This document shows positions 1 to 64,000 of a stretch of DNA of 64,000 nucleotides, piece after piece (position 1 is the stretch's first letter; each line of letters begins with the position of its first letter). The stretch covers positions 961,001 to 1,025,000 of the forward strand of contig JAQISU010000167.1 of the NCBI GenBank assembly GCA_029339505.1, written 5' to 3'. The DNA comes from Unio delphinus. Its lineage: Eukaryota; Mollusca; Bivalvia; Unionida; Unionidae. Below the pieces are notes generated by a model. It made no database searches. It was not told the origin of the DNA and saw only the letters and a program-made list of their open reading frames with translations. Both the position numbers and the translations under genes were made by a program.

Positions 1-3000
1 CACCAATGATTTCATCATCGCCTGACTCTGTCAGGACAACTCTTCGAAGTTGATTTAATCTCCTCACTCTGGATACTGCAAGATAGACTAAATTCGACCA
101 TTCGATGCGATTATCTACCATCCAAACAATTGTATCCGATATAGTCAATCCCTGTGAAGAATGTATCGTCGCTGCGTATCCTAGCGTCCACGGGGATTTA
201 TTAGCACGCAATGCATCTTCAACGACGCTGATATCAACCAGCACAATATCATTTAACACGAGAATCTGCTTTTCACTCTTCCCTGGAATATCAACTTCAA
301 TATTCTGCTTTCGTGTATCTGAAGGCCTATAACACAACGGTACTGGAAGTGTTGCAAATTTTTCTTTATGCATTTCAAATAACTTCATCTGAAGTGTGTC
401 TCTGACTATTTTTCTACTTGCTACTATCAAATCATTTGGTCTCCACGTTTCCCAAAAATCATTCATGGGAGTTTCTGAAATTATTTCATGCGCTATTTCA
501 CATTGGATTTTATCCGGCTGTAATCTAATCAGTGCTTTGAACTCGCGTAATTGTTCATCAAGTGATCTATAATCAGTAGTAATTTCTTCATAGTAGTCTA
601 CAAAAAAACCCTTTAGCCATTCATGTGGAGATGCACCGACAAATGGTGGTGGTTGGCCGTGATCACCACACATGACGATTTTTGTGTTTTTGTTTAACAA
701 CCATTCGAGAAATGTTTGTAATACTCTCAACGATACCGTGCATATTTCATCCCAAATTATGATTTCAGGAATGAATTTATCACCCATTTGATCAGGGGTC
801 CATTCATCGCCTTTCCATCGAAAGAAACTGTGATAAGTACATGCATTTACCCCTCGCTGTATCATCTCTCTGGCGAGTCTGTGAGTCGGTGTTAACACAA
901 TCATATTTGACCGACGATATAATTCAATTGCACGAGTTGTCTTTCCTGACCCACCACAACCGTTTAAATAAACTGTCTTGTGTCTATATATTGGATCAGA
1001 TACCGGTGGTGCATTAGAAAATGATTGAATCTTATCACACTTTAAGTACTTTTCATCCATGGTAACATCTGCTGATTCACAATACTCATGTAGTTTTTCC
1101 TTTTTAAATCGCCAACGTCCCCAGTTTTCCTCGGGATCTGTGAATTTAGCTACATCTGATTTGTATTTCTCGTGGATATAAATAGAATCAGTGGCTACTC
1201 TAACTGCGTTATTAGGAAATCTATTTATCATCAAAAATAAATTGAAAGAAGCATAAGCTAGCATAGAACTTCTCAGATGTGTGTACTGGGAATTATATCC
1301 ATCACAATAGGTAACAACCGTACCCAATTTCTCACCATTGGATAGAAAAACGTCTTTACGATTTACAAGTTTTCCCTGTTTCGTTAAATCCGTTACAATA
1401 AAATCGTATTCAGCGACGTCTATGATCAACCGCGAGGAATATTTTGCATTGTCGTATCTTCCACCCTGGGTAAATTTACCGATTATTCTTCGTCCAAAAT
1501 CTTTTGCTTGTTCTTTTTTAATTTCAAATAACTTTTTAGACCAATTCATGACTTCTTCCTCGCTGAAATCTGGAAATTGTTTTCGCTGTTCGCTAATTAT
1601 ACGATCTAGATCGGGTTGTGGTAGCCAAACTTCTTTCTGAGCTCGATAGCATATAATAGCTTCGGAAACAATCAACGATTGTAACATCTCACAATCAATC
1701 ATATATCGTAGTAACACTATTGGCATCCAGGCCTTTTCAGATATATGTCTACCAAGCCAAACATAACTACACGGATGTAACCCTGTAGCGAGTTCAAATG
1801 ATATCACACGAGCGAATCCGGTTAAATCAAAATCAGGTAATGGCCCATTAATCGCAACACGAGTCATTTCATGCGTGGGGTGTCCAAATCGTTTAAAGTA
1901 CTCAGCGGCTTCTCCATATCCTAGAAAACTCCCTGGATAACACGCAGCTTTATCAATTGAAATCATACCATCACGATGGTATTTTGTATTCCACAGTCCT
2001 CCATGACTAAATTCGACGCAACTCAATTTAACATCCTCGAGAAAATCACTTCGTGTTGGACGCCACGAGTTTTTTTCTCTTGCGAAGTGAGCTACCACTG
2101 ATGGAATAGTAAAACTTTCCGTGAGTAGTTTTTCATGGAAACTCTCCGGTGAAAAATCATTAGCGATTTTTCTCATTCTGTTATCTAATTCTTCAACGCG
2201 ATATAATTCACCATTTGGTCTTACAAATTGATCAAATACTATTTCGGGATCTTCATCACTTCTAAGTAACCACACTGACACAGGATCATCTTTACACAAC
2301 GCATGAATAGCATCGAATAATTTCTCATTATAAAAAACATCTCCGACGAATTCCTCGGGGATATATCTCACGGTTCTATCTCGTGGAAATATTGTTACTG
2401 CAGGTGTCCACGCGTGTTCGTTATGATCAATAATTTGTATTGGAGCTCCATTTTTGTTATATTTCGGTTCGTATAAAACTTCTCCAGTTATCGTCATTAC
2501 TGATATTGGGAATCTTAATGATGTTTCTAATTTAGCTATATCAGAAATCTTTGCACCGTGCTGTTTCACTGTCAGTTCCCATTCGGTTATTTTCCTACAT
2601 CGCAGATCAGTTAGTTTATTTCCTCGGGATGCATTTGTGAAGTGTTCCATTACCCGTGTTGCTACACAATTCAGTGAACTAGAATATTTCATAGGAGCTA
2701 GTTTTGCGATATCGGGTTTATCATTTAACGGATATATCCCATAAACGATTGCTGTTACAGGATAAGATCTCTCGTAGTATGGTTTGTCGATTCCAATTAG
2801 AATTCCTGGTTTGGAATCTCTACTCAGCGTGATTGTTTTTTTATCCTTGAGGATTGGTTGAAATTTATCCCTGATAATCCATTTGCCTTTGACTTCGATA
2901 ATGAATTTTATTCTGATAAAATACTTCTGTTGGGAATTGCTTTGCAATTTACCCTTGGATTTCCCGCCAAGGTGTGAAATGATCTCAGCTGCTCTTTCAT

Positions 3001-3229
3001 CATTCATGGTAGCATCGATGTTAGGTACATTGACATCCTCGTGTATAATTCGAAATGTCGACCAACAGTATGCTGCACCGTCTCGGTAGAATTCATTAAA
3101 ACACTCCTTGATTTTACTTAGTATAGTTCTGTCACCGATTAGACGTTTTGGTGTATCAGAGACTCTATCGAGATTGAATTTAGTATTTCTCCAAGGTTCG
3201 ATTTTCGATAATCTCTTGAACTCTTCCAT
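1..3229 (-). CDS. PolB-like DNA polymerase / SF1 helicase replicase (element A, 3' end outside window)
   Basis: The frame is open from the ATG at 3229 to the window edge with no stop, about 1076 codons. It is the sister of the element B gene at 33269-37117 and includes the PolB-like palm region and the SF1 helicase. The helicase P-loop is encoded around 950 and the glycine/serine-rich late helicase motif near 150. The C-terminal HNH domain seen in B would lie beyond the window. The start is chosen at the conserved residues MEEFKRL, shared with the B copy. Unlike B, the N-terminus carries only one copy of the basic EFKRL unit. It diverges from the Cys-rich gene at 3272 across a 42-bp AT-rich gap, probably a shared promoter region. 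No break is seen, so this is the better-preserved copy. Confidence 0.85.
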   Translation of the reverse strand, partial: MEEFKRLSKIEPWRNTKFNLDRVSDTPKRLIGDRTILSKIKECFNEFYRDGAAYCWSTFRIIHEDVNVPNIDATMNDERAAEIISHLGGKSKGKLQSNSQQKYFIRIKFIIEVKGKWIIRDKFQPILKDKKTITLSRDSKPGILIGIDKPYYERSYPVTAIVYGIYPLNDKPDIAKLAPMKYSSSLNCVATRVMEHFTNASRGNKLTDLRCRKITEWELTVKQHGAKISDIAKLETSLRFPISVMTITGEVLYEPKYNKNGAPIQIIDHNEHAWTPAVTIFPRDRTVRYIPEEFVGDVFYNEKLFDAIHALCKDDPVSVWLLRSDEDPEIVFDQFVRPNGELYRVEELDNRMRKIANDFSPESFHEKLLTESFTIPSVVAHFAREKNSWRPTRSDFLEDVKLSCVEFSHGGLWNTKYHRDGMISIDKAACYPGSFLGYGEAAEYFKRFGHPTHEMTRVAINGPLPDFDLTGFARVISFELATGLHPCSYVWLGRHISEKAWMPIVLLRYMIDCEMLQSLIVSEAIICYRAQKEVWLPQPDLDRIISEQRKQFPDFSEEEVMNWSKKLFEIKKEQAKDFGRRIIGKFTQGGRYDNAKYSSRLIIDVAEYDFIVTDLTKQGKLVNRKDVFLSNGEKLGTVVTYCDGYNSQYTHLRSSMLAYASFNLFLMINRFPNNAVRVATDSIYIHEKYKSDVAKFTDPEENWGRWRFKKEKLHEYCESADVTMDEKYLKCDKIQSFSNAPPVSDPIYRHKTVYLNGCGGSGKTTRAIELYRRSNMIVLTPTHRLAREMIQRGVNACTYHSFFRWKGDEWTPDQMGDKFIPEIIIWDEICTVSLRVLQTFLEWLLNKNTKIVMCGDHGQPPPFVGASPHEWLKGFFVDYYEEITTDYRSLDEQLREFKALIRLQPDKIQCEIAHEIISETPMNDFWETWRPNDLIVASRKIVRDTLQMKLFEMHKEKFATLPVPLCYRPSDTRKQNIEVDIPGKSEKQILVLNDIVLVDISVVEDALRANKSPWTLGYAATIHSSQGLTISDTIVWMVDNRIEWSNLVYLAVSRVRRLNQLRRVVLTESGDDEIIG

Positions 3230-3271
3230 GTTATAATTAAAACAAGTATTTAAATAGAAAAATATAGTATA

Positions 3272-3598
3272 ATGAATCACTGCAAGTGGCTTATGATTGG
3301 ATCAACAACCCCGTGTAACAAATCATGCAGAAGCGAATTCTGTGGGCATCATTTACAAAGCGTTCGGTGAGGAAGTTTTGGTCCTCTCCCATGCCTCCAA
3401 TGTGGGGCTGGGGTAAGGGGAAAATCACAATTATGTCTCAGTTGCGGCGGCAAACGATACAGGGAACTAAAACGCTATTATGACGAACGAATCATTGACC
3501 CCAACGACCTTGATAAAATCAAGGACAAAATCATCAAAACCCCTCAAGGCTACATTGATAGACTTATAATTAAAGCAAATAATAAATTAGACAAATAG
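3272..3598 (+). pseudogene. Cys-rich zinc-finger protein with one premature TGA (element A)
   Basis: The frame starts with MNHCKWLMIG and holds paired cysteines: a C-x3-C and C-x2-H cluster near the start, then CxxCG and CxxCGG motifs, with a basic helical tail. This suggests a small zinc-binding protein of about 109 residues. Function is unknown; nucleic-acid binding is a guess. Codon 33 (3368-3370) is TGA where the intact B copy (32876-33244, minus) has arginine. The rest of the frame is open to TAG at 3598. It lies head-to-head with the replicase gene and 13 bp before the HNH gene. It is either a recent pseudogene by a single nonsense change or a sequencing error. Confidence 0.7.
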
Positions 3599-3611
3599 TA
3601 TTATTATACAA

Positions 3612-4103
3612 ATGAGCCAAGATTTCAGACCTCACCCAGTGCTTGTTAATTATGAAGCATCCCGTGATGGTGTTATTAGAAATTGCAGACTAAAAGAACC
3701 GGTTGGGTATCTGAATAATATGGGGTATTTGATGTTTTCAGCTGGGAGGAAGAAGTATCTCTGTCACAGAGCCATCTATGAAGCATTTTACGGATTAATC
3801 AAAGACGGATTTGTGATTGATCATATCAATAATAACAAGACTGATAATTGTCTTGAGAATCTTCAAGCCATCTCGCAGCGCGATAACCTTTTAAAAAGCA
3901 ACGCTGGTAGACACGCAAAACACCCTAGGGGGGTCAAATCGTTTGATTTAGAAACCAGCGAGGATAAAATATTTCAATCAATAAATGAAGCCAGTAGATA
4001 CTTTGACATTTATGGGGCTTCAATTCGATTTGTTGCTGAAAATATAATTAAAACTGCTCTGTCGAAAAAAAATGGTCATAAAGTAAAATTTGTATACACC
4101 TGA
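3612..4103 (+). CDS. HNH endonuclease with NUMOD-like flanks (element A)
   Basis: A 163-residue protein. Residues about 1-50 look like a NUMOD4-type DNA-binding module (a VIRN turn followed by GYLMF). The centre has the HNH_3 pattern: HR near residue 55, then a VIDHIN core with the following Asn-rich NCLENL segment. The C-terminal third (SFDLETSEDKIF onward) resembles a NUMOD1 module. Such proteins cut DNA and often act as homing endonucleases; here the gene is not inside an intron or another gene. An orthologue sits at the same place in element B (32370-32861), so it belongs to the shared core and is not a private invader. It may serve recombination, repair or genome processing. Role inferred; family assignment fairly firm. 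Confidence 0.8.
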   Translation: MSQDFRPHPVLVNYEASRDGVIRNCRLKEPVGYLNNMGYLMFSAGRKKYLCHRAIYEAFYGLIKDGFVIDHINNNKTDNCLENLQAISQRDNLLKSNAGRHAKHPRGVKSFDLETSEDKIFQSINEASRYFDIYGASIRFVAENIIKTALSKKNGHKVKFVYT

Positions 4104-4705
4104 AACTATTCAAGGGAGATAAATCCCCATGGACAAATCCGCCGCAATTCACACTCTACCTACTAAGTTCCCTTGTATTATGACGTCAAAGGAATTTTCT
4201 GTCTGCTCTTACCTGTACAGAGAGGTATAATTGACTAGGCGCGCGCACGTGACTGTAATGGAGTATAATAGTTTCGGTAGAATTGTATTTTTATCAACTT
4301 TAAATAATTCTAAAATGTTTTATTGTCGCTTCGGCTAAAACAGTTGTATTTATGTAGACCATCTATTAATACACTTTCAGTACAGACGTTCTTTATAATC
4401 CTTCCGATAAGAACCATATGTACATCGCGAGTGGTTTCTATTCATTGAAGTAGGTGGGCGTGGTTAAAATTCCTGTATACAGCTCTTTGTGATCTAATCG
4501 ATAATTTATTTGTCTAGTAACTGATAGTTACATTATATTTTAAACTGCTCCGATTTTATGTTTTCACTGTTTTCTGGATAGTTGCAACAGTTAAATTATT
4601 ATTCGTTTTCTTAAATACGATAGTAAAATTGTCTATTTTAAAAATCTCTTATTGTTAAGTATAATCAGAAGATATATATATTAAAAAAACTCTATTCTGT
4701 ATGAC

Positions 4706-4780
4706 GGCTCCGTGGTGTAATGGTAGCGTGTTTGTCTTGTAAACATAGCTATCAACTACTACGTGTTCGATCCCCATAGC
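4706..4780 (+). other. tRNA-Thr(UGU)-like relic
   Basis: The 5' part reads like a eukaryotic tRNA: an acceptor-like GGCTCCG, an A-box-like TGGTGTAATGG and an anticodon loop CTTGTAA giving UGU. A B-box-like GTTCGATCC follows. The T stem is weak and the 3' acceptor strand does not pair with the 5' strand, so a working tRNA is unlikely. It could be a tRNA pseudogene, a SINE head or a pol III promoter relic. Confidence 0.4.
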
Positions 4781-4851
4781 AGATACATTATTTGATGGCG
4801 AAGCGGAAGATGTTTTTTCTATTAATTGGGGAGGGGGGCGGACCCCCTCAG

Positions 4852-4961
4852 CCAAACCAACATGGCAACCCATACTATCGCATTCTCGGTAGCGTGGGTT
4901 GGTGTTTTTTCCAACTCATGCAACCATGAATTTGATTTCATGGGTTGCCATGTTGGTTTGG
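4852..4961. repeat. Perfect 22-bp inverted repeat, 66-bp loop
   Basis: The arm at 4852-4873 (CCAAACCAACATGGCAACCC plus AT) is exactly complementary to 4940-4961. The loop contains no gene. It could form a long hairpin; role unknown. Confidence 0.8.
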
Positions 4962-5015
4962 TTTACCACGCCCACACGCCACATAGCATCCAATAAACAT
5001 ATACCTTCTGAGAGA

Positions 5016-5041
5016 TCTAATTCAGCCTTTGCTGAGTTAGA
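5016..5041. repeat. Hairpin, 11-bp stem and 4-nt loop
   Basis: TCTAATTCAGC and GCTGAGTTAGA flank the loop CTTT, with one G-T pair. It could be a transcript end structure or part of a decayed repeat. No U-tract follows. Confidence 0.6.
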
Positions 5042-5190
5042 CCCCTCACCGGAGATTATGTGTTTGTCAAAGTAAAATTGGATGTAAAATAAATGGTATA
5101 AATTGATGCAAAAGCTCTACATTCACATGAGGAACCCCACAGGGTAGCACAGAATGGGCTACCGGCTAATAGAAACGGTGTTAGGGTCAC

Positions 5191-5310
5191 AAAAAGGCAT
5201 CTGGAATGGATAGCCAAAAGAAAAAGGCATCTGGAATGGATAGCCAAAAGAAAAAGGCATCTGGAATGGATAGCCAAAAGAAAAAGGCATCTGGAATGGA
5301 TAGCCAAAAG
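5191..5310. repeat. Four tandem 30-bp repeats
   Basis: Four near-identical 30-bp units. Because 30 is a multiple of three, two frames read through them. The plus frame that gives RHLEWIAKRK repeats is open from about 5095 to a TGA at 5338 but has no ATG. The minus frame at 5056-5406 gives LLAIHSRCLF repeats. The plus frame, which is highly charged, looks more protein-like and may be a decapitated gene. Neither is called as a gene. Confidence 0.75.
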
Positions 5311-5459
5311 AAAAGACCCTAGCAAAGACACAAAGGCCTGAATAAGGGACTCATGAATGAATAACCGCTCATAATTTATACTATTTATTTTGCATTTTTT
5401 TTGCATTTTTCTTTTAATAATTAAAGATAAAATATATTATATTTATATAAATATAAATA

Positions 5460-5825
5460 ATGGATATCAAAGATGTAAATGCTATAATTGCCGAAATCTC
5501 AAATTTAAAAAATAACGGGGTAGTATTATCTGAAGGTCTCAACTGTGACAAGATTACCTCGGAATATGAAGATATTGAGTATCAGTCTAGTAAGGGTCGT
5601 TATGTTTTACCTAAAATGTACAGACTCGTGAAAGGAATTCAAAAGTCCATCTATGCTTGTTTGTACGGTAACGATATTGATGTATTTATAACGCTATTTA
5701 GCACCGTTGAAGCAATACGTCAAAAGCTCGGACAAGAGTATCAAAAACGAGCTGAAATTAGTTCTAAGGTTCGTGATCTTAAAAAAAATATTAAACGAGG
5801 AAAAACCAGTATCTTAACCACGTGA
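5460..5825 (+). CDS. Conserved small helical protein (element A)
   Basis: 121 residues, charged, with no cysteines of note; the pattern suggests a mostly alpha-helical protein. An orthologue is in element B (31979-32326), sharing the signature around SEGLNCDKI and the central DIEY and LPKMY motifs. I do not recognise the family. The B copy confirms this start, because both begin just before the same N-terminal helix. It follows the HNH gene in both elements, which places it with the early or replication genes and apart from the virion genes. A-T-rich DNA directly upstream probably holds its promoter. Confidence 0.7.
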   Translation: MDIKDVNAIIAEISNLKNNGVVLSEGLNCDKITSEYEDIEYQSSKGRYVLPKMYRLVKGIQKSIYACLYGNDIDVFITLFSTVEAIRQKLGQEYQKRAEISSKVRDLKKNIKRGKTSILTT

Positions 5826-5885
5826 GTGATAGGCTTTCAGTAAATAATTTAAAAAATAATTTTTTTTTAGTGTTTTTTGTAACAC

Positions 5886-6164
5886 TCACATGGGATTTTC
5901 TCCTGAAAGGATAATCAGCAGTTTGGGCCTGCTTATGCAGTTATGTGCATAATAGATGTTCTGGTCGTAGTAGCAAGTAATCACCGCGACGCCTCCATTT
6001 TTACGTAGTTGTTGTTGTTGCCGCGTCGTTAACACAAATCGTTCATCGCCGTTCTCAGATATTACAATTCTGAAACCCCCAGCGATGTTATTTCTGAAAC
6101 ACTCGCGGATGGCATCGTACAGTTTAACCCTGTCAGAGATGGATACGTTAGCTTGATGGTACAT
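5886..6164 (-). CDS. Hypothetical 92-residue protein, only in element A
   Basis: A complete minus-strand frame of 92 residues, MYHQANVSIS to GENPM, with a Gln-rich centre (RQQQQLRKNGG). It lies between two plus-strand genes and no counterpart is seen at the same place in element B, where a repeat region stands instead. The middle stretch FVLTTRQQQQL is faintly like the LTxxQ motif of the pX-like proteins of these elements, which could hint at common descent, but this is weak. Function unknown. The frame may be real, because it fills the gap cleanly and codon choice looks similar to its neighbours. Confidence 0.5.
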   Translation of the reverse strand: MYHQANVSISDRVKLYDAIRECFRNNIAGGFRIVISENGDERFVLTTRQQQQLRKNGGVAVITCYYDQNIYYAHNCISRPKLLIILSGENPM

Positions 6165-6229
6165 TATTTAATAACTAAGCTTTTAATTGTGATAGTTTCA
6201 CATTTGAAAAATTAGTTCACAAACAATAT

Positions 6230-7240
6230 ATGGTAGGTGAATCGCTTACAACTAGATTAGCCCGAGAGCGGCTAGCAGCAATTAAAAAGTTTATACCGGT
6301 TCAAGACAGAGTTCGCGAGAAACTTCAACAACGACAACAAGCGCAGACTGACTTTTCTGTGTCAAGTGAACAACTGTTCGCCCCGGTAACTAAGGCGACC
6401 AGCGATGTGAAAACAGCAACTGAACGAGCAATATTTGGGGATATTCCTGAGGAAGGCAAGCGACGAGAAGTGCCTGTTCTTAGTGTGCTTGAAAAGATTG
6501 CAGCAGAGACCGAACAAATAAAAAAGTCTTTAGAAACACTTCCAGTAGATATAGTAACTACTTCACGGCAACAACAAAAAAAGAGCAAGTACTAGAAGAA
6601 CTAGGTGCTACTACAAGAAAACCAAAAGAAGAAGAAGACGTTACTATAGAAAAAATATATTCACCGCAAAGTATATTTATACGCAATATACCCACCGTAA
6701 TTAAACATTATAATGACAAGGAGTTAATTAACTTTACCACGCAGAATTTTTCACTCGATAAAAGAGTACAATTTGTAAACAAAGAGTATAAAGAGTAGAT
6801 AAAAAAACGACGAGAATTGGATAAAAAAAACATACCTGGCAAACCGTGGTAGATTTAGAATCACAGACAGTAACCGTAATGATTTTGAGAGTTTTAAAGA
6901 CCAAGTATTGAGTAAAGTAGAAAAAATGAATCTAGTTGAAGAGGATGAAGAGGAGTCAACTGAAGATGAATATTTAGGTAGCGGCATAGTTGAAAACACT
7001 AGCGTTACTTGCCCTGGTAACATTCTCAGTGATATATCACGACTGGAGGTTCTCATCGGGGGAAAGCGAGCCGGAAACAACTCACCGGAAATAATTAATG
7101 AGGCTGCTGATATCTGTAGACGATTATTTGCCGGCGGTATCATGGACATTAATGTATATCGAGAACTCATTGCTGAATTAGTTGAAAATCACAGAGACGC
7201 CCATGGTTATGATGAAAATCCAATGGACGCTAGCGATTGA
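6230..7240 (+). pseudogene. Conserved two-part element protein, frame-disrupted (element A)
   Basis: Counterpart of the B gene at 30045-30991. The N-terminal part is charged and coiled-coil-like, rich in Gln and Lys. The C-terminal part carries the conserved block VLIGGKRAGNN...NEAADICRRLF, which looks like a compact helical domain shared by both elements. In A the frame is lost at an A7 run near 6574-6580 (B has A8), a TAT codon became TAG near 6796, and the frame returns to the original phase after another A-run near 6803. The C-terminal part is then open to TGA at 7240. Role unknown; placement just before the virion genes suggests a structural or assembly role. The breaks could be consensus errors in homopolymers. 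Confidence 0.65.
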
Positions 7241-7245
7241 TCACT

Positions 7246-7275
7246 AATTGAAAAATTACTAGTTTTAATAACAAG
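7246..7275 (+). promoter_or_regulatory. Late-type motif before the basic core-like gene
   Basis: AATTGAAAAATTACTAG followed by TTTTAATAA ends a few bases before the ATG at 7276. It is a degenerate copy of the shared motif CAATTG-AAAAC-CTAG-GTTTT. Confidence 0.5.
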
Positions 7276-7761
7276 ATGATTATACACTACAACCATGATA
7301 AACCCGTAAGCGTCTACGTGGTGAACTCACGATTGCCTGTTTATAGAGCATATTACGGAGATGGTTTCGGCAATACCATTGAGGGGTTATTTACAAGAAT
7401 GGCTCCCAAGGTGGCGCCGTTAGCTAAACAATTATCAATGAAGGCCATTGATGTTATTCGTGATAAGGGTATTGGTGCTGTTGGAGATCTCGCCGGAAAA
7501 GTGTTTTCAGCTGCGAAGAAAAAAATAACATCATTAGTAAAATCACGAAGTGATTTACGAAAAAAGAAACCGTTACCGTCTACAGCGGAAATGCCTGCAA
7601 GTGTTAGTAAAATTATAAATAACGCAGTAGATGAAAAACTAGCGTCGTTGGCTGCTTCGGTGACTCCGTCGCCACCGGTAACAGATAGCGCTATCATGAA
7701 CGCGATAGCAGGAAGTGGTTTGAAACGAAAACGAAATTCGAAGAATTTTCAACGACGATGA
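7276..7761 (+). CDS. Putative basic minor virion/core protein (element A)
   Basis: 161 residues. The N-terminus (MIIHYNHDKP, then SRLPVYRAYYGDG) is strictly kept in the B copy (29541-29987). Residues about 35-80 form a Gly/Ala/Lys amphipathic region (GIGAVGDLAGKVFSAAKKKI), and the C-terminus is strongly basic (GSGLKRKR), like a nuclear localisation or DNA-binding tail. Its position immediately before the major capsid gene and its composition recall adenovirus-type core or membrane-active minor proteins, but I cannot name a family. A palindrome-type motif lies directly upstream. Conserved length and ends in both elements support a real gene. Function inferred only. Confidence 0.7.
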   Translation: MIIHYNHDKPVSVYVVNSRLPVYRAYYGDGFGNTIEGLFTRMAPKVAPLAKQLSMKAIDVIRDKGIGAVGDLAGKVFSAAKKKITSLVKSRSDLRKKKPLPSTAEMPASVSKIINNAVDEKLASLAASVTPSPPVTDSAIMNAIAGSGLKRKRNSKNFQRR

Positions 7762-7776
7762 TTATAAAGTGTTTCA

Positions 7777-7804
7777 CAATTGAAAGCACTAAATAATAAT
7801 AATA
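7777..7804 (+). promoter_or_regulatory. Half-site of the late-type motif before the major capsid gene
   Basis: CAATTGAAAGCACTA followed by an AAT-rich run directly abuts the ATG at 7805. It matches the left half of the palindromic motif found before other genes. Confidence 0.45.
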
Positions 7805-9229
7805 ATGTTTAAGCGAACAGCTGATCCCGCGCTTGATATGGAAGCCCCAGTGCACAAAGACGATTCCGTCCGCGATTATCAATACTATTCCTATCATGCA
7901 ATACAACCCGACCTACGATCGCAAATTGAACTACAAGTTCAAGATACCAGTAAATACTTTTTGCCATGTGAAGCATTTATTGAAATCGAGGGAAAACTCA
8001 TAACAAATGTTGCAGCTGATACCCCATTTGCAGATGATCCAAATATCCGAGTTGGTTTCGTCAACAATGGCATCATGGCGTTATTTGAAAGTGCAAGATA
8101 TCTCATTGATGGAAAAGAAATTGAATCAATAGACCGCGAGGTTGATGTTGCAACAACAATAATCCGGCTAGCAAGATACTCCGATGATTATACAAGATCG
8201 GCTGGTCCGTCTATGATGTTTGCAAAGGATACCTCTGATAACGCTGACCACCTTCAATACATTAAAGTGTTAACAGTACAAGATACTGCCGAAGCAAACC
8301 AACAAGAAGCAGCTAATCCAGAACGTCGAGCTAGACCAGGAGCTGAGTTTGATATTCTCAGAGGCGTTAATGGTAATTTCAATTTGGGATTTGCAACACG
8401 AAAAGGAGCATTGCAAGGACAGCAGCGATATTTTTCATGTGCGATTCCACTCCATCACATATTTGGATTCTGCAGAAATGTCAGAAAAGTCATCTATGGA
8501 GCCAAACACACAGTCGCGTTAGTGCGAAAAGGCAATGACAATGATGCTATTTGGCGTACTGGTGCCACTGATGGTAAAGTTGTTTTGAGTAAAATAGTAT
8601 TGTGGATGCCAGTAATGACCCCATCAATTACCACGGAAGAGCGGCTACTTTCATTTATGGACACAGGTGGCAAATCATTGATAAGTTGGCTAACAACAAC
8701 AACTGATGCCAAAGAGGATAATGTTGCTGATACATTTACATGGCACCTGGCATCAAAACAAGGCGTTTCAGCTCCACGTCATATATTTATAGCGCTGCAG
8801 AATCGGGATCGATTAGGCTCCCAAGAACGCAGTCATATGATATTTGATCGGTTAGGAGTCAAGGAGGTTTCACTGAGAATAAACGGACAACAAGAACCAT
8901 CTGAAGATATTCAGCTTGATTACGACACTAACCACATAGCACGTGTGTATCATCGGATGCTGTCATATATGGGTCGTGATCAAAATGTTGATACTGGTTT
9001 GCAAATATCGCAACTTGATTTTAAGAACTTGTATCCGATTTATTACTTTTCGCTGGAACATCTTGATTTAACAAGGCAATCCGTCGTTGATATACACTTC
9101 AGAGCTCGTATAGCTCCTGGTGGCTTTAATTATAGAGCGATTGCTGTCATTCTCAGTGATAAATCAATGTTGTTAGAAGGGGTTGGTGGACGAATGAGAC
9201 TTATTGATGCACCAGTGGAAAATATGTAA
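7805..9229 (+). CDS. Major capsid protein, double jelly-roll type (element A)
   Basis: An intact 474-residue protein, the expected size for a small double jelly-roll capsid protein. Residues about 215-245 carry the block IPLHHIFGFC...VIYGAKHTV...DNDAIW, which I associate with capsid proteins of Polinton-like animal elements. It would assemble as trimers on the capsid faces. The B copy (28057-29478) is collinear but has two TGA codons. The gene is followed without spacing by the pX-like frame (TAA then ATG). The ATG at 7805 is supported by the same N-terminus in B (MFKR, then DPA and DMxAPV). No break or missing segment is seen, so this copy could still make protein. The fold is inferred from context and motif, not modelled. 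Confidence 0.85.
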   Translation: MFKRTADPALDMEAPVHKDDSVRDYQYYSYHAIQPDLRSQIELQVQDTSKYFLPCEAFIEIEGKLITNVAADTPFADDPNIRVGFVNNGIMALFESARYLIDGKEIESIDREVDVATTIIRLARYSDDYTRSAGPSMMFAKDTSDNADHLQYIKVLTVQDTAEANQQEAANPERRARPGAEFDILRGVNGNFNLGFATRKGALQGQQRYFSCAIPLHHIFGFCRNVRKVIYGAKHTVALVRKGNDNDAIWRTGATDGKVVLSKIVLWMPVMTPSITTEERLLSFMDTGGKSLISWLTTTTDAKEDNVADTFTWHLASKQGVSAPRHIFIALQNRDRLGSQERSHMIFDRLGVKEVSLRINGQQEPSEDIQLDYDTNHIARVYHRMLSYMGRDQNVDTGLQISQLDFKNLYPIYYFSLEHLDLTRQSVVDIHFRARIAPGGFNYRAIAVILSDKSMLLEGVGGRMRLIDAPVENM

Positions 9230-9769
9230 ATGAAACTTGAAGAGTTTCCAATTAGATCAATTGAAAGCATAAATGTGTTTTACAATAAAATGACATATAG
9301 TGTTGTTAGTGTCAAGTTGACTGATGGTCAGGTCAAGAAATTGCGATCAAAATCCGCTAAAGAATGTGGAACCACAATAACGTTGAAACCAGCGCAGATG
9401 TCCGGCGGTACACATAAAATATCACTGACGGATCATCAAGTAAAACATTTCAATGATGCGCTAAAGAATAAGAAAGGGGTTCAAATTGTATTTTCAAAGG
9501 CTGCAGTCGCGAACATGATAAAATCAGGTGGTATATTTCCATTGTTAGCTGCAATACCAGCATTGATTGCAGCGGCTGCCCCAGCAGTGGCAAAAGCGGC
9601 AGCGTTGGGAGCCGTTGGGACCGCGGCAGGGATGGCGTTGAAAAAGGCAACTGGGAAAGGATATAAAAAAAAGGGAAAGGGTCTAAGACTACCAGGAACC
9701 CCGTATTCATGGTATAGCGGGAGATCCGTGAACGGATCAGGTCTAAGAATACCAGGAACGGTTTATTAA
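9230..9769 (+). CDS. pX-like minor virion protein with Ala-rich membrane segment (element A)
   Basis: 179 residues from the first ATG, which directly follows the capsid stop. The B copy begins at the aligned M of MTYSVVSV (9290 here), so the true start may be 9290. The N-terminal half has two LTxxQ-type motifs (KLTDGQVKKL and SLTDHQVKHF). Residues about 100-140 are an Ala-rich hydrophobic stretch starting GGIFPLLAAIPAL, a likely membrane-active segment, followed by basic residues. The C-terminus carries GLRLPGTPYSWYSG and a second partial unit. This layout recalls the membrane-active minor virion proteins of adenovirus-like viruses (pX/pVI class). It is linked to capsid and protease genes, so a role in virion maturation or membrane breach is inferred. 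Confidence 0.7.
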   Translation: MKLEEFPIRSIESINVFYNKMTYSVVSVKLTDGQVKKLRSKSAKECGTTITLKPAQMSGGTHKISLTDHQVKHFNDALKNKKGVQIVFSKAAVANMIKSGGIFPLLAAIPALIAAAAPAVAKAAALGAVGTAAGMALKKATGKGYKKKGKGLRLPGTPYSWYSGRSVNGSGLRIPGTVY

Positions 9770-9810
9770 TTCAGAAATCTTCGATTTCCAAACCAATTGT
9801 TGAGGAGTCT

Positions 9811-10273
9811 ATGATTGAAGAGTCTTTGACTCCAATGTCCAATTTTGATTTAATTGATGCTGCTAAAACACTAGCGATAAAAAACTTCAGAGGGGTTTTT
9901 ATGAGAGATCAATTACCGAGAAAACCTAAACGCGTCGAAACCGGTATCATCAATCTTGATAACAGCAGCGGATCGGGAACTCACTGGGTTGCATACGCGA
10001 TTGATCCACGTGGGATTGTCTATTTCGATTCATATGGGTTAGCTCCGCCAAGAGAGTTTATGCGGTATATAAATTCCTCAATGAAACTCAATGAGTTTCC
10101 GATTTTTTTATTCCACGCTGCCAACACAACAATTAAATGATATTCCGATATGCGGCCGTGAAGTATTAAATGTCCTCGCGGAGATTTCATCGTCACAGAA
10201 ACCACCTCATCTGGTTGTAAATAAATACACGAGTGGGAAATTGCAGGGTAATTTTAGAGAATCAATAAATTGA
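9811..10273 (+). pseudogene. Adenain-type cysteine protease, frameshifted (element A)
   Basis: Maturation protease of the adenovirus/Ulp1 clan (C5 type), which would cut virion precursor proteins. The first frame (9811-10140) carries the catalytic histidine in GTHWVAY and the acidic residue in FDSYG. The second frame (to 10273) carries the catalytic Gln and Cys in TQQLND and PICG. The two are separated by a shift at a T7 run near 10106-10112. The B copy (27050-27472) is continuous across this point, so the break is private to A and may be a homopolymer error. Compared with the roughly 200-residue adenovirus enzyme it is short, as is usual for these elements. It sits between the pX-like and fibre-like genes. 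Confidence 0.8.
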
Positions 10274-10295
10274 AAATACTAGAGTCTTTACAATA
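10268..10295 (+). promoter_or_regulatory. Late-type motif before the fibre-like gene
   Basis: AATTGAAAATACTAG followed by AGTCTTTACAATA directly abuts the ATG at 10296. It is a variant of the palindromic motif; the B copy has CACTAGTA in the matching place. Confidence 0.55.
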
Positions 10296-10826
10296 ATGAT
10301 TAATATTTGGGGACAATCTCTGTCAATGTCGGAACCCACCGCAAAAACATCTGCGGTTTCTATCGAGGATGTAAAAAAAATAATTAAAAATGAAATCGCT
10401 GAGACGTTAAATTTAGTAAATGTTGACCCGAACGAAATAGTTGTATTTCAAGATCGCCAGGGTAAATTGAAAAGCAGTAATGTGTCATTGGATGACATTT
10501 TAAAACGACAACACGACATCGCTGAAAACTCTATTGCGCTGTATTCCAACGATGGACGACTTAAACCAGGCGCACTTGTGTCTACGATCACCGACGCGAT
10601 TGCCACCCACGACAACATGATTGCCACCCACGACAACAAGATTGCCGCCCACGACAACACGATTGCCACCCACGACCGTGAGCTGGATGATCATATACGA
10701 GGTTATAATAGTTTTCGCAAAAATGTCGTACATAAATTCTTTGGAACCCCACTTGTGGTTGGCATGACTCTCGCTGAAATTAAAAACTATCGCTATTCTT
10801 TTTTAACAAGGACGCGGGAAGGGTGA
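10296..10826 (+). CDS. Fibre-like protein, N-terminal part (element A)
   Basis: 176 residues. Residues about 20-70 (IKNEIAETLNL through VDPNEIVVFQD to SLDDIL) are nearly identical in the B copy. Residues about 100-130 hold four 7-residue units of the IATHDN type, a heptad-like array suited to a trimeric shaft. In B the same region is continuous with a beta-rich C-terminal head, so this frame and the next one (10823-11221) are probably one gene split at a T6 run near 10799-10804. The TGA and the next ATG share a base, so two overlapping genes remain possible. Position after the protease and composition suggest a virion spike or fibre. I do not recognise a named family. Confidence 0.6.
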   Translation: MINIWGQSLSMSEPTAKTSAVSIEDVKKIIKNEIAETLNLVNVDPNEIVVFQDRQGKLKSSNVSLDDILKRQHDIAENSIALYSNDGRLKPGALVSTITDAIATHDNMIATHDNKIAAHDNTIATHDRELDDHIRGYNSFRKNVVHKFFGTPLVVGMTLAEIKNYRYSFLTRTREG

Positions 10827-11221
10827 TGAAAGAAAATGAAATCAAGGCAAATTATCTCGATATTTCTAAACTAATAGAAAATCCTGAAAAGGTAAGGATT
10901 CCGCACAAGCGCATTAAAAATATCGTGTATACGGTCAATCATGGAATCGTGGATTGGATAGGAGAAGATACTTCTATAACTATCGTCGATCTCTTGCGGG
11001 GTGGGGAAGCGAAGGTCGATGGTATCTATAGGTTAACGTGGGCCGCCTATATCGATCAATTTAATCTGATCATGGGCGGTAAAACCTACTCTGGTGGCGT
11101 CGCGACGTTAATTATCGAGACTGGCAGTACACCAGCCTTTCACTTCGTCGCGGTTGATAGCTCCACCATTAGATCAAAAATATCCTGGTGTATAGAACTC
11201 GTAGATCATTTTTCCGGCTGA
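10823..11221 (+). CDS. Fibre-like protein, C-terminal head part (element A)
   Basis: A frame of about 131 residues if ATG 10826 is used. A short helical lead is followed by a beta-rich domain starting near VYTVNHG and containing KVDGIYRLTW, which matches KGIYRLT in the B copy (26200-27027). The alternation of hydrophobic and polar residues with Gly turns fits a compact beta-sandwich head. The first part is moderately conserved and the distal part diverges strongly between A and B, as expected of a receptor-binding domain under changing selection. It is probably the C-terminal half of the upstream frame, separated by one homopolymer indel. The receptor-binding role is inferred. Confidence 0.55.
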   Translation: MMKENEIKANYLDISKLIENPEKVRIPHKRIKNIVYTVNHGIVDWIGEDTSITIVDLLRGGEAKVDGIYRLTWAAYIDQFNLIMGGKTYSGGVATLIIETGSTPAFHFVAVDSSTIRSKISWCIELVDHFSG

Positions 11222-11253
11222 AGTACTAGCAATTCCCGCTAACGATGGCAAAT

Positions 11254-11282
11254 AATTGAAAACACTAGTGTTTTTAGAATAA
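11254..11282 (+). promoter_or_regulatory. Palindromic late-type motif before the membrane protein gene
   Basis: AAAACACTAGTGTTTT preceded by AATTG, ending 3 bp before the ATG at 11285. It is the best-preserved copy in element A. The same position in B (26149-26170) has AAAACGCTAGCGTTTT. Confidence 0.7.
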
Positions 11283-11284
11283 AA

Positions 11285-11827
11285 ATGATTTCATCAACGC
11301 AATGTCGCTATTATCAGGTCAGAGAATTTCAGACTAGACTCAAAACCCTCGCCGAGGAGTATCAAATAAAAATAAAAAAATACCGACGAATAATCACCGC
11401 AATTGATATGACTATGTACTCGGTGTCAAGCGTTCTCGCTGGCGCCGGAATAATACTCGCATCGGTTACAATGATTGCCCCGGTCGTGGTTCCAATTTGC
11501 ATTTCTGCGGCGGCTACAATCGGGGGTATATCAACCGGGATAACAAAAAAAATATCATCATGCAGCCAACGTAAACTGCAGGATTACTTAGTTCAATTTC
11601 ATATTGTATCAACCGCATACTCGCAATTATCCTCGATGATATCGTCGTCACTCGATAATACAATTATATCAGATAGTGAGTTCTCAGCGATGGTCAGTAT
11701 TTATGATTCCGCGATATCAAAATTAAAGCGACAACAACAGTATAATAACAATGACAACACCGATGGAATTAGAAAACACGAACCCGAAAACCAGAATGAT
11801 CTCAATAACCTCAACGATATCAGATAG
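11285..11827 (+). CDS. Predicted membrane protein (element A)
   Basis: 180 residues. The N-terminus is basic and helical (EFQTRLKTL). Residues about 45-90 are a long hydrophobic region with Ala, Gly, Ser and Val, enough for two membrane spans separated at a proline. A Ser-rich helical part follows, ending in an Asn/Asp-rich tail. The B copy (25616-26137) is collinear. It may be a virion membrane or assembly protein; I cannot name a family. Its 3' end lies in a 151-bp tandem duplication that also holds the start of the next gene in another frame, so the acidic tail may have arisen by overprinting. A strong palindromic motif directly precedes the start. Confidence 0.65.
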   Translation: MISSTQCRYYQVREFQTRLKTLAEEYQIKIKKYRRIITAIDMTMYSVSSVLAGAGIILASVTMIAPVVVPICISAAATIGGISTGITKKISSCSQRKLQDYLVQFHIVSTAYSQLSSMISSSLDNTIISDSEFSAMVSIYDSAISKLKRQQQYNNNDNTDGIRKHEPENQNDLNNLNDIR

Positions 11828-11990
11828 TGAGTTCTCAGTGATGGTCAGTATTTACGATTCCGCGATATCAAAATTAGAAATAAATCATGAGTATAGCAAC
11901 AATAACAACACCGATGGAATTACTTCAACAAATAGTGGAGAACACGAACCCAGTACAAACAAGCATGATATCAATAACATCAACGAATCC
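11668..11990. repeat. Diverged tandem duplication, unit 151 bp, across a gene junction
   Basis: The segment beginning AGATAGTGAGTTCTCAG at 11671 recurs at 11822, an offset of 151 bp. The offset is not a multiple of three. Unit 1 encodes the tail of the membrane protein in one frame and a start-like sequence (MTTPMELEN) in another; unit 2 carries the real start of the 463-residue protein. The same duplication is visible in element B, so it predates the split of the two copies. Confidence 0.75.
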
Positions 11991-13278
11991 TGAATTCAGT
12001 GTGAATTTCCCTAGCCCAGTCCCCGTGAAGGAGATAGCGCTAGCAAAACTACGAGTGTATCACAGTTGGCCTAATATCAGATCGGTAGCATTTGGTGGTC
12101 AACAACCGAATAATTCACTGGTGTTCTCGTATAAGAATAAACCCGACGGTACCCCAGACTGGAACGTTGTTTCCATACCAACAGGGTCATACCAAATCGA
12201 ACAAATCAATAATGAATTGCAACGTAGAATAAAATCCATTACTGGAACAGAATCGAAAATCGCTATAACAGTTCATGAGCCAACGCTATCATCTGCCATT
12301 GAAATAAGCACAGAAGGATACGTCGTAGATATCTATCAGAGTTCTATTAGAACCGTACTAGGATGGCCTGAATTACCACCAGGGGGGAAAACCGTTGATT
12401 TACCAGAACCACAAAAAAATGATTATATCACCGACAGAATAAAACCTGATAATCCAATAAGGAGTTATAAAGATCACACAACCACTATAGAGTTTTTTGG
12501 TATCGGACACCACTCAACTGGAGAAGAGAAGCCAGGGGAGAGAACAGAGGGATATCATTTTGTTAACGAACCTGAAATCATTAAAAATTTCACAGCAATG
12601 AATAATGATTTATCGCTGTTGTTAATATCTCTTAAATCCGGCTCTCTCACCCGAGATGAATTTATCAGCGTCGTAGAAACATGCAACAAAATTATCGACG
12701 ATATGGAAACATTTAATCTGAAAATCATTCAGGATATATTAGATGACGATAATCCCCTATCGAGAATAGAATTTGCAAAACAATATAATTTTCCCGTGGA
12801 GGATATTCCGACATTCAAACTACCAGGATATAACGTACCAGAACTAAAAAAACTTCTCAGTGATGCCATCGATTTTGGTTTTAAAATAATTCATGATGCA
12901 TGGAAAAAAACAGCATCACCGGAAATAAAAATCCTCAAACATAATAATGACCCAGACGGTGGCGACAGACATATCGCTCCGTTCAACGTGAATATTTCAT
13001 CGGTGATTGCGCTCAATTTAGTATGCGATGTTATCGAAGGAAGCTATCAAATTAATCTCGAACGATCAAATCAAGCTCAGCAGGGATATATTCTTTATTC
13101 GTTTGCACCAACAGCTCCTCCAGGATTTTTAATAATCGAGTCTCCGGTTAATCCAGTCTATATGCGATGTCATAATGATTCATTAACCAGAATTAATTTC
13201 AAATTCACAGATCAGTCCAATAATCTAATTGATCTACAAGAAGAGGTGTTAGCGATTAGTCTGTTTGTGAAGTCCTAA
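11887..13278 (+). CDS. 463-residue structural protein, possibly penton-like minor capsid protein (element A)
   Basis: Intact, 463 residues, the same length as the B copy (24165-25556). The N-terminal 150 residues carry the most conserved blocks: EFSVNFPSPVPVKEIALAKL, then WNVVSIPTGSYQIEQINNEL, and later SIRTVLGWPE. Such patterns recur in proteins I associate with Polinton-like animal elements. The C-terminal 120 residues are also nearly identical to B (FNVNISSVIALNLVCDV and GYILYSFAPTAPPG). The middle is more variable. The size, intact state and position next to the terminal repeat, after capsid and protease genes, suggest a second structural protein such as a penton or vertex protein. This is inference; no jelly-roll signature can be proved by eye. 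Confidence 0.65.
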   Translation: MSIATITTPMELLQQIVENTNPVQTSMISITSTNPEFSVNFPSPVPVKEIALAKLRVYHSWPNIRSVAFGGQQPNNSLVFSYKNKPDGTPDWNVVSIPTGSYQIEQINNELQRRIKSITGTESKIAITVHEPTLSSAIEISTEGYVVDIYQSSIRTVLGWPELPPGGKTVDLPEPQKNDYITDRIKPDNPIRSYKDHTTTIEFFGIGHHSTGEEKPGERTEGYHFVNEPEIIKNFTAMNNDLSLLLISLKSGSLTRDEFISVVETCNKIIDDMETFNLKIIQDILDDDNPLSRIEFAKQYNFPVEDIPTFKLPGYNVPELKKLLSDAIDFGFKIIHDAWKKTASPEIKILKHNNDPDGGDRHIAPFNVNISSVIALNLVCDVIEGSYQINLERSNQAQQGYILYSFAPTAPPGFLIIESPVNPVYMRCHNDSLTRINFKFTDQSNNLIDLQEEVLAISLFVKS

Positions 13279-13283
13279 AAACT

Positions 13284-13511
13284 GGATCAAATATTCGGTT
13301 AAACTCGTAAAAAAATTATTAACCCAGGACTGAAAGTTCTAGCAGCAGAGAGGGTGGATGACAACGACGCTGGCGTAGACGAGGAAGCGTAGGTTGTCGA
13401 CGCTTTTTTACGATTCGACGCTTTTCTTTGGTTGTTTTGTGCTTGGTTGTCGACGCTTTTGTTCGATTCGACGCTTTCACGCTCGTTGTAGGGTTCACCC
13501 TCTCTGCTGCT
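13284..13511. repeat. Right terminal repeat of element A
   Basis: Starts with GGATCAAATATTCGGTT, identical to the inner end of the B terminal repeat, and ends with CTCTGCTGCT, the mirror of the B outer end. The length (228 bp) is close to B (224-226 bp). The core differs: it holds repeated TCGACGCTTTT motifs where B has ATTTCATTGATT repeats. Inside it, AGCAGCAGAGAGGGTG at 13341 is exactly inverted at 13496-13511, giving a large hairpin. Confidence 0.7.
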
Positions 13512-13903
13512 GCTGCTTTTCTTTCCCCTACCTTTTTCCTCAATCCCATTAAATCAGAAGTGAAGCTGTAATCTTTTTACCATCAGATATCTTCCCTGAT
13601 AACAGTAATGTTTGGGGATATAAGCCTGCTACCTCCCAAATCCAGCCCTACTTTCCTGTCTATATTACATAGGCAAATAGCAATAACTTGTGCCCATTTC
13701 CTTCCTTGCTGCCACCAGGTGTTGCTTTTTATTGTTTCTCTGTCATACAGTCAAAGTCATACAAAAATAACTCAGATGTCAATATTCATCCAGAAATTTG
13801 GATTTATATTGTGCATTAATCACTCCTGTAAATGTGATATACAATATTTGTTTCTTCTTCCTGTATTGTTGTGAATTTGTCACTTTTTCAGATTTCATCT
13901 ATT

Positions 13904-14078
13904 TAGACCAGATGGTACAACCCACTATCATTGATGCATGTTGTCAGTCATGTTATAGCACACACTGTTAGACCAGATGGTACAACCCACTATCACTGAT
14001 GCATGTTGTCATTCATGGTATAGCATACACTGTTAGATCAGATGGTACAACCCACTCTCATTGATGTATGTTTTAGCA
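13904..14078. repeat. 63-bp tandem repeat, about 2.7 copies
   Basis: Units begin TTAGACCAGATGGTACAACC at 13904 and 13969, with a partial third at 14034. Confidence 0.75.
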
Positions 14079-15732
14079 CAATTTTTCACACTCATTTAAT
14101 ATGGGATGTTGTGTTAGTGAATTTTTAACATACTGCATCATTAATTTATGTATTTTTGTGTTATTTCATTGAAACATGTCAACAAAGTTCAATAGATCAA
14201 GTAGTTTATGGCCAGGGAAAACACTCATGAATCCTGTATGGCATGTGCTTAATGTACTTCATTCTAACATTGTAGTTTGTATGCCATTTGGTCCAATATA
14301 TGAAGGAAATAGAAGAGGGTAAAATCTTGTAAGGACAACACAAACATATCAAGTACTCATCGTAAGACTGAATCCCTTACAAGCATGATGGGATTATCTA
14401 CTGAAAAGGGGGAACAAAATGATGAGGTTTTACAGTAGTTTGCCGTCAGATTATATATGTGTTAACTGGTTCAGTTTGATGATGCATTTGATAAATTCTT
14501 GACAAATATTGCCTTTGTATCCCTCTCTTACTTCCAGAGGATTTCTGAGACACTGTGTGGCATTGCCTACCTCCACTTTTAGGCAGCCCATTGAGTGTAG
14601 GTCTTCTTCCTACCACCACCCACTTCTACCTGCATGTCAGAGCACGGTGTAAGTCCAGGTGCATGGCGTTTCTGACGGATCAGTTGGATCAATCTTATTT
14701 GAAGGTATTGCCATGCCAGCCAGCCAGTCATTCCATCATTCTCAGCTTGGGTAATTTTTACTGTTAAATCTGTCCTTCTAGCCATGTCTTTGGTTCCATC
14801 TCTCTACAACCACAGGATCTAGGTGATAGATCTGTTTTTCTCACTAGGCATAAAGCTTCTCCAACACATAATGATGGGGATTTTAGTGATGGATTAGTCC
14901 ATCCAGCCATGCCTACAGCACAGCCAGTACGAGCCTACTACACCAACTTCTGCATGGCCAGCAACCATGCCATCCATTCTCACAATGAACCAGCCAGCTA
15001 TACCAGTACAACACATCTGTATGGCAGAACCATCTCATCAAAAGGGAAGTTAGTGTGACAGTGTATAGATACAGCATAATTGTATCATCTATTCCACTTG
15101 GGCTGGTGTTTTGTCAGATATGGAGGCAGAACTTGAACAGGACACTACTACATGGTTAGTGTGAAGATATTCCCAGACAACAGCATTATTCAAATCCGAG
15201 TATGTAGCTTTGTTAGATAATGATGATGAGACAAGACTCCATTTTTCTGACTGCATCTTCATTCAGCAAAGATCAGGCAGATAATTGACTCTGTGTCTGG
15301 AAAAGTCTTTGATCTTGCGAATACTGTGTTTTTCTTTTCAGAAAGTCAATTACCTGCAATGTTTTCATTGTGCATGTATAAAACACTTTGACACCTTCCA
15401 TACCGAACTCGTGGTTTTAGAAATGAATTTAGTATCACACCTCATATCTGCTCGACCAATATTTTTTATGGCATGGACATTGGATATCAGATTTGGCCTC
15501 ATTCGCAATATTACGACTTACAGAAAAATTGGCCAATGATCATACAGTGTTCCAGAGTTGCTGAGGTCATCAATAGGGCATCTCATCTTTCCATGACAGT
15601 GTACTAGCTGCCACTTTGAATATCAACCTGACATGATGTGACATGTTTCTGCATTCCATGTCACATCATACTCAGGCATTACAGATGATGCTGTTTTGGG
15701 GGGACTCGTCATTAGTCTTTGGAGACTTGCAA

Positions 15733-16930
15733 TTAGAAGCATGAGACTCCAAACATTTTTGATAGAGTATTTCTTGACAGCAGTCAGAAGCATAAGACTT
15801 CAAACATTCTTGATAGAGTATTACTTTGACTGCAGTCAGAAGCATGAGACTCCGAACATTCTTGATAGAGTATTACTTTGACTGCAGTCAGAAGCATGAG
15901 ACTCCAAACATTCTTGATAGAGTATTTTTTGACTGCAATCAGAAGCATGAGACTCCAAACATTCTTGATAGAGTATTACTTTGCCTGCAATCAGAAGCAT
16001 GAGACTCCAAACATTCTTGATAGAGCACTACTTTGACTGTAGTCAGAAGCATGAGACTCCAAACATTCTTGATAGAGTATTTTTTGACTGCAATCAGAAG
16101 CATGAGACTCCAAACATTCTTGATAGAGTATTACTTTGACTGTAATCAGAAGCATGAGACTCCAAACATTCTTGATAGAGTATTACTTTGCCTGCAGTCA
16201 GAAGCATGAGACTCCAAACATTCTTGATAGAGTATTACTTTGACTGCAGTCAGAAGCATGAGACTCCAAACATTCTTGATAGAGTATTACTTTGACTGCA
16301 GTCAGAAGCATGAGACTCCAAACATTCTTGATAGAGTATTACTTTGACTGTAGTCAGAAGCATGAGACTCCAAACATTCTTGATAGAGTATTTTTTGCCT
16401 GCAATCAGAAGCATGAGACTCCAAACATTCTTGATAGAGTATTACTTTGCCTGCAATCAGAAGCATGAGACTCCAAACATTCTTGATAGAGTATCACTTT
16501 GTAATCAGAAGTATGAGACTCCAAACATTCTTGATAGAGTATTACTTTGCCTGCAATCAGAAGCATGAGACTCCAAACATTCTTGATAGAGTACTACTTT
16601 GACTGTAGTCAGAAGCATGAGACTCCAAACATTCTTGATAGAGTATTTTTTGACTGCAATCAGAAGCATGAGACTCCAAACATTCTTGATAGAATATTAC
16701 TTTGACTGTAGTCAGAAGCATGAGACTCCAAACATTCTTGATATAGTATTTTTTGCCTGCAATCAGAAGCATGAGACTCCAAACATTCTTGATAGAGTAT
16801 TACTTTGCCTGCAATCAGAAGCATGAGACTCCAAACATTCTTGATAGAGTATCACTTTGTAATCAGAAGTAAGAGACTCCAAACATTCTTGATAGAGTAT
16901 TACTTTGACTGCAATCAGAAACATGAGACT
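15733..16930. repeat. 52-bp minisatellite, about 23 copies
   Basis: Tandem units containing GCATGAGACTCCAAACATTC, with small variations in the TTTGACTGCAGTCAG part. The short frames through it are by-products of the repeat. Confidence 0.9.
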
Positions 16931-17246
16931 GGATGAAATAAATTAATAATGAGTTGAGTCATTATAGATTGCATGAATGCAAACCAGTTTAGAAAAGTTT
17001 AAAAATGGAGGGTTACAGCTTAGAAGATAAGTTGTTACACGACAAATGATGGGAAATAAGACGGTAGGTCATAATGGTATAGATGAGAATTAAGGAATAA
17101 AACCTGTTACATTTAATTTTAGTAAATATTAACATATGAAGATACTGATACCTGTCCAGATAAAAATGTCATTTAAAGTGGGTAAGGGGTCGGCTACTGA
17201 ATGTTTTAAGAAAGCCTTTCTGTATATCTTTTTTATCCCATCCTAG

Positions 17247-17511
17247 GTCACCACAATATGGGAGGGAACAACAAATATTCTGTCACTAGATGTATTAAGG
17301 GCCATAGCCAAGTCTCAAGGAGAGGTGATGAATGCATTTTACAAAGATGTTCAGCATCACTTAGCAACAGCCATGCAAAAAGATCTTGTAACTGCAGCAG
17401 CTAAGGTCAAACAATCTGTAGACAACACTGTATCTTTTATAAGACAGAATACAAACAATCTAGAGATTTCTGCTAGAGATCTTTCCTACAGCTTGAGCAG
17501 GATTTACATTG
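17247..17511 (+). CDS. Host acyl-CoA dehydrogenase (AidB/ACDH-11-like), internal exon
   Basis: Exon bounded by tttttatcccatcctag and gtaagt. It encodes the flavoprotein signature region VTTIWEGTTNILSLDVLRA, then a helical part ending in ARDLSYSLSRIYI. The WEGTTN motif and the following helix are typical of the C-terminal domain of acyl-CoA dehydrogenases. The IWEGTTN-LSLDVLR form matches the AidB/ACDH-11-like branch, thought to act on long-chain acyl-CoA. The 265-bp exon starts in phase 0 and ends in phase 1, joining correctly to the exon at 19131. Upstream exons are outside the visible non-repetitive sequence. The branch assignment is from memory of motifs; the enzyme family is firm. Confidence 0.85.
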
Positions 17512-19130
17512 GTAAGTTTAGTTTTTTCAAACTTCATTTAATGTTATGCCAGCAGTGACATTAGTGTCATTAAAGTGAATATTCTGCATTAAATAATATG
17601 AAAGCCTGTTATACATGGAGTACAGTGTAGCACAGTAAACATGCAAGACACTGCATTCAGGTCTATCCTGGATTTTTAGTTGACAAGGCCATAAAGCTGA
17701 ATGAGCAATGAGCATCTGGCTTGTGTCATGTATCAGCAGTTAGTTTTCAGCTTCTCAGAATCCACTGCACTGGTTTGAAGCAACATAGCAGAGAGATTAC
17801 TGGCATGAAGACTTTGCAAGTTTGTACAATGATACAGATCCATCATCAAATAAAGCCATGTACAATGATACAGATCCATCATCAAATAAAGCCACTGATA
17901 CTAAAAGAGTAAAACCTTCAAACAGCCTCTCAAAAATGAACTTTACCAAATTTTACAGAATGTATTCTGGCATGAACACCTTTTATTTTTCTATACAAAT
18001 GATGCTTATCTAGATTCCAATAATCACTATCACAAAAAAGGAAAACTTTAAATGATTTTTTTCCTTCAAAACAGCTGAATAAAAATTAATCAAATTCAAC
18101 AGAAAACATCAATGTTTAAATATGATCATTGCAAATGCCCAAGCTTGAAATTTTATTATAAGAATTTTGTCTCAAAAGGCATTCAGATGATAAAGATCCA
18201 ATTCGGCTTTTATTTGTAAGAGTTATTGTCCATTTTCAACTTAAAATGGGCATCCCAGTAGCAGTAGCACAAACATTCACAAATTTTGTTTGATTCAAAC
18301 ATATTCACAGTGAAGTTTCATCTCTACACTAGATTCGATGAATTCAGTTATAATAAGATTTTGCAAAATTATGATCCATGGTTGACTTAAAAGAGGTATC
18401 AAATTATTTGTGAGCATTCATGCATTTAGTTTTTTCCTTACTTTAAATTGTGAATCTGCACCTCATCAAGGTCTCACATCAGCTGGTTGAGTAGATTTAT
18501 TCCAGTTTCTTAAAGAGTTATTGCCCTTGATCAGCTTGAAACAGGGCATCCCAGGTGGTTTACAAACACAGCTGCATTCACACTTTTTGTTTTCAGTTGC
18601 AGTGAAACATTAACTCAGTAAGATGTGAAATGAATTTAAGTTGACCTGAGTTTGACCGTTATCAACAGAGTTATGCCCCATGAAAACATTAGGCTAGGCA
18701 TTCCATTGATATATGAACACTCTAGCCTTCACATTTTCCTTACAAACTTTACTTTAACCAAATTAACTGTGTGGCTTTGTTCTAACAAGGACTCAGATTA
18801 TTTTGAAAATAATCCGAGTTTTTAAGATATTTTACCATGTTATAGGCTTTGAACACCTCACTGACTTCTGCATACAAACATTTTTATATATTTTGTCTTA
18901 TGTAGGAGGCTGCCTTACAAAGGTGGTTTTAAAAGCAGGTTTGACTTTTAGTTCACCTTGGGAGGTAATTTACAGAAAGATAACCTAAAAAATTTGTTAA
19001 GTAATTACCTGATGTTAGAAAAATTGTACAAGAGTTTTCCAGTGACTGACTTTTAATTAAAGATTTAAAATAGAGGAGTCCTATTTTTAAATAAGTCATG
19101 ATTTTAAGTTGTTTTATTTTTTTATTTTAG
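17512..19130 (+). other. Intron of the acyl-CoA dehydrogenase gene
   Basis: gt at 17512 and ag at 19129-19130. It contains only a 36-bp duplication near 17823-17894 (GATACAGATCCATCATC twice). No gene seen. Confidence 0.8.
17823..17894. repeat. 36-bp direct duplication
   Basis: Two adjacent near-identical units containing ATGATACAGATCCATCATC. Confidence 0.75.
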
Positions 19131-19197
19131 CAGCCTTGATGTTGGAACATGCCAGTGCCCCTACAGCCACATCTCAGGATGTCTATGCTGCACAAAG
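19131..19197 (+). CDS. Host acyl-CoA dehydrogenase, short internal exon
   Basis: A 67-bp exon between a pyrimidine-rich tract ending in ttttag and a gtta donor. It encodes ALMLEHASAPTATSQDVYAA, the conserved Leu-Glu-His-Ala helix of the C-terminal domain of this family. It enters in phase 1 and leaves in phase 2, matching both neighbours. The next exon is 23 kb away at 42265, the gap holding element B. Confidence 0.85.
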
Positions 19198-19614
19198 GTT
19201 AGCTTTCATATTCCAGTCATATATTTTATGGCATGTTATTCATGTACAAAAACTGGTGTGTATTTATGTACATTTCTAAACATGCCTATGCACAACATGT
19301 GCAGAAATCAAAGGTCATGTATATCAAATTATCTATGCATCATTTGAGAGTTTACATAAAGGAATGACCTATTTTGTACATATTTATTAAGCTCACTCCA
19401 AATACATAGGCAAATTTATGATCATGAAAAGTCAGCTGCATTCTTTTAGTATAGTGTTTTTACTGTATATATTGGGCCACGATAAAATAAAAAAAACTAT
19501 TCCTATCCCAGAAATTATGGTGAAATGTTTTTTCACCTAGGTCATATGTCCCAAGACTTAAGAAATGAAATAAATTTGTATTGCGTTTGTGCATTTGTGC
19601 TCCCCCCCACCAAA

Positions 19615-19648
<34 letters not shown>
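19615..19648. repeat. (CA)n microsatellite
   Basis: An uninterrupted CA run after a C-rich tract. Confidence 0.95.
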
Positions 19649-19654
<6 letters not shown>

Positions 19655-19940
19655 TTGGAATAAAATTGATAATTAAAATGCTTCTTTTATTACAAAAAGA
19701 AACTAATCTTGTGTTGTTATCATTTATTCCATTTTTTTAAAAGATGAGCATTAAAGAATAAAATATCTCCATGAAATCCGTATGTGTAGCATAGGCTTTC
19801 ATACTGTAGCATGTATTGCTTATGTCCAATAACACATATCATGTTGTTCATTGATGTGAACTTTGAGAAACAAATTGTGTGTGGTTGTGCTCAAAGGTTT
19901 GAATATGTTATCCAACTGATCCAACAAAATCGTAAACAAG

Positions 19941-20384
19941 AGGGAAATAGTCAACCAATATTTTGATGACAGCTGTCATTCTTGCATGACACAGTGTTAT
20001 GTGTAATTGAATTATATCCAGGTCTACTGTATGACAGTATTTTTATGAATAAAAATCATTAATTGAGTTCTCTTTAGTACAAGTGACAAATTTTTCAATG
20101 GAAGGGTTACAAACATTTCATTACTATTTACCAGCAGACATCATTGCTCTGTTGTATTAATTGTAACTACATATGCCAAACACATAGAAGCCCAGGTGGT
20201 GAATAAACACAACCTGCAATGAGCAATAAACTCCTTCTTTGAACTGACCGACAGGACATAAAAAACAAAGGTTATTTTTATCACAAAACAAACCGACCTA
20301 AGAAGCCAACGCTGGTTAATATTTTGTAAAGGATATAAATACAAGGGTTCTTTTATTGCAAGCCAGCTATGGATTCTTTTTTAG

Positions 20385-20454
<70 letters not shown>

Positions 20455-20990
20455 TATATATATATACAAAAGGCGGCTGAGATATGGTTCCTTTCACCGG
20501 GATTGATGGGAATTTTGAAAATAAATTAAACAATGGAACAAATTTTTCAAGCGATGAATATCTGAAGAAAATTTTAAAAATTTGATGAATTAGTGAAGGG
20601 CAGAAGAAAAGCAGATGATTTCGCAAACAGAAGGGAAATAATCAACCAATATATTGAAGACAACTGTCATTCATGCATGACATGGTTTTAAGTGAAAAAT
20701 AACCAAGATTAAATAATGTCCTGGTCAATTGTATGACAGAAATAAAAATCATTATTTGAAAACACATTGAGTGCAAGTGACAATCTTTTTGCTACGTTAG
20801 GTTACAGAAGTATGATTACTATTTATCCACAGACATCAATGCTCCTTTGTGTTATAACTACAGATGCCAAGCACATAGAATAAGCACAACTGGCTGCCAG
20901 CAGTAAACTCCTTTGAACTTACCGACAGGACATCAAGGACAAAGGTTGATTTTATTACAAAGCAAGCCGACCTTTGAAGCTAACATTGGA
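19941..20990. repeat. Diverged duplication of about 370 bp, at 19941-20314 and 20632-20990
   Basis: Both halves share AGGGAAATAGTCAACCAAT-like starts, GACAGGACAT and CAAAGGTT blocks in the same order. A TA microsatellite lies between them. This is an old local duplication or two copies of one transposon. Confidence 0.7.
20388..20466. repeat. (TA)n microsatellite
   Basis: About 39 TA units with one interruption. Confidence 0.95.
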
Positions 20991-21405
20991 CACTCTAATG
21001 CCTTTTTTTTAAAAAAGGATATCAATAAAAAGTTATTTTATTGCAATCACTAATGATGACATATCCAATTGGACGATGCATGCTAAATATACTTCATCAC
21101 TATATTTTGTTGATTTTGATCTCTGTTGAAGATAGTGATGAAACTGAAATACTAGAAAATGATCATCAGACAATGGAACAGAAGGGAAGTTAGTTTATGG
21201 CATCAGTAGAGGCAATCTGTAGGATATTGTCTTCTTGGCAATGCATTTCTCTAACATAATCAATTTACCAACAAGGTCAATGTCTTGGTAGATATAGATG
21301 TTGATAACAACATTTCATCAATCTGAATCTTGCTACAATTGTTCAAAATTGCATAAATTACAGGGCATCTCTTATAGCATTCCTGATCCCTGTAATGCAA
21401 ATTGC

Positions 21406-21406
<1 letters not shown>

Positions 21407-21441
<35 letters not shown>
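21407..21441. repeat. (AAT)n microsatellite
   Basis: About 11 AAT units. A segment just upstream (TTACAGGGCATCTCTT) recurs near 21856, suggesting an interspersed repeat. Confidence 0.9.
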
Positions 21442-22187
21442 TCAATAATGAGGACTTTGTATAGTGCCTAATATTTAGAAATTCTAAGTGTTTTACAACG
21501 TTTATAATGATATGACTATAAAAAACAAAAACAGACACCATGAAATTAGAAAACAAAAAAATGCTGAGAATATTTAAGGTATGAAACATTGTTAGGTCTT
21601 TATGTTTATTCTTGCAGTCGAAAAATATACGATTGTCAGAAGGGGAGCTTAAGTGTCTTGCTGGTGTGTACACATGGCGGAGGTCAGATAGGTATGCTGG
21701 ACTTGAGTTCATCAGTGAAACATAGTACAGAGAACAAATTTTGTGTTTAATTCTGGATAGAATGGATAGTCAGTGTGTAGGGTACAGAGCAGCGAAGAGG
21801 TGTGCTCTGATCATGGTACTCTAAAGATGATCTGAGCAGCTGTGTTTTGAAATTACAGGGCATCTCTTGGAGCATTTCTGATCCCAGTAATGCAGAAGCT
21901 TATTATGGTGAGTGAGCTACATGCAAGCTTCTCGCCCCACTAGTGAAAATTCATGTTCAGAGAAAATTTTCTCCCCACACACTTGGTCCAAATGTTGATG
22001 AATGAAACAGACAAATCTTGAATGACATGTCAAAGTTTAGCAGGAATGTTGTGTCAGCTTCCAACCTACTTAACACATCTGGTGATTTTTTTTCCAGCCA
22101 AAAAATCCACTAACAGTCATTACTGTTTTTCTTTACACTTCTCTTCAGTTCTCATCCTTAGATGTGGGAATTCAATCCCCGGCTGAA

Positions 22188-22350
22188 TCATACCAAAGAC
22201 TTACAAATTGGTACTAACAGCTACCTTGCTTGGTACTCAGCATTAAGAGGTTAGTGTTAGGACTGGTCAGACTGGTGTCAGGATAATGTGACTGGGTGGG
22301 ACATCATCCTACATGTCTGCTGCATGATGTCCCAGTGCTGGACATCACTA
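22188..22350. repeat. Probable interspersed repeat of molluscan type
   Basis: CTACCTTGCTTGGTACTCAG followed by GTCAGGATAATGTGACTGGG. I associate this string pair with a widespread repeat of mollusc genomes. This is memory, not a search. Confidence 0.35.
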
Positions 22351-23905
22351 TAAACTACCACTCTGTCATGGCAATATGACTGAACTTTTTTCTAAAGCTG
22401 TGATAACAAATCCAGTCACACACACATACACACACAAATCATGGTGAGACACTAATCAAGTGTGGAATCCAGCAGGGGTCTCCTGTGTGTATGCGTAAAA
22501 ACAAATTGTCTCTCATTGTGCCAAACTATGAGTCTAGCAATCATGCTCCTACTGGGTGATACAGGTACAGGTAAGACGTTCTGTATTTCCTCCTCTTACC
22601 TGGTTCCCTAATGTAAAATGATCAGAACATTTATTTGATGGAAAAGGTAAATTTTCTAGTAAATTATATGTCTCAAAAAATACTTAACTGATCACATTCC
22701 ACCCTTCCTGCAAGACAAGCAATCTTTAGGATGTTGCACAAAGAAAAAAAACCTGGTTGATAGAGAATTACAGTGAACAGAACTGTAACTATCTTGTGCT
22801 ATATCCCAATTTTTTTTTACATGGATGCTGGGCAGGATTTTTTGGCTGCATTTTATGTGTCGGATGTCAGCTTTTGCACTAACACAATCTCTCAAATAGA
22901 CAGATTTGACTGTGCATAAACAAAGTTGTGAGACCAATAATTGTATGCATTTTATGATTTATATATGTGTAGTTGTAATGGCACATATACAGTCCAGACT
23001 ATATAGTTCCAATAAGGCTTGGTACTAAATGACCAAAAGTCCTTGCTAAAAATCTTTTGAAAGTTGTATATACTTAAGTTTTTTTAAGTGCACATATGTT
23101 AATAAATAATTCAAATGTCACAAAATAATTATTTTGAAAGCTATTTTAGTTTTCAATACTATATCATACCCATATATAAAATTAACCATCCAAATGCATA
23201 GACCCATCCAGAAGTAATTACAGTAGCATTAAGGCATATGTAAGCTTCTTTCATCCTGTTGAAATGCATTTTTTTGCAAAATGTGTCTATAATAGCCAGT
23301 TTCCTTTTTAATTTGATACATAATTTCTTGCCAATTTATTAATTTCAAAGAGTTTTTGCAGTCAGTTCTGTTCACACTGAAGTGATTTTACTCTTAAAGG
23401 ATTTTGACACACACACCAAAACAAGAAAATAAATCAGTTTTTGAGAAGCTTAGTAAAGAAAAATCCAGTCACAAGACCCATGGCAAAAAATGTACTCATC
23501 ATTTCTTGTGATCAATTGAGATTGAGAAAATGAATTGTATTCGGCATTACAAGCAAATGAAGAAATATTCCAGAAAACAAATTTAGACCAGTTTATTTTC
23601 ATGAAAGACATGCACATGGAAAGCATCGGTGATGAAGGTAATATCTGACACGTGGAGGCTAACAAGTGGGTCTTTACTTGCCCTGGAATTTCAGTTTCCA
23701 ATACTGAATATAAGTAATATGACTTATACACACTGAACCAAATCCCTAAACTTTAGAATTACATGTTCCCATGGTCTTCAGAAATCCATTTTGATTGAAG
23801 CAAAAGTTAAATGGAACTAAAGTTTTTGGGTGGATAAGTAAAACTTCATGTTATACCTGAATTCATGAACTGGAACTACACACAAATAATTGCCAATGAA
23901 AATGG

Positions 23906-23910
23906 CCCTT
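23906..23910. other. Target-site duplication CCCTT, left
   Basis: CCCTT directly before the left terminal repeat; CCCTT again at 39440-39444 directly after the right one. Polintons usually duplicate 5-6 bp. Confidence 0.7.
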
Positions 23911-24136
23911 AGCAGCAGAGGGGGCGAGCCGGACAACATTTTTAAACAAGTTTTCAATGAAATCAGGCTTAAAACAATGAAATCAGGCAAAAAAAATTAA
24001 AAAAATCAATGAAATCAGGCAAAAAAAAATCAATGAAATCAGGCAAAAAATAATAATAAAAAAATCAATGAAATCAATGAAATCAAAAAAATGACTAAGC
24101 CTCCATTCGATTTTCAACCGAATATTTGATCCAATC
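23911..24136. repeat. Left terminal inverted repeat of element B
   Basis: 226 bp, pairing with 39216-39439. The outer end is AGCAGCAGAGGGGGCGAGCC. The middle is an array of AATGAAATCAGGC units, and the inner end is TTTGATCCAATC. Small indels in A-runs distinguish the two ends. Confidence 0.9.
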
Positions 24137-24164
24137 TGGTCTTAGGGTCATAGGACGAAAATCA

Positions 24165-25556
24165 CTACGACTTTACAAACAGACTTATTTGTAAAACCTC
24201 ATCTTGTAGATCAATCAGATTATTAGACTGGTCAGTGAGTTTGAAATTAATTCTGGTTAATGAATTATTATGACATCGCATATAGACTGGATTCACCGGG
24301 GACTCAATTATTAAAAATCCTGGAGGGGCTGTTGGTGCAAATGAATACAAAATATACCCCTGCTGAGCTTGATTTGATCGTTCTAAATTTATTTGATAAC
24401 TTCCCTCAATAACATCGCATACTAAATTGAGCGCAATCACCGATGAAATATTCACGTTGAACGGAGCGATATGCCTGCCACCGCCATCTGGGTCATTATT
24501 GTGTTTGAGGATTTTTATTTCCGGTGATGATGTTTTTTTCCACGTATCATGAATTATTTTAAAACCAACATCGATGGCATCATTGAGAAGTTTTTTTAGT
24601 TCTGGTACGTTATATCCTGGTAGTTTGAATGTCGGAATATCTTCAACGCGGATTTTATCATCTGATGCAAATATTGTTCTCGATAGGGGATTATCGTCAT
24701 CTAATATAACTCGAATAATTTGTGAATTTAATTTTTCCATATCGTCGATAATTTTATTGCATGTTTCTACGACGCTGATAAATTCATCTCGGGTAAGAGA
24801 GCCGGTTTTAAGAGGTATTAACAACAGTGAAAAATCATTATTCATTGCTGTGATATTTTTAACGATTTTAGGTTTGTCAACAAAATAATGTCCCTCTATT
24901 TCATCCCCTTCCTTCTCTTCCCCAGTTGGGTAGTATCCGAGACCAAAAAAATCTAAGGGTATACTGTACTCTTTATAACTTTTTACTGGATTATAAGGTG
25001 CTATCACGTCGGTGATATAATCAGTTTTTTGTGGTTCTGGTAAATTAACGGTTTTTCCCCCGGATGGGATTTCAGGCCATCCTAGTACGGTTCTAATAGA
25101 ACTTTGATAGATATCTACGACGTAACCCTCTGTGCTTATTTCAATGGCAGATGATAGTGTTGGCTCATGAACTGTTATAGCTATTTTTGATTCTTTTCCA
25201 GTAATCGATTTTATTCTACGCGCGAATTCATTATTGATTTGTTCAATTTGGTATGATCCAGTTGGTATGGAAACAACGTTCCAGTCTGGGGTACCGTCGT
25301 CTGTATTCTTATTTGCAAATACCAGTGAATTATTGGGTTGTTGGCCACCAAATGATTTTGACCTAATATTAGGCCAACTGTGATACACTCGTAATTTTGC
25401 TAGCGCTATCTCCTTCACTGGGACTGGAGAGGGGAAATTCACACTGAATTCTGGATTCGTTGAGGTTATTGATATCATGCTGGTTTGTACTGGGTTTGTG
25501 TTCTCCACTATTTGCTGAAGTAATTCCATCTGTGTTGTCATTGTTATTATACTCAT
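24165..25556 (-). CDS. 463-residue structural protein, possibly penton-like (element B)
   Basis: Intact, 463 residues and collinear with the A copy at 11887. The N-terminal blocks (EFSVNFPSP, PTGSYQIEQINNE, IRTVLGWPE) and C-terminal blocks (FNVNISSVIALNLVCDV) are almost unchanged. Differences cluster in residues about 180-230 and 280-300. That full length is kept in a copy whose other genes carry stops suggests chance or late inactivation. It is the outermost gene, ending 28 bp from the terminal repeat. Likely a virion vertex or minor capsid protein by context; the family name is not certain. Confidence 0.65.
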   Translation of the reverse strand: MSIITMTTQMELLQQIVENTNPVQTSMISITSTNPEFSVNFPSPVPVKEIALAKLRVYHSWPNIRSKSFGGQQPNNSLVFANKNTDDGTPDWNVVSIPTGSYQIEQINNEFARRIKSITGKESKIAITVHEPTLSSAIEISTEGYVVDIYQSSIRTVLGWPEIPSGGKTVNLPEPQKTDYITDVIAPYNPVKSYKEYSIPLDFFGLGYYPTGEEKEGDEIEGHYFVDKPKIVKNITAMNNDFSLLLIPLKTGSLTRDEFISVVETCNKIIDDMEKLNSQIIRVILDDDNPLSRTIFASDDKIRVEDIPTFKLPGYNVPELKKLLNDAIDVGFKIIHDTWKKTSSPEIKILKHNNDPDGGGRHIAPFNVNISSVIALNLVCDVIEGSYQINLERSNQAQQGYILYSFAPTAPPGFLIIESPVNPVYMRCHNNSLTRINFKLTDQSNNLIDLQDEVLQISLFVKS

Positions 25557-25770
25557 GATGTATTTCTAATTTTGATACTGCGGAATCATAGACACATACC
25601 ATCACTGAGAACTCACTATCTGATATCGTTGAGGTTATTGAGATCATTCTGGTTTTCGGGTTTGTGTTCTCCAATTCCATCGGTGTTGTCATTGTTATTA
25701 TACTCATGTTTTTGTATTTCTAATTTTGACATCGCAGAATCATATATATCTACCATCGCTGAAAACTCGA
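25369..25770. repeat. Gene-junction tandem duplication (element B counterpart)
   Basis: The minus frame 25369-25707 repeats the start sequence of the 463-residue gene (MELENTNP) and then SDSEFSVMV, which recurs in the membrane-protein tail. It is the same arrangement as 11668-11990 in A. Confidence 0.6.
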
Positions 25771-26137
25771 GAGATGACGATATCAATGAGGATAATTGCG
25801 AGCATGCAGTGGACACAACATGAAATTGAATTATGTAGTCTTGTAGTTTCCGTTGGCTGCATGATGATAATTTTTTTGTGATTATTGAAATAATTCCCGC
25901 GATTGTTGTTGCCGCAGAAATGCAAATTGGAACAGCTATCGGGGCCATCATTGTCACTGAAGACAGTATAATACCAGCTCCGGTGATTACACCACTCACT
26001 GAATACACGGTAACATCAATTGCGGTAATTCTCCTGCGATATTTTTTAATTTTCATTGCATACTCCTCAGACAGGGTTTTGAGTCTAGTTTGAAATTCTC
26101 TGACCTGATCATAACGATATTGCGATGATGAAATCAT
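25616..26137 (-). CDS. Predicted membrane protein (element B)
   Basis: 173 residues, collinear with the A copy. Residues about 45-90 (SVSGVITGAGIILSSVTMMA onward) form a hydrophobic pair of spans. The N-terminus is basic and amphipathic and the tail is Asn/Glu-rich. The frame is complete. The tail lies in a tandem duplication shared with the start of the next gene. A perfect AAAACGCTAGCGTTTT palindrome lies 12 bp upstream of the start. Function unknown; virion or assembly membrane protein by context. Confidence 0.65.
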   Translation of the reverse strand: MISSSQYRYDQVREFQTRLKTLSEEYAMKIKKYRRRITAIDVTVYSVSGVITGAGIILSSVTMMAPIAVPICISAATTIAGIISIITKKLSSCSQRKLQDYIIQFHVVSTACSQLSSLISSSLEFSAMVDIYDSAMSKLEIQKHEYNNNDNTDGIGEHKPENQNDLNNLNDIR

Positions 26138-26148
26138 TTTTTATTTTA

Positions 26149-26170
26149 AAAACGCTAGCGTTTTCAATTG
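26149..26170 (-). promoter_or_regulatory. Palindromic late-type motif before the membrane protein gene (B)
   Basis: AAAACGCTAGCGTTTT next to CAATTG. It occupies the same position as the A motif at 11254, with G-C in place of A-T at the variable pair, so the palindrome is kept by paired change. Confidence 0.7.
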
Positions 26171-26199
26171 TGAAATCCGAAGGATTTTCCTTTCAATTT

Positions 26200-27027
26200 T
26201 CAACTTAAATCCGCTACGAATTCCACATACCACGTTGTTGAAACCCTAACCAAATTTTTATCAGTAGATGTGATTGTGAACTTTTCAGTTGTATCCTTGT
26301 CGATGATCGTTGAAATCGTATTATTGACCCCGGATGAACTGGACGATGAAATATTAAATTGAGTCAATGGTGTCACTAGAGTTAATCGATAAATACCCTT
26401 AACGGTTGCAGTGATATCTAATTTGTTGTTTGTAGGTGTCCACGCAAATGATCCGTGTTGGATAGTGTATACTACGTTGTTGGTTTTCTCATGAGGAATT
26501 TTTGTTTTTTCAATGATTGTTATCATCCTCGAAAAATCATTTTTGATGGCCTCGGTGAAGATTTTCGTCTCATCGATGGATTTTTTAATATCAGGGAGTT
26601 TTATTTCAATTTTATCGAATGTAGTTCCAATAAATTTATCAATGATATTTCTATGAAATGAGGTAAACTGTTTTATGTGTTCTTCGGTTTTAGATTGAAG
26701 TGTTGCTAGTTCCAACGCAGAATCGTTGAGAGTTTTAAATCAATCTGTAATCGTCGAAAAAAGTACACCCGGTTTGAGTTTACCCTGATCCGAAAATAAC
26801 GTGATAGTATCCTCGATTGCGTGTCGTTGTTTAACTAAAATATCATCCAACGATACATTACTGGTTTTCAATTTACCCTGTTTGTCCTGAAATACAACTA
26901 TTTCATTCGGGTCAACACTTGTTAAATTTAACGTCTCAGCGATTTCATCTTTAATTTTTTTTTTTATATCACCGGTTGCAGTGTCATCGGGTTTGGGTTT
27001 CAGAGGTCTTCCCCAAATATCAATCAT
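26200..27027 (-). pseudogene. Fibre-like protein with one in-frame TGA (element B)
   Basis: 275 codons plus stop from the ATG at 27027 (MIDIWG, matching MINIWG in A) to TGA at 26200. The conserved N-terminal domain (DPNEIVVFQDKQGKL, SLDDIL) is followed by a helical shaft and a beta-rich head with KGIYRLT. TGA at 26740-26742 interrupts the frame just after the STITD motif. The reading frame on both sides is the same, so it is a single nonsense change. The A copy has heptad units here, so the residue lost cannot be aligned with confidence. The unbroken head-to-shaft frame in B is the main reason to view the two A frames as one gene. The spike role is inferred. Confidence 0.65.
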
Positions 27028-27049
27028 GTTATTGTAAAACTCTTTCTCT

Positions 27050-27472
27050 TTAAAATCGTTTTGATTTCCAGCGACTACTAGTGTATTCATTTACGACAAT
27101 AGGAGGTGGTTTTCTAGATGCTGAAATAGCGTTAAGGACATTTAATACTTCGCTGCCGCATATTGGTGGGTCATTGATTTGTTGTGTTGGTAGCGTAGAA
27201 TACCAAGTCTTCATTGGAAAATTTTTTATATAACGCATAAACTCTTTTGGCGGGGCTAATCCATATGAATCAAAATAGACAATCCCACGTGGATCAATAG
27301 CGTATGCAACCCAGTGAGTTCCAGGTCCGGTGCTGTTATCGAGATTAATAATACCTGTTTCAGTTTTGTTTGGTTGATGTGGTAATTGATCTTTTATAAA
27401 AACACCTCTGAAATTTTTAATCGCTAGTTTTTTAGCAGCATCCATTAAATCAAAATTGGACATTGGAACCAT
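27050..27472 (-). CDS. Adenain-type cysteine protease (element B)
   Basis: An intact frame of 140 residues from the ATG at 27472 (MVPMSNFDLMDAA). An upstream ATG in the same frame lies in the C-terminal repeats of the pX-like gene and is less likely. The catalytic histidine is in GTHWVAYAID, the acidic partner in YFDSYGLAPP, the Gln in TQQIND and the nucleophile Cys in PPICGSEVL, all in the order of the C5/Ulp1 clan. It would mature virion precursor proteins. The sister gene in A is frameshifted, so this is the reference copy. It ends just before the fibre-like gene. Confidence 0.85.
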   Translation of the reverse strand: MVPMSNFDLMDAAKKLAIKNFRGVFIKDQLPHQPNKTETGIINLDNSTGPGTHWVAYAIDPRGIVYFDSYGLAPPKEFMRYIKNFPMKTWYSTLPTQQINDPPICGSEVLNVLNAISASRKPPPIVVNEYTSSRWKSKRF

Positions 27473-27486
27473 CAAAGATTCCTCAA

Positions 27487-27996
27487 TTAATAAACTGTTC
27501 CTGGTAGTCTTAGACCCCTTCCGCTGTACCATGAATACGGGGTTCCTGGTAGTCTCAGACCTTTTCCGCTGTACCATGAATACGGGGTTCCTGGTAGTCT
27601 TAGACCCTTTCCCTTTTTTTTATATCCTTGTCCAGTTGCCTTTTTTAGTGCCATTCCTGCTGCAGTACCAACGGCTCCTAACGCCGCTGCTTTAGCCACT
27701 GCTGGGGCTGCTGCTGCAATCAATGCTGGTATTGCAGCTAGCAATGGAAATATACCGCCTGTTTTAATCATATTTTTGATAGCAGCCGCAGAAAGAGTAA
27801 TCTGGACACCTTTTTTTGCTACAAGTGCATCATTGAAATGTTTTACTTGACGAGTTGTCAGCGATAATTTATTTGCACCACCAGTCATTTGATTGGGTTT
27901 CAACGTGATTGTGGTTCCACATTTTTTAGCCGATTCTGATTGCAATTTTTTGATTTGACCAGGAGTTAACGCAACACTAATAACACTATATGACAT
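27487..27996 (-). CDS. pX-like minor virion protein (element B)
   Basis: 169 residues, beginning MSYSVISVAL. Two LTxxQ motifs (ALTPGQIKKL, SLTTRQVKHF) are followed by GGIFPLLAAIPAL and an Ala-rich hydrophobic segment, then a basic stretch. The C-terminus carries three GLRLPGTPY units, two of them full GLRLPGTPYSWYSG repeats, one unit more than in A. The repeat number therefore varies between copies. The LPGTP string also occurs in the PLA2-like protein of this element. Likely a membrane-active minor virion protein, by analogy with adenovirus-like viruses; the homology is not proved here. Confidence 0.7.
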   Translation of the reverse strand: MSYSVISVALTPGQIKKLQSESAKKCGTTITLKPNQMTGGANKLSLTTRQVKHFNDALVAKKGVQITLSAAAIKNMIKTGGIFPLLAAIPALIAAAAPAVAKAAALGAVGTAAGMALKKATGQGYKKKGKGLRLPGTPYSWYSGKGLRLPGTPYSWYSGRGLRLPGTVY

Positions 27997-28056
27997 TATA
28001 CATAATAGATTGATTCTAAATCGTTTACAATTTCAATGAAAAATCGAGAAAATCAA

Positions 28057-29478
28057 TCAAAGATTTTCTACTGGGGCATCTACCACTCTCATTCTTCCTC
28101 CAACTCCTTCTAACAACATTGATTTATCACTAAGAATGACAGCAACCGCTCTATAATTAGCAATACCACCAGGACGGGTTACACGGGCTCTAAAGTGTAT
28201 ATCAACAACAGATTGTCTCATCAAATCAAGATGTTCCAATGAAAAGTAATAAATCGGATAGAGGCTTTTGAAATCCAATTGTGATATTTGCAAACCAGTA
28301 TCCACATTTAGATCACGTGCCATAAATGACAACAGGTTATGATAGACACGTGCAATATGGTTGTGAGTGTAATCAAGTTGTACATCTTCAGATGGTTCCT
28401 GTTGTCCGTTTATTCTCAGTGAGACCTCTCTAACACCTAACTGATCAAATATCATATGACTTCATTGTTGATTACCAACTCGTGCATTATTCTGTAATGC
28501 CACAAATATATGACGTGGAGCTGAAACACCTTGTTTTGATGCCAGATGCCAAGTAAATATATCATCAACATTATCTAGTTTAATATCAGTGGTCACTGAT
28601 AACCAACTCAATAACGACTTTCCTCCTTGGTCCATAAATGATAACAATTTTTCTTCTGCGGTAATTGATGGAGTTAACACTGGCATCCATAATGCTAGTT
28701 TTGTTAAAATGACTTTACCATCAGCAACACCAGCATCATGCCATATTGCATCATTATCAGTACCCTTTCGTACAAGCGCTACTGTGTGTTTAGCTCCATA
28801 AATAACTTTTCAGACGTTTCTACAGAATCCGAATATATGATGCAGTGGAATTGCACATGAAAACTGTCGACGCTGTCCTTGCAACGTTGATACACGTGTT
28901 GCAAACCCTAGGTTGTAGTTAGTAATATTATTTATGACATCAAAATCACCAGCTGGTCTTGTATATCCGGCTGGTGCTGGATTAACTGAAGAAGCATGTG
29001 TTGCCTTGACTCTAGAATACTGGTTGTGTTCAGGGTGATCAGTAATATCCTTAGAAAACATCATAGATGGACCCGCTGATCTTGTATAATCATCAGAATA
29101 TCTCGCTAACCCTATGATTGTTGTGGCCATATCAACATCACGATCAATGGATTCAATTTCCTTTCCATCAATGAGATATTTAGCGCTTTCAAATAACGCC
29201 ATGATACCGTTATTGACAAAGCCAACTTTGATAGTTGGGCTAATGTCATATGGAGGATCATTATGAGCAGCATCATTTGTTACAAGTTCTCCATCGATTT
29301 CGATAAATGCTTCACACGGCAAAAAGTATTTACTGGTATCATGAACTTGAAGTTCAATTCGCGATCGGAGATCGGGTTGTATTGCATGATAAGAATAAAA
29401 TTGAAAATCGCGTATGGAATCATTCTTGCCAACTGGGGCATCCATATCAAACGCTGGATCAGGTGACCTTTTGAACAT
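28057..29478 (-). pseudogene. Major capsid protein with two in-frame TGA codons (element B)
   Basis: Collinear with the intact A gene over its full length. The frame stays in phase throughout, but TGA occurs at 28810-28812 and 28462-28464. At the first, A has AGA within the conserved FGFC...VIYGAKH block; at the second, A has CGC before SHMIFD. No frameshift was found. The conserved blocks before, between and after the stops are still easily recognised, so inactivation is recent. The gene starts MFKR with the same N-terminal residues as A. Double jelly-roll capsid family by motif and context. Confidence 0.85.
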
Positions 29479-29534
29479 TTTATTCTATTTATCAGAGTCT
29501 AAATCGTGAAATCATAAAAAGATTTTCATCGTGA

Positions 29535-29550
29535 AAAACGCTAGCGTTTT
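29535..29550 (-). promoter_or_regulatory. Palindrome overlapping a stop codon, upstream of the capsid gene (B)
   Basis: AAAACGCTAGCGTTTT contains the TAG of the core-like gene and lies 57 bp before the capsid ATG. It could serve the capsid gene, or both the end of one transcript and the start of the next. Confidence 0.55.
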
Positions 29551-29987
29551 CGTCGTGGTTTTTTAAAGCCACTTCCCGCTATCATGTTTGCTATCATGTT
29601 ATTTTGGTCACTTGGAGTCACCAATGATGCTAGTTTTTCATCTACTGCGTTATTTATTATTTTACTAACACTTGCAGGCATTTCTGCTGTAGATGGCAAT
29701 GGTACCGGTTTCTTTTTTCGTCTCACTAATGATGTTATTTTATTCTTCGCGGCTGAAAACGCTTTTCCGGTAAGATCTCCAACAGCACCAATACCCTTAT
29801 CACGAATAACATCAATGGCTTTCATTGATAATTGTTTAGCTAACGGCATCACTTTTGGAGCCATTCTTGCAAATAACCCAGCAATGGTATTACCTAAACC
29901 ATCTCCGTAGTATGCTCTATAAACAGGCAATCGTGAATTAACTACATAGACGAGGGTTGGTTTATCATGATTGTAGTGTATGATCAT
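29541..29987 (-). CDS. Putative basic minor virion/core protein (element B)
   Basis: 148 residues. The N-terminus MIIHYNHDKP and SRLPVYRAYYGDGLGN are as in A. The centre keeps RDKGIGAVGDL and SAAKNKITSL, and the tail is GSGFKKPRRKR. It is 13 residues shorter than the A copy, mainly in the Lys-rich and Pro-rich linkers. Its position next to the capsid gene is conserved. Probably a DNA-binding or internal virion protein; family not recognised. Its stop codon lies inside a copy of the palindromic motif, and another copy lies just upstream of its start. Confidence 0.7.
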   Translation of the reverse strand: MIIHYNHDKPTLVYVVNSRLPVYRAYYGDGLGNTIAGLFARMAPKVMPLAKQLSMKAIDVIRDKGIGAVGDLTGKAFSAAKNKITSLVRRKKKPVPLPSTAEMPASVSKIINNAVDEKLASLVTPSDQNNMIANMIAGSGFKKPRRKR

Positions 29988-29994
29988 TATTATA

Positions 29995-30016
29995 AAAACA
30001 CTAGTGTTTTCAATTG
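29995..30016 (-). promoter_or_regulatory. Palindromic late-type motif before the core-like gene (B)
   Basis: AAAACACTAGTGTTTT next to CAATTG, ending 7 bp upstream of the ATG at 29987. Confidence 0.7.
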
Positions 30017-30044
30017 TTATTTATCTAATCAGTGATTTTTCAAT

Positions 30045-30991
30045 TCAGTCACTGTGATACCCATTTGCTAACTCGTCAATGAAATCTCGATATGTTTTGA
30101 TATCCATGATACCACCTTGAAATAACTGTCTACAGATATCAGCTGCTTCATTAATTATTTCCGGAGAGTTATTTCCGGCTCGTTTCCCTCCGATGAGAAC
30201 TTCTAACTGTGATCACTGAGAATGTTACCAGGACAAGTAACGCTAGTGTTTTCAACTATGCCGCTGCCTAAATACCCATCTCCAGTTGACTCCTCTTTAC
30301 CAAAAAATCCAGTTGGATACTCTACTTTACTCAATACTTTGTCTTTAAAACTCTCAAAATCATTGCGGTTACTTTCTGTGATTCTAAATCTACCACGGTT
30401 TGCCAGGTATACTTTTTTTATCCAATTCTCGTCGTTTTTTATATACTCTTTATACCCTTTGTTTACAGCTATTTCTCTTTTATCGAGTGAAAAATTCCGC
30501 GCGATAAAGTTAATTAAATCATTGTCATCTTTAAAATTTTTAATTATGCTGTATGCATAGTATGTAAATATACTTTGCGGTGAATACATGTTTTCTATAG
30601 TAACGTCTTCTTCCTCTTCTTGTTTTCTTGCAGTGGCACCTAGTTCTTCTAGTACTTGCTCTTTTTTTTGTTGTTGCCGTGAAGTAGCTACTATATCTAC
30701 TGGAAGTGTTTCTAAAGACTTTTTTGTTTGTTTAGTTCTTTTTGCTATTTTTTCTAACACAGGGAGAAAAGTCTCTTCTTGTTTTTTTCCTTGTTCAGAG
30801 ATTGTTGACACTATCTGTTTCGTTGTTGTAGTTATTGGTTTAAACAACTCTTCAGATCCCTCAGCAAAATCAGTCTGAAGACTCTGTCGTTGTTGCAGTT
30901 TATTTCTTACAGAGTCACGAATTGGTACAAATCTCTTAATTGCATCTAATCGTTCACGAGCCAATCAGGTCGTTAATGCTTCATGGACCAT
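30045..30991 (-). pseudogene. Conserved two-part element protein, disrupted (element B)
   Basis: From ATG 30991 the frame meets TGA at 30965-30967 (codon 9), where A has AGA. It then runs open to 30203, where a 4-bp deletion relative to A shifts the frame inside the NILSD motif. The conserved tail (VLIGGKRAGNN, NEAADIC) continues in the other frame to TGA at 30045. The N-terminal part is charged and coiled-coil-like with a Gln run; the middle has DNDLINFIARNFSLDKREI and YLANRGRFRI. In A the same middle segment is present but read in another frame between two A-run indels. Function unknown. Confidence 0.7.
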
Positions 30992-31978
30992 TATTTGAAA
31001 TCGCAAACCATTTTTCAATTGCAAAACAATTTTCCCCATCGATGATTCCACCCTAACGGTCCAATATTTTATTGCTGTGAAATATTTTTATTTTTATTGC
31101 TGTGAAATATTTTTATTTTTATTGCTGTGAAATATTTTTATTTTTTATTCACTGATTTCACTGATTTTTTGAAAGTTTTGGTGGTTTTTCACTGATTTTT
31201 TGACAGTTTTGGTGGTTATTCTCAAAGAAATTTTACGGTCAAGTAGTCGATTTTGCATGGGATTTTCCGTAGAGAAAAGCAGTTAGGATTGATTTTCATC
31301 GATTTTGAGCCAATTTTTGATGATTTTCAGTCATTTTTGATGATTTTTAGTCATTTTTTGATGATTTTTATCAAAAAACCACGTATGGTCAAGTAGTCGA
31401 TTTTGCATGGGATTTTCCGTAAAGCAAAGCTGTTAGGATTGATTTTGATGGTTTTTCAGTTGAGTGGTCGATTTTCCATAAAGACATGATTGTTGCAACA
31501 GAATCTAGTGCCATTGAAATATTTTTACTACTGAAATAATTTTATTTGTAGTGCCTCTGAAATATTTTTACTTTTTTGCCTGTTTATCTCTGATTTCACT
31601 GATTTTGTGTTATTTTTGTACCATTTTGTACCATTTTGATGGTTTTTTCAGTTGAGATTTTACGGTCAAGTAGTCGATTTTGCATGGGATTTTCCGTAGA
31701 GAAAAGCTGTTAAGATTGATTTTCATCATTTTTTTAGCTATTTTTCATCAATTTTTGCCTGTTTTCAGCGACTTTTGGTCATTTTTCATCGATTTTTATC
31801 AAAAAACCACGTAGGGTCAAGTAGTCGATTTTGCATGGGATTTTCCGTAGAGAAAAGCTGTTAGAATTTTATTCAGTGTGAAATAGTTTTTATTCACTGA
31901 TTTTGATAATTTCAATCAAAATATGAAAATCCCATTGAGATTTTACGGTCACAATAAAAAATGATAAGGGTCGGGCAA
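30992..31978. repeat. AT-rich repeat region private to element B
   Basis: No gene. A unit of about 65 bp with AAGTAGTCGATTTTGCATGG occurs near 31239, 31389, 31668 and 31818. GCTGTGAAATATTTTT occurs three times near 31075-31140, and TTTTTGATGATTTT runs lie between. Element A has no such block. Possible roles are replication origin, non-coding transcript or simple expansion; none is shown. Confidence 0.75.
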
Positions 31979-32326
31979 TCAATTTTCTTGAATTAATGCT
32001 CGTAGGTTTCTAATTTTAGAGTTGACTTCTTTTTTCAATTCGTATTCGTTACCTAATTCTTTTCGTATCCCCTCTACGATAGTATACAACGGAACGAACA
32101 CACTGATGTCACTGGAAAATGAAAGAGAGTCTCTAATAGAATTCTGAATTCTTTTGATGAGTGCATATTTCTTTGGTAGCATATATTTATTGTTGTTAAC
32201 TCCGTATTCTATATCCTGAAAATCAGACACAATTTGATCAGGATTTAACCCATCTGATAGTTTGATATCCTGATTTTTCAATTTTGCTATTTCAACTATG
32301 ATGCTATTCATGTTTTCAGAATTCAT
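31979..32326 (-). CDS. Conserved small helical protein (element B)
   Basis: 115 residues from the ATG at 32326 (MNSENMNSII). The frame is open further upstream into the HNH gene, but the A orthologue begins at the matching helix, so the downstream start is chosen. Shared motifs include LSDGLNPDQI, DIEY and LPKKY. Charged and helical, with no known domain recognised. It lies directly after the HNH gene, as in A but without the 1.35-kb spacer. Function unknown; grouped with the early-type genes. Confidence 0.7.
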   Translation of the reverse strand: MNSENMNSIIVEIAKLKNQDIKLSDGLNPDQIVSDFQDIEYGVNNNKYMLPKKYALIKRIQNSIRDSLSFSSDISVFVPLYTIVEGIRKELGNEYELKKEVNSKIRNLRALIQEN

Positions 32327-32369
32327 TATTCTATAACATGACATATCTCTAATTGAAAAATATGACGCA

Positions 32370-32861
32370 TTAGACATAACTAAATTGAACTTTTTGCCCG
32401 CGATTTTTTGAAATAGCCGATCGATAAATCCCCTCTGCAACGAATCGTACTGAGGCTCTACAAATATAGAAATGCCTACCGGCTTCATATAATGATTGAA
32501 ATATTTTCTCTTCGTTAGTTGTTGTATTCAAAGATTTTACTGGTTTCGCTTTTTTTGAACAAGTGCCAGTCCTTCCAGATGAATTATTCTCACTCTGTGT
32601 AACAGCTCGTAAATTATCTAAAGAATTGTTCTTCGGATTAGAATCGATATGATCAATAACAAAATCATCCTCGATCAATCCATTGAAACATTCAAATATG
32701 AAACGATGATTGAGATATTTCTTCTTTCCAGCGCCAAACATCAAGTACCCGTGATTATTCACAACACCAACTGATTTCTTCAGTCTACGGTTTCTTACAA
32801 CACCATCACTAGATGCTTCATAATTTGTAATCAAGGGATGCTGTCTGAATTCTTGGTTCAT
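32370..32861 (-). CDS. HNH endonuclease with NUMOD-like flanks (element B)
   Basis: 163 residues, exactly the length of the A copy. The N-terminal module has NYEASSDGVVRN and GYLMFGAG. The HNH core has NHRFIFECF, DFVIDHIDSN and NSLDNLRAVT, with the expected His and Asn residues in place. The C-terminal NUMOD1-like part has SLNTTTNEEKIFQSLYEAG. The A and B proteins have diverged clearly but keep all core residues, which argues for maintained function before inactivation of B. It ends 43 bp before the next gene and starts 14 bp from the Cys-rich gene. Confidence 0.8.
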   Translation of the reverse strand: MNQEFRQHPLITNYEASSDGVVRNRRLKKSVGVVNNHGYLMFGAGKKKYLNHRFIFECFNGLIEDDFVIDHIDSNPKNNSLDNLRAVTQSENNSSGRTGTCSKKAKPVKSLNTTTNEEKIFQSLYEAGRHFYICRASVRFVAEGIYRSAISKNRGQKVQFSYV

Positions 32862-32875
32862 TCGTATACATAATA

Positions 32876-33244
32876 CTATTGTTTGTCTAATTCATTGTTT
32901 GGTTCAATAATGAACCTTTCAATGTAGTCTTGAGGGGTTCTTATGATTTTGTCAAGGACGTTGTCAGTGTCAGGGTCAAAATTTCTGATTGATTGTCCAT
33001 TTTTTATTCTTTCATCATAATAACGCTTCAATTCCCTGTATCGCTTACCACCGCAATTTAGACATAATCGTGATTTTCCCCTGACCCCAACCCCACATCG
33101 AATACAAGGTAACGGACCAAGGCTTCCACGACGAAAGCTTTGCATATGATACCCACAGAACTCATTTCTGCATGATTTGTTACACGGGATTACTGATCCA
33201 ATCATAAGCCATTTGCAGTGATTCATTATACATAAATCTTTCAT
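32876..33244 (-). CDS. Cys-rich zinc-finger protein (element B)
   Basis: 122 residues from the first ATG; by comparison with A the start may be the inner MNHCKWLMIG (33226). Cysteines form CKW...PCNKSC...CGYH, then PCIRCG, LCLNCGG: enough ligands for two or three zinc sites. A basic helical tail follows (RYRELKRYYDERI). Intact, unlike the A copy. It is divergent from the replicase gene with only 24 bp between the starts, so both probably share a promoter. Possibly a DNA-binding regulator or replication accessory factor; this is inference. Confidence 0.7.
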   Translation of the reverse strand: MKDLCIMNHCKWLMIGSVIPCNKSCRNEFCGYHMQSFRRGSLGPLPCIRCGVGVRGKSRLCLNCGGKRYRELKRYYDERIKNGQSIRNFDPDTDNVLDKIIRTPQDYIERFIIEPNNELDKQ

Positions 33245-33268
33245 TTAAATGCTTGTTTTAATTATAGC

Positions 33269-36200
33269 ATGATGGAGTTCAAGAGATTGACTTCGAAAAA
33301 TGCTAAATTCAATGCTGATAAGGAGTTTAAGAGATTATTGAAAATTAACCCTAAATTTAATATCGATAAACCCAAAAAACGTCCAATAGACGGAAACATG
33401 AAGGAGTTTAAGAGATTATTGAAAATTAATATCGATAAACCCAAAAAACGTTCAAGAGACGGAAACAAACGTCCAAGAGACGGAAACATGAAAGAGTTTA
33501 AGAGATTATTGAAAATTAATATCGATAGACCCAAAAAACGTAACAAATGTCCAAGAGACGGAAACATGAAAGAGTTTAAGAGATTATTGAAAATTAATCC
33601 TAAATTTAATATCGATAAACCCAAAAAACGTGTAGTAGACAGAAATATGAGGGAGTTTAAGAGATTATTGAAAATTAATCCTAAATTTAATCGCGATTGA
33701 CCCAAAAAACGTAACAAGAAATTACCTTGGAAGGATGCTCAATTCAATCTTGATATAGTTTCTAATACACCCAAGAATAAAATTCTTGATAAACCCATCA
33801 GAGACTGTTTTAATGAATTCAAGCGTGATGGAGCATCTTATTGTTGGTCAACATTTCGAATTGATGGTGTTGACGCTACCATGAATGATGAAAAAGCAGC
33901 AGTGATAATTTCACGTCTTGGGGAAAAAAGTCATTTTTTCTGAATAAAATTCCTTATCCGTGAGGATGGAAAATGGATTATTAGGGATAAATTTGAACCT
34001 ATCTTGAAGGGCAAAAAAACTATCACCGTGAATCAGGATTCCAAACCAGGAATTTTGACCGGAATTGACAAACCCTACTACGAAAGATCTTACCCTGTCA
34101 CAGCAGTTGTTTACGGGATCTATCCGCTCAATGAAAAACCTGATATTGCAAAACTAGCACCCATGAAATATTCGACAGGGCTCAATTGTGTAGCAGAACG
34201 AATAATAGAACACTTCACAAATGCGTCCCGGGGAAATAAACTAACTGATCTAAGACGAAAAAAAATAACCGAGTGGGAATTAACGGTAAAAGAGCATGGG
34301 GCAACAATTCAGGATATAATTAAATTAGAAACATCATTGAGATTTCCAATATCGGTAAGAACAATCACCGGTGAAGTATTAAAAGAACCGAAATATCAAT
34401 CAAAAAAAGGAAACCCAATTGAAATTATTGATCATAACGAACACGCGTGGTCATCTGCAGTAACAATATTCCCACGGGATAGAACCGTAAAATATCTATC
34501 CCAAACCGAAGAGTTTTTTTCAGAGCAGAAATTATTTGATGCTATTTACCATTTGAGTAAAAACGATCCTGTGTCAATGTGGCTATTTCATAGTACTTCA
34601 GACGAAGAATGCAAATTTGATCAGTTTGTAAGGCCCAACGGAGAATTGTACCGTACTGAAGAACTGCATAATCAAATGAAACAACTAGCTAGTGAGTTTT
34701 CTGGGGAGGGGGAAGACAACGATCAATTATTAGCAAACTGTTTTACAGTACCATCAATTGCAGCACATTTTGCTAGAAAGAAAAACGCGTGGAAACCAAC
34801 ACGAAGTGAGTTTTTATCAGATGTCAAATTGTCTTGTCTTGAATACAGCCATGGAGGATTATGGAATACAAAATACGACCCTGATACCGTTATTTCAGTT
34901 GATATGATTGCATGTTATCCAGGAAGTTTTCTTGGGTATGGAGAATGCGAGAAATATTTTAAACGATTTGGACACCCCACACACGAAATGACCCGTGTTG
35001 CTATTAATGGACCACTGCCTGATTTTGATTTAACCGGATTCGCTTGTGTAGTATCATTTGAAATGGCTACAGGACTTCATCCGTGTAGTTATCTTTGGAT
35101 TGGTAAACACATGTCTGAAAAACACTGGATGCCAATAGTGTTATTACGGTATATGCTTGATTGTAAGATGTTAAAATCATTAATTGTCAGTGAAGCAATT
35201 ATATCCTATCGAGCACAGAAATCAGTCTGGTTACCACAACCTGATTTAGAAAAAATAATTAGCGAAGAGCGAAAACTGTTTCCTGATTTTAATGAACAAC
35301 AAATCAAGGATTGGTCCAAACAGTTATTTGAAATCAGAAACAATGAAGCAAAAAATCTTGGACGAAGAATAATCGGTAAATTTACCCAAGGTGGCAAATA
35401 CGACAATACGAGATATTCTTCACGATTGATTATAGACAATGCTGAATACGATTTTGTAATCGCGGATTTAACGAATAGGGGCCTATATGTCAATCGTAAG
35501 GACGCATTTATGTCCGATGGAACCAAATTGGGTACAATTGTTACTTACAATGATGGATACAATCCGCAGTACACACATTTGAGAGCTTCTATACTTGGTT
35601 ATGCTTCTATTAATCTGTTTTCAATGATAAATAGATTTCCTGACACCGCAGTTAGAGTTGCCACTGATTCATTTTACATAAATAGCAAAATGGCTGATTT
35701 TAAGGCTACTGGCAACGAGAATTGGGGGTCATGGAGAATTAAGAAGGAAATGCTTCATGATTATATTCAATCAGCAGATGTTACAATTGAAAATAATTAT
35801 TTAGAAAGCAATCAGTGTTCAGAATTTTCTAGTGCACCACCGATTTCTGATCCAATATGCCGGTATAAAACAGTTTATTTAAACGGTTGTGGTGGGTCAG
35901 GAAAAACAACCCGGGCAATTGAGTTATTTCGTGTTTCCAATCCAAATATGATTGTACTAACACCGACTCACAGACTTGCAAGAGAAATGATACAGAGAGG
36001 GGTAAATGCCTGTACCTATCACAGCTTTTTCCAATGGAAGGGAGATAAATGGACTCCTGAGCGTATGGGAGAGAAATTTATTCCTGAAATCATGATTTGG
36101 GATGAAATAGACACAGTGTCAGAAGATGTATTAAAAATATTTCTTGAGTGGTTGTTATTAAAAAATACAAAAGTCGTCATGTGCGGTGATCACGGCCAAC

Positions 36201-37117
36201 CACCACCATTTGTCGGTGCATCCCCACATGAATGGCTAAAGGGTTTTGTAGACTATTATGAAGAAATTGATACCGATCATAGATCACTTGATGAAAAATT
36301 AAAAGAATTTAAGAAATTAATTAGATTACAACCGGATAGAATCCAGTGTGAAATAGCCCGTGAAATAATTTCGGAAACTCCAATGAATGATTTCTGGGAA
36401 ATGTGGAGACCAAATGATTTGATCATTGCAAGTAGAAAAATAGTCAGGGACACACTTCAGATGAAATTATTTGAATTGCATAAACAAAAATTTGCAACGC
36501 TTCCAGTGCCTCTTTGTTATAGGCCATCGGATACACGAAAACAGAACATTGAAGTTGATATTCCAGGACAAAGTGAAAAACAGAATTTAGTATTAAATGA
36601 TATTGTGCTGGTTGATATCAATGTCGTTGAAGATGCATTGCGTGCTAATAAATCCCCATGGACGCTAGGATACGCAGCGACGATACATTCTTCACAGGGA
36701 TTGACTATATCGGATACAATTGTTTGGATGGTAGATAATCGCATAGAATGGTCGAATTTAGTCTATCTTTCAGTATCCAGAGTACGAAAAATAAATCAAC
36801 TTCGAAGAATTGTTTTCGATGATAATGACACCACAATAGATGATATTGATATTAAAATGATTGATAAAAAACTCTCCGGTTACAAACAACAGGACAAAAA
36901 AAAACGAGAATTTGACATTGATGCTGAATTAATAATCACTTTAAAGAAACAACAGAATAATCACTGCGCAAGTTGCAATTGTATAATGCGTTGGCAGTAT
37001 TCGGATAAGGATCCTCGCCAATTCACCGTTGACAGAAAAAATAACAATCTCGGTCATGTCAGAAATAATGTGATGTTGACTTGTCTTGAGTGCAATAGAC
37101 GCAAGGGTGCTAGTTAA
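33269..37117 (+). pseudogene. PolB-like polymerase / SF1 helicase / HNH replicase with two TGA codons (element B)
   Basis: One frame of 1282 codons interrupted by TGA at 33698-33700 and 33941-33943, in phase on both sides. At the second, A has AGA; at the first, sister repeats have AGA or AAA. Codons about 1-145 are an expanded array of EFKRLLKIN units. PolB-like palm: motif A at codons 543-553 (SVDMIACYPGS), a motif-B-like RRIIGKFTQGG, and motif C around codon 800 (VATDSFYI). SF1 helicase: GCGGSGKTT (873-881), WDEID near 945, GDHGQPPPF near 973, TIHSSQGLT near 1136. The C-terminus is an HNH zinc domain with CASC, FTVDR and CLECNRRK. It would copy the element. The fusion is the most unusual feature of this family. 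Confidence 0.8.
33272..33700 (+). repeat. In-gene tandem repeats encoding basic EFKRLLKIN units
   Basis: Five to six copies of a 60-90-bp unit with GAGTTTAAGAGATTATTGAA, variably lacking the CCTAAATTT part and with small duplications. The A gene has a single unit. The reverse strand is open only because of the repeat. Confidence 0.85.
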
Positions 37118-38054
37118 GACCATGCGGTGGCAATTGAGTATCCTCGGGTATTATTTGTAATTGTTGTCTAGTAAAAACCCGCTGAGGGGCAGTTGAATCC
37201 AGTTTATAGACTGGAGGTCTACCCGTAGATCGTGTTATACTAGATATCTTGTGTGTAGTAACACTCCAAATAGGATCAGTAGCCCTTTTTCTGCCACCCT
37301 CAAGCTCTCCTGGTTCATATAAATACCTCACAATGACATTACTACCAAGAATTGGTTCTTTGAAATCTTTTTGTGGTTTTTCAGGTATTGACTTCTTTTT
37401 AATCGCATTGATAGGTTTCATGTTGATTGTTCTAGTAATCTCGTTATTCAGTGCAGTAATCACAGCTGGTAACCTTTTAACCCATTCACGGGATCTTTTT
37501 TCTTGGATGAATTCTTTTGCGTATTGATATCCAAATAACCGCTCAGCAAGGGTTTTATTAAACCGTTCAACAATTGCCTGATCACGATGCAGTGCAGTAT
37601 GCCCCCGTCTGATAGTGACATTGTGATTTTTCATCGTTGTTAAAACAGCACCCTGAAATTCCTTGCCAGGATCAATTTGTAATAGATTTGGCCAGTGCAG
37701 AGGACCTCATCGATAAATCTTTTAAAATGCAGAAGCCACTTCAGGTGATGATTTTGTTTTTAACGGTTCTGCTTCTTTGTATCGACGTGCAATATCAACT
37801 ACGGTTAATGCGTATTTGTAACCATGGTCATGTGGCAAAAATAATAGATCAGCCTGATGAACTTCATTGGGTCCGGTTACATCAAAATGCGAGACATTAA
37901 TTTGTTTAGGCGGTGGTAAGTAAATTTGCCATAGTGCCTGTTTGGATAACCAATGAGCGGCAGTGGTTTTTTTCACTTTTGCAGCGCTAGCGAGTTTATG
38001 GATTGCTGATTTACCCCTCCTGTATCCTTTTGGAGAATAATAAATAGATTCCAT
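37110..38054 (-). pseudogene. rve-type integrase of Polinton/F54H12.3 type, two in-frame stops (element B)
   Basis: 315 codons from ATG 38054 (MESIYYSPKGYRRG) to TAG 37110. It inserts the element into host DNA. The catalytic core has the first Asp in HQADLLFL, the YALTVVD strand, the second Asp in QIDPGKEF and the Glu in IVERFNKTLAERL. The C-terminal SH3/chromo-like part has YLYEPGELEGG and ATDPIWS, which I associate with Polinton-class integrases. TAA at 37722-37724 and TGA at 37707-37709 interrupt the frame between the two Asp residues; both flanks are in the same phase. The family usually has Arg before GPL, the TGA position. The 3' end overlaps the convergent replicase by 8 bp. Confidence 0.85.
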
Positions 38055-38061
38055 GTTGTTA

Positions 38062-38561
38062 TTAATTACCAGCACCTAACATCAATTTACTTTTCATAGC
38101 CAATTTTTCTTTGAAGGATTTATCAGGAATAGCATTTAACGCATGAATTAATTTCACATCTGCTAGATGCCTGTGCTGCAAATTGCTGCTTTTATAAGCA
38201 ACATCATGAAGGTGACAGGCCTTATCAATAGTGTTTATTGGTTCCTCACCGGGTCGGGGCTGATTTTGATCACTGAGTCTGATATCAAGTCTTGTTCCCG
38301 GTCCACAATAACTATACCCTGGAAGGTGTTTTTCTCCGGGGTATTTTGCCCATGGGGTTCCAGGGAGTTTTGCTAATTTGGCAGCGATATCACCTCCTCG
38401 TTTTTTTTTAAAGGTTCCTTGGGTTTAGAAACAAATCTAAATTTCTTTGTACTACATTGTACGCATTTACCAGAAAGCGCTGATCAGTTATTTTTTGTTG
38501 TAATCGTCGTCAAGTCATCTGTGCCAGTACGTTTTTTACACTTCACACAATATAGATCCAT
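38062..38561 (-). pseudogene. Zinc-ribbon plus phospholipase-A2-like protein, disrupted (element B)
   Basis: Not visible as one open frame. From ATG 38561 the N-terminus has YCVKCKK, and 30 residues later GKCVQC, a four-Cys zinc ribbon of DUF5679 type. TGA at 38484-38486 falls where that ribbon usually has Arg. An A9 run at about 38401-38409 then shifts the frame. The second frame contains LPGTPW, then LPGYSYCGPGT, INTIDKACHLHDVAY and HLADVKLIHAL. The GPGT turn, the D-x2-C-x2-HD dyad and the later AD match the PLA2-like domain of parvovirus VP1 and related virion proteins, which acts on membranes during entry. It ends at TAA 38062, 8 bp before the integrase start. Confidence 0.7.
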
Positions 38562-38566
38562 AATTT

Positions 38567-39238
38567 ATGTACAGAGATATGAATATAATTGATTTTTCAG
38601 CAACTAAAACAAGAGAACCAGTTAAGCATCATGCAGCGCTACCAAACTCTATCCGCACAATTATAATCAGGCCATCTGGATCCGGCAAGACGCAATTGCT
38701 GCTCAATTTAATAATGAGATGGATGAAGTGGGATAAGTTGTATTTAATTGCCCCTAGCGTAGATGACCAACGATGCTATGAAGTGCTAAAAGATTTTAAT
38801 GAAAACGCTTCAGAGATTGCCGGCGAGGATGTTATTGAATTTATAACCGATATTGACGAGGCACCATCAGTAGAAGACCTCGATGGAAGTATCAACAATT
38901 TAGTTGTATACGACGATGTAATGTTAGATAAACAAAAAAACCCAGCTAGAATATTTTCCAGAGGCAGGCACAAAAACACGGATGTGATCTATGTCACTCA
39001 ACGATACACTCAGATTCCAAAAGTGATCAGAGATAACTGTAATATTCTTGCTGTATTCAACGGCGTTGATACACATACGCTACGAAATATTTGGCAGACA
39101 TGGTGTTCTGATATGGACTTCAATCAATTTAGAAATTTCTTTAGTCATGCTCAGTCTGCCCCACACGGATTTGTAACAATAAATTTACATGACCCTCGGA
39201 CACGATATCGTATCGGATTGGATCAAATATTCGGTTGA
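38567..39238 (+). CDS. DNA-packaging ATPase, A32/FtsK-HerA type (element B)
   Basis: 223 residues, intact. Residue 579-nt start MNIIDF (38579) is an alternative. Walker A is RPSGSGKTQLL, Walker B NLVVYDDVM, followed by the sensor-like VIYVTQRYTQIPK typical of A32-like ATPases of Polintons, virophages and large DNA viruses. It would pump the genome into capsids. The usual Gly before PSGSGKT is Arg here (AGG), a single G-to-A change that may weaken nucleotide binding. It is divergent from the zinc/PLA2-like gene, 5 bp between starts. The last eight codons and the stop lie inside the right terminal repeat. Confidence 0.9.
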   Translation: MYRDMNIIDFSATKTREPVKHHAALPNSIRTIIIRPSGSGKTQLLLNLIMRWMKWDKLYLIAPSVDDQRCYEVLKDFNENASEIAGEDVIEFITDIDEAPSVEDLDGSINNLVVYDDVMLDKQKNPARIFSRGRHKNTDVIYVTQRYTQIPKVIRDNCNILAVFNGVDTHTLRNIWQTWCSDMDFNQFRNFFSHAQSAPHGFVTINLHDPRTRYRIGLDQIFG

Positions 39239-39439
39239 AAATCGAATGGAGGCTTAGTCATTTTTTTGATTTCATTGATTTCATTGATTTTTCATTATTA
39301 TTTTTTGCCTGATTTCATTGATTTTTTTTTGCCTGATTTCATTGATTTTTTTTATTTTTTTGCCTGATTTCATTGTTTTAAGCCTGATTTCATTGAAAAC
39401 TTGTTTAAAAATGTTGTCCGGCTCGCCCCTTCTGCTGCT
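39216..39439. repeat. Right terminal inverted repeat of element B
   Basis: 224 bp, complementary to 23911-24136. It starts inside the ATPase gene at GATTGGATCAAATATTCGG and ends CTTCTGCTGCT. Confidence 0.9.
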
Positions 39440-39444
39440 CCCTT
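39440..39444. other. Target-site duplication CCCTT, right
   Basis: Directly follows the right terminal repeat and matches 23906-23910. Confidence 0.7.
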
Positions 39445-39616
39445 TGATTTGAATTTCTATTAATCATAACTGTTGCACGAGTACATCAGCTTGAAAGGAC
39501 AGGGATTATTTATCCATTTTTTAAAAAAACTTTAAAACATCAAAGTATATATAACAACCATGTTTATACAAGAACTTCTCCTTTGAATTGCCAACCAGTT
39601 GGGCATATCTTTTGTC

Positions 39617-41686
39617 TGTAGGATATTCTAGTACTGATATTTGTGATGTACCATTCATAAAATTCATCATCAAATTCTGTATGATATTCTAGTACTAATA
39701 TTTGTGATGTACCATTCATAAAATTCATCATCAAATTCTGTATGATATTCTAGTACTAATATTTGTGATGTACCATTCATAAACTCCATCATCAAATTCT
39801 GTATGATATTCTAGTACTGATATTTGTGATGTACCATTCATAAAATTCATCACCAAATTCTGTATAATATTCTAGTGCTGATATTTGTGATGCACCGTTC
39901 ATAAACTCCATCATCAAGTTCTGTATGATATTCTAGTACTGATGTTTGTGAGACACCATTCATAAAATCCATCATCAAGTTCTGTATAATATTCTAGTGC
40001 TGATATTTGTGATGTACCATTCATAAAATCCATCATCAAGTTCTGTATAATATTCTAGTGCTGATATTTGTGATACACCATTCATAAACTCCATCATCAA
40101 GTTCTGTGTGATATTCTAGTACTGATATTTGTGATACACCATTCATAAAATTCATCATCAAATTCTGTGTGATATTCTAGTACTGATATTTGTGATACAC
40201 CATTCATAAAATTCATCATCAAATTCTGTGTGATATTCTAGTAATGATATTTGTGATACACCATTCATAAAATCCATCATCAAGTTCTGTGTGATATTCT
40301 AGTACTGATGTTTGTGATACACCATTCATAAAATCCATCATCAAGTTCTGTGTGATATTCTAGTACTGATGTTTGTGATACACCATTCATAAAATCCATC
40401 ATCAAGTTCTGTGTGATATTCTAGTACTGATGTTTGTGATACACCATTCATAAACTCCATCATCAAGTTCTGTATGATATTCTAGTACTGATATTTGTGA
40501 TACACCATTCATAAAGTCCATCATCAAGTTCTGTATGATATTCTAGTACTGATATTTGTGATGTACCATTCATAAAATCCATCATCAAGTTCTGTGTGAT
40601 ATTCTAGTACTGATATTTGTGATACACCATTCATAAAATTCATCATCAAGTTCTGTATGATATTCTAGTACTGATATTTGTGATACACCATTCATAAAAT
40701 CCATCATCTAATTCTGTATGATATTCTAGTACTGATGTTTGTGAGACACCATTCATAAAATCCATCATCAAGTTCTGTATAATATTCTAGTGCTGATATT
40801 TGTGATGTACCATTCATAAAATCCATCATCAAGTTCTGTATAATATTCTAGTGCTGATATTTGTGATACACCATTCATAAACTCCATCATCAAGTTCTGT
40901 GTGATATTCTAGTACTGATATTTGTGATACACCATTCATAAAATTCATCATCAAATTCTGTGTGATATTCTAGTACTGATATTTGTGATACACCATTCAT
41001 AAAATTCATCATCAAATTCTGTGTGATATTCTAGTAATGATATTTGTGATACACCATTCATAAAATCCATCATCAAGTTCTGTGTGATATTCTAGTACTG
41101 ATGTTTGTGATACACCATTCATAAAATCCATCATCAAGTTCTGTGTGATATTCTAGTACTGATGTTTGTGATACACCATTCATAAAATCCATCATCAAGT
41201 TCTGTGTGATATTCTAGTACTGATGTTTGTGATACACCATTCATAAACTCCATCATCAAGTTCTGTATGATATTCTAGTACTGATATTTGTGATACACCA
41301 TTCATAAAGTCCATCATCAAGTTCTGTATGATATTCTAGTACTGATATTTGTGATGTACCATTCATAAAATCCATCATCAAGTTCTGTGTGATATTCTAG
41401 TACTGATATTTGTGATACACCATTCATAAAATTCATCATCAAGTTCTGTATGATATTCTAGTACTGATATTTGTGATACACCATTCATAAAATCCATCAT
41501 CTAATTCTGTATGATATTCTAGTACTGATATTTGTGATACACCATTCATAAAATTCATCATCAAATTCTGTATAATATTCTAGTACTGATATTTGTGATG
41601 TACCATTCATAAAATCCATCATCAGATTCTGTATGATATTCTAGTACTGATGTTTGTGAGACACCATTCATAAAGTCCATCATCAA
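39617..41686. repeat. 61-bp satellite array, about 34 copies, with a 793-bp higher-order unit
   Basis: Units contain GATATTCTAGTACTGATATT and ACCATTCATAAAATCCATCA. Variant markers (GTTTGTGAGACACC at 39944 and 40737; GTAATGA at 40241 and 41034) recur at exactly 793 bp, which is 13 units. Confidence 0.9.
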
Positions 41687-42264
41687 TGCATTGCATGAAT
41701 TGCCTTTACTTGGATGCTTGGGATGTGGACTTAAATTAGCTTGGAGGCATAGGTGGAAGAAGATGGGATCACCATGCTGGTAGACATATTGACATTATAT
41801 AATTCTATGTCATTTGATACTCTAACTCAGAGAAACAGGTGGTATATTTGATTCATGTTGTCCATCCATCTGTGTATTGATCTGTCCTCCCAGTCTGGGT
41901 TTTAACACTTATTCGATATTATTAGTAAGACCAGCTGGAAATTGCCTTACACAAGAAAAAAACATTTTGAAAAGATGGACATAGTACTGGACATAACTTT
42001 ACAACCACCAAGCCACAATTTGATCCAGATGTACTGAATGTCCCAACATATATAGCCACTGAATTCAAGTCCTTTTCATGTTTCCAACAAAGTTGTGACA
42101 CATGGATGGATCATGGAATGAACATCTGTCAGTCGTCAAAGAATTTTTTAATCGCGATCTTTTTTCCAGGATTTATTCATTCATGCTTTAAAGTAACTAC
42201 TCATTTTTCAGAAGTGTGACATCTTAATAGCTGTTTCTTATTAGTTTCTCTGGTTATTTTTCAG

Positions 42265-42382
42265 GTGGTGTGAGAAGGACCTTTGTCCAGTGGTTAGAAA
42301 CTCAATACATTATACAGCAGCCAGCCAGTCACAGGAATTTCAGTTGCTTTTCGATGGTTACCATGACAAAAGCAGATTGTAA
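42265..42382 (+). CDS. Host acyl-CoA dehydrogenase, terminal coding exon
   Basis: Follows tttttcag and reads in phase 2 with the exon at 19131. It encodes WCEKDLCPVV and ends at LLFDGYHDKSRL before TAA. The WCEKDL start is the natural continuation of the VYAAQR end of the previous exon. Correct phase and residues across a 23-kb gap that contains element B show that the gene can still be spliced if the intron is tolerated. Confidence 0.85.
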
Positions 42383-43995
42383 ACTCAAACCAGTGATCAA
42401 GAAAACCATGCAAGCTCTCTACATGATGCATTAAGGAAGTGTGCATTCAACTTCTCTCATCCAGGAAATATTATTGTGGATAAATGTTTGTAATTATAAC
42501 TTGAAACTCACTTGATACATTGTTTCACTCAGATGCTTTTGTTCTGTTGACCAAATACTTAGAATTGGCTCATACAGTTATTTACACAAGACTAGCATAA
42601 ATGTTGACTATAAGGGTGCTTAAATACCCTATCAGTAGAAGTATATACATATTATACATGTATAGTCCCAACAAAATATTGGCCTGTTAGGTAATTATAG
42701 AATGCCTGAAACCATCTTCACAGATTAAACATGCAGTGAAAATTTGGAGCAGTGGAGAAAGTTTAGTTATTTTATTGTCAAGAAAGATAATGAATGTAAA
42801 ATTAGTCCGAATTTATCTTTAATATTATATACTGTAGATATATAATGTATAACTAACCAATTAAAATCCACGATTTTCTTTTGAAAATGTTTATATTTTA
42901 AATCCTCATAAAAATACCTGCTACATCATTATTAGGTCTGTTAAAATCAAGCTGCAATAACAGTTTATAATGAAGGCTGGAGTTGTAAGAATGCTTTCCA
43001 TGTTTACATACGTGTCATTTTTAAGTTTCCTTGATTTCCATCATATTGTTTGATCAGATTCCAACACAAGGTCAATGATTTTTCAACAAATCAGCCAAGA
43101 ATTTTCCAAATTTAAAAACAAATTCTGACAAATTTAAAGGCACTGATTTACCGAGAAAGATAATACTTTAGAACCTGTCTCAAAAGACCCCCCCCCCCCT
43201 TTTACCCAATATCAGTCTCTCAAGAATGGTGGTCCCAAAGCAGTAGCCATTCAGAATATGTTTTACTGTATCTTTTTATTTAATCTATTACAGATTCACA
43301 AGGTTATGAGTTGTGAAAATTTTAACATTTTTAATTTTATGCAACAAAATCTAATCTTTGGAGGCATATATATGTTAAAATAAAGAACTGGGTGCCAATT
43401 TTCATAAATTATAAAGGCATTATTTGTGAGAAATGTAGATAATACCCATTTGCTTCTTGTGCCATGTTGCTTTTGTAGACTGCCATTTTATTTGGTTGAA
43501 GATGGATGCTGACAGAGGAATGCCAAATGTGGTTGAACTTCCAATTTAGTGTCTTTAAGAAAACAAATCACTCAGATCACATTGATGCTGATTGTGATGA
43601 GACATATTCATTTATAGAAAATGTTTAGTTGACTTTAGCATTCCGTGGGTAATAACACTCATAAAAGGACTGAAATGGTGATTAACAGAGTTTAAAAAAT
43701 ACAATCGCTAAATTGTGCCTGGATTTGCTCGTTGAGGAATCTGGCATCACAGTAAATATGCTATTAAAAAAAACAGTATCATTGATGAGTAACAATGTCA
43801 GTTTAAGCTACCACTTATACGAGATATTCAGTTCTTTACATGTCATTTATGTCAGATCTTCACAGCACTGAATGTTATGTCAATAAGATGTCAATCCATT
43901 CCCCACATCTTGCACAGAAAGGTCAAACAAGAATCAACATCTTGTATTGTCAGACTAACATCATATAACGCACCAACAAATCTTAATATCTGCCA

Positions 43996-44462
43996 TATTG
44001 ATGAATTAAAAAGATCACTGTAGGCATTAATGCCAGTACATCATATATCATGTTCTCGAATTATAATGATCACTGTAGACATTAATGATAGTATGTAATA
44101 TATCATGTTGATAAATTATAATGATCACTGTAGACATTAATGATAATAATGCCAGAACATCATGCATAATATTTATGAATTATAATGATTACTGTAGACA
44201 TTAATGATAGTATGTAATATATCATGTTGATAAATTATAATGATCACTGTAGACATTAATGATAATAATGCCAGGACATCATGCATAATATTTATGAATT
44301 ATAATGATCACTATAGATATTATTAATGCCAGAACGTCATATATAGTGTTGATGATTTATAATGATCACTGTAGATATTAATGATAGTACATCATATATC
44401 ATATTGATAAATTATAATGATCACTATAGATATTATTAATGCCAGAACGTCATATATCGTGT
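43996..44462. repeat. About 55-bp tandem repeat, 8 diverged copies
   Basis: Units contain ATTATAATGATCACTGTAGA with ATTAATGATAGTA or ATTAATGCCAG variants. Confidence 0.8.
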
Positions 44463-44514
44463 TTGCTGTTTGTTGACTCAAAATGCATTGTTGTACTTTT
44501 ATTGAACAAGTCTG

Positions 44515-45074
44515 TACAGAATGTGTAGTGGAGATTGTTCATTTCAGTTGGACTGTCAATGTTCAAACATTCATTGATGTTTTATACAGAATGTGTAGTG
44601 GAGATTGTTCATTTCAGTTGGACTGTCAATGTTCAAACATTCATTGATGTTTTATACAGAATGTGTAGTGGAGATTGTTCATTTCAGTTGGACTGTCAAT
44701 GTTCAAACATTCATTGATGTTTTATACAGAATGTGTAGTGGAGATTGTTCATTTCAGTTGGACTGTCAATGTTAAAACATTCGTTGATGTTTTATACAGA
44801 ATGTGTTGTGGAGATTGTTCATTTCAGTTGGACTGTCAATGTTAAAACATTCATTGATGTTTTATACAGAATGTGTAGTGGAGATTGTTCATTTCAGTTG
44901 GACTGTCAATGTTAAAACATTCATTGATGTTTTATACAGAATGTGTAGTGGAGATTGTTCATTTCAGTTGGACTGTCAATGTTAAAACATTCATAAATGT
45001 TTTATACAGAATGTGTTGTGGAGATTGTTCATTTCAGTTGGACTGTCAATGTTAAAACATTCATTGATGTTTTA
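44515..45074. repeat. 70-bp tandem repeat, 8 copies
   Basis: Units contain GGAGATTGTTCATTTCAGTT and GTCAATGTTMAAACATTC. Highly homogeneous, so recent. Confidence 0.9.
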
Positions 45075-48000
45075 AAGCTTAGATATGGACATATGAATGA
45101 CTGAATTTTAATGGAAATGCAGACTGGTTAGTCTTTCATTGGAAAGTGTTAAAACAAATCAGACGTGAGCTAAAGAAAGAGAATTTGGATTTTTGTTTTC
45201 ATATTTCAGTACCAGTTTTAAAATGGGACACATAAGAGTCAGTATTATATTCCTTTTGCTTTTAGTTTTTCTTTATGATTTAATGAGATTGCCCAACTAC
45301 AGTCATATACTCCCTCCCCAACTTCAATGGGGGCAGAGTGCCATATTTCCTAAATTCTAGATTCATCCCTGGATTCAGTTTTGCGGTTGTGTAAAATTGT
45401 GATATGCCTACATTTGGTATTCATGCATATGCAAAATAAAAATAACACACTGAAGTTTCTGTTTCTAGGTTAATACCTATTATGAAGGTCTTGTTCCAGA
45501 TCTGGTTCATTGTAACTTGTGCCTTATTCTACGTTTATAGGGACTACCATCAGCTTAAGTAATGCCTTTGTGTATCATTGTTAAAAATATTGGGGTGGGG
45601 GAGGAGAGGTTACAGACTCAATAAAGTACTGTCATTTGTACGTAACCTACATGTATCTGTCTGACTTGTCAATACAGTGTAATGTATGACAGTGATTAGA
45701 TGTATCAGGCTGAATAACTCTCTTTTGTCAAAACACTAATAAATTGCAATTATTTATTTGTAAGTTAAAATACTTTGCTGGAAGAATTGTCAAAAAACTT
45801 GTCACTAAATATTCAGGAATTAATAAAGTCAGGATATCAGCAGTTTACAATTTAACAATGTGTTGTTTTCCATCACTTATTTAGTGGGATTGGGTTGATT
45901 TTGAAAAAAAAATTATTTTCCACTTAAGTTGTCTTCCAAATTCATTAAACATATTTAAATAAATCAAATATGTGATAGATGGATTTATCTAAAGTTTTTA
46001 CAGCTCTGGTTCACAGTGAATTAACAAAATAAGTCTTCAGTTTAATATTTAATTGATAATAAAGCTTTCAAACTCGTCAAACGTTTCTTTGGCATAATTT
46101 TTGTATGAATTTAAAGCACAAAGCCAACTTTCCTGCCTGAGAAACTTTGTACTGAATTTGCATGGAAAATAGACGTGTTTATCTCTAATGATAGTTTGCA
46201 TATAATTTGTTCAACTTGAAGATTTGCAAACAAATTTTTAAACCATGGTAAATAGCACATCACCATCATGCTTTATTGTTATTTTTTATGAACAGTTCTT
46301 TTACAGAAATTTAATAACCTGAAACAAAGTTTAGTAATTAATGGGACGTATTTGAATTTGAGTGATTAGAGAAGTATTAGCATGTACTGTTGTTTTTAAT
46401 CAGTTTTCTGATATGGGCACTTGTTTTTAATATAATTTGTTGCTTAATGGAGATGGTTGATTTGATGGAATTATTTATAAAGAGAATTCAATTTGATCAA
46501 TACTTGTCAAATTTATTAATAATTTTTATTCATGTAGAATTATTGTTGTATTGATTTGAACTTTATAAAATATTATTAGAGCTGCCATGCTATTATACAA
46601 GAGAGTAGTGGAAATGCTGTCTGCTAGTGTTATCATTTTGATAATTTAAATATAATCCAAGTGGGATTACAAGGTCATGCACTAATACATGTATTACCCT
46701 AATTGGTATCTCTGTATCTGGAATCTGTTCTTTGGATTGGGAGCTAACCCAGTTGAGTTCATTAGTAGACTCATTATGTCCTCAGATTGGTTCTTTCAGT
46801 TGGGCACTGACCAGAGCGAGTCTTCATATGTGAGTTCTTCATGAAAAAGTTTCTTTATTATTTGGAAAGTACAGTTTAGTTTGATCTAATTGGAATTGTT
46901 CTCCAATTGTCAGCTTGCTACCAAATGAGTCATATTTGGATTAATTAGTGTCAGTATACCATGAACTCTGAGATTTCTTCTCATTGCTATTCAGATCATT
47001 TATTCTTTTACATAGAAAGTAGGTCACTCTTAAACCAATGTTTGTTTGTTTGGCATTTTAGAAGGCAATTAACTCGTGGTTTATGACATAATCATTTAAA
47101 AGTAAGGGCAGTATTTGGAGGAATGTGTTTCCTCAAAGAGCCAATAATTCCAGCAGTTTTTTGGGGGTTCTTGAACACCACAGTTGTAAAATAGCCTGGC
47201 AGTTTTATGTTTAGCATTACAAAATCCGACACAAAAAAAAAGCAAAACAACAAAGTATTTGCAATTTTAATACAATAAATTTAAAAAAAGAATTGATTAC
47301 TAGTTTCCTCATTTATACCTCTATTTACTTATTTACTTATATAACTTTAAATTGTGGTTTTTTATGTTTTTACTGACTTTTTAGCCTAATCCTGGTTGCA
47401 TGAGAATTGTATCATTCAAAACACAGCTGCATAAATTGAGCTTGCAACCTAATATACCAGCTGTAGTAATAGGTCCTATTAATTGGAATATATGACACGA
47501 CCAAAGTTGCAGCTCTACCAGCAGCATGGGTGGCAACGGGTATATAAACCACCCACTGACAAGAAACAGTGATTAGTTGACCCAATGAATTTACCAGACA
47601 AGTTACCTCTGGAAAGTTACAAAATAATGAAACCGGTCAGGGAGTCAAGACTACATTTTATATAGTAATATTGCTTTATTCCAGGAAGATTTGAAGCTAT
47701 CATCACCAAGTCTGGTTTTAGCAAAATGGCCAGTAAATATGAATGCCTCTGGTTGAAGTTGATAAAGGCATCATTTGTACAAGATACAGTGTGTCTGGTC
47801 TACATGTGAAACATTTCAAAAAGGTTTTTCCAGAGGACTGACACACATCTGGGCATCTTTTTTTGTGTTGTAGCTGGATTTATTATTGATGTTTTGAGAA
47901 ATAATGTCCTTTACACCTGAGAAGTCATGTTGTGACCAGTTTGGGGGCTAATTATTTTATTTTTTAAAAATTGGATTTAAAGAGATTATTTTTCCATGGA

Positions 48001-48389
48001 AATACTTGTGTTCTAAATTAATTCTTGGACAAAGACAGTTATCAAAAAAATTTAAAGTGAATTCAAACTGGAATATTATTGTCTGTCATTCAACAAAGAA
48101 CTGTTGACACATCAGTACTATGCTGACCACAGCATACATCATCGCCTTCCATTTTGAATTTCATCTGGAGTCAAACTATTGTTTTTATTTAGTACTTTTT
48201 ATTACTAAGACTTCTATTTGTTAATTCTTTATTTTTGGATTTGATTTGTAAAACCCTAAGTTCTTTGTTTTTCGTTTTTACCCTGGTTTTCTAGGGAAAT
48301 AAATTTTTTGTTGAATTTTACAAAGCTTGATGCCTTCACTGTTTTCTTGTTACATTTTTTGAAAGGTTTGTTTATTTTTTTTTGTATGG

Positions 48390-48616
48390 TTTAGCGCCAT
48401 TTTTCAGCACAATATAGGTTATACATAGTGGCCAGTATTAATGGTGGAGGAAGAACACGGAAAACCACGGAAAGAGCCACCAACCCACGAGAAGCAACTG
48501 GCAAGTTTTCTCACATACCCACATTGGCCAAATCCGAGACTTGAACCCACGCAGAAAGAGGTGAGATCTCAGTGATCCGTAACGGACATCGCTTTAGACC
48601 ACTCGGTGCCCCCATT
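48390..48616 (-). mobile_element. tRNA-derived SINE
   Basis: Read on the minus strand, an A-box-like CCGAGTGGTCTAAAGCGA (Leu/Ser tRNA-like head) is followed about 50 bp later by a B-box GGGTTCAAGTCTCGG. The body continues to about 48390. No target duplication checked. Confidence 0.55.
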
Positions 48617-49038
48617 TTGAAAGGTGCTTAGACACATGACAGGACATAAATCTATTCTTATTCGAAAACCAAAGTTATATGGCTTTTTTATGGTGATCAA
48701 AGACATATTCAAAGATAAAAAGCAATGCTGATGTTATTTACTTAACAGTCCAACCCAAATTATTCAAAGTTCAGAAAAAAGTTCATGTTTCTTAATAGTT
48801 CAACAAAGAATATTCATATTTATGAAAATATAGCTAATGTTTTTTGTTTCAAGAAAGAAAAACGTTCATATTTCAAGAACAGAGTATGATTTTTTTCTCT
48901 CTTTACTGCTTAAACATACACATTTACATTTAAATGACAGCTATTATGTTGGATCCAACCAAATATATTCACATGCTTTCTCGCTTTCATGGTGCAACAA
49001 ACAAAAGCTGTTAATAACAGTTGCTGCATTTTTATTAG

Positions 49039-50669
49039 GCACTGCCTCAGCATCTAACCACTTGGTCAAGACACTGCCTTGCCATCTAACCACTGAGTCA
49101 AGACACTGCCTCAGCATTTACACACTTGGTCAAGACACTGCCTCATCATTTACACACTTGGTCAAGACACTGCCTTGCCATTTACACACTTGGTCAAGAC
49201 ACTGCCTTGGCATTTACACACTTGGTCAAGACACTGCCTCAGCATCTAACCACTTGGTCAAGACACTGCCTTGGCATCTAACCACTGGGTCAAAACACTG
49301 CCACAGCATCTACACACTTGGTCAAGACACTGCCTTGGCATTTACACACTTGGTCAAGACACTGCCTCAACATTTACACACTTGATCAAGACACTGCCTT
49401 GGCATTTACACACTTGGTCAAGACACTGCCTCAACATCTAACCACTTGGTCAAGACACTTCCTCAGCATCTACACACTTGGTCAAGACACTGCCTCAACA
49501 TCTAACCACTTGGTCAAGACACTTCCTCAGCATCTACACACTTGGTCAAGACGCTGTCTCAGCATTTACACACTTGGTCAAGACACTGCCTCAGCATCTA
49601 TACACTTGGTCAAGACACTGCCTTCGCATTTACACACTTGGTCAAAACACTGCCTCGGCATTTACGCACTTGGTCAAGACACTACCTCAGCATCAAACCA
49701 CTTGATCAAGACACTGCTTCAGCAACTAACCACTTGGTCAAGACACTGACTCAGCATTTACACACATGGTCAAGACACGGCCTGAGCATCTAACCACTTG
49801 GTCAAGACACTGCCTGAGCATCTAACCACTTGGCCAAGACACTGGCTTCGCATTTACACACTTGGTCAAAACACTGCCTCGGCATTTACGCACTTGGTCA
49901 AGACACTACCTCAGCATCAAACCACTTGGTCAAGACACTGCTTCAGCAACTAACCACTTGGTCAAGACACTGCCTCAGCATTTACACACATGGTCAAGAC
50001 ACTGCCTCAGCATCTAACCACTTGGTCAAGACACTGCCTGAGCATCTAACCACTTGGTCAAGACACTGCCTTGGCATCTACATATTTGGTCAAGGCATTG
50101 TCTCAGCATTGAACCACTTGTTCAAGACACTGTCTCAGCATTTACACACTTGGTCAAGACACTGCCTTGGCATCTACATACTTGGCCAAGGCATTGTCTC
50201 AGCATTGAACTACTTGGTCAAGACACTGTCTCAGCATTTACACACTTGGCCAAGACACTCCCTTGGCATCTACATACTTGGTCAAGGCATTGTCTCAGCA
50301 TATACACAATTGGTCAAGACATTGCCTCAGCATCAAACCACTTGATCAAGGCACCACCTCAGCATATACACAGTTTGTCAAGACACTGCTTAAGCTTCCA
50401 ACCGCTTGGTCAAAGCATTGTCTCAGCATCTAACCACTTGGCCAAAGCATTGTCTCAGCATTTACACACTTGTTCAAGGCAATGTCTCAGCATCTAACCA
50501 CTTGGTCAAGGCAATGTCTCAGCATCTACACACTTGGTCAAGGCACTGTCTCAGCATCTAACCACTTGGTCAAGGCACTGTCTCAGCATCTAACCACTTG
50601 GTCAAGGCACAGTCTCGGCATCTAACGATTTGGTCAAGGCCCTGTCTCAGCATCTACCCACTTAGTCAA
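49039..50669. repeat. 32-bp minisatellite, about 51 copies
   Basis: Units alternate between ACTGCCTCAGCATCTAACC and ACACACTTGGTCAAGAC types. Overlapping frames (QDTASA, WSRHCLS) are translation of the repeat. Confidence 0.9.
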
Positions 50670-52355
50670 TTTTTTTTTAGCACATCAGCCACCCTAGTCA
50701 GCTACCTTTTAATCCATTCCCTCGCTTCTCAAGACTCGGGAGGACTTGGTGCTGCTTCAGCATGGATTGTATTTAAGTAATTGCAATGCCCTGCTTGCAA
50801 GATTCACAGCCTTTCATACATAGTGAAATCTGACTCTGTATTCTGGGCAAATCAAAAGTTCAGCGTGAATGACACATGATGCTGAGACTCAATCCACAAG
50901 CTGAGCATGTAGTGGTTCTCGCTTCTCTTCATTTTGTGCTCATTCAGATACTTTGTTTAAACACAGTCTCTTCCATGTCTAATGCAACTATTTTAGCCTG
51001 AGTAGTGGCCCGATCACTTCGTAAGTTTAAAAGCATATTTAATGTCTTAATATCACGCAAATGTATATCCAATTTTTGAATGTTTGTCATTACAACTTTC
51101 ATTTCATCCTCGCAAACTCATTATTTTTCTTTTAGGTCAACAGCTTGCTGCTTTACAAAGTAAGCAGACTCAACGGTCAATCATTATGTAAACTTGCATA
51201 TATTTGCTGTCTTGATGGAGAATTTTTCTTTTCAAATATTACAAATGTTATTATCATTTTCTGGAAAAAGAAAAACAAACAATTCTTAATGAACTAAATG
51301 ATTTTATGTTAAAGAGTCTATATCATGATCATAACATTATATAACATGTACGCAAATTTGTATGCAACAAAAAAGACATAATACCAATTAAATCAAACAT
51401 TCTAAATATATACTTCTTGGTGAAACACGCGATAATATATAGTGTAAGTATATCCTTACAACTAGGCCATAAAAGTGTCTGATCTTACTCATTACTCGTT
51501 TTTACTGCTTTGCTAACGTCTTGCATCATCACAGCATGTCTTTCAACATGCTGCAATTTACCAACAATTAACCTACTATAAATGCTAGAAAGGCAGCTGT
51601 TATTTTTATCTGAAATACAAAACTACATTCTTTTGTAAATGTTCAAAATGCATCTTTAAAATCCCATCCACTGAATACAAATTTGAATTGCAAACTTCAC
51701 AGTTTAATGGTTTCTTCAGAAGGTGTTTTCATGTGCCACAAGAAATCCACCTACTAATTTATACAAGCGTACAATATTGATAAATAATCTAATGCAACCA
51801 AATTAACAATTACTTACAGCTATTGCTTTACAAGGCTACAATGTGAGCTGATAGAACTTGAAAAACGGGATCTCAAATGTGAGCTTTCTGTTGCTACAGT
51901 AATGGAAGATTAAATCTCCTTCAAATGGCAATTACTTTTCCTATATGGTCTTTAAGTACTGAACTTTCCAAACTGTAATAAGTAATGTGTTAATCTAAAA
52001 TGCCTCCATAGATAAACTCAACATGAAGTTCTCGTCATAAGCTATCCGGGATTTATTTTTGAGAGGCTGGACTGTAAAAAATGCACTGAGTGATGAGTCA
52101 CAGATTTTACTTCTTGATAAGCATCAATGCTTCATTACTCACTTGAACAGCTGCCTAAATTCACACAGAGAACAACACCATAATGTTCATATTCTTGAGA
52201 ATAATCCAGTACTTTTCAACTCAATACCAAGAATGTCTATATCAAATTATCATATCACCACCAAATCGAGTGACACAAGGCCTCAAAATTGACTGGGATA
52301 ACATTCATAGGTACTGAACCAGAAGTGATAATTTTGACCCGAGTTATTCTGACAA

Positions 52356-52590
52356 CTATCTATAATGTGACTTTAACTCTTAACAAAAAGACAACAGGAA
52401 ACACATCTATCATGTGACTTTAACTCTTAATAAAAAGACAACAGGTAACACATCTATCATGTGACTTTAACTCTTAACAAAGAGACAACAGGTAACACAT
52501 CTATCATGTGACTTTAACTCTTAACAAAAAGACAACAGGTAACACATCTGTCATGTGACTTTAACTCTTAATAAAAAAGACAATAGGTAA
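52356..52590. repeat. 47-bp tandem repeat, 5 copies
   Basis: Units contain ATCATGTGACTTTAACTC and AAAAAGACAACAGGTAACAC. Confidence 0.9.
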
Positions 52591-53277
52591 CAAATGCATT
52601 AACTAGTAATGACTGTCAAAAGGCTGAGGAATAGAACATAAAAGGTAAAAGACACAACATGACCAATCTACACTTGTCTATTGTAATCCAATGTAAGTTA
52701 TTAAGTCACTAAGGTACAGGGTTTGTATACAGAACACAACTGCACACAATTTTCCTTTCTATGTACATATAGAAAATATGAGATTTTGAACCCTATCGCT
52801 CAATTCAGAAGACAGTAAATTATCTAATTTCAAACTTTGCTGAGTGCGGCTCACTGTGATTCAGACCTGCAAAACACAAGGACTGCTTTAATTTGAAATC
52901 ACTTGGATTTTTCAGATGAGTTACTGACATTCACTAACTTTTAAATAACAAACTACTACTACTACTACTAATAATAATAATATTAAAAATAATAATACTA
53001 ATAATAATAATATTCATCATCACATTTGAAATTATAATTACAATCAAATAAACATCAAATTTGTAAGTTTCGCTTCTTAATTATTATTTAAAGTTTTATT
53101 AATAAATAATTTCAAAGTGCTGCTTTTTATTGTTTGCCATTTAATCGCACATCAACACTTTTAATGATATCATGTGCAAAGACAAAGAGAGGATGCTAGC
53201 TCTGTCTCTGGATATCTTTATGACCAAGAGTTTTAAAGACTAACCACTGAGGACCCAAACATAAGAGATGTACTCAC

Positions 53278-53319
53278 CTATTTCAAAGGTTTTGACTTGC
53301 ACCTTCCTTCCATGCACCA
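53278..53319 (-). CDS. Host M12B metalloprotease, last coding exon
   Basis: On the minus strand tttttcgcag is followed by WCMEGRCKSKPLK and TAG. WC-x-x-G-x-C is the usual end of the ADAMTS-type Cys-rich module and continues CGVDM of the previous exon in phase 0. The TAG is directly followed by gtgagt, so a donor site could also be used. Confidence 0.65.
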   Translation of the reverse strand, partial: WCMEGRCKSKPLK

Positions 53320-53480
53320 CTGCGAAAAAAATATTAGAATGTGAGAACAAATAGGAAAACATTTAGCCACTCACTGGTTCATAATTTGATTGAATTTGCA
53401 AGGAATTACATGTAGTTATCTAACTGACTTAAATTTAAAGTGTGAATTATTGTATAACTCACTAAATAGTGTTCTTAGAA

Positions 53481-53815
53481 AAATAATTATTCATTATAAA
53501 CAATAAACAGTCATATCTTTTGTTATAAAATAATCTTTTGTTATATAATAATTATTCATTATAAACAATAAACATATTTTTTGTTATAAAATAATTATTC
53601 CTTATAAACAATAAACATATCTTTTGTGATAAAATAATTATTTATTATAAACAATAAACAGTCATCTTTTGTTATAAAATAATTATTCATTATAAACAAT
53701 AAACAGTCATCTTTTGTTATAAAATAATTATTCATTATAAAGAATATAAAGTCATATCTTTTGTTATATAATAATTATTCATTATAAACAATAAACATAT
53801 CTTTTGTTATAAAAT
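53481..53815. repeat. About 47-bp AT-rich tandem repeat, 7 copies
   Basis: Units contain AATTATTCATTATAAACAAT and CATATCTTTTGTTATA. It lies in the last intron of the metalloprotease gene. Confidence 0.85.
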
Positions 53816-53835
53816 ACATGAATTTGGTACAACCT

Positions 53836-53838
<3 letters not shown>

Positions 53839-53876
<38 letters not shown>
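53839..53876. repeat. (GA)n microsatellite
   Basis: 19 GA units just downstream of the donor site of the next exon. Confidence 0.95.
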
Positions 53877-53878
<2 letters not shown>

Positions 53879-53882
53879 TTAC

Positions 53883-53993
53883 CATATCTACTCCACAACT
53901 GGTTCCACTAGCTGCACTGTAATGATTCAACAGGCAATTGCCTGTGTTTGGATCTGTGCACTGCATGCAGCGACAAATATGTCGCAGCACATC
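53883..53993 (-). CDS. Host M12B metalloprotease, Cys-rich exon
   Basis: A 111-bp exon, phase 0 at both ends, between ttataag and gtaata. It encodes DVLRHICRCMQCTDPNTGNC and ends SGTSCGVDM. The cysteine spacing and GTSCG turn are typical of the Cys-rich region after the catalytic domain in ADAMTS-like proteases. Confidence 0.75.
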
Positions 53994-54349
53994 CTTATAA
54001 GAAGTAAAATAACATATTTTATGACTCAATGGGAATGAACTATATAACAGAAGAAGCCAAACCAACATGCTTAGTAAAATAAATAATTTATTTTCTTTGT
54101 GCTATAAAGTGAATATTTAAGAAGAATTTACGGTTCTTTGAATTAAATCCCAAATCTACATGTCCAAAAGTATAAAATGTTCTAAATGAATTCCAACTTT
54201 ATTTTTAAAGTCTTGCCAAGGACAGAGAACCCAATAATCCCAAATTAGTGTTCAAGTCCAAAAAGTCAATGAATAATTTAAACCAATTCCTGTCATGTAT
54301 AATTGAATACAACTCTTAAGTCTAATAATACATTCCCTAATATTGACAT

Positions 54350-55131
54350 TACCATATTTTCGCGCGCATTATACGCGTTTTTACAATCAGCGCAACCCCC
54401 TGGCGCTGTATATGCGTAAGCGTGTTATCCCAGTTTTTTTTTTAAAGCACATTTTGAATTTTGAACAACCACCCTAATAAACCGGTGACAATTAATAAAA
54501 GATTTCTTTCATACACTTACAGTATAAATGAGGTTTATTCAAATCTTTAAGTAGAAAATAAACAATTCGAAGTTGACACCATGCTGCGCCGCTTGCACGT
54601 CTGTACGTTATGGTATGTAATGAATATCTTTTATTCGCACGAGGCATACACTAACTTCCATTATAAGAATATATTTCTTGTAATTTCTATGTAGGACAAA
54701 AACCAATAATGGGTTTAAAATCGGATTTCTCAAACGATAATTGGTTTTGGAAAAAAAAACAACTATATTAACATCCCTATACCGGCATGCATACATTCCA
54801 GATGGAAATTAGTGAAAACCAGTAAATACACATAGTTTTAAGGCAGTTGCTATTTTGCCTCTGTTTACACGAAAAATATTACGACATGGCATTTATGACT
54901 GTACTGGTAATACCGATATTTATTACGAGCAGAAAGGGTTAAAGGCGCCGGCGTTAAATCGCTGGATGATTAGCGAGAGACGATAAACAGCCTCATATGT
55001 GTTGGTTACCACACAGTATATGCATGGGCATGCAATCCAAGATATTTTTTTTTACACAAAGACGGAATTTCCACGCGTTATCTGCGTGTGCACATTATAC
55101 ACGTAGAGCATGTTATATGCGTGAAAATACG
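54350..55131. mobile_element. Possible old MITE-like element
   Basis: ATATTTTCGCGCGCATTATA at the left and an imperfectly inverted TTATATGCGTGAAAATACG at the right. The internal sequence has no gene. Borders and family uncertain. Confidence 0.35.
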
Positions 55132-55319
55132 TTAAGTCAGAAAAACTTGGATATACTGATTAATCATGGCATCAGACTCATTATAATTACCTTGAACTCT
55201 AATGCAAGTATTAATCTTGTACTACACTCAATCACGGACAAAATTAAACACAATCTAGATGTACATAACCATCCACCAATAAAGCTAAAGATTAATACAA
55301 TACAGCTTTCTTTTACATA

Positions 55320-55321
<2 letters not shown>

Positions 55322-55396
<75 letters not shown>
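55322..55396. repeat. (CA)n then (TA)n compound microsatellite
   Basis: Adjacent CA and TA runs. Confidence 0.95.
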
Positions 55397-55400
<4 letters not shown>

Positions 55401-55984
55401 CATACATATACTAAAATAATTAAAATTAAATAGGTAGCTGTCTTATGAGTCACACTGAGCTTATATATAAAGTATACACAAAATAAAGGAAAATAGTCGT
55501 ATACATGCGAGAGTGCATCTGCAATCAAATTTTCCTCTAATGTTCATTTTGTAATTTTGTTTTTCATTCGGTTAATGAAAGTAACGAGGTTATAATTACT
55601 TAATACAATAATATGCAGATGAGCTGTACCAATATACAATTTTGCAAAGCTGATATCAATGCTTAATGTTCCTTCTTGATTGTGAATGTTTTCCCTGGTG
55701 CTTGTTTAGTTTTATGGATGACATACACCATTCCTGTCTTCTTGAAGCAATATTTCATCAAACTTTATATCACTTGCTTCAGCATTTTAAATATTTGAAT
55801 CAAGTATGGAGTTCGAAGAACTGGAGCTCTTTTTAGTATGGCCTTTCTTTTGTCAAACTCAACAAGTGGTCAAATTTTCAATGACTGTGGATAAAATTTC
55901 AAAAACAATTGATAATTTTTAGTCATACCCAACACTCGTATCAGTTTATTTTTACTAATAGGAATTCAGAGATAGTCTTGACCT

Positions 55985-57170
55985 TGTGCAAGTTAAATCT
56001 AACCTTGTCTCACAATGTCCTAACAATGTGACACCAGCACAGAAAGAGCCTCTTTAATTAACAGTCATGATTTTCATCACTTACTTGCTCAAAGAATATC
56101 TGAATGGTTCCAAGTGATATTTCTAGGTGCTATTGTAGTTGATGACATCATGGATGTATGCATCACAATAGTCTAGATAAGATGGTAACATATTCATTCA
56201 TTACTGCAATGTTGACTGAGAATGCTTTCATAGCAAACGGTATCGCTTTATACTGATTAAGTCCATCTGGAGATGCAAATGCTAAAATAACTTTTGCTTT
56301 TTCCAAGAGTAGAATTTGCCAAAATCATTTTAAATGGTCAAACTTGGTAACATATTTGTATTTTCAATTTGGCATTGCAGTCATCTACTCTTGTCACTGG
56401 AAATGAATCTGTTTCGGTGACACCACTAACATTGTTATAGTCAATACACATACAGAATGTATTAGCTGCTTTGGACACAATATGCATGGTGACCTCCTGT
56501 TGCTTTAACTTGATTCAATGAACTCATTCTCCAGCAAATACTAAATTTCTTTTTCCAAGCATTCCTGCTTGAGACGATTCGTCTAAAATCTAATGATCCG
56601 ACTCCCTACAGAAAAATGACAGAAATGAACATCCTTGTCACAATCGTTTCTTACATCAAAGCAATATGGCCAAATCATGTTCTTCAAAGTTTAATGAAAT
56701 TTTTACAAAGCCCTTGAGTTTCCAGGTGATTGGGATAAAACTAAAGCTGATGGATGCCTAATTTATACACAGCTTCCTGGAAAATTCCAAAGATACAATT
56801 TCAGACTCAACAGATTTGGAAAAACCTACAAGGCTAGAAAACATTATCAAGGTTTTTACTATGCTTTTAGTTTCATATCTGTTGATGGAATCGCCTCTGG
56901 AAATCTTGTGGATGCAGATGTTATGGTCTGCAAGCATTGATTACCTGACTTAGTATTAGGTATGGAACCAACACATTCTACCATTATTCTGCTAAATGAT
57001 TCGTCAAATGCAGGAATAGGTTGCAGATGATCACTAGGTATCTTCTGATTCCTACCATTTAACAAGTGTTACAAGATATACAGTATTTAGATACATTGCT
57101 TTTAATTTTCAGCCAATAAAAATGATTCTGTGGGCAGTCTTATTGACCTCTAAATGACCAGAAAAAAGGA
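55985..57170 (-). pseudogene. Decayed Ty3/Gypsy pol fragment (integrase part, then reverse transcriptase part)
   Basis: On the minus strand, 57170 to about 56620 reads as a broken integrase: an EIPFSGHLG-like start, a CxxC pair, then HLQPIPAFDESFSRIMVECV and FPEAIPS. From about 56610 to 55985 reverse transcriptase pieces follow: LLENEFIESS, CIDYN, KFDHL-like and the AYIHDV catalytic-box remnant. Many stops and shifts are present. The order integrase then RT is reversed relative to Gypsy, though the sequence type is Gypsy-like, so the copy is rearranged. It lies in an intron of the metalloprotease gene. Confidence 0.65.
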
Positions 57171-58314
57171 ATTTCATGGGCTAAACTGAGAATTTCCTGT
57201 CAATATGACTTCAGAACAAGACTTTGATTGCTCACTGATTTTCTCATATGGACCCATTTCCACTAAATAGCAAACTGTGAAAAGTGTCTCTTCAAGTTCT
57301 CATATATCTCTCTGAAACAAACAGGAGATCTAAGGTTCCCATTGAACAAAGAGTGATTGTCATTTGTTCTCTTGATTGTGCGATCCAAGTAGTGTCATTG
57401 CTAAGGATTTCTACTAGTTTGTAAATTCCAGCTTTTTCAATCAGCTTTACAAGCTGTTAGTTGCTAAATGGTATTTAACTCAATGTGTAATTCTGTCAAG
57501 GCTGCCAATTTAAATGAAGTACTCTCTGTACTTTTGTTAATTTTAAGCATAATTGTTGGTTAAGGGCGATATTTTGATACTATACTAAGTGCATTGGTCT
57601 AACTTTTAGTACAAATTTGTTGTTTATTATTGCACTTCTTCTAAAATTTCTCAAAATACGACAAATTACAATAGGGTGTGGTTCTTGATACAGAGTGTTA
57701 CAATAGAAGGTGTAAGTCCTTGTAGTCACAATCATGCAAAATATTCAATGTGAAGATTAACTGAATAAAAAGCCATTATAGGCACATATCCTCAAGATTT
57801 TATCTTTTGGACCTTGTCATCAACTTTGCATACCTTGTCAAGAAGAATACCTGTTCTTTTTTTTGAGAGCTTGGGCGTCTGCAGAGATTTTTAATTTTTT
57901 CAGGGGGTTTAAGGTTGGCAAAGATAGTTTTCTGCAGTTGGGTGAATCTAAAATTAAACAGACCAGGTTTATAGGTATGTGTACTAAATAATAGATATTT
58001 ATAAACTTCATTGCCCTTCCGCAGCTGCCCATGTACTGGATGGAGTACAAGCTTGCTTTTAATCAGAAGATTTATATCCTTAAATATTTCAACATTCTTT
58101 ACAACTTGACCAGTTTACCCTTTAATTTTTATTTGGGTACTATACAGGCATAATTGTGCTGATATAATTTTAAACCACATACATATATGCACGTCATGTT
58201 CATCGTTTAGTTATTCTGTGTATAGAGTTGTATGTAAATAAAGAAGATGCATTCAAGTAAAGTTGACTTTGTTTATCCTACTCCAATGCTCTTTCCAGAG
58301 ACATTGGAACGTGC

Positions 58315-58317
<3 letters not shown>

Positions 58318-58362
<45 letters not shown>
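58318..58362. repeat. (CTGT)n(CT)n microsatellite
   Basis: Directly downstream of the donor site of the exon at 58372 on the minus strand. Confidence 0.9.
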
Positions 58363-58365
<3 letters not shown>

Positions 58366-58371
58366 ACATAC

Positions 58372-58507
58372 CCCACAATATTTAGATTTGGATCCAATAA
58401 TAAGCTCACATTGCTGATTTGGTGAATACACCTCTCCTGGCAGTTTCTCCACATGCTGTTTCCATTCCTGCTCGTCGTAGAAAAGACCCTCGTTGGCCAA
58501 GCACGAT
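58372..58507 (-). CDS. Host M12B metalloprotease, exon after the active site
   Basis: A 136-bp exon from tttcag to gtatgt. It encodes SCLANEGLFYDEQEW, then LPGEVYSPNQQCELIIGS and YCG. The SCL end of the catalytic domain and the LPGxxY-xxxxQC pattern are hallmarks of ADAMTS-type proteins. It enters in phase 2 and leaves in phase 0, consistent with both neighbours. Confidence 0.85.
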
Positions 58508-58793
58508 CTGAAATATGAAATAAGATCATTAATGATGGCATAGAGGTAAGATGCGTAGATAACCTACGCACTGACCTTCCTACCTTATATATCTGCATAC
58601 CTATCTACCTTTGCATACTACCTATCTACCTTTCATACAACCTATGCACACACACAGACAGATATAGGTATACAAATAGATAAATTGTGTTTCTTCTTGG
58701 CAACTACTGTCATGTCACTCACCAATATCAAAGAATATCGGACAAGAATACAAATTTATAATTCTTTATGTCTTTGATATACACTGTACATAC

Positions 58794-58964
58794 TTTTCTG
58801 GTAGTGTCTTCTTGAATGCTTCCACTGAGCAGTTTGAAAAAAGCCATGGGTTTGGGGTGTACCGCACAGTTGGACTAAATCGTGGCACAATGGGAGACAT
58901 AATAAATAAGTCCTCAGCCCTACAAGCTATCGCACTCTTTTCGCCGTCATGGTGTGCTCCAAGA
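58794..58964 (-). CDS. Host M12B metalloprotease, zinc-site exon 2
   Basis: A 171-bp exon from ctttccag to gtatgt. It encodes LGAHHDG with the third zinc His and the conserved Asp, then FIMSPIVPRF with the Met-turn, and FSNCSVEAFKKTLPEK. The order is that of the metzincin M12B (reprolysin) fold. The first two zinc ligands are in the exon at 63002. The protein is probably secreted or extracellular, remodelling matrix; the exact subtype is not certain. Confidence 0.9.
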
Positions 58965-59264
58965 CTGGAAAGAACAAGAGGCAAGATGCATTACTGTACA
59001 CTAGATACAGAGTGGAATTAATAATGAGGACTTCAGTTCATAGTACGGAAAGTGACCATCCACTATCGCCTGTCATAATTACATTCTTCCCGTTATATAT
59101 TTGACATAGAAAGGTTTTGCCTGATTTGGTAGTTAAACATATATACAAGGAAGACCTCAAAACACACCTAACCTTTCTTCCAAAACAGCACACCAAATGA
59201 TTCATAACCTACAGTGTATATCTTCATGGAAGACCTCAAAGGATATATAACCTTTCTACACGAG

Positions 59265-59590
59265 GAAGACTTCAAAGCACACATCATTTCTACTCAGTGA
59301 AGACTTCAAAGCACACATCATTTCTACTCAAGGAAGACATCAAAACACACATCATTTCTACTCAGTGAAGACTTCAAAGCACACATCATTTCTACTCAGT
59401 GAAGACTTCAAAGCACACATCATTTCTACTCAGTGAAGACTTCAAAGCACACATCATTTCTACTCAGTGAAGACTTCAAAGCACACATCATTTCTACTCA
59501 GTGAAGACTTCAAAGCACACATCATTTCTACTCAGTGAAGACTTCAAAGTACACATCATTTCTACTCAAGGAAGACATCAAAACACACTA
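59265..59590. repeat. 34-bp tandem repeat, about 9 copies
   Basis: Units of GAAGACTTCAAAGCACACAT followed by CATTTCTACTCAGT. Older diverged units extend to about 59880. Confidence 0.9.
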
Positions 59591-60089
59591 TTTCTTCTAC
59601 AAGAACATCTAAATTAAAAAGTTTTCTCTTTACTCAATGAAGATCTCAAATGACACATAAACCTTTCCAAACAAGGAATTACTCCAAAGACACAACCTTT
59701 ATTTGCAAATAAGACATCAAAGCACATATAATGTTTCTACTCAATGAACACCTTATGTGACAAATTAAAGGAAGATGATAAAGGACTCGTAACCTTTGTA
59801 TACAAGGAAAACTTCAAAGCACATACAATAACCTTTCTTCTCAATAAAAACCTCAAAGCATAAACCACCTTTTATATACAAAAACCAGTAATTTTCTATT
59901 AAGGAACTTGAGTTTAGACAGTGTAATACAAAATAAAAGTAATTTCCCATTGTATAATAGTTTTTAAGACAATAAAGAGTAACCCTGTATCTCTGCATTT
60001 CATTGTTGTATATATTTACATTTAAAAATGAATTTAGTTTTGTTTCTTGTGGTTTTTTTTAACAGTGTAATACAAACATTCCTTTTGCT

Positions 60090-60262
60090 ATGCGCCTTAT
60101 ATAGTCCTATTTCATACTTTTACTATAGGCCTTAAATAATCCTATTTCAGACTTTTGCTATAGGCCTTATGCCTTTTATAATCCTATTTCAGACTTTTGC
60201 TATAGGCCTTATATAATCCTATTTCAGACTTGCTATAGGCCTTATATAATCCTATTTCAGAA
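60090..60262. repeat. About 38-bp tandem repeat, 4-5 copies
   Basis: Units contain GCTATAGGCCTTATATAATC and CTATTTCAGACTT. Confidence 0.85.
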
Positions 60263-60612
60263 CTAAAGGACTGAAAGGACCACTGATCAATGCAATCAAC
60301 ATTACAACTGGAAAGATAGACCTAATGAATTTCTATGTGTGCAAGGTTAATCAAGTGGTCTTTCATGAGCCTCACTATGTTGCTTATACAGCTTGCTCTG
60401 TACAACATATATAATTTAAAGTCTTAATAACACGCATCAGTCAATTTACATTGAATAGATTTCACAACTTATTTTATAGTTCTCTGTTAATGAATATTAT
60501 CTTTCCTTGTGGAAAATAATGAGTTTGAAATAGCTACAGTATAAAAAATGGATTTTCTTTAAATCAAGGTCATTTTATTATTTACTGTTACGTATCTTAA
60601 GTAGATCATATA

Positions 60613-62829
60613 CAGTGGAACCCTGCTATAACACGATAATTGGGTTCCCAAAAATTGGATCACGTTAATAGCTGCTTCGCGTTAATGCAGGGTTTTACAG
60701 TATTTTAATTGTTTCGGAAAACACCATATTGACATAATTGCGAGTATTCATGTATAATGTAAAAAAATCTGGGTATTATCAGACGAATATTAAATGGAAT
60801 TTAGTAATAAGATTTACTTAAAATAATGGATGGATAATATATTTATAGGTTACTACTTAGCGTTAAATAGTTTTCCTATTTTTTGTTTCTTTCTAAAAAT
60901 ACACGTTGATAGATAATACACCAACTGACATTATATCATGAATATGGTATCAACATCGTTTACTATCGTGCTGTCGTGGCCTTCAGTTCATCCATAATGC
61001 ATGTAATTCCAATGAAAAAAATTGCACAGATTTAAAATTGTCAATAATTTTGTCCAAGATCATTGTGTCCGAATTCAATGTCCAATATATAGCATGAACA
61101 GAGTATTAACACCGTTTACTTACTGTCCGATATAGTACCATTGTGGCATGCAGCTAATCCATAATATCTGTAATTCCATTGCAAAAATTGCAAACATTCT
61201 GAAACTATTCATTAATTTTGTCACAGATCATTATGTGTTTCAAATTTCAATGGGAAAAATTAACAGAAAATTAGGTTAAGAAACACAAAGAATATATACA
61301 TTTCATTACATTCCATGGTCTATGAATGGTGTCAATACAAACTGTAAATTTGATTTTCCATAACGGTAAACCATATTTGTATGTAAAAAAATAGGAAATT
61401 AATGACGAGTTCATAAGCAAACAATATACACATACAATCCAAGAATTAAATGCAGTGAGAGTCTGTAATGGTCACGAGCCACAATGATGTAGAGTTTTAT
61501 AAGCTGTAAAAATGTACAATTTCATACCCTTTCAATTTCCAGCTAATAAAGTTGACATTATTTATTGGTCCAATGATTCCGTCAAAAATCACCGCCAAGC
61601 CCAGAAAACATATTGGTGGCTTTTGCTTTTTTAATGTTTATAAAACTGTAAGAATTTGTTATCAGCCACTGCATTGTCTGCTGCTTGGTTAAGAAGAAAC
61701 ATGTCAGCTATTGTATTAAAAACGATTGTATACAGAATTAATTGAAGGCAATCAGAAAGATGATTTACTGGCTTTACTCATAGGTCAATAACAAGTAACA
61801 TTTGCGATAATGTTTACTTAGGCATAACAATTCAAGAACCTGGTAAATTTGATACATTTCAGAGGCCAAGCATTTTGCACACTATTTCTCATACTTTATC
61901 ATATTATATATCGTATTATATTAGAATTCGTACACAATCTTATCCCCAAAATCATAAAAAAAACTTTTTTGCACAAATTGCAGAGAATGACTTCCATTTG
62001 TGAACTTATTTTTGCATAAAGGTAAAATATTTTTTTTTCAAAAAAAGAAATTAATAACGATTTCATAAGCAAACCCCTTACACATGTAAAAACCAAGAAC
62101 TAAGTGCAGTAGGCCTGCAATGGTCAAGAGTCACTTTTATCAGGTTTTAAGCTGAACGCATATCCAATTTCATACCCTCCAATATTCAGCTAGTAAAGCA
62201 GACATTATTTACTGGTCACTGATTGCGTCTAATAACACCGCCAAGCCCAGCAGCTTCTGTTTTTTGATGTTTACTAAACTGTGAGAAGCTTTTATCAACC
62301 ACAGCACTGTTTGCTGCTTTTTTGTGTGTGCAGTTAAATAAGAAACACACGTCAGCTATTGTTTGAGCAACAATAGTATACAGAATTAATTGAAGACAAG
62401 CACAGAGACCACATAATGTTTATTTAGGCATAACACTTCAAAAACCTGGTGAAATTGTTACATTTAAGAAGCTACGCCACGATCATATTATATTAAAATT
62501 CTAACGTGAACTCTTCCCCAAAATCATAATAAAAAGTTTTACACATTATTTTTCGTAATTATATTTTTTTAAAATTCCCACTACGAGAAAAATACATGTA
62601 CATATATTTAAAATTTCAGGAACTAAGCCACTATCATATTATATTCAAATTCAGAGGAAATCTCTTCTTCATACGTGATCTCTTCCCCAAAATGATAATA
62701 AATTCTTGATACACTATTTCAGGTACTATGAAGAAGAAAAAAATCATGTGCAAATGAATATACGAAATTTCGGGAGCCATGCCACAACCACGTTATATCC
62801 GAATTTGTGTTTTTCACGGGGTTCCACTG
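60613..62829. mobile_element. Non-autonomous pogo/Tigger-like DNA transposon
   Basis: Starts CAGTGGAACCC and ends GGGTTCCACTG, flanked by TA on both sides (60611-60612 and 62830-62831), as expected for the pogo/Tc1-mariner group. No transposase frame is seen. The interior holds two diverged copies of a block of about 360 bp (61385-61750 and 62042-62400). It lies in the intron that splits the metalloprotease zinc motif. Confidence 0.7.
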
Positions 62830-63001
62830 TATTTAGTATTCAAGGTAGTCCGAGTTATGTGGTGACCTGTGATTGAGACATGGAAAACCGGAAAATCCAG
62901 AAGAAACATTTTGTATATATGGCAATCAGGAATATGTCATGCATCACCAGATGTGCCAACCAAGTGAATGAAATTAAAGGAGAAAAAATGTGTCAACCTA
63001 C

Positions 63002-63110
63002 TTATGTCCAAGCTCATGTGCAGCAGTGCTTGTCGTCAAAAAAAAATCATGTACCTCGACGACTGAAACTCTGCCACCTACGCTACATACCTTCCCTCTG
63101 TAGGAAAGAC
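63002..63110 (-). CDS. Host M12B metalloprotease, zinc-site exon 1
   Basis: A 109-bp exon from ccttccag to gtaggt. It encodes LSYRGKVC, VGGRVSVVEV and TTSTAAHELGH, then two bases of the next codon. Joined to the exon at 58964 it gives the canonical HELGHNLGAHHDG. The frame on the opposite strand (62880-63161) is a by-product. Upstream exons lie beyond the window or were not found. Confidence 0.85.
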
Positions 63111-63214
63111 CTGGAAGGAAAAAATAGAAAGCTATATACTACAGAGTTAAGTCAAGGTTAATATTCATAAACTTGTCCGGCACATCAATGATGTAAACAG
63201 AGTTTGACTGTAGT

Positions 63215-63790
63215 GTTTTCTATATTATGGGATCTAGGAAATTACTCCCCCCCCCCTGTCAATTATCCCCTCAATATATTACAACCCGGTTTATTACCCC
63301 CTCCCCAATCTATTACTAGATAACATATAAATGTTATACTCTAAGAATAAATAATAAATTTAAATAAATTTCAAATTGCAAATTTTTATTTTAGTAAATG
63401 AATCCCAGCCTTGAAGACATATACTTGTATTGGAATGTTCAATATTAAAATCATCATATCATAATGTTATAGTACCATAAAATATATTATATCATTACAA
63501 TTGAATGTTATGTGCGATCCCTCGCAAGTATTCAAAGTGCTCACAATTAGTAAAGTTATTAACAATAGTATAGACTGATCACAAATTATCAGATTGTGTT
63601 TCGTCGCTGATTGTAATCATCCCTGTATTTGCTTTAGTTCGATGTTGTATCTGTATTTCTAAATTACGATAATGGCAGGGGGTAATATACAGGGGTGGGT
63701 GGGGGGTAATATACTGAGGGGGTAATTTATATGGGGGTAATGACAGGGGGATAATTGACAGGGGGGTCATGTCCTGCTTCCATATTATGA
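63215..63790. repeat. C-rich and G-rich inverted segments (foldback-like)
   Basis: 63240-63310 (CCCCCCCCCCTGTCAATTAT) and 63675-63770 (GGGGGATAATTGACAGGGGG) are inverted counterparts. G-runs spaced by TAATA may form quadruplexes. Confidence 0.55.
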
Positions 63791-64000
63791 ATACAAGCGA
63801 TGGCACTATCAATATTTGACAACTCAAGTATATAGTGTGTGTGACTATATAACTGGTTAAGTAACTTGTACTTGACATGATTCCCTAGTCACAAACTCGA
63901 TGACCAGCAAATATCGCAGTCTAGACCAGATTAAAGGCAGAGGAACTGGAGCATGTGCTCTACAACCTCTGTTCAGTTGTATGACGGTAAGGGGGTTGCA

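Follow-up and report, generated by a model that had tools for sequence, protein, structure and literature searches.

The window, a stretch of 64,000 nucleotides of the bivalve Unio delphinus (GCA_029339505.1, contig JAQISU010000167.1), holds a virus-like element bounded at both ends, here called element B, together with the visible part of a second one, element A (Table 1). Element B occupies positions 23911-39439 (15529 bp) and is enclosed by inverted repeats and, on each side, by a 5-bp CCCTT duplication. Its minus strand carries a candidate minor capsid gene, a weakly matched protease, a split capsid gene, several unnamed genes, and an HNH_3 endonuclease gene, followed by the replicase (plus strand), a broken putative integrase (minus strand), and a packaging ATPase (plus strand). 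The family search with the 463-aa candidate minor capsid protein gave no convincing match, and the rve match on one of the integrase pieces (E 0.0073) lies under the curated cut-off. The free-standing HNH_3 gene adjoins the replicase in both elements and is unlike the HNH domain in which the replicase ends.

Table 1. Features of elements A and B in the window (positions are those of the window)
Feature	Position	Strand	Remarks
Replicase, element A	2..3229	-	1076 aa, open to window edge, cut off by the window before the HNH
HNH_3 look-alike, A	3612..4103	+	By eye; family match on B copy
Major capsid gene, A	7805..9229	+	Open; DJR-like domain, E 1.1e-20
Target site duplication, B, left	23906..23910		CCCTT, 5 bp
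Left terminal inverted repeat, B	23911..24136	+	Tip AGCAGCAG
Candidate minor capsid protein, B	24165..25556	-	463 aa; from position and A counterpart (11887-13278)
Adenovirus-type cysteine protease, B	27050..27577	-	Weak Peptidase_C5, E 0.003, under cut-off
Major capsid gene, B	28057-28455, 28810-29478	-	Two ORF pieces; family match from A copy only
Free-standing HNH_3 endonuclease, B	32370..32861	-	E 4.9e-15; separate gene
5' same-frame replicase pieces, B	33236..33943	+	Severed by in-frame stops
Replicase ORF, B	33944..37117	+	Open, 1057 aa; end of TP-like domain, vOTU-like region, exonuclease remnant, PolB palm, SF1 helicase, HNH
vOTU-like protease region	34184..34447	+	Candidate catalytic Cys in NCVA (34184-34195), candidate His in HNEHA (34433-34447)
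Family B polymerase palm, protein-primed type	34871..35698	+	Approximate limits; motif B about 35351-35389
SF1 helicase, Pif1/Dda/RecD-like	35861..36823	+	Approximate limits; profile matches and motifs
HNH / endonuclease VII-like domain	36956..37093	+	C-terminal
Putative retroviral-type integrase, B	37110..38075	-	Broken; 37110-37634 (no family match), 37722-38075 (weak rve)
Packaging ATPase, B	38567..39238	+	Pox_A32, E 3.4e-10
Right terminal inverted repeat, B	39216..39439	-	
Target site duplication, B, right	39440..39444		CCCTT, 5 bp

The element had been called Polinton-like in a preliminary description, and terminal inverted repeats, a DJR-like capsid domain (A copy), and a packaging ATPase (B copy) were indeed found. 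Two further replicase-bearing copies (15213 and 15138 bp, with tips as in B) are flanked by TGGCT and GAAAG, so that the duplication measures 5 bp in all three copies examined at both ends. Classical Polintons/Mavericks carry terminal repeats along with genes for a capsid protein, an ATPase, and an integrase, and their target site duplication is 6 bp, as opposed to the 5 bp of element B. For Polinton-like viruses (PLVs), duplications of 5-6 bp are given in PMC12220804.

The visible part of element A, from the replicase through the candidate minor capsid gene, follows the order of B in reverse direction, as judged from translations; its integrase and ATPase would lie beyond the window. After the last A gene, a B-like long terminal repeat was not seen by eye in 13270-13520; a AGCAGCAGAGAGGG stretch begins near 13341 and has an inverted look-alike near 13500. 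Two tandem arrays lie on the other side of B, one with a 61-bp unit (39493-41600) beginning about 50 bp beyond its right end, and one with a 32-bp unit and raised G+C (48941-50500) that is open in some frames.

The replicase chain and its palm

Positions 33269-37117, given earlier for the replicase, do not form a single open frame: stops at 33698 and 33941 split the replicase frame of B into 33236-33700, 33701-33943, and 33944-37117, the last of which is the open part. The break falls within the N-terminal domain, and the first piece contains basic tandem repeats. These repeats of about 22 aa (33269-33700, plus strand, in the B lineage) vary in length among copies, whereas element A has a single unit, and they account for part of the differences in replicase length. 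The A copy, described as open over its visible part, is so from 3229 to the window edge on the minus strand.

Within the open frame of B, a vOTU domain with candidate Cys and His is predicted to precede the palm. Motif A (SVDMIACYPGS) lies at 34895-34927 and motif C (VATDSF) has its ATDS at 35660-35671, SF1 motifs I, Ia, II, III, V, and VI span 35885-36781 (labels assigned by eye), and a C-x2-C...C-x2-C HNH end follows in the same frame at 36965-37093; the earlier reading of PolB-like, SF1, and HNH motifs in one frame is thus borne out. The helicase region of B matches AAA_19 (E 1.3e-10) and AAA_30 (E 1.3e-8), and a PHROG endonuclease VII match (E 1.5e-9) covers residues 963-1036 of a 1037-aa ORF. 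Among the 17 of 34 alignment members that reach at least 90 residues beyond motif VI, 16 have the HNH end, the sole exception being a fungal gene model that ends early. A recent homing invasion by this HNH was considered and dropped. Taken together, the fusion is a true one that had been rightly spotted, with a wrong start coordinate, and by its architecture it is a known kind of replicase.

The polymerase had been proposed from its motifs. In a structure comparison (VIA) with the predicted model, phi29 polymerase alone stands out, about 7 Z units over the next row, and palm motifs A, B, and C occur in order, at distances from one another similar to those in the polymerases of phi29, PRD1, and Polintons. 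As motifs and fold point to PolB, a TVpol or primase replicase was dropped. The motif order and the fold comparison therefore favour the proposed palm, whereas no sequence profile finds it: profile searches recovered the helicase, but a family palm HMM compared by hhalign with phi29, PRD1, and Polinton polymerases stayed at noise level. Foldseek with the replicase model against the PDB likewise gave nothing at E <= 0.001, and the model has low confidence at motifs A and C. One might thus suspect that the middle region has another fold than a PolB palm and that the matches are modelling artefacts; given the isolated position of phi29 polymerase in the comparison and the ordered, familiarly spaced motifs, we consider this very unlikely.

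In the 34-row alignment, the Asp of motif A is kept in all 33 rows with a letter there and that of motif C in 31 of 31. The residue preceding TDS in motif C is Ala in 29 of these 31 rows and Asp in none; in motif B, Lys or Arg stands eight positions before Gly in 32 of 33 rows, and the usual Asn and Tyr are absent. For the exonuclease remnant, acidic residues exceed 90 percent in none of the columns from residue 285 to 400 of P0033. When A and B are compared over 962 aligned codons, dN/dS amounts to 0.14 in the TP-like part (only the 64 codons that B keeps), 0.16 in the vOTU domain, 0.17 in the helicase, 0.20 in the exonuclease remnant (where dS, at 1.44, is near saturation), and 0.26 in the palm. 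When the 11 open copies (the plus-strand loci with long open frames among 38 loci) are compared with B, dN is below dS in every region tabulated. Purifying constraint is clear across all replicase parts and weakest in the palm.

The constraint and the catalytic Asp residues, invariant in the rows seen, bear on whether the palm is alive. It could be a dead relic in a protein that acts as helicase and nuclease only, with host or helper polymerases copying the element: the first Asp of motif C and the Asn and Tyr of motif B are gone, dN/dS is higher in the palm than in the helicase, and a 2016 paper by Krupovic and colleagues reportedly terms the fused polymerase inactivated in its title. However, the Asp residues of motifs A and C persist wherever the alignment has letters, a ratio of 0.26 still indicates clear constraint, and active polymerases lacking the same first Asp exist according to PMC11071308. 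We therefore regard a dead palm as unlikely and lean, from these residues, towards a fused palm that is probably an active enzyme.

Relatives, genomic copies, and origin

The fusion had been called a family trait, and it is no chance occurrence: 32 proteins match in a single-sequence search and 38 in a profile search (the lists overlap), with motif residues near invariant in the alignment. Named fungal relatives stem from Diversispora, Gigaspora, Cetraspora, and Racocetra of the Glomeromycotina, and named animal relatives from the coral Desmophyllum pertusum and the mussel Sinanodonta woodiana; a further relative in a Thiodiazotropha MAG is perhaps clam DNA. In a midpoint-rooted tree of 40 rows (the 34 alignment rows and 6 of 19 new profile-search proteins), the A and B proteins pair (95/91) and are joined by two proteins (100/99) and then by seven including that of the mussel (100/100), whose branch is long. 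Six named fungal rows and one other row form one group (100/100), and the coral row stands amid metagenome rows. Scans of viral_contigs and genome_contigs with the replicase family returned no relatives, nor did a scan of viral_contigs with a Polinton polymerase, and in a phage protein collection (52 records) the helicase region alone matches among the 25 listed.

A protein search of the animal's own assembly (2.5 Gb, 1246 contigs) gave at least 44 replicase matches with identities of at least 94 percent; 33 of the 44 listed have no internal stop, and open frames reach 1300 aa. At G000:C58:6661837-6680891, the starts of three replicase copies follow one another at intervals of exactly 7957 bp, less than the element length, as would result from tandem duplication of a part of the element.

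Two doubts concern the integrity and the origin of these sequences. Capsid genes and replicase lie on opposite strands and B contains broken genes, as might be expected of two nested or chimeric elements; yet a single terminal-repeat pair with 5-bp duplications surrounds the whole of B, element A agrees with it in gene content and gene order as far as it is visible, and the two other copies, read for tips and replicase, share the tips at distances of 15213 and 15138 bp. Nesting, which the preliminary description had named as the case against it, is accordingly hardly credible. Just as improbable is that the sequences belong to a contaminating protist or fungus outside the mollusc genome. COX1 and NAD1 on a mitochondrial contig (G000:C871, L040) read as ciliate-like, so that a ciliate was probably in the sample, and a second COX1 (C445) is open under table 11. 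The contigs with replicase copies, however, reach 33 Mb, and one of 18 Mb (C15) carries replicase copies together with linker-histone genes scoring equal to that of C403; for the C403 linker histone, the named animals in 120 listed of 3723 matches are molluscs, mostly bivalves. A third COX1 frame is full of stops.

Proposed replication mode and known systems

We conclude, with a probability of roughly 80 %, that the gene encodes the replicase of a mollusc Polinton-like, virus-like element of the Tlr1-like helicase (pPolB-S1H) type, in which a TP-like domain, a vOTU cysteine protease, an exonuclease remnant without conserved acids, a protein-primed-type palm, a Pif1-like SF1 helicase, and an HNH domain follow one another; the interpretation first given to the locus is thereby supported. 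The computations here show how the gene is built, its fold matches and conserved residues, the selection acting on it, and the ends of the element, whereas the TP role, the priming residue, the protease action, polymerase activity, helicase coupling, and what the HNH domain does are inferred. Most likely, synthesis would be primed at the ends of the inverted repeats by a residue in the N-terminal domain, and the vOTU domain may sever the primer part from the chain. The palm would copy the strand, with the duplex unwound by the helicase fused to it, and the putative retroviral-type integrase would insert the copies, making the 5-bp duplication. More tentatively, such a one-chain replisome, uniting a primer, a self-cleaving protease, a polymerase, a helicase, and a nuclease, might be a replicon type that is active in Polinton-like viruses of animals and fungi, has moved between distant hosts, and exists beside classical pPolB in one mollusc genome; the weak palm signal could then be one reason why helicases joined to an unknown domain were reported in seemingly polymerase-less elements.

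Classical Polinton/Maverick polymerases share the protein-primed-type palm and are present in the same genome, where 75 candidates were scored. Their open frames are mostly about 1361 aa, many of the loci (G000 L042-L053) are nearly identical, and they match PF03175 at positions 8-365 of 468; in the one whose motifs were read, SLYP, LNCLWGK, and DTDS are retained. The replicase of B differs in its changed motifs, its lack of conserved exonuclease acids and of DTDS, and its fused helicase and HNH. The occurrence of pPolB-S1H and classical pPolB in one genome allows a side-by-side comparison of the two replication systems within a single host.

The closest counterparts are the Tlr1-like helicases, for which the name pPolB-S1H was proposed and which, according to PMC11071308, combine TP, vOTU, palm, and SF1 helicase, lack the first Asp of motif C, and in some cases end in GIY-YIG or HNH. 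Compared by description, the pPolB-S1H proteins of PLVs, Tetrahymena Tlr1, and transpovirons have the vOTU-palm-SF1 order in common with the mollusc protein, in which a putative TP domain comes first, as well as the missing first Asp, the missing exonuclease acids, and, in some members, the C-terminal HNH; the Tlr1 element also carries an RVE integrase, as stated in PMC4642659 and PMC4028283. Cryptophyte PLVs have an SF1 helicase with a C-terminal GIY-YIG, and also N-terminal HNH fusions (PMC12220804). OmPLV of the dinoflagellate Oxyrrhis likewise joins an SF1 helicase to a protein-primed PolB; unlike here, however, the helicase is N-terminal, the polymerase retains its exonuclease, and its authors regard this reversed fusion as independent (PMC12721341). 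Earlier descriptions of the design concern mainly the viruses and elements found in single-celled organisms. A literature search of titles and abstract beginnings retrieved no recognisable paper on pPolB-S1H in molluscs or Glomeromycotina, while the 2016 fusion paper may mention animals or fungi. The present case differs from the known pPolB-S1H in its mollusc host and its kin in coral, mussel, and Glomeromycotina; it documents such a replicase, in many open copies, in the genome of an animal and adds at least 44 near-identical copies, a classical pPolB alongside, and selection on the palm.
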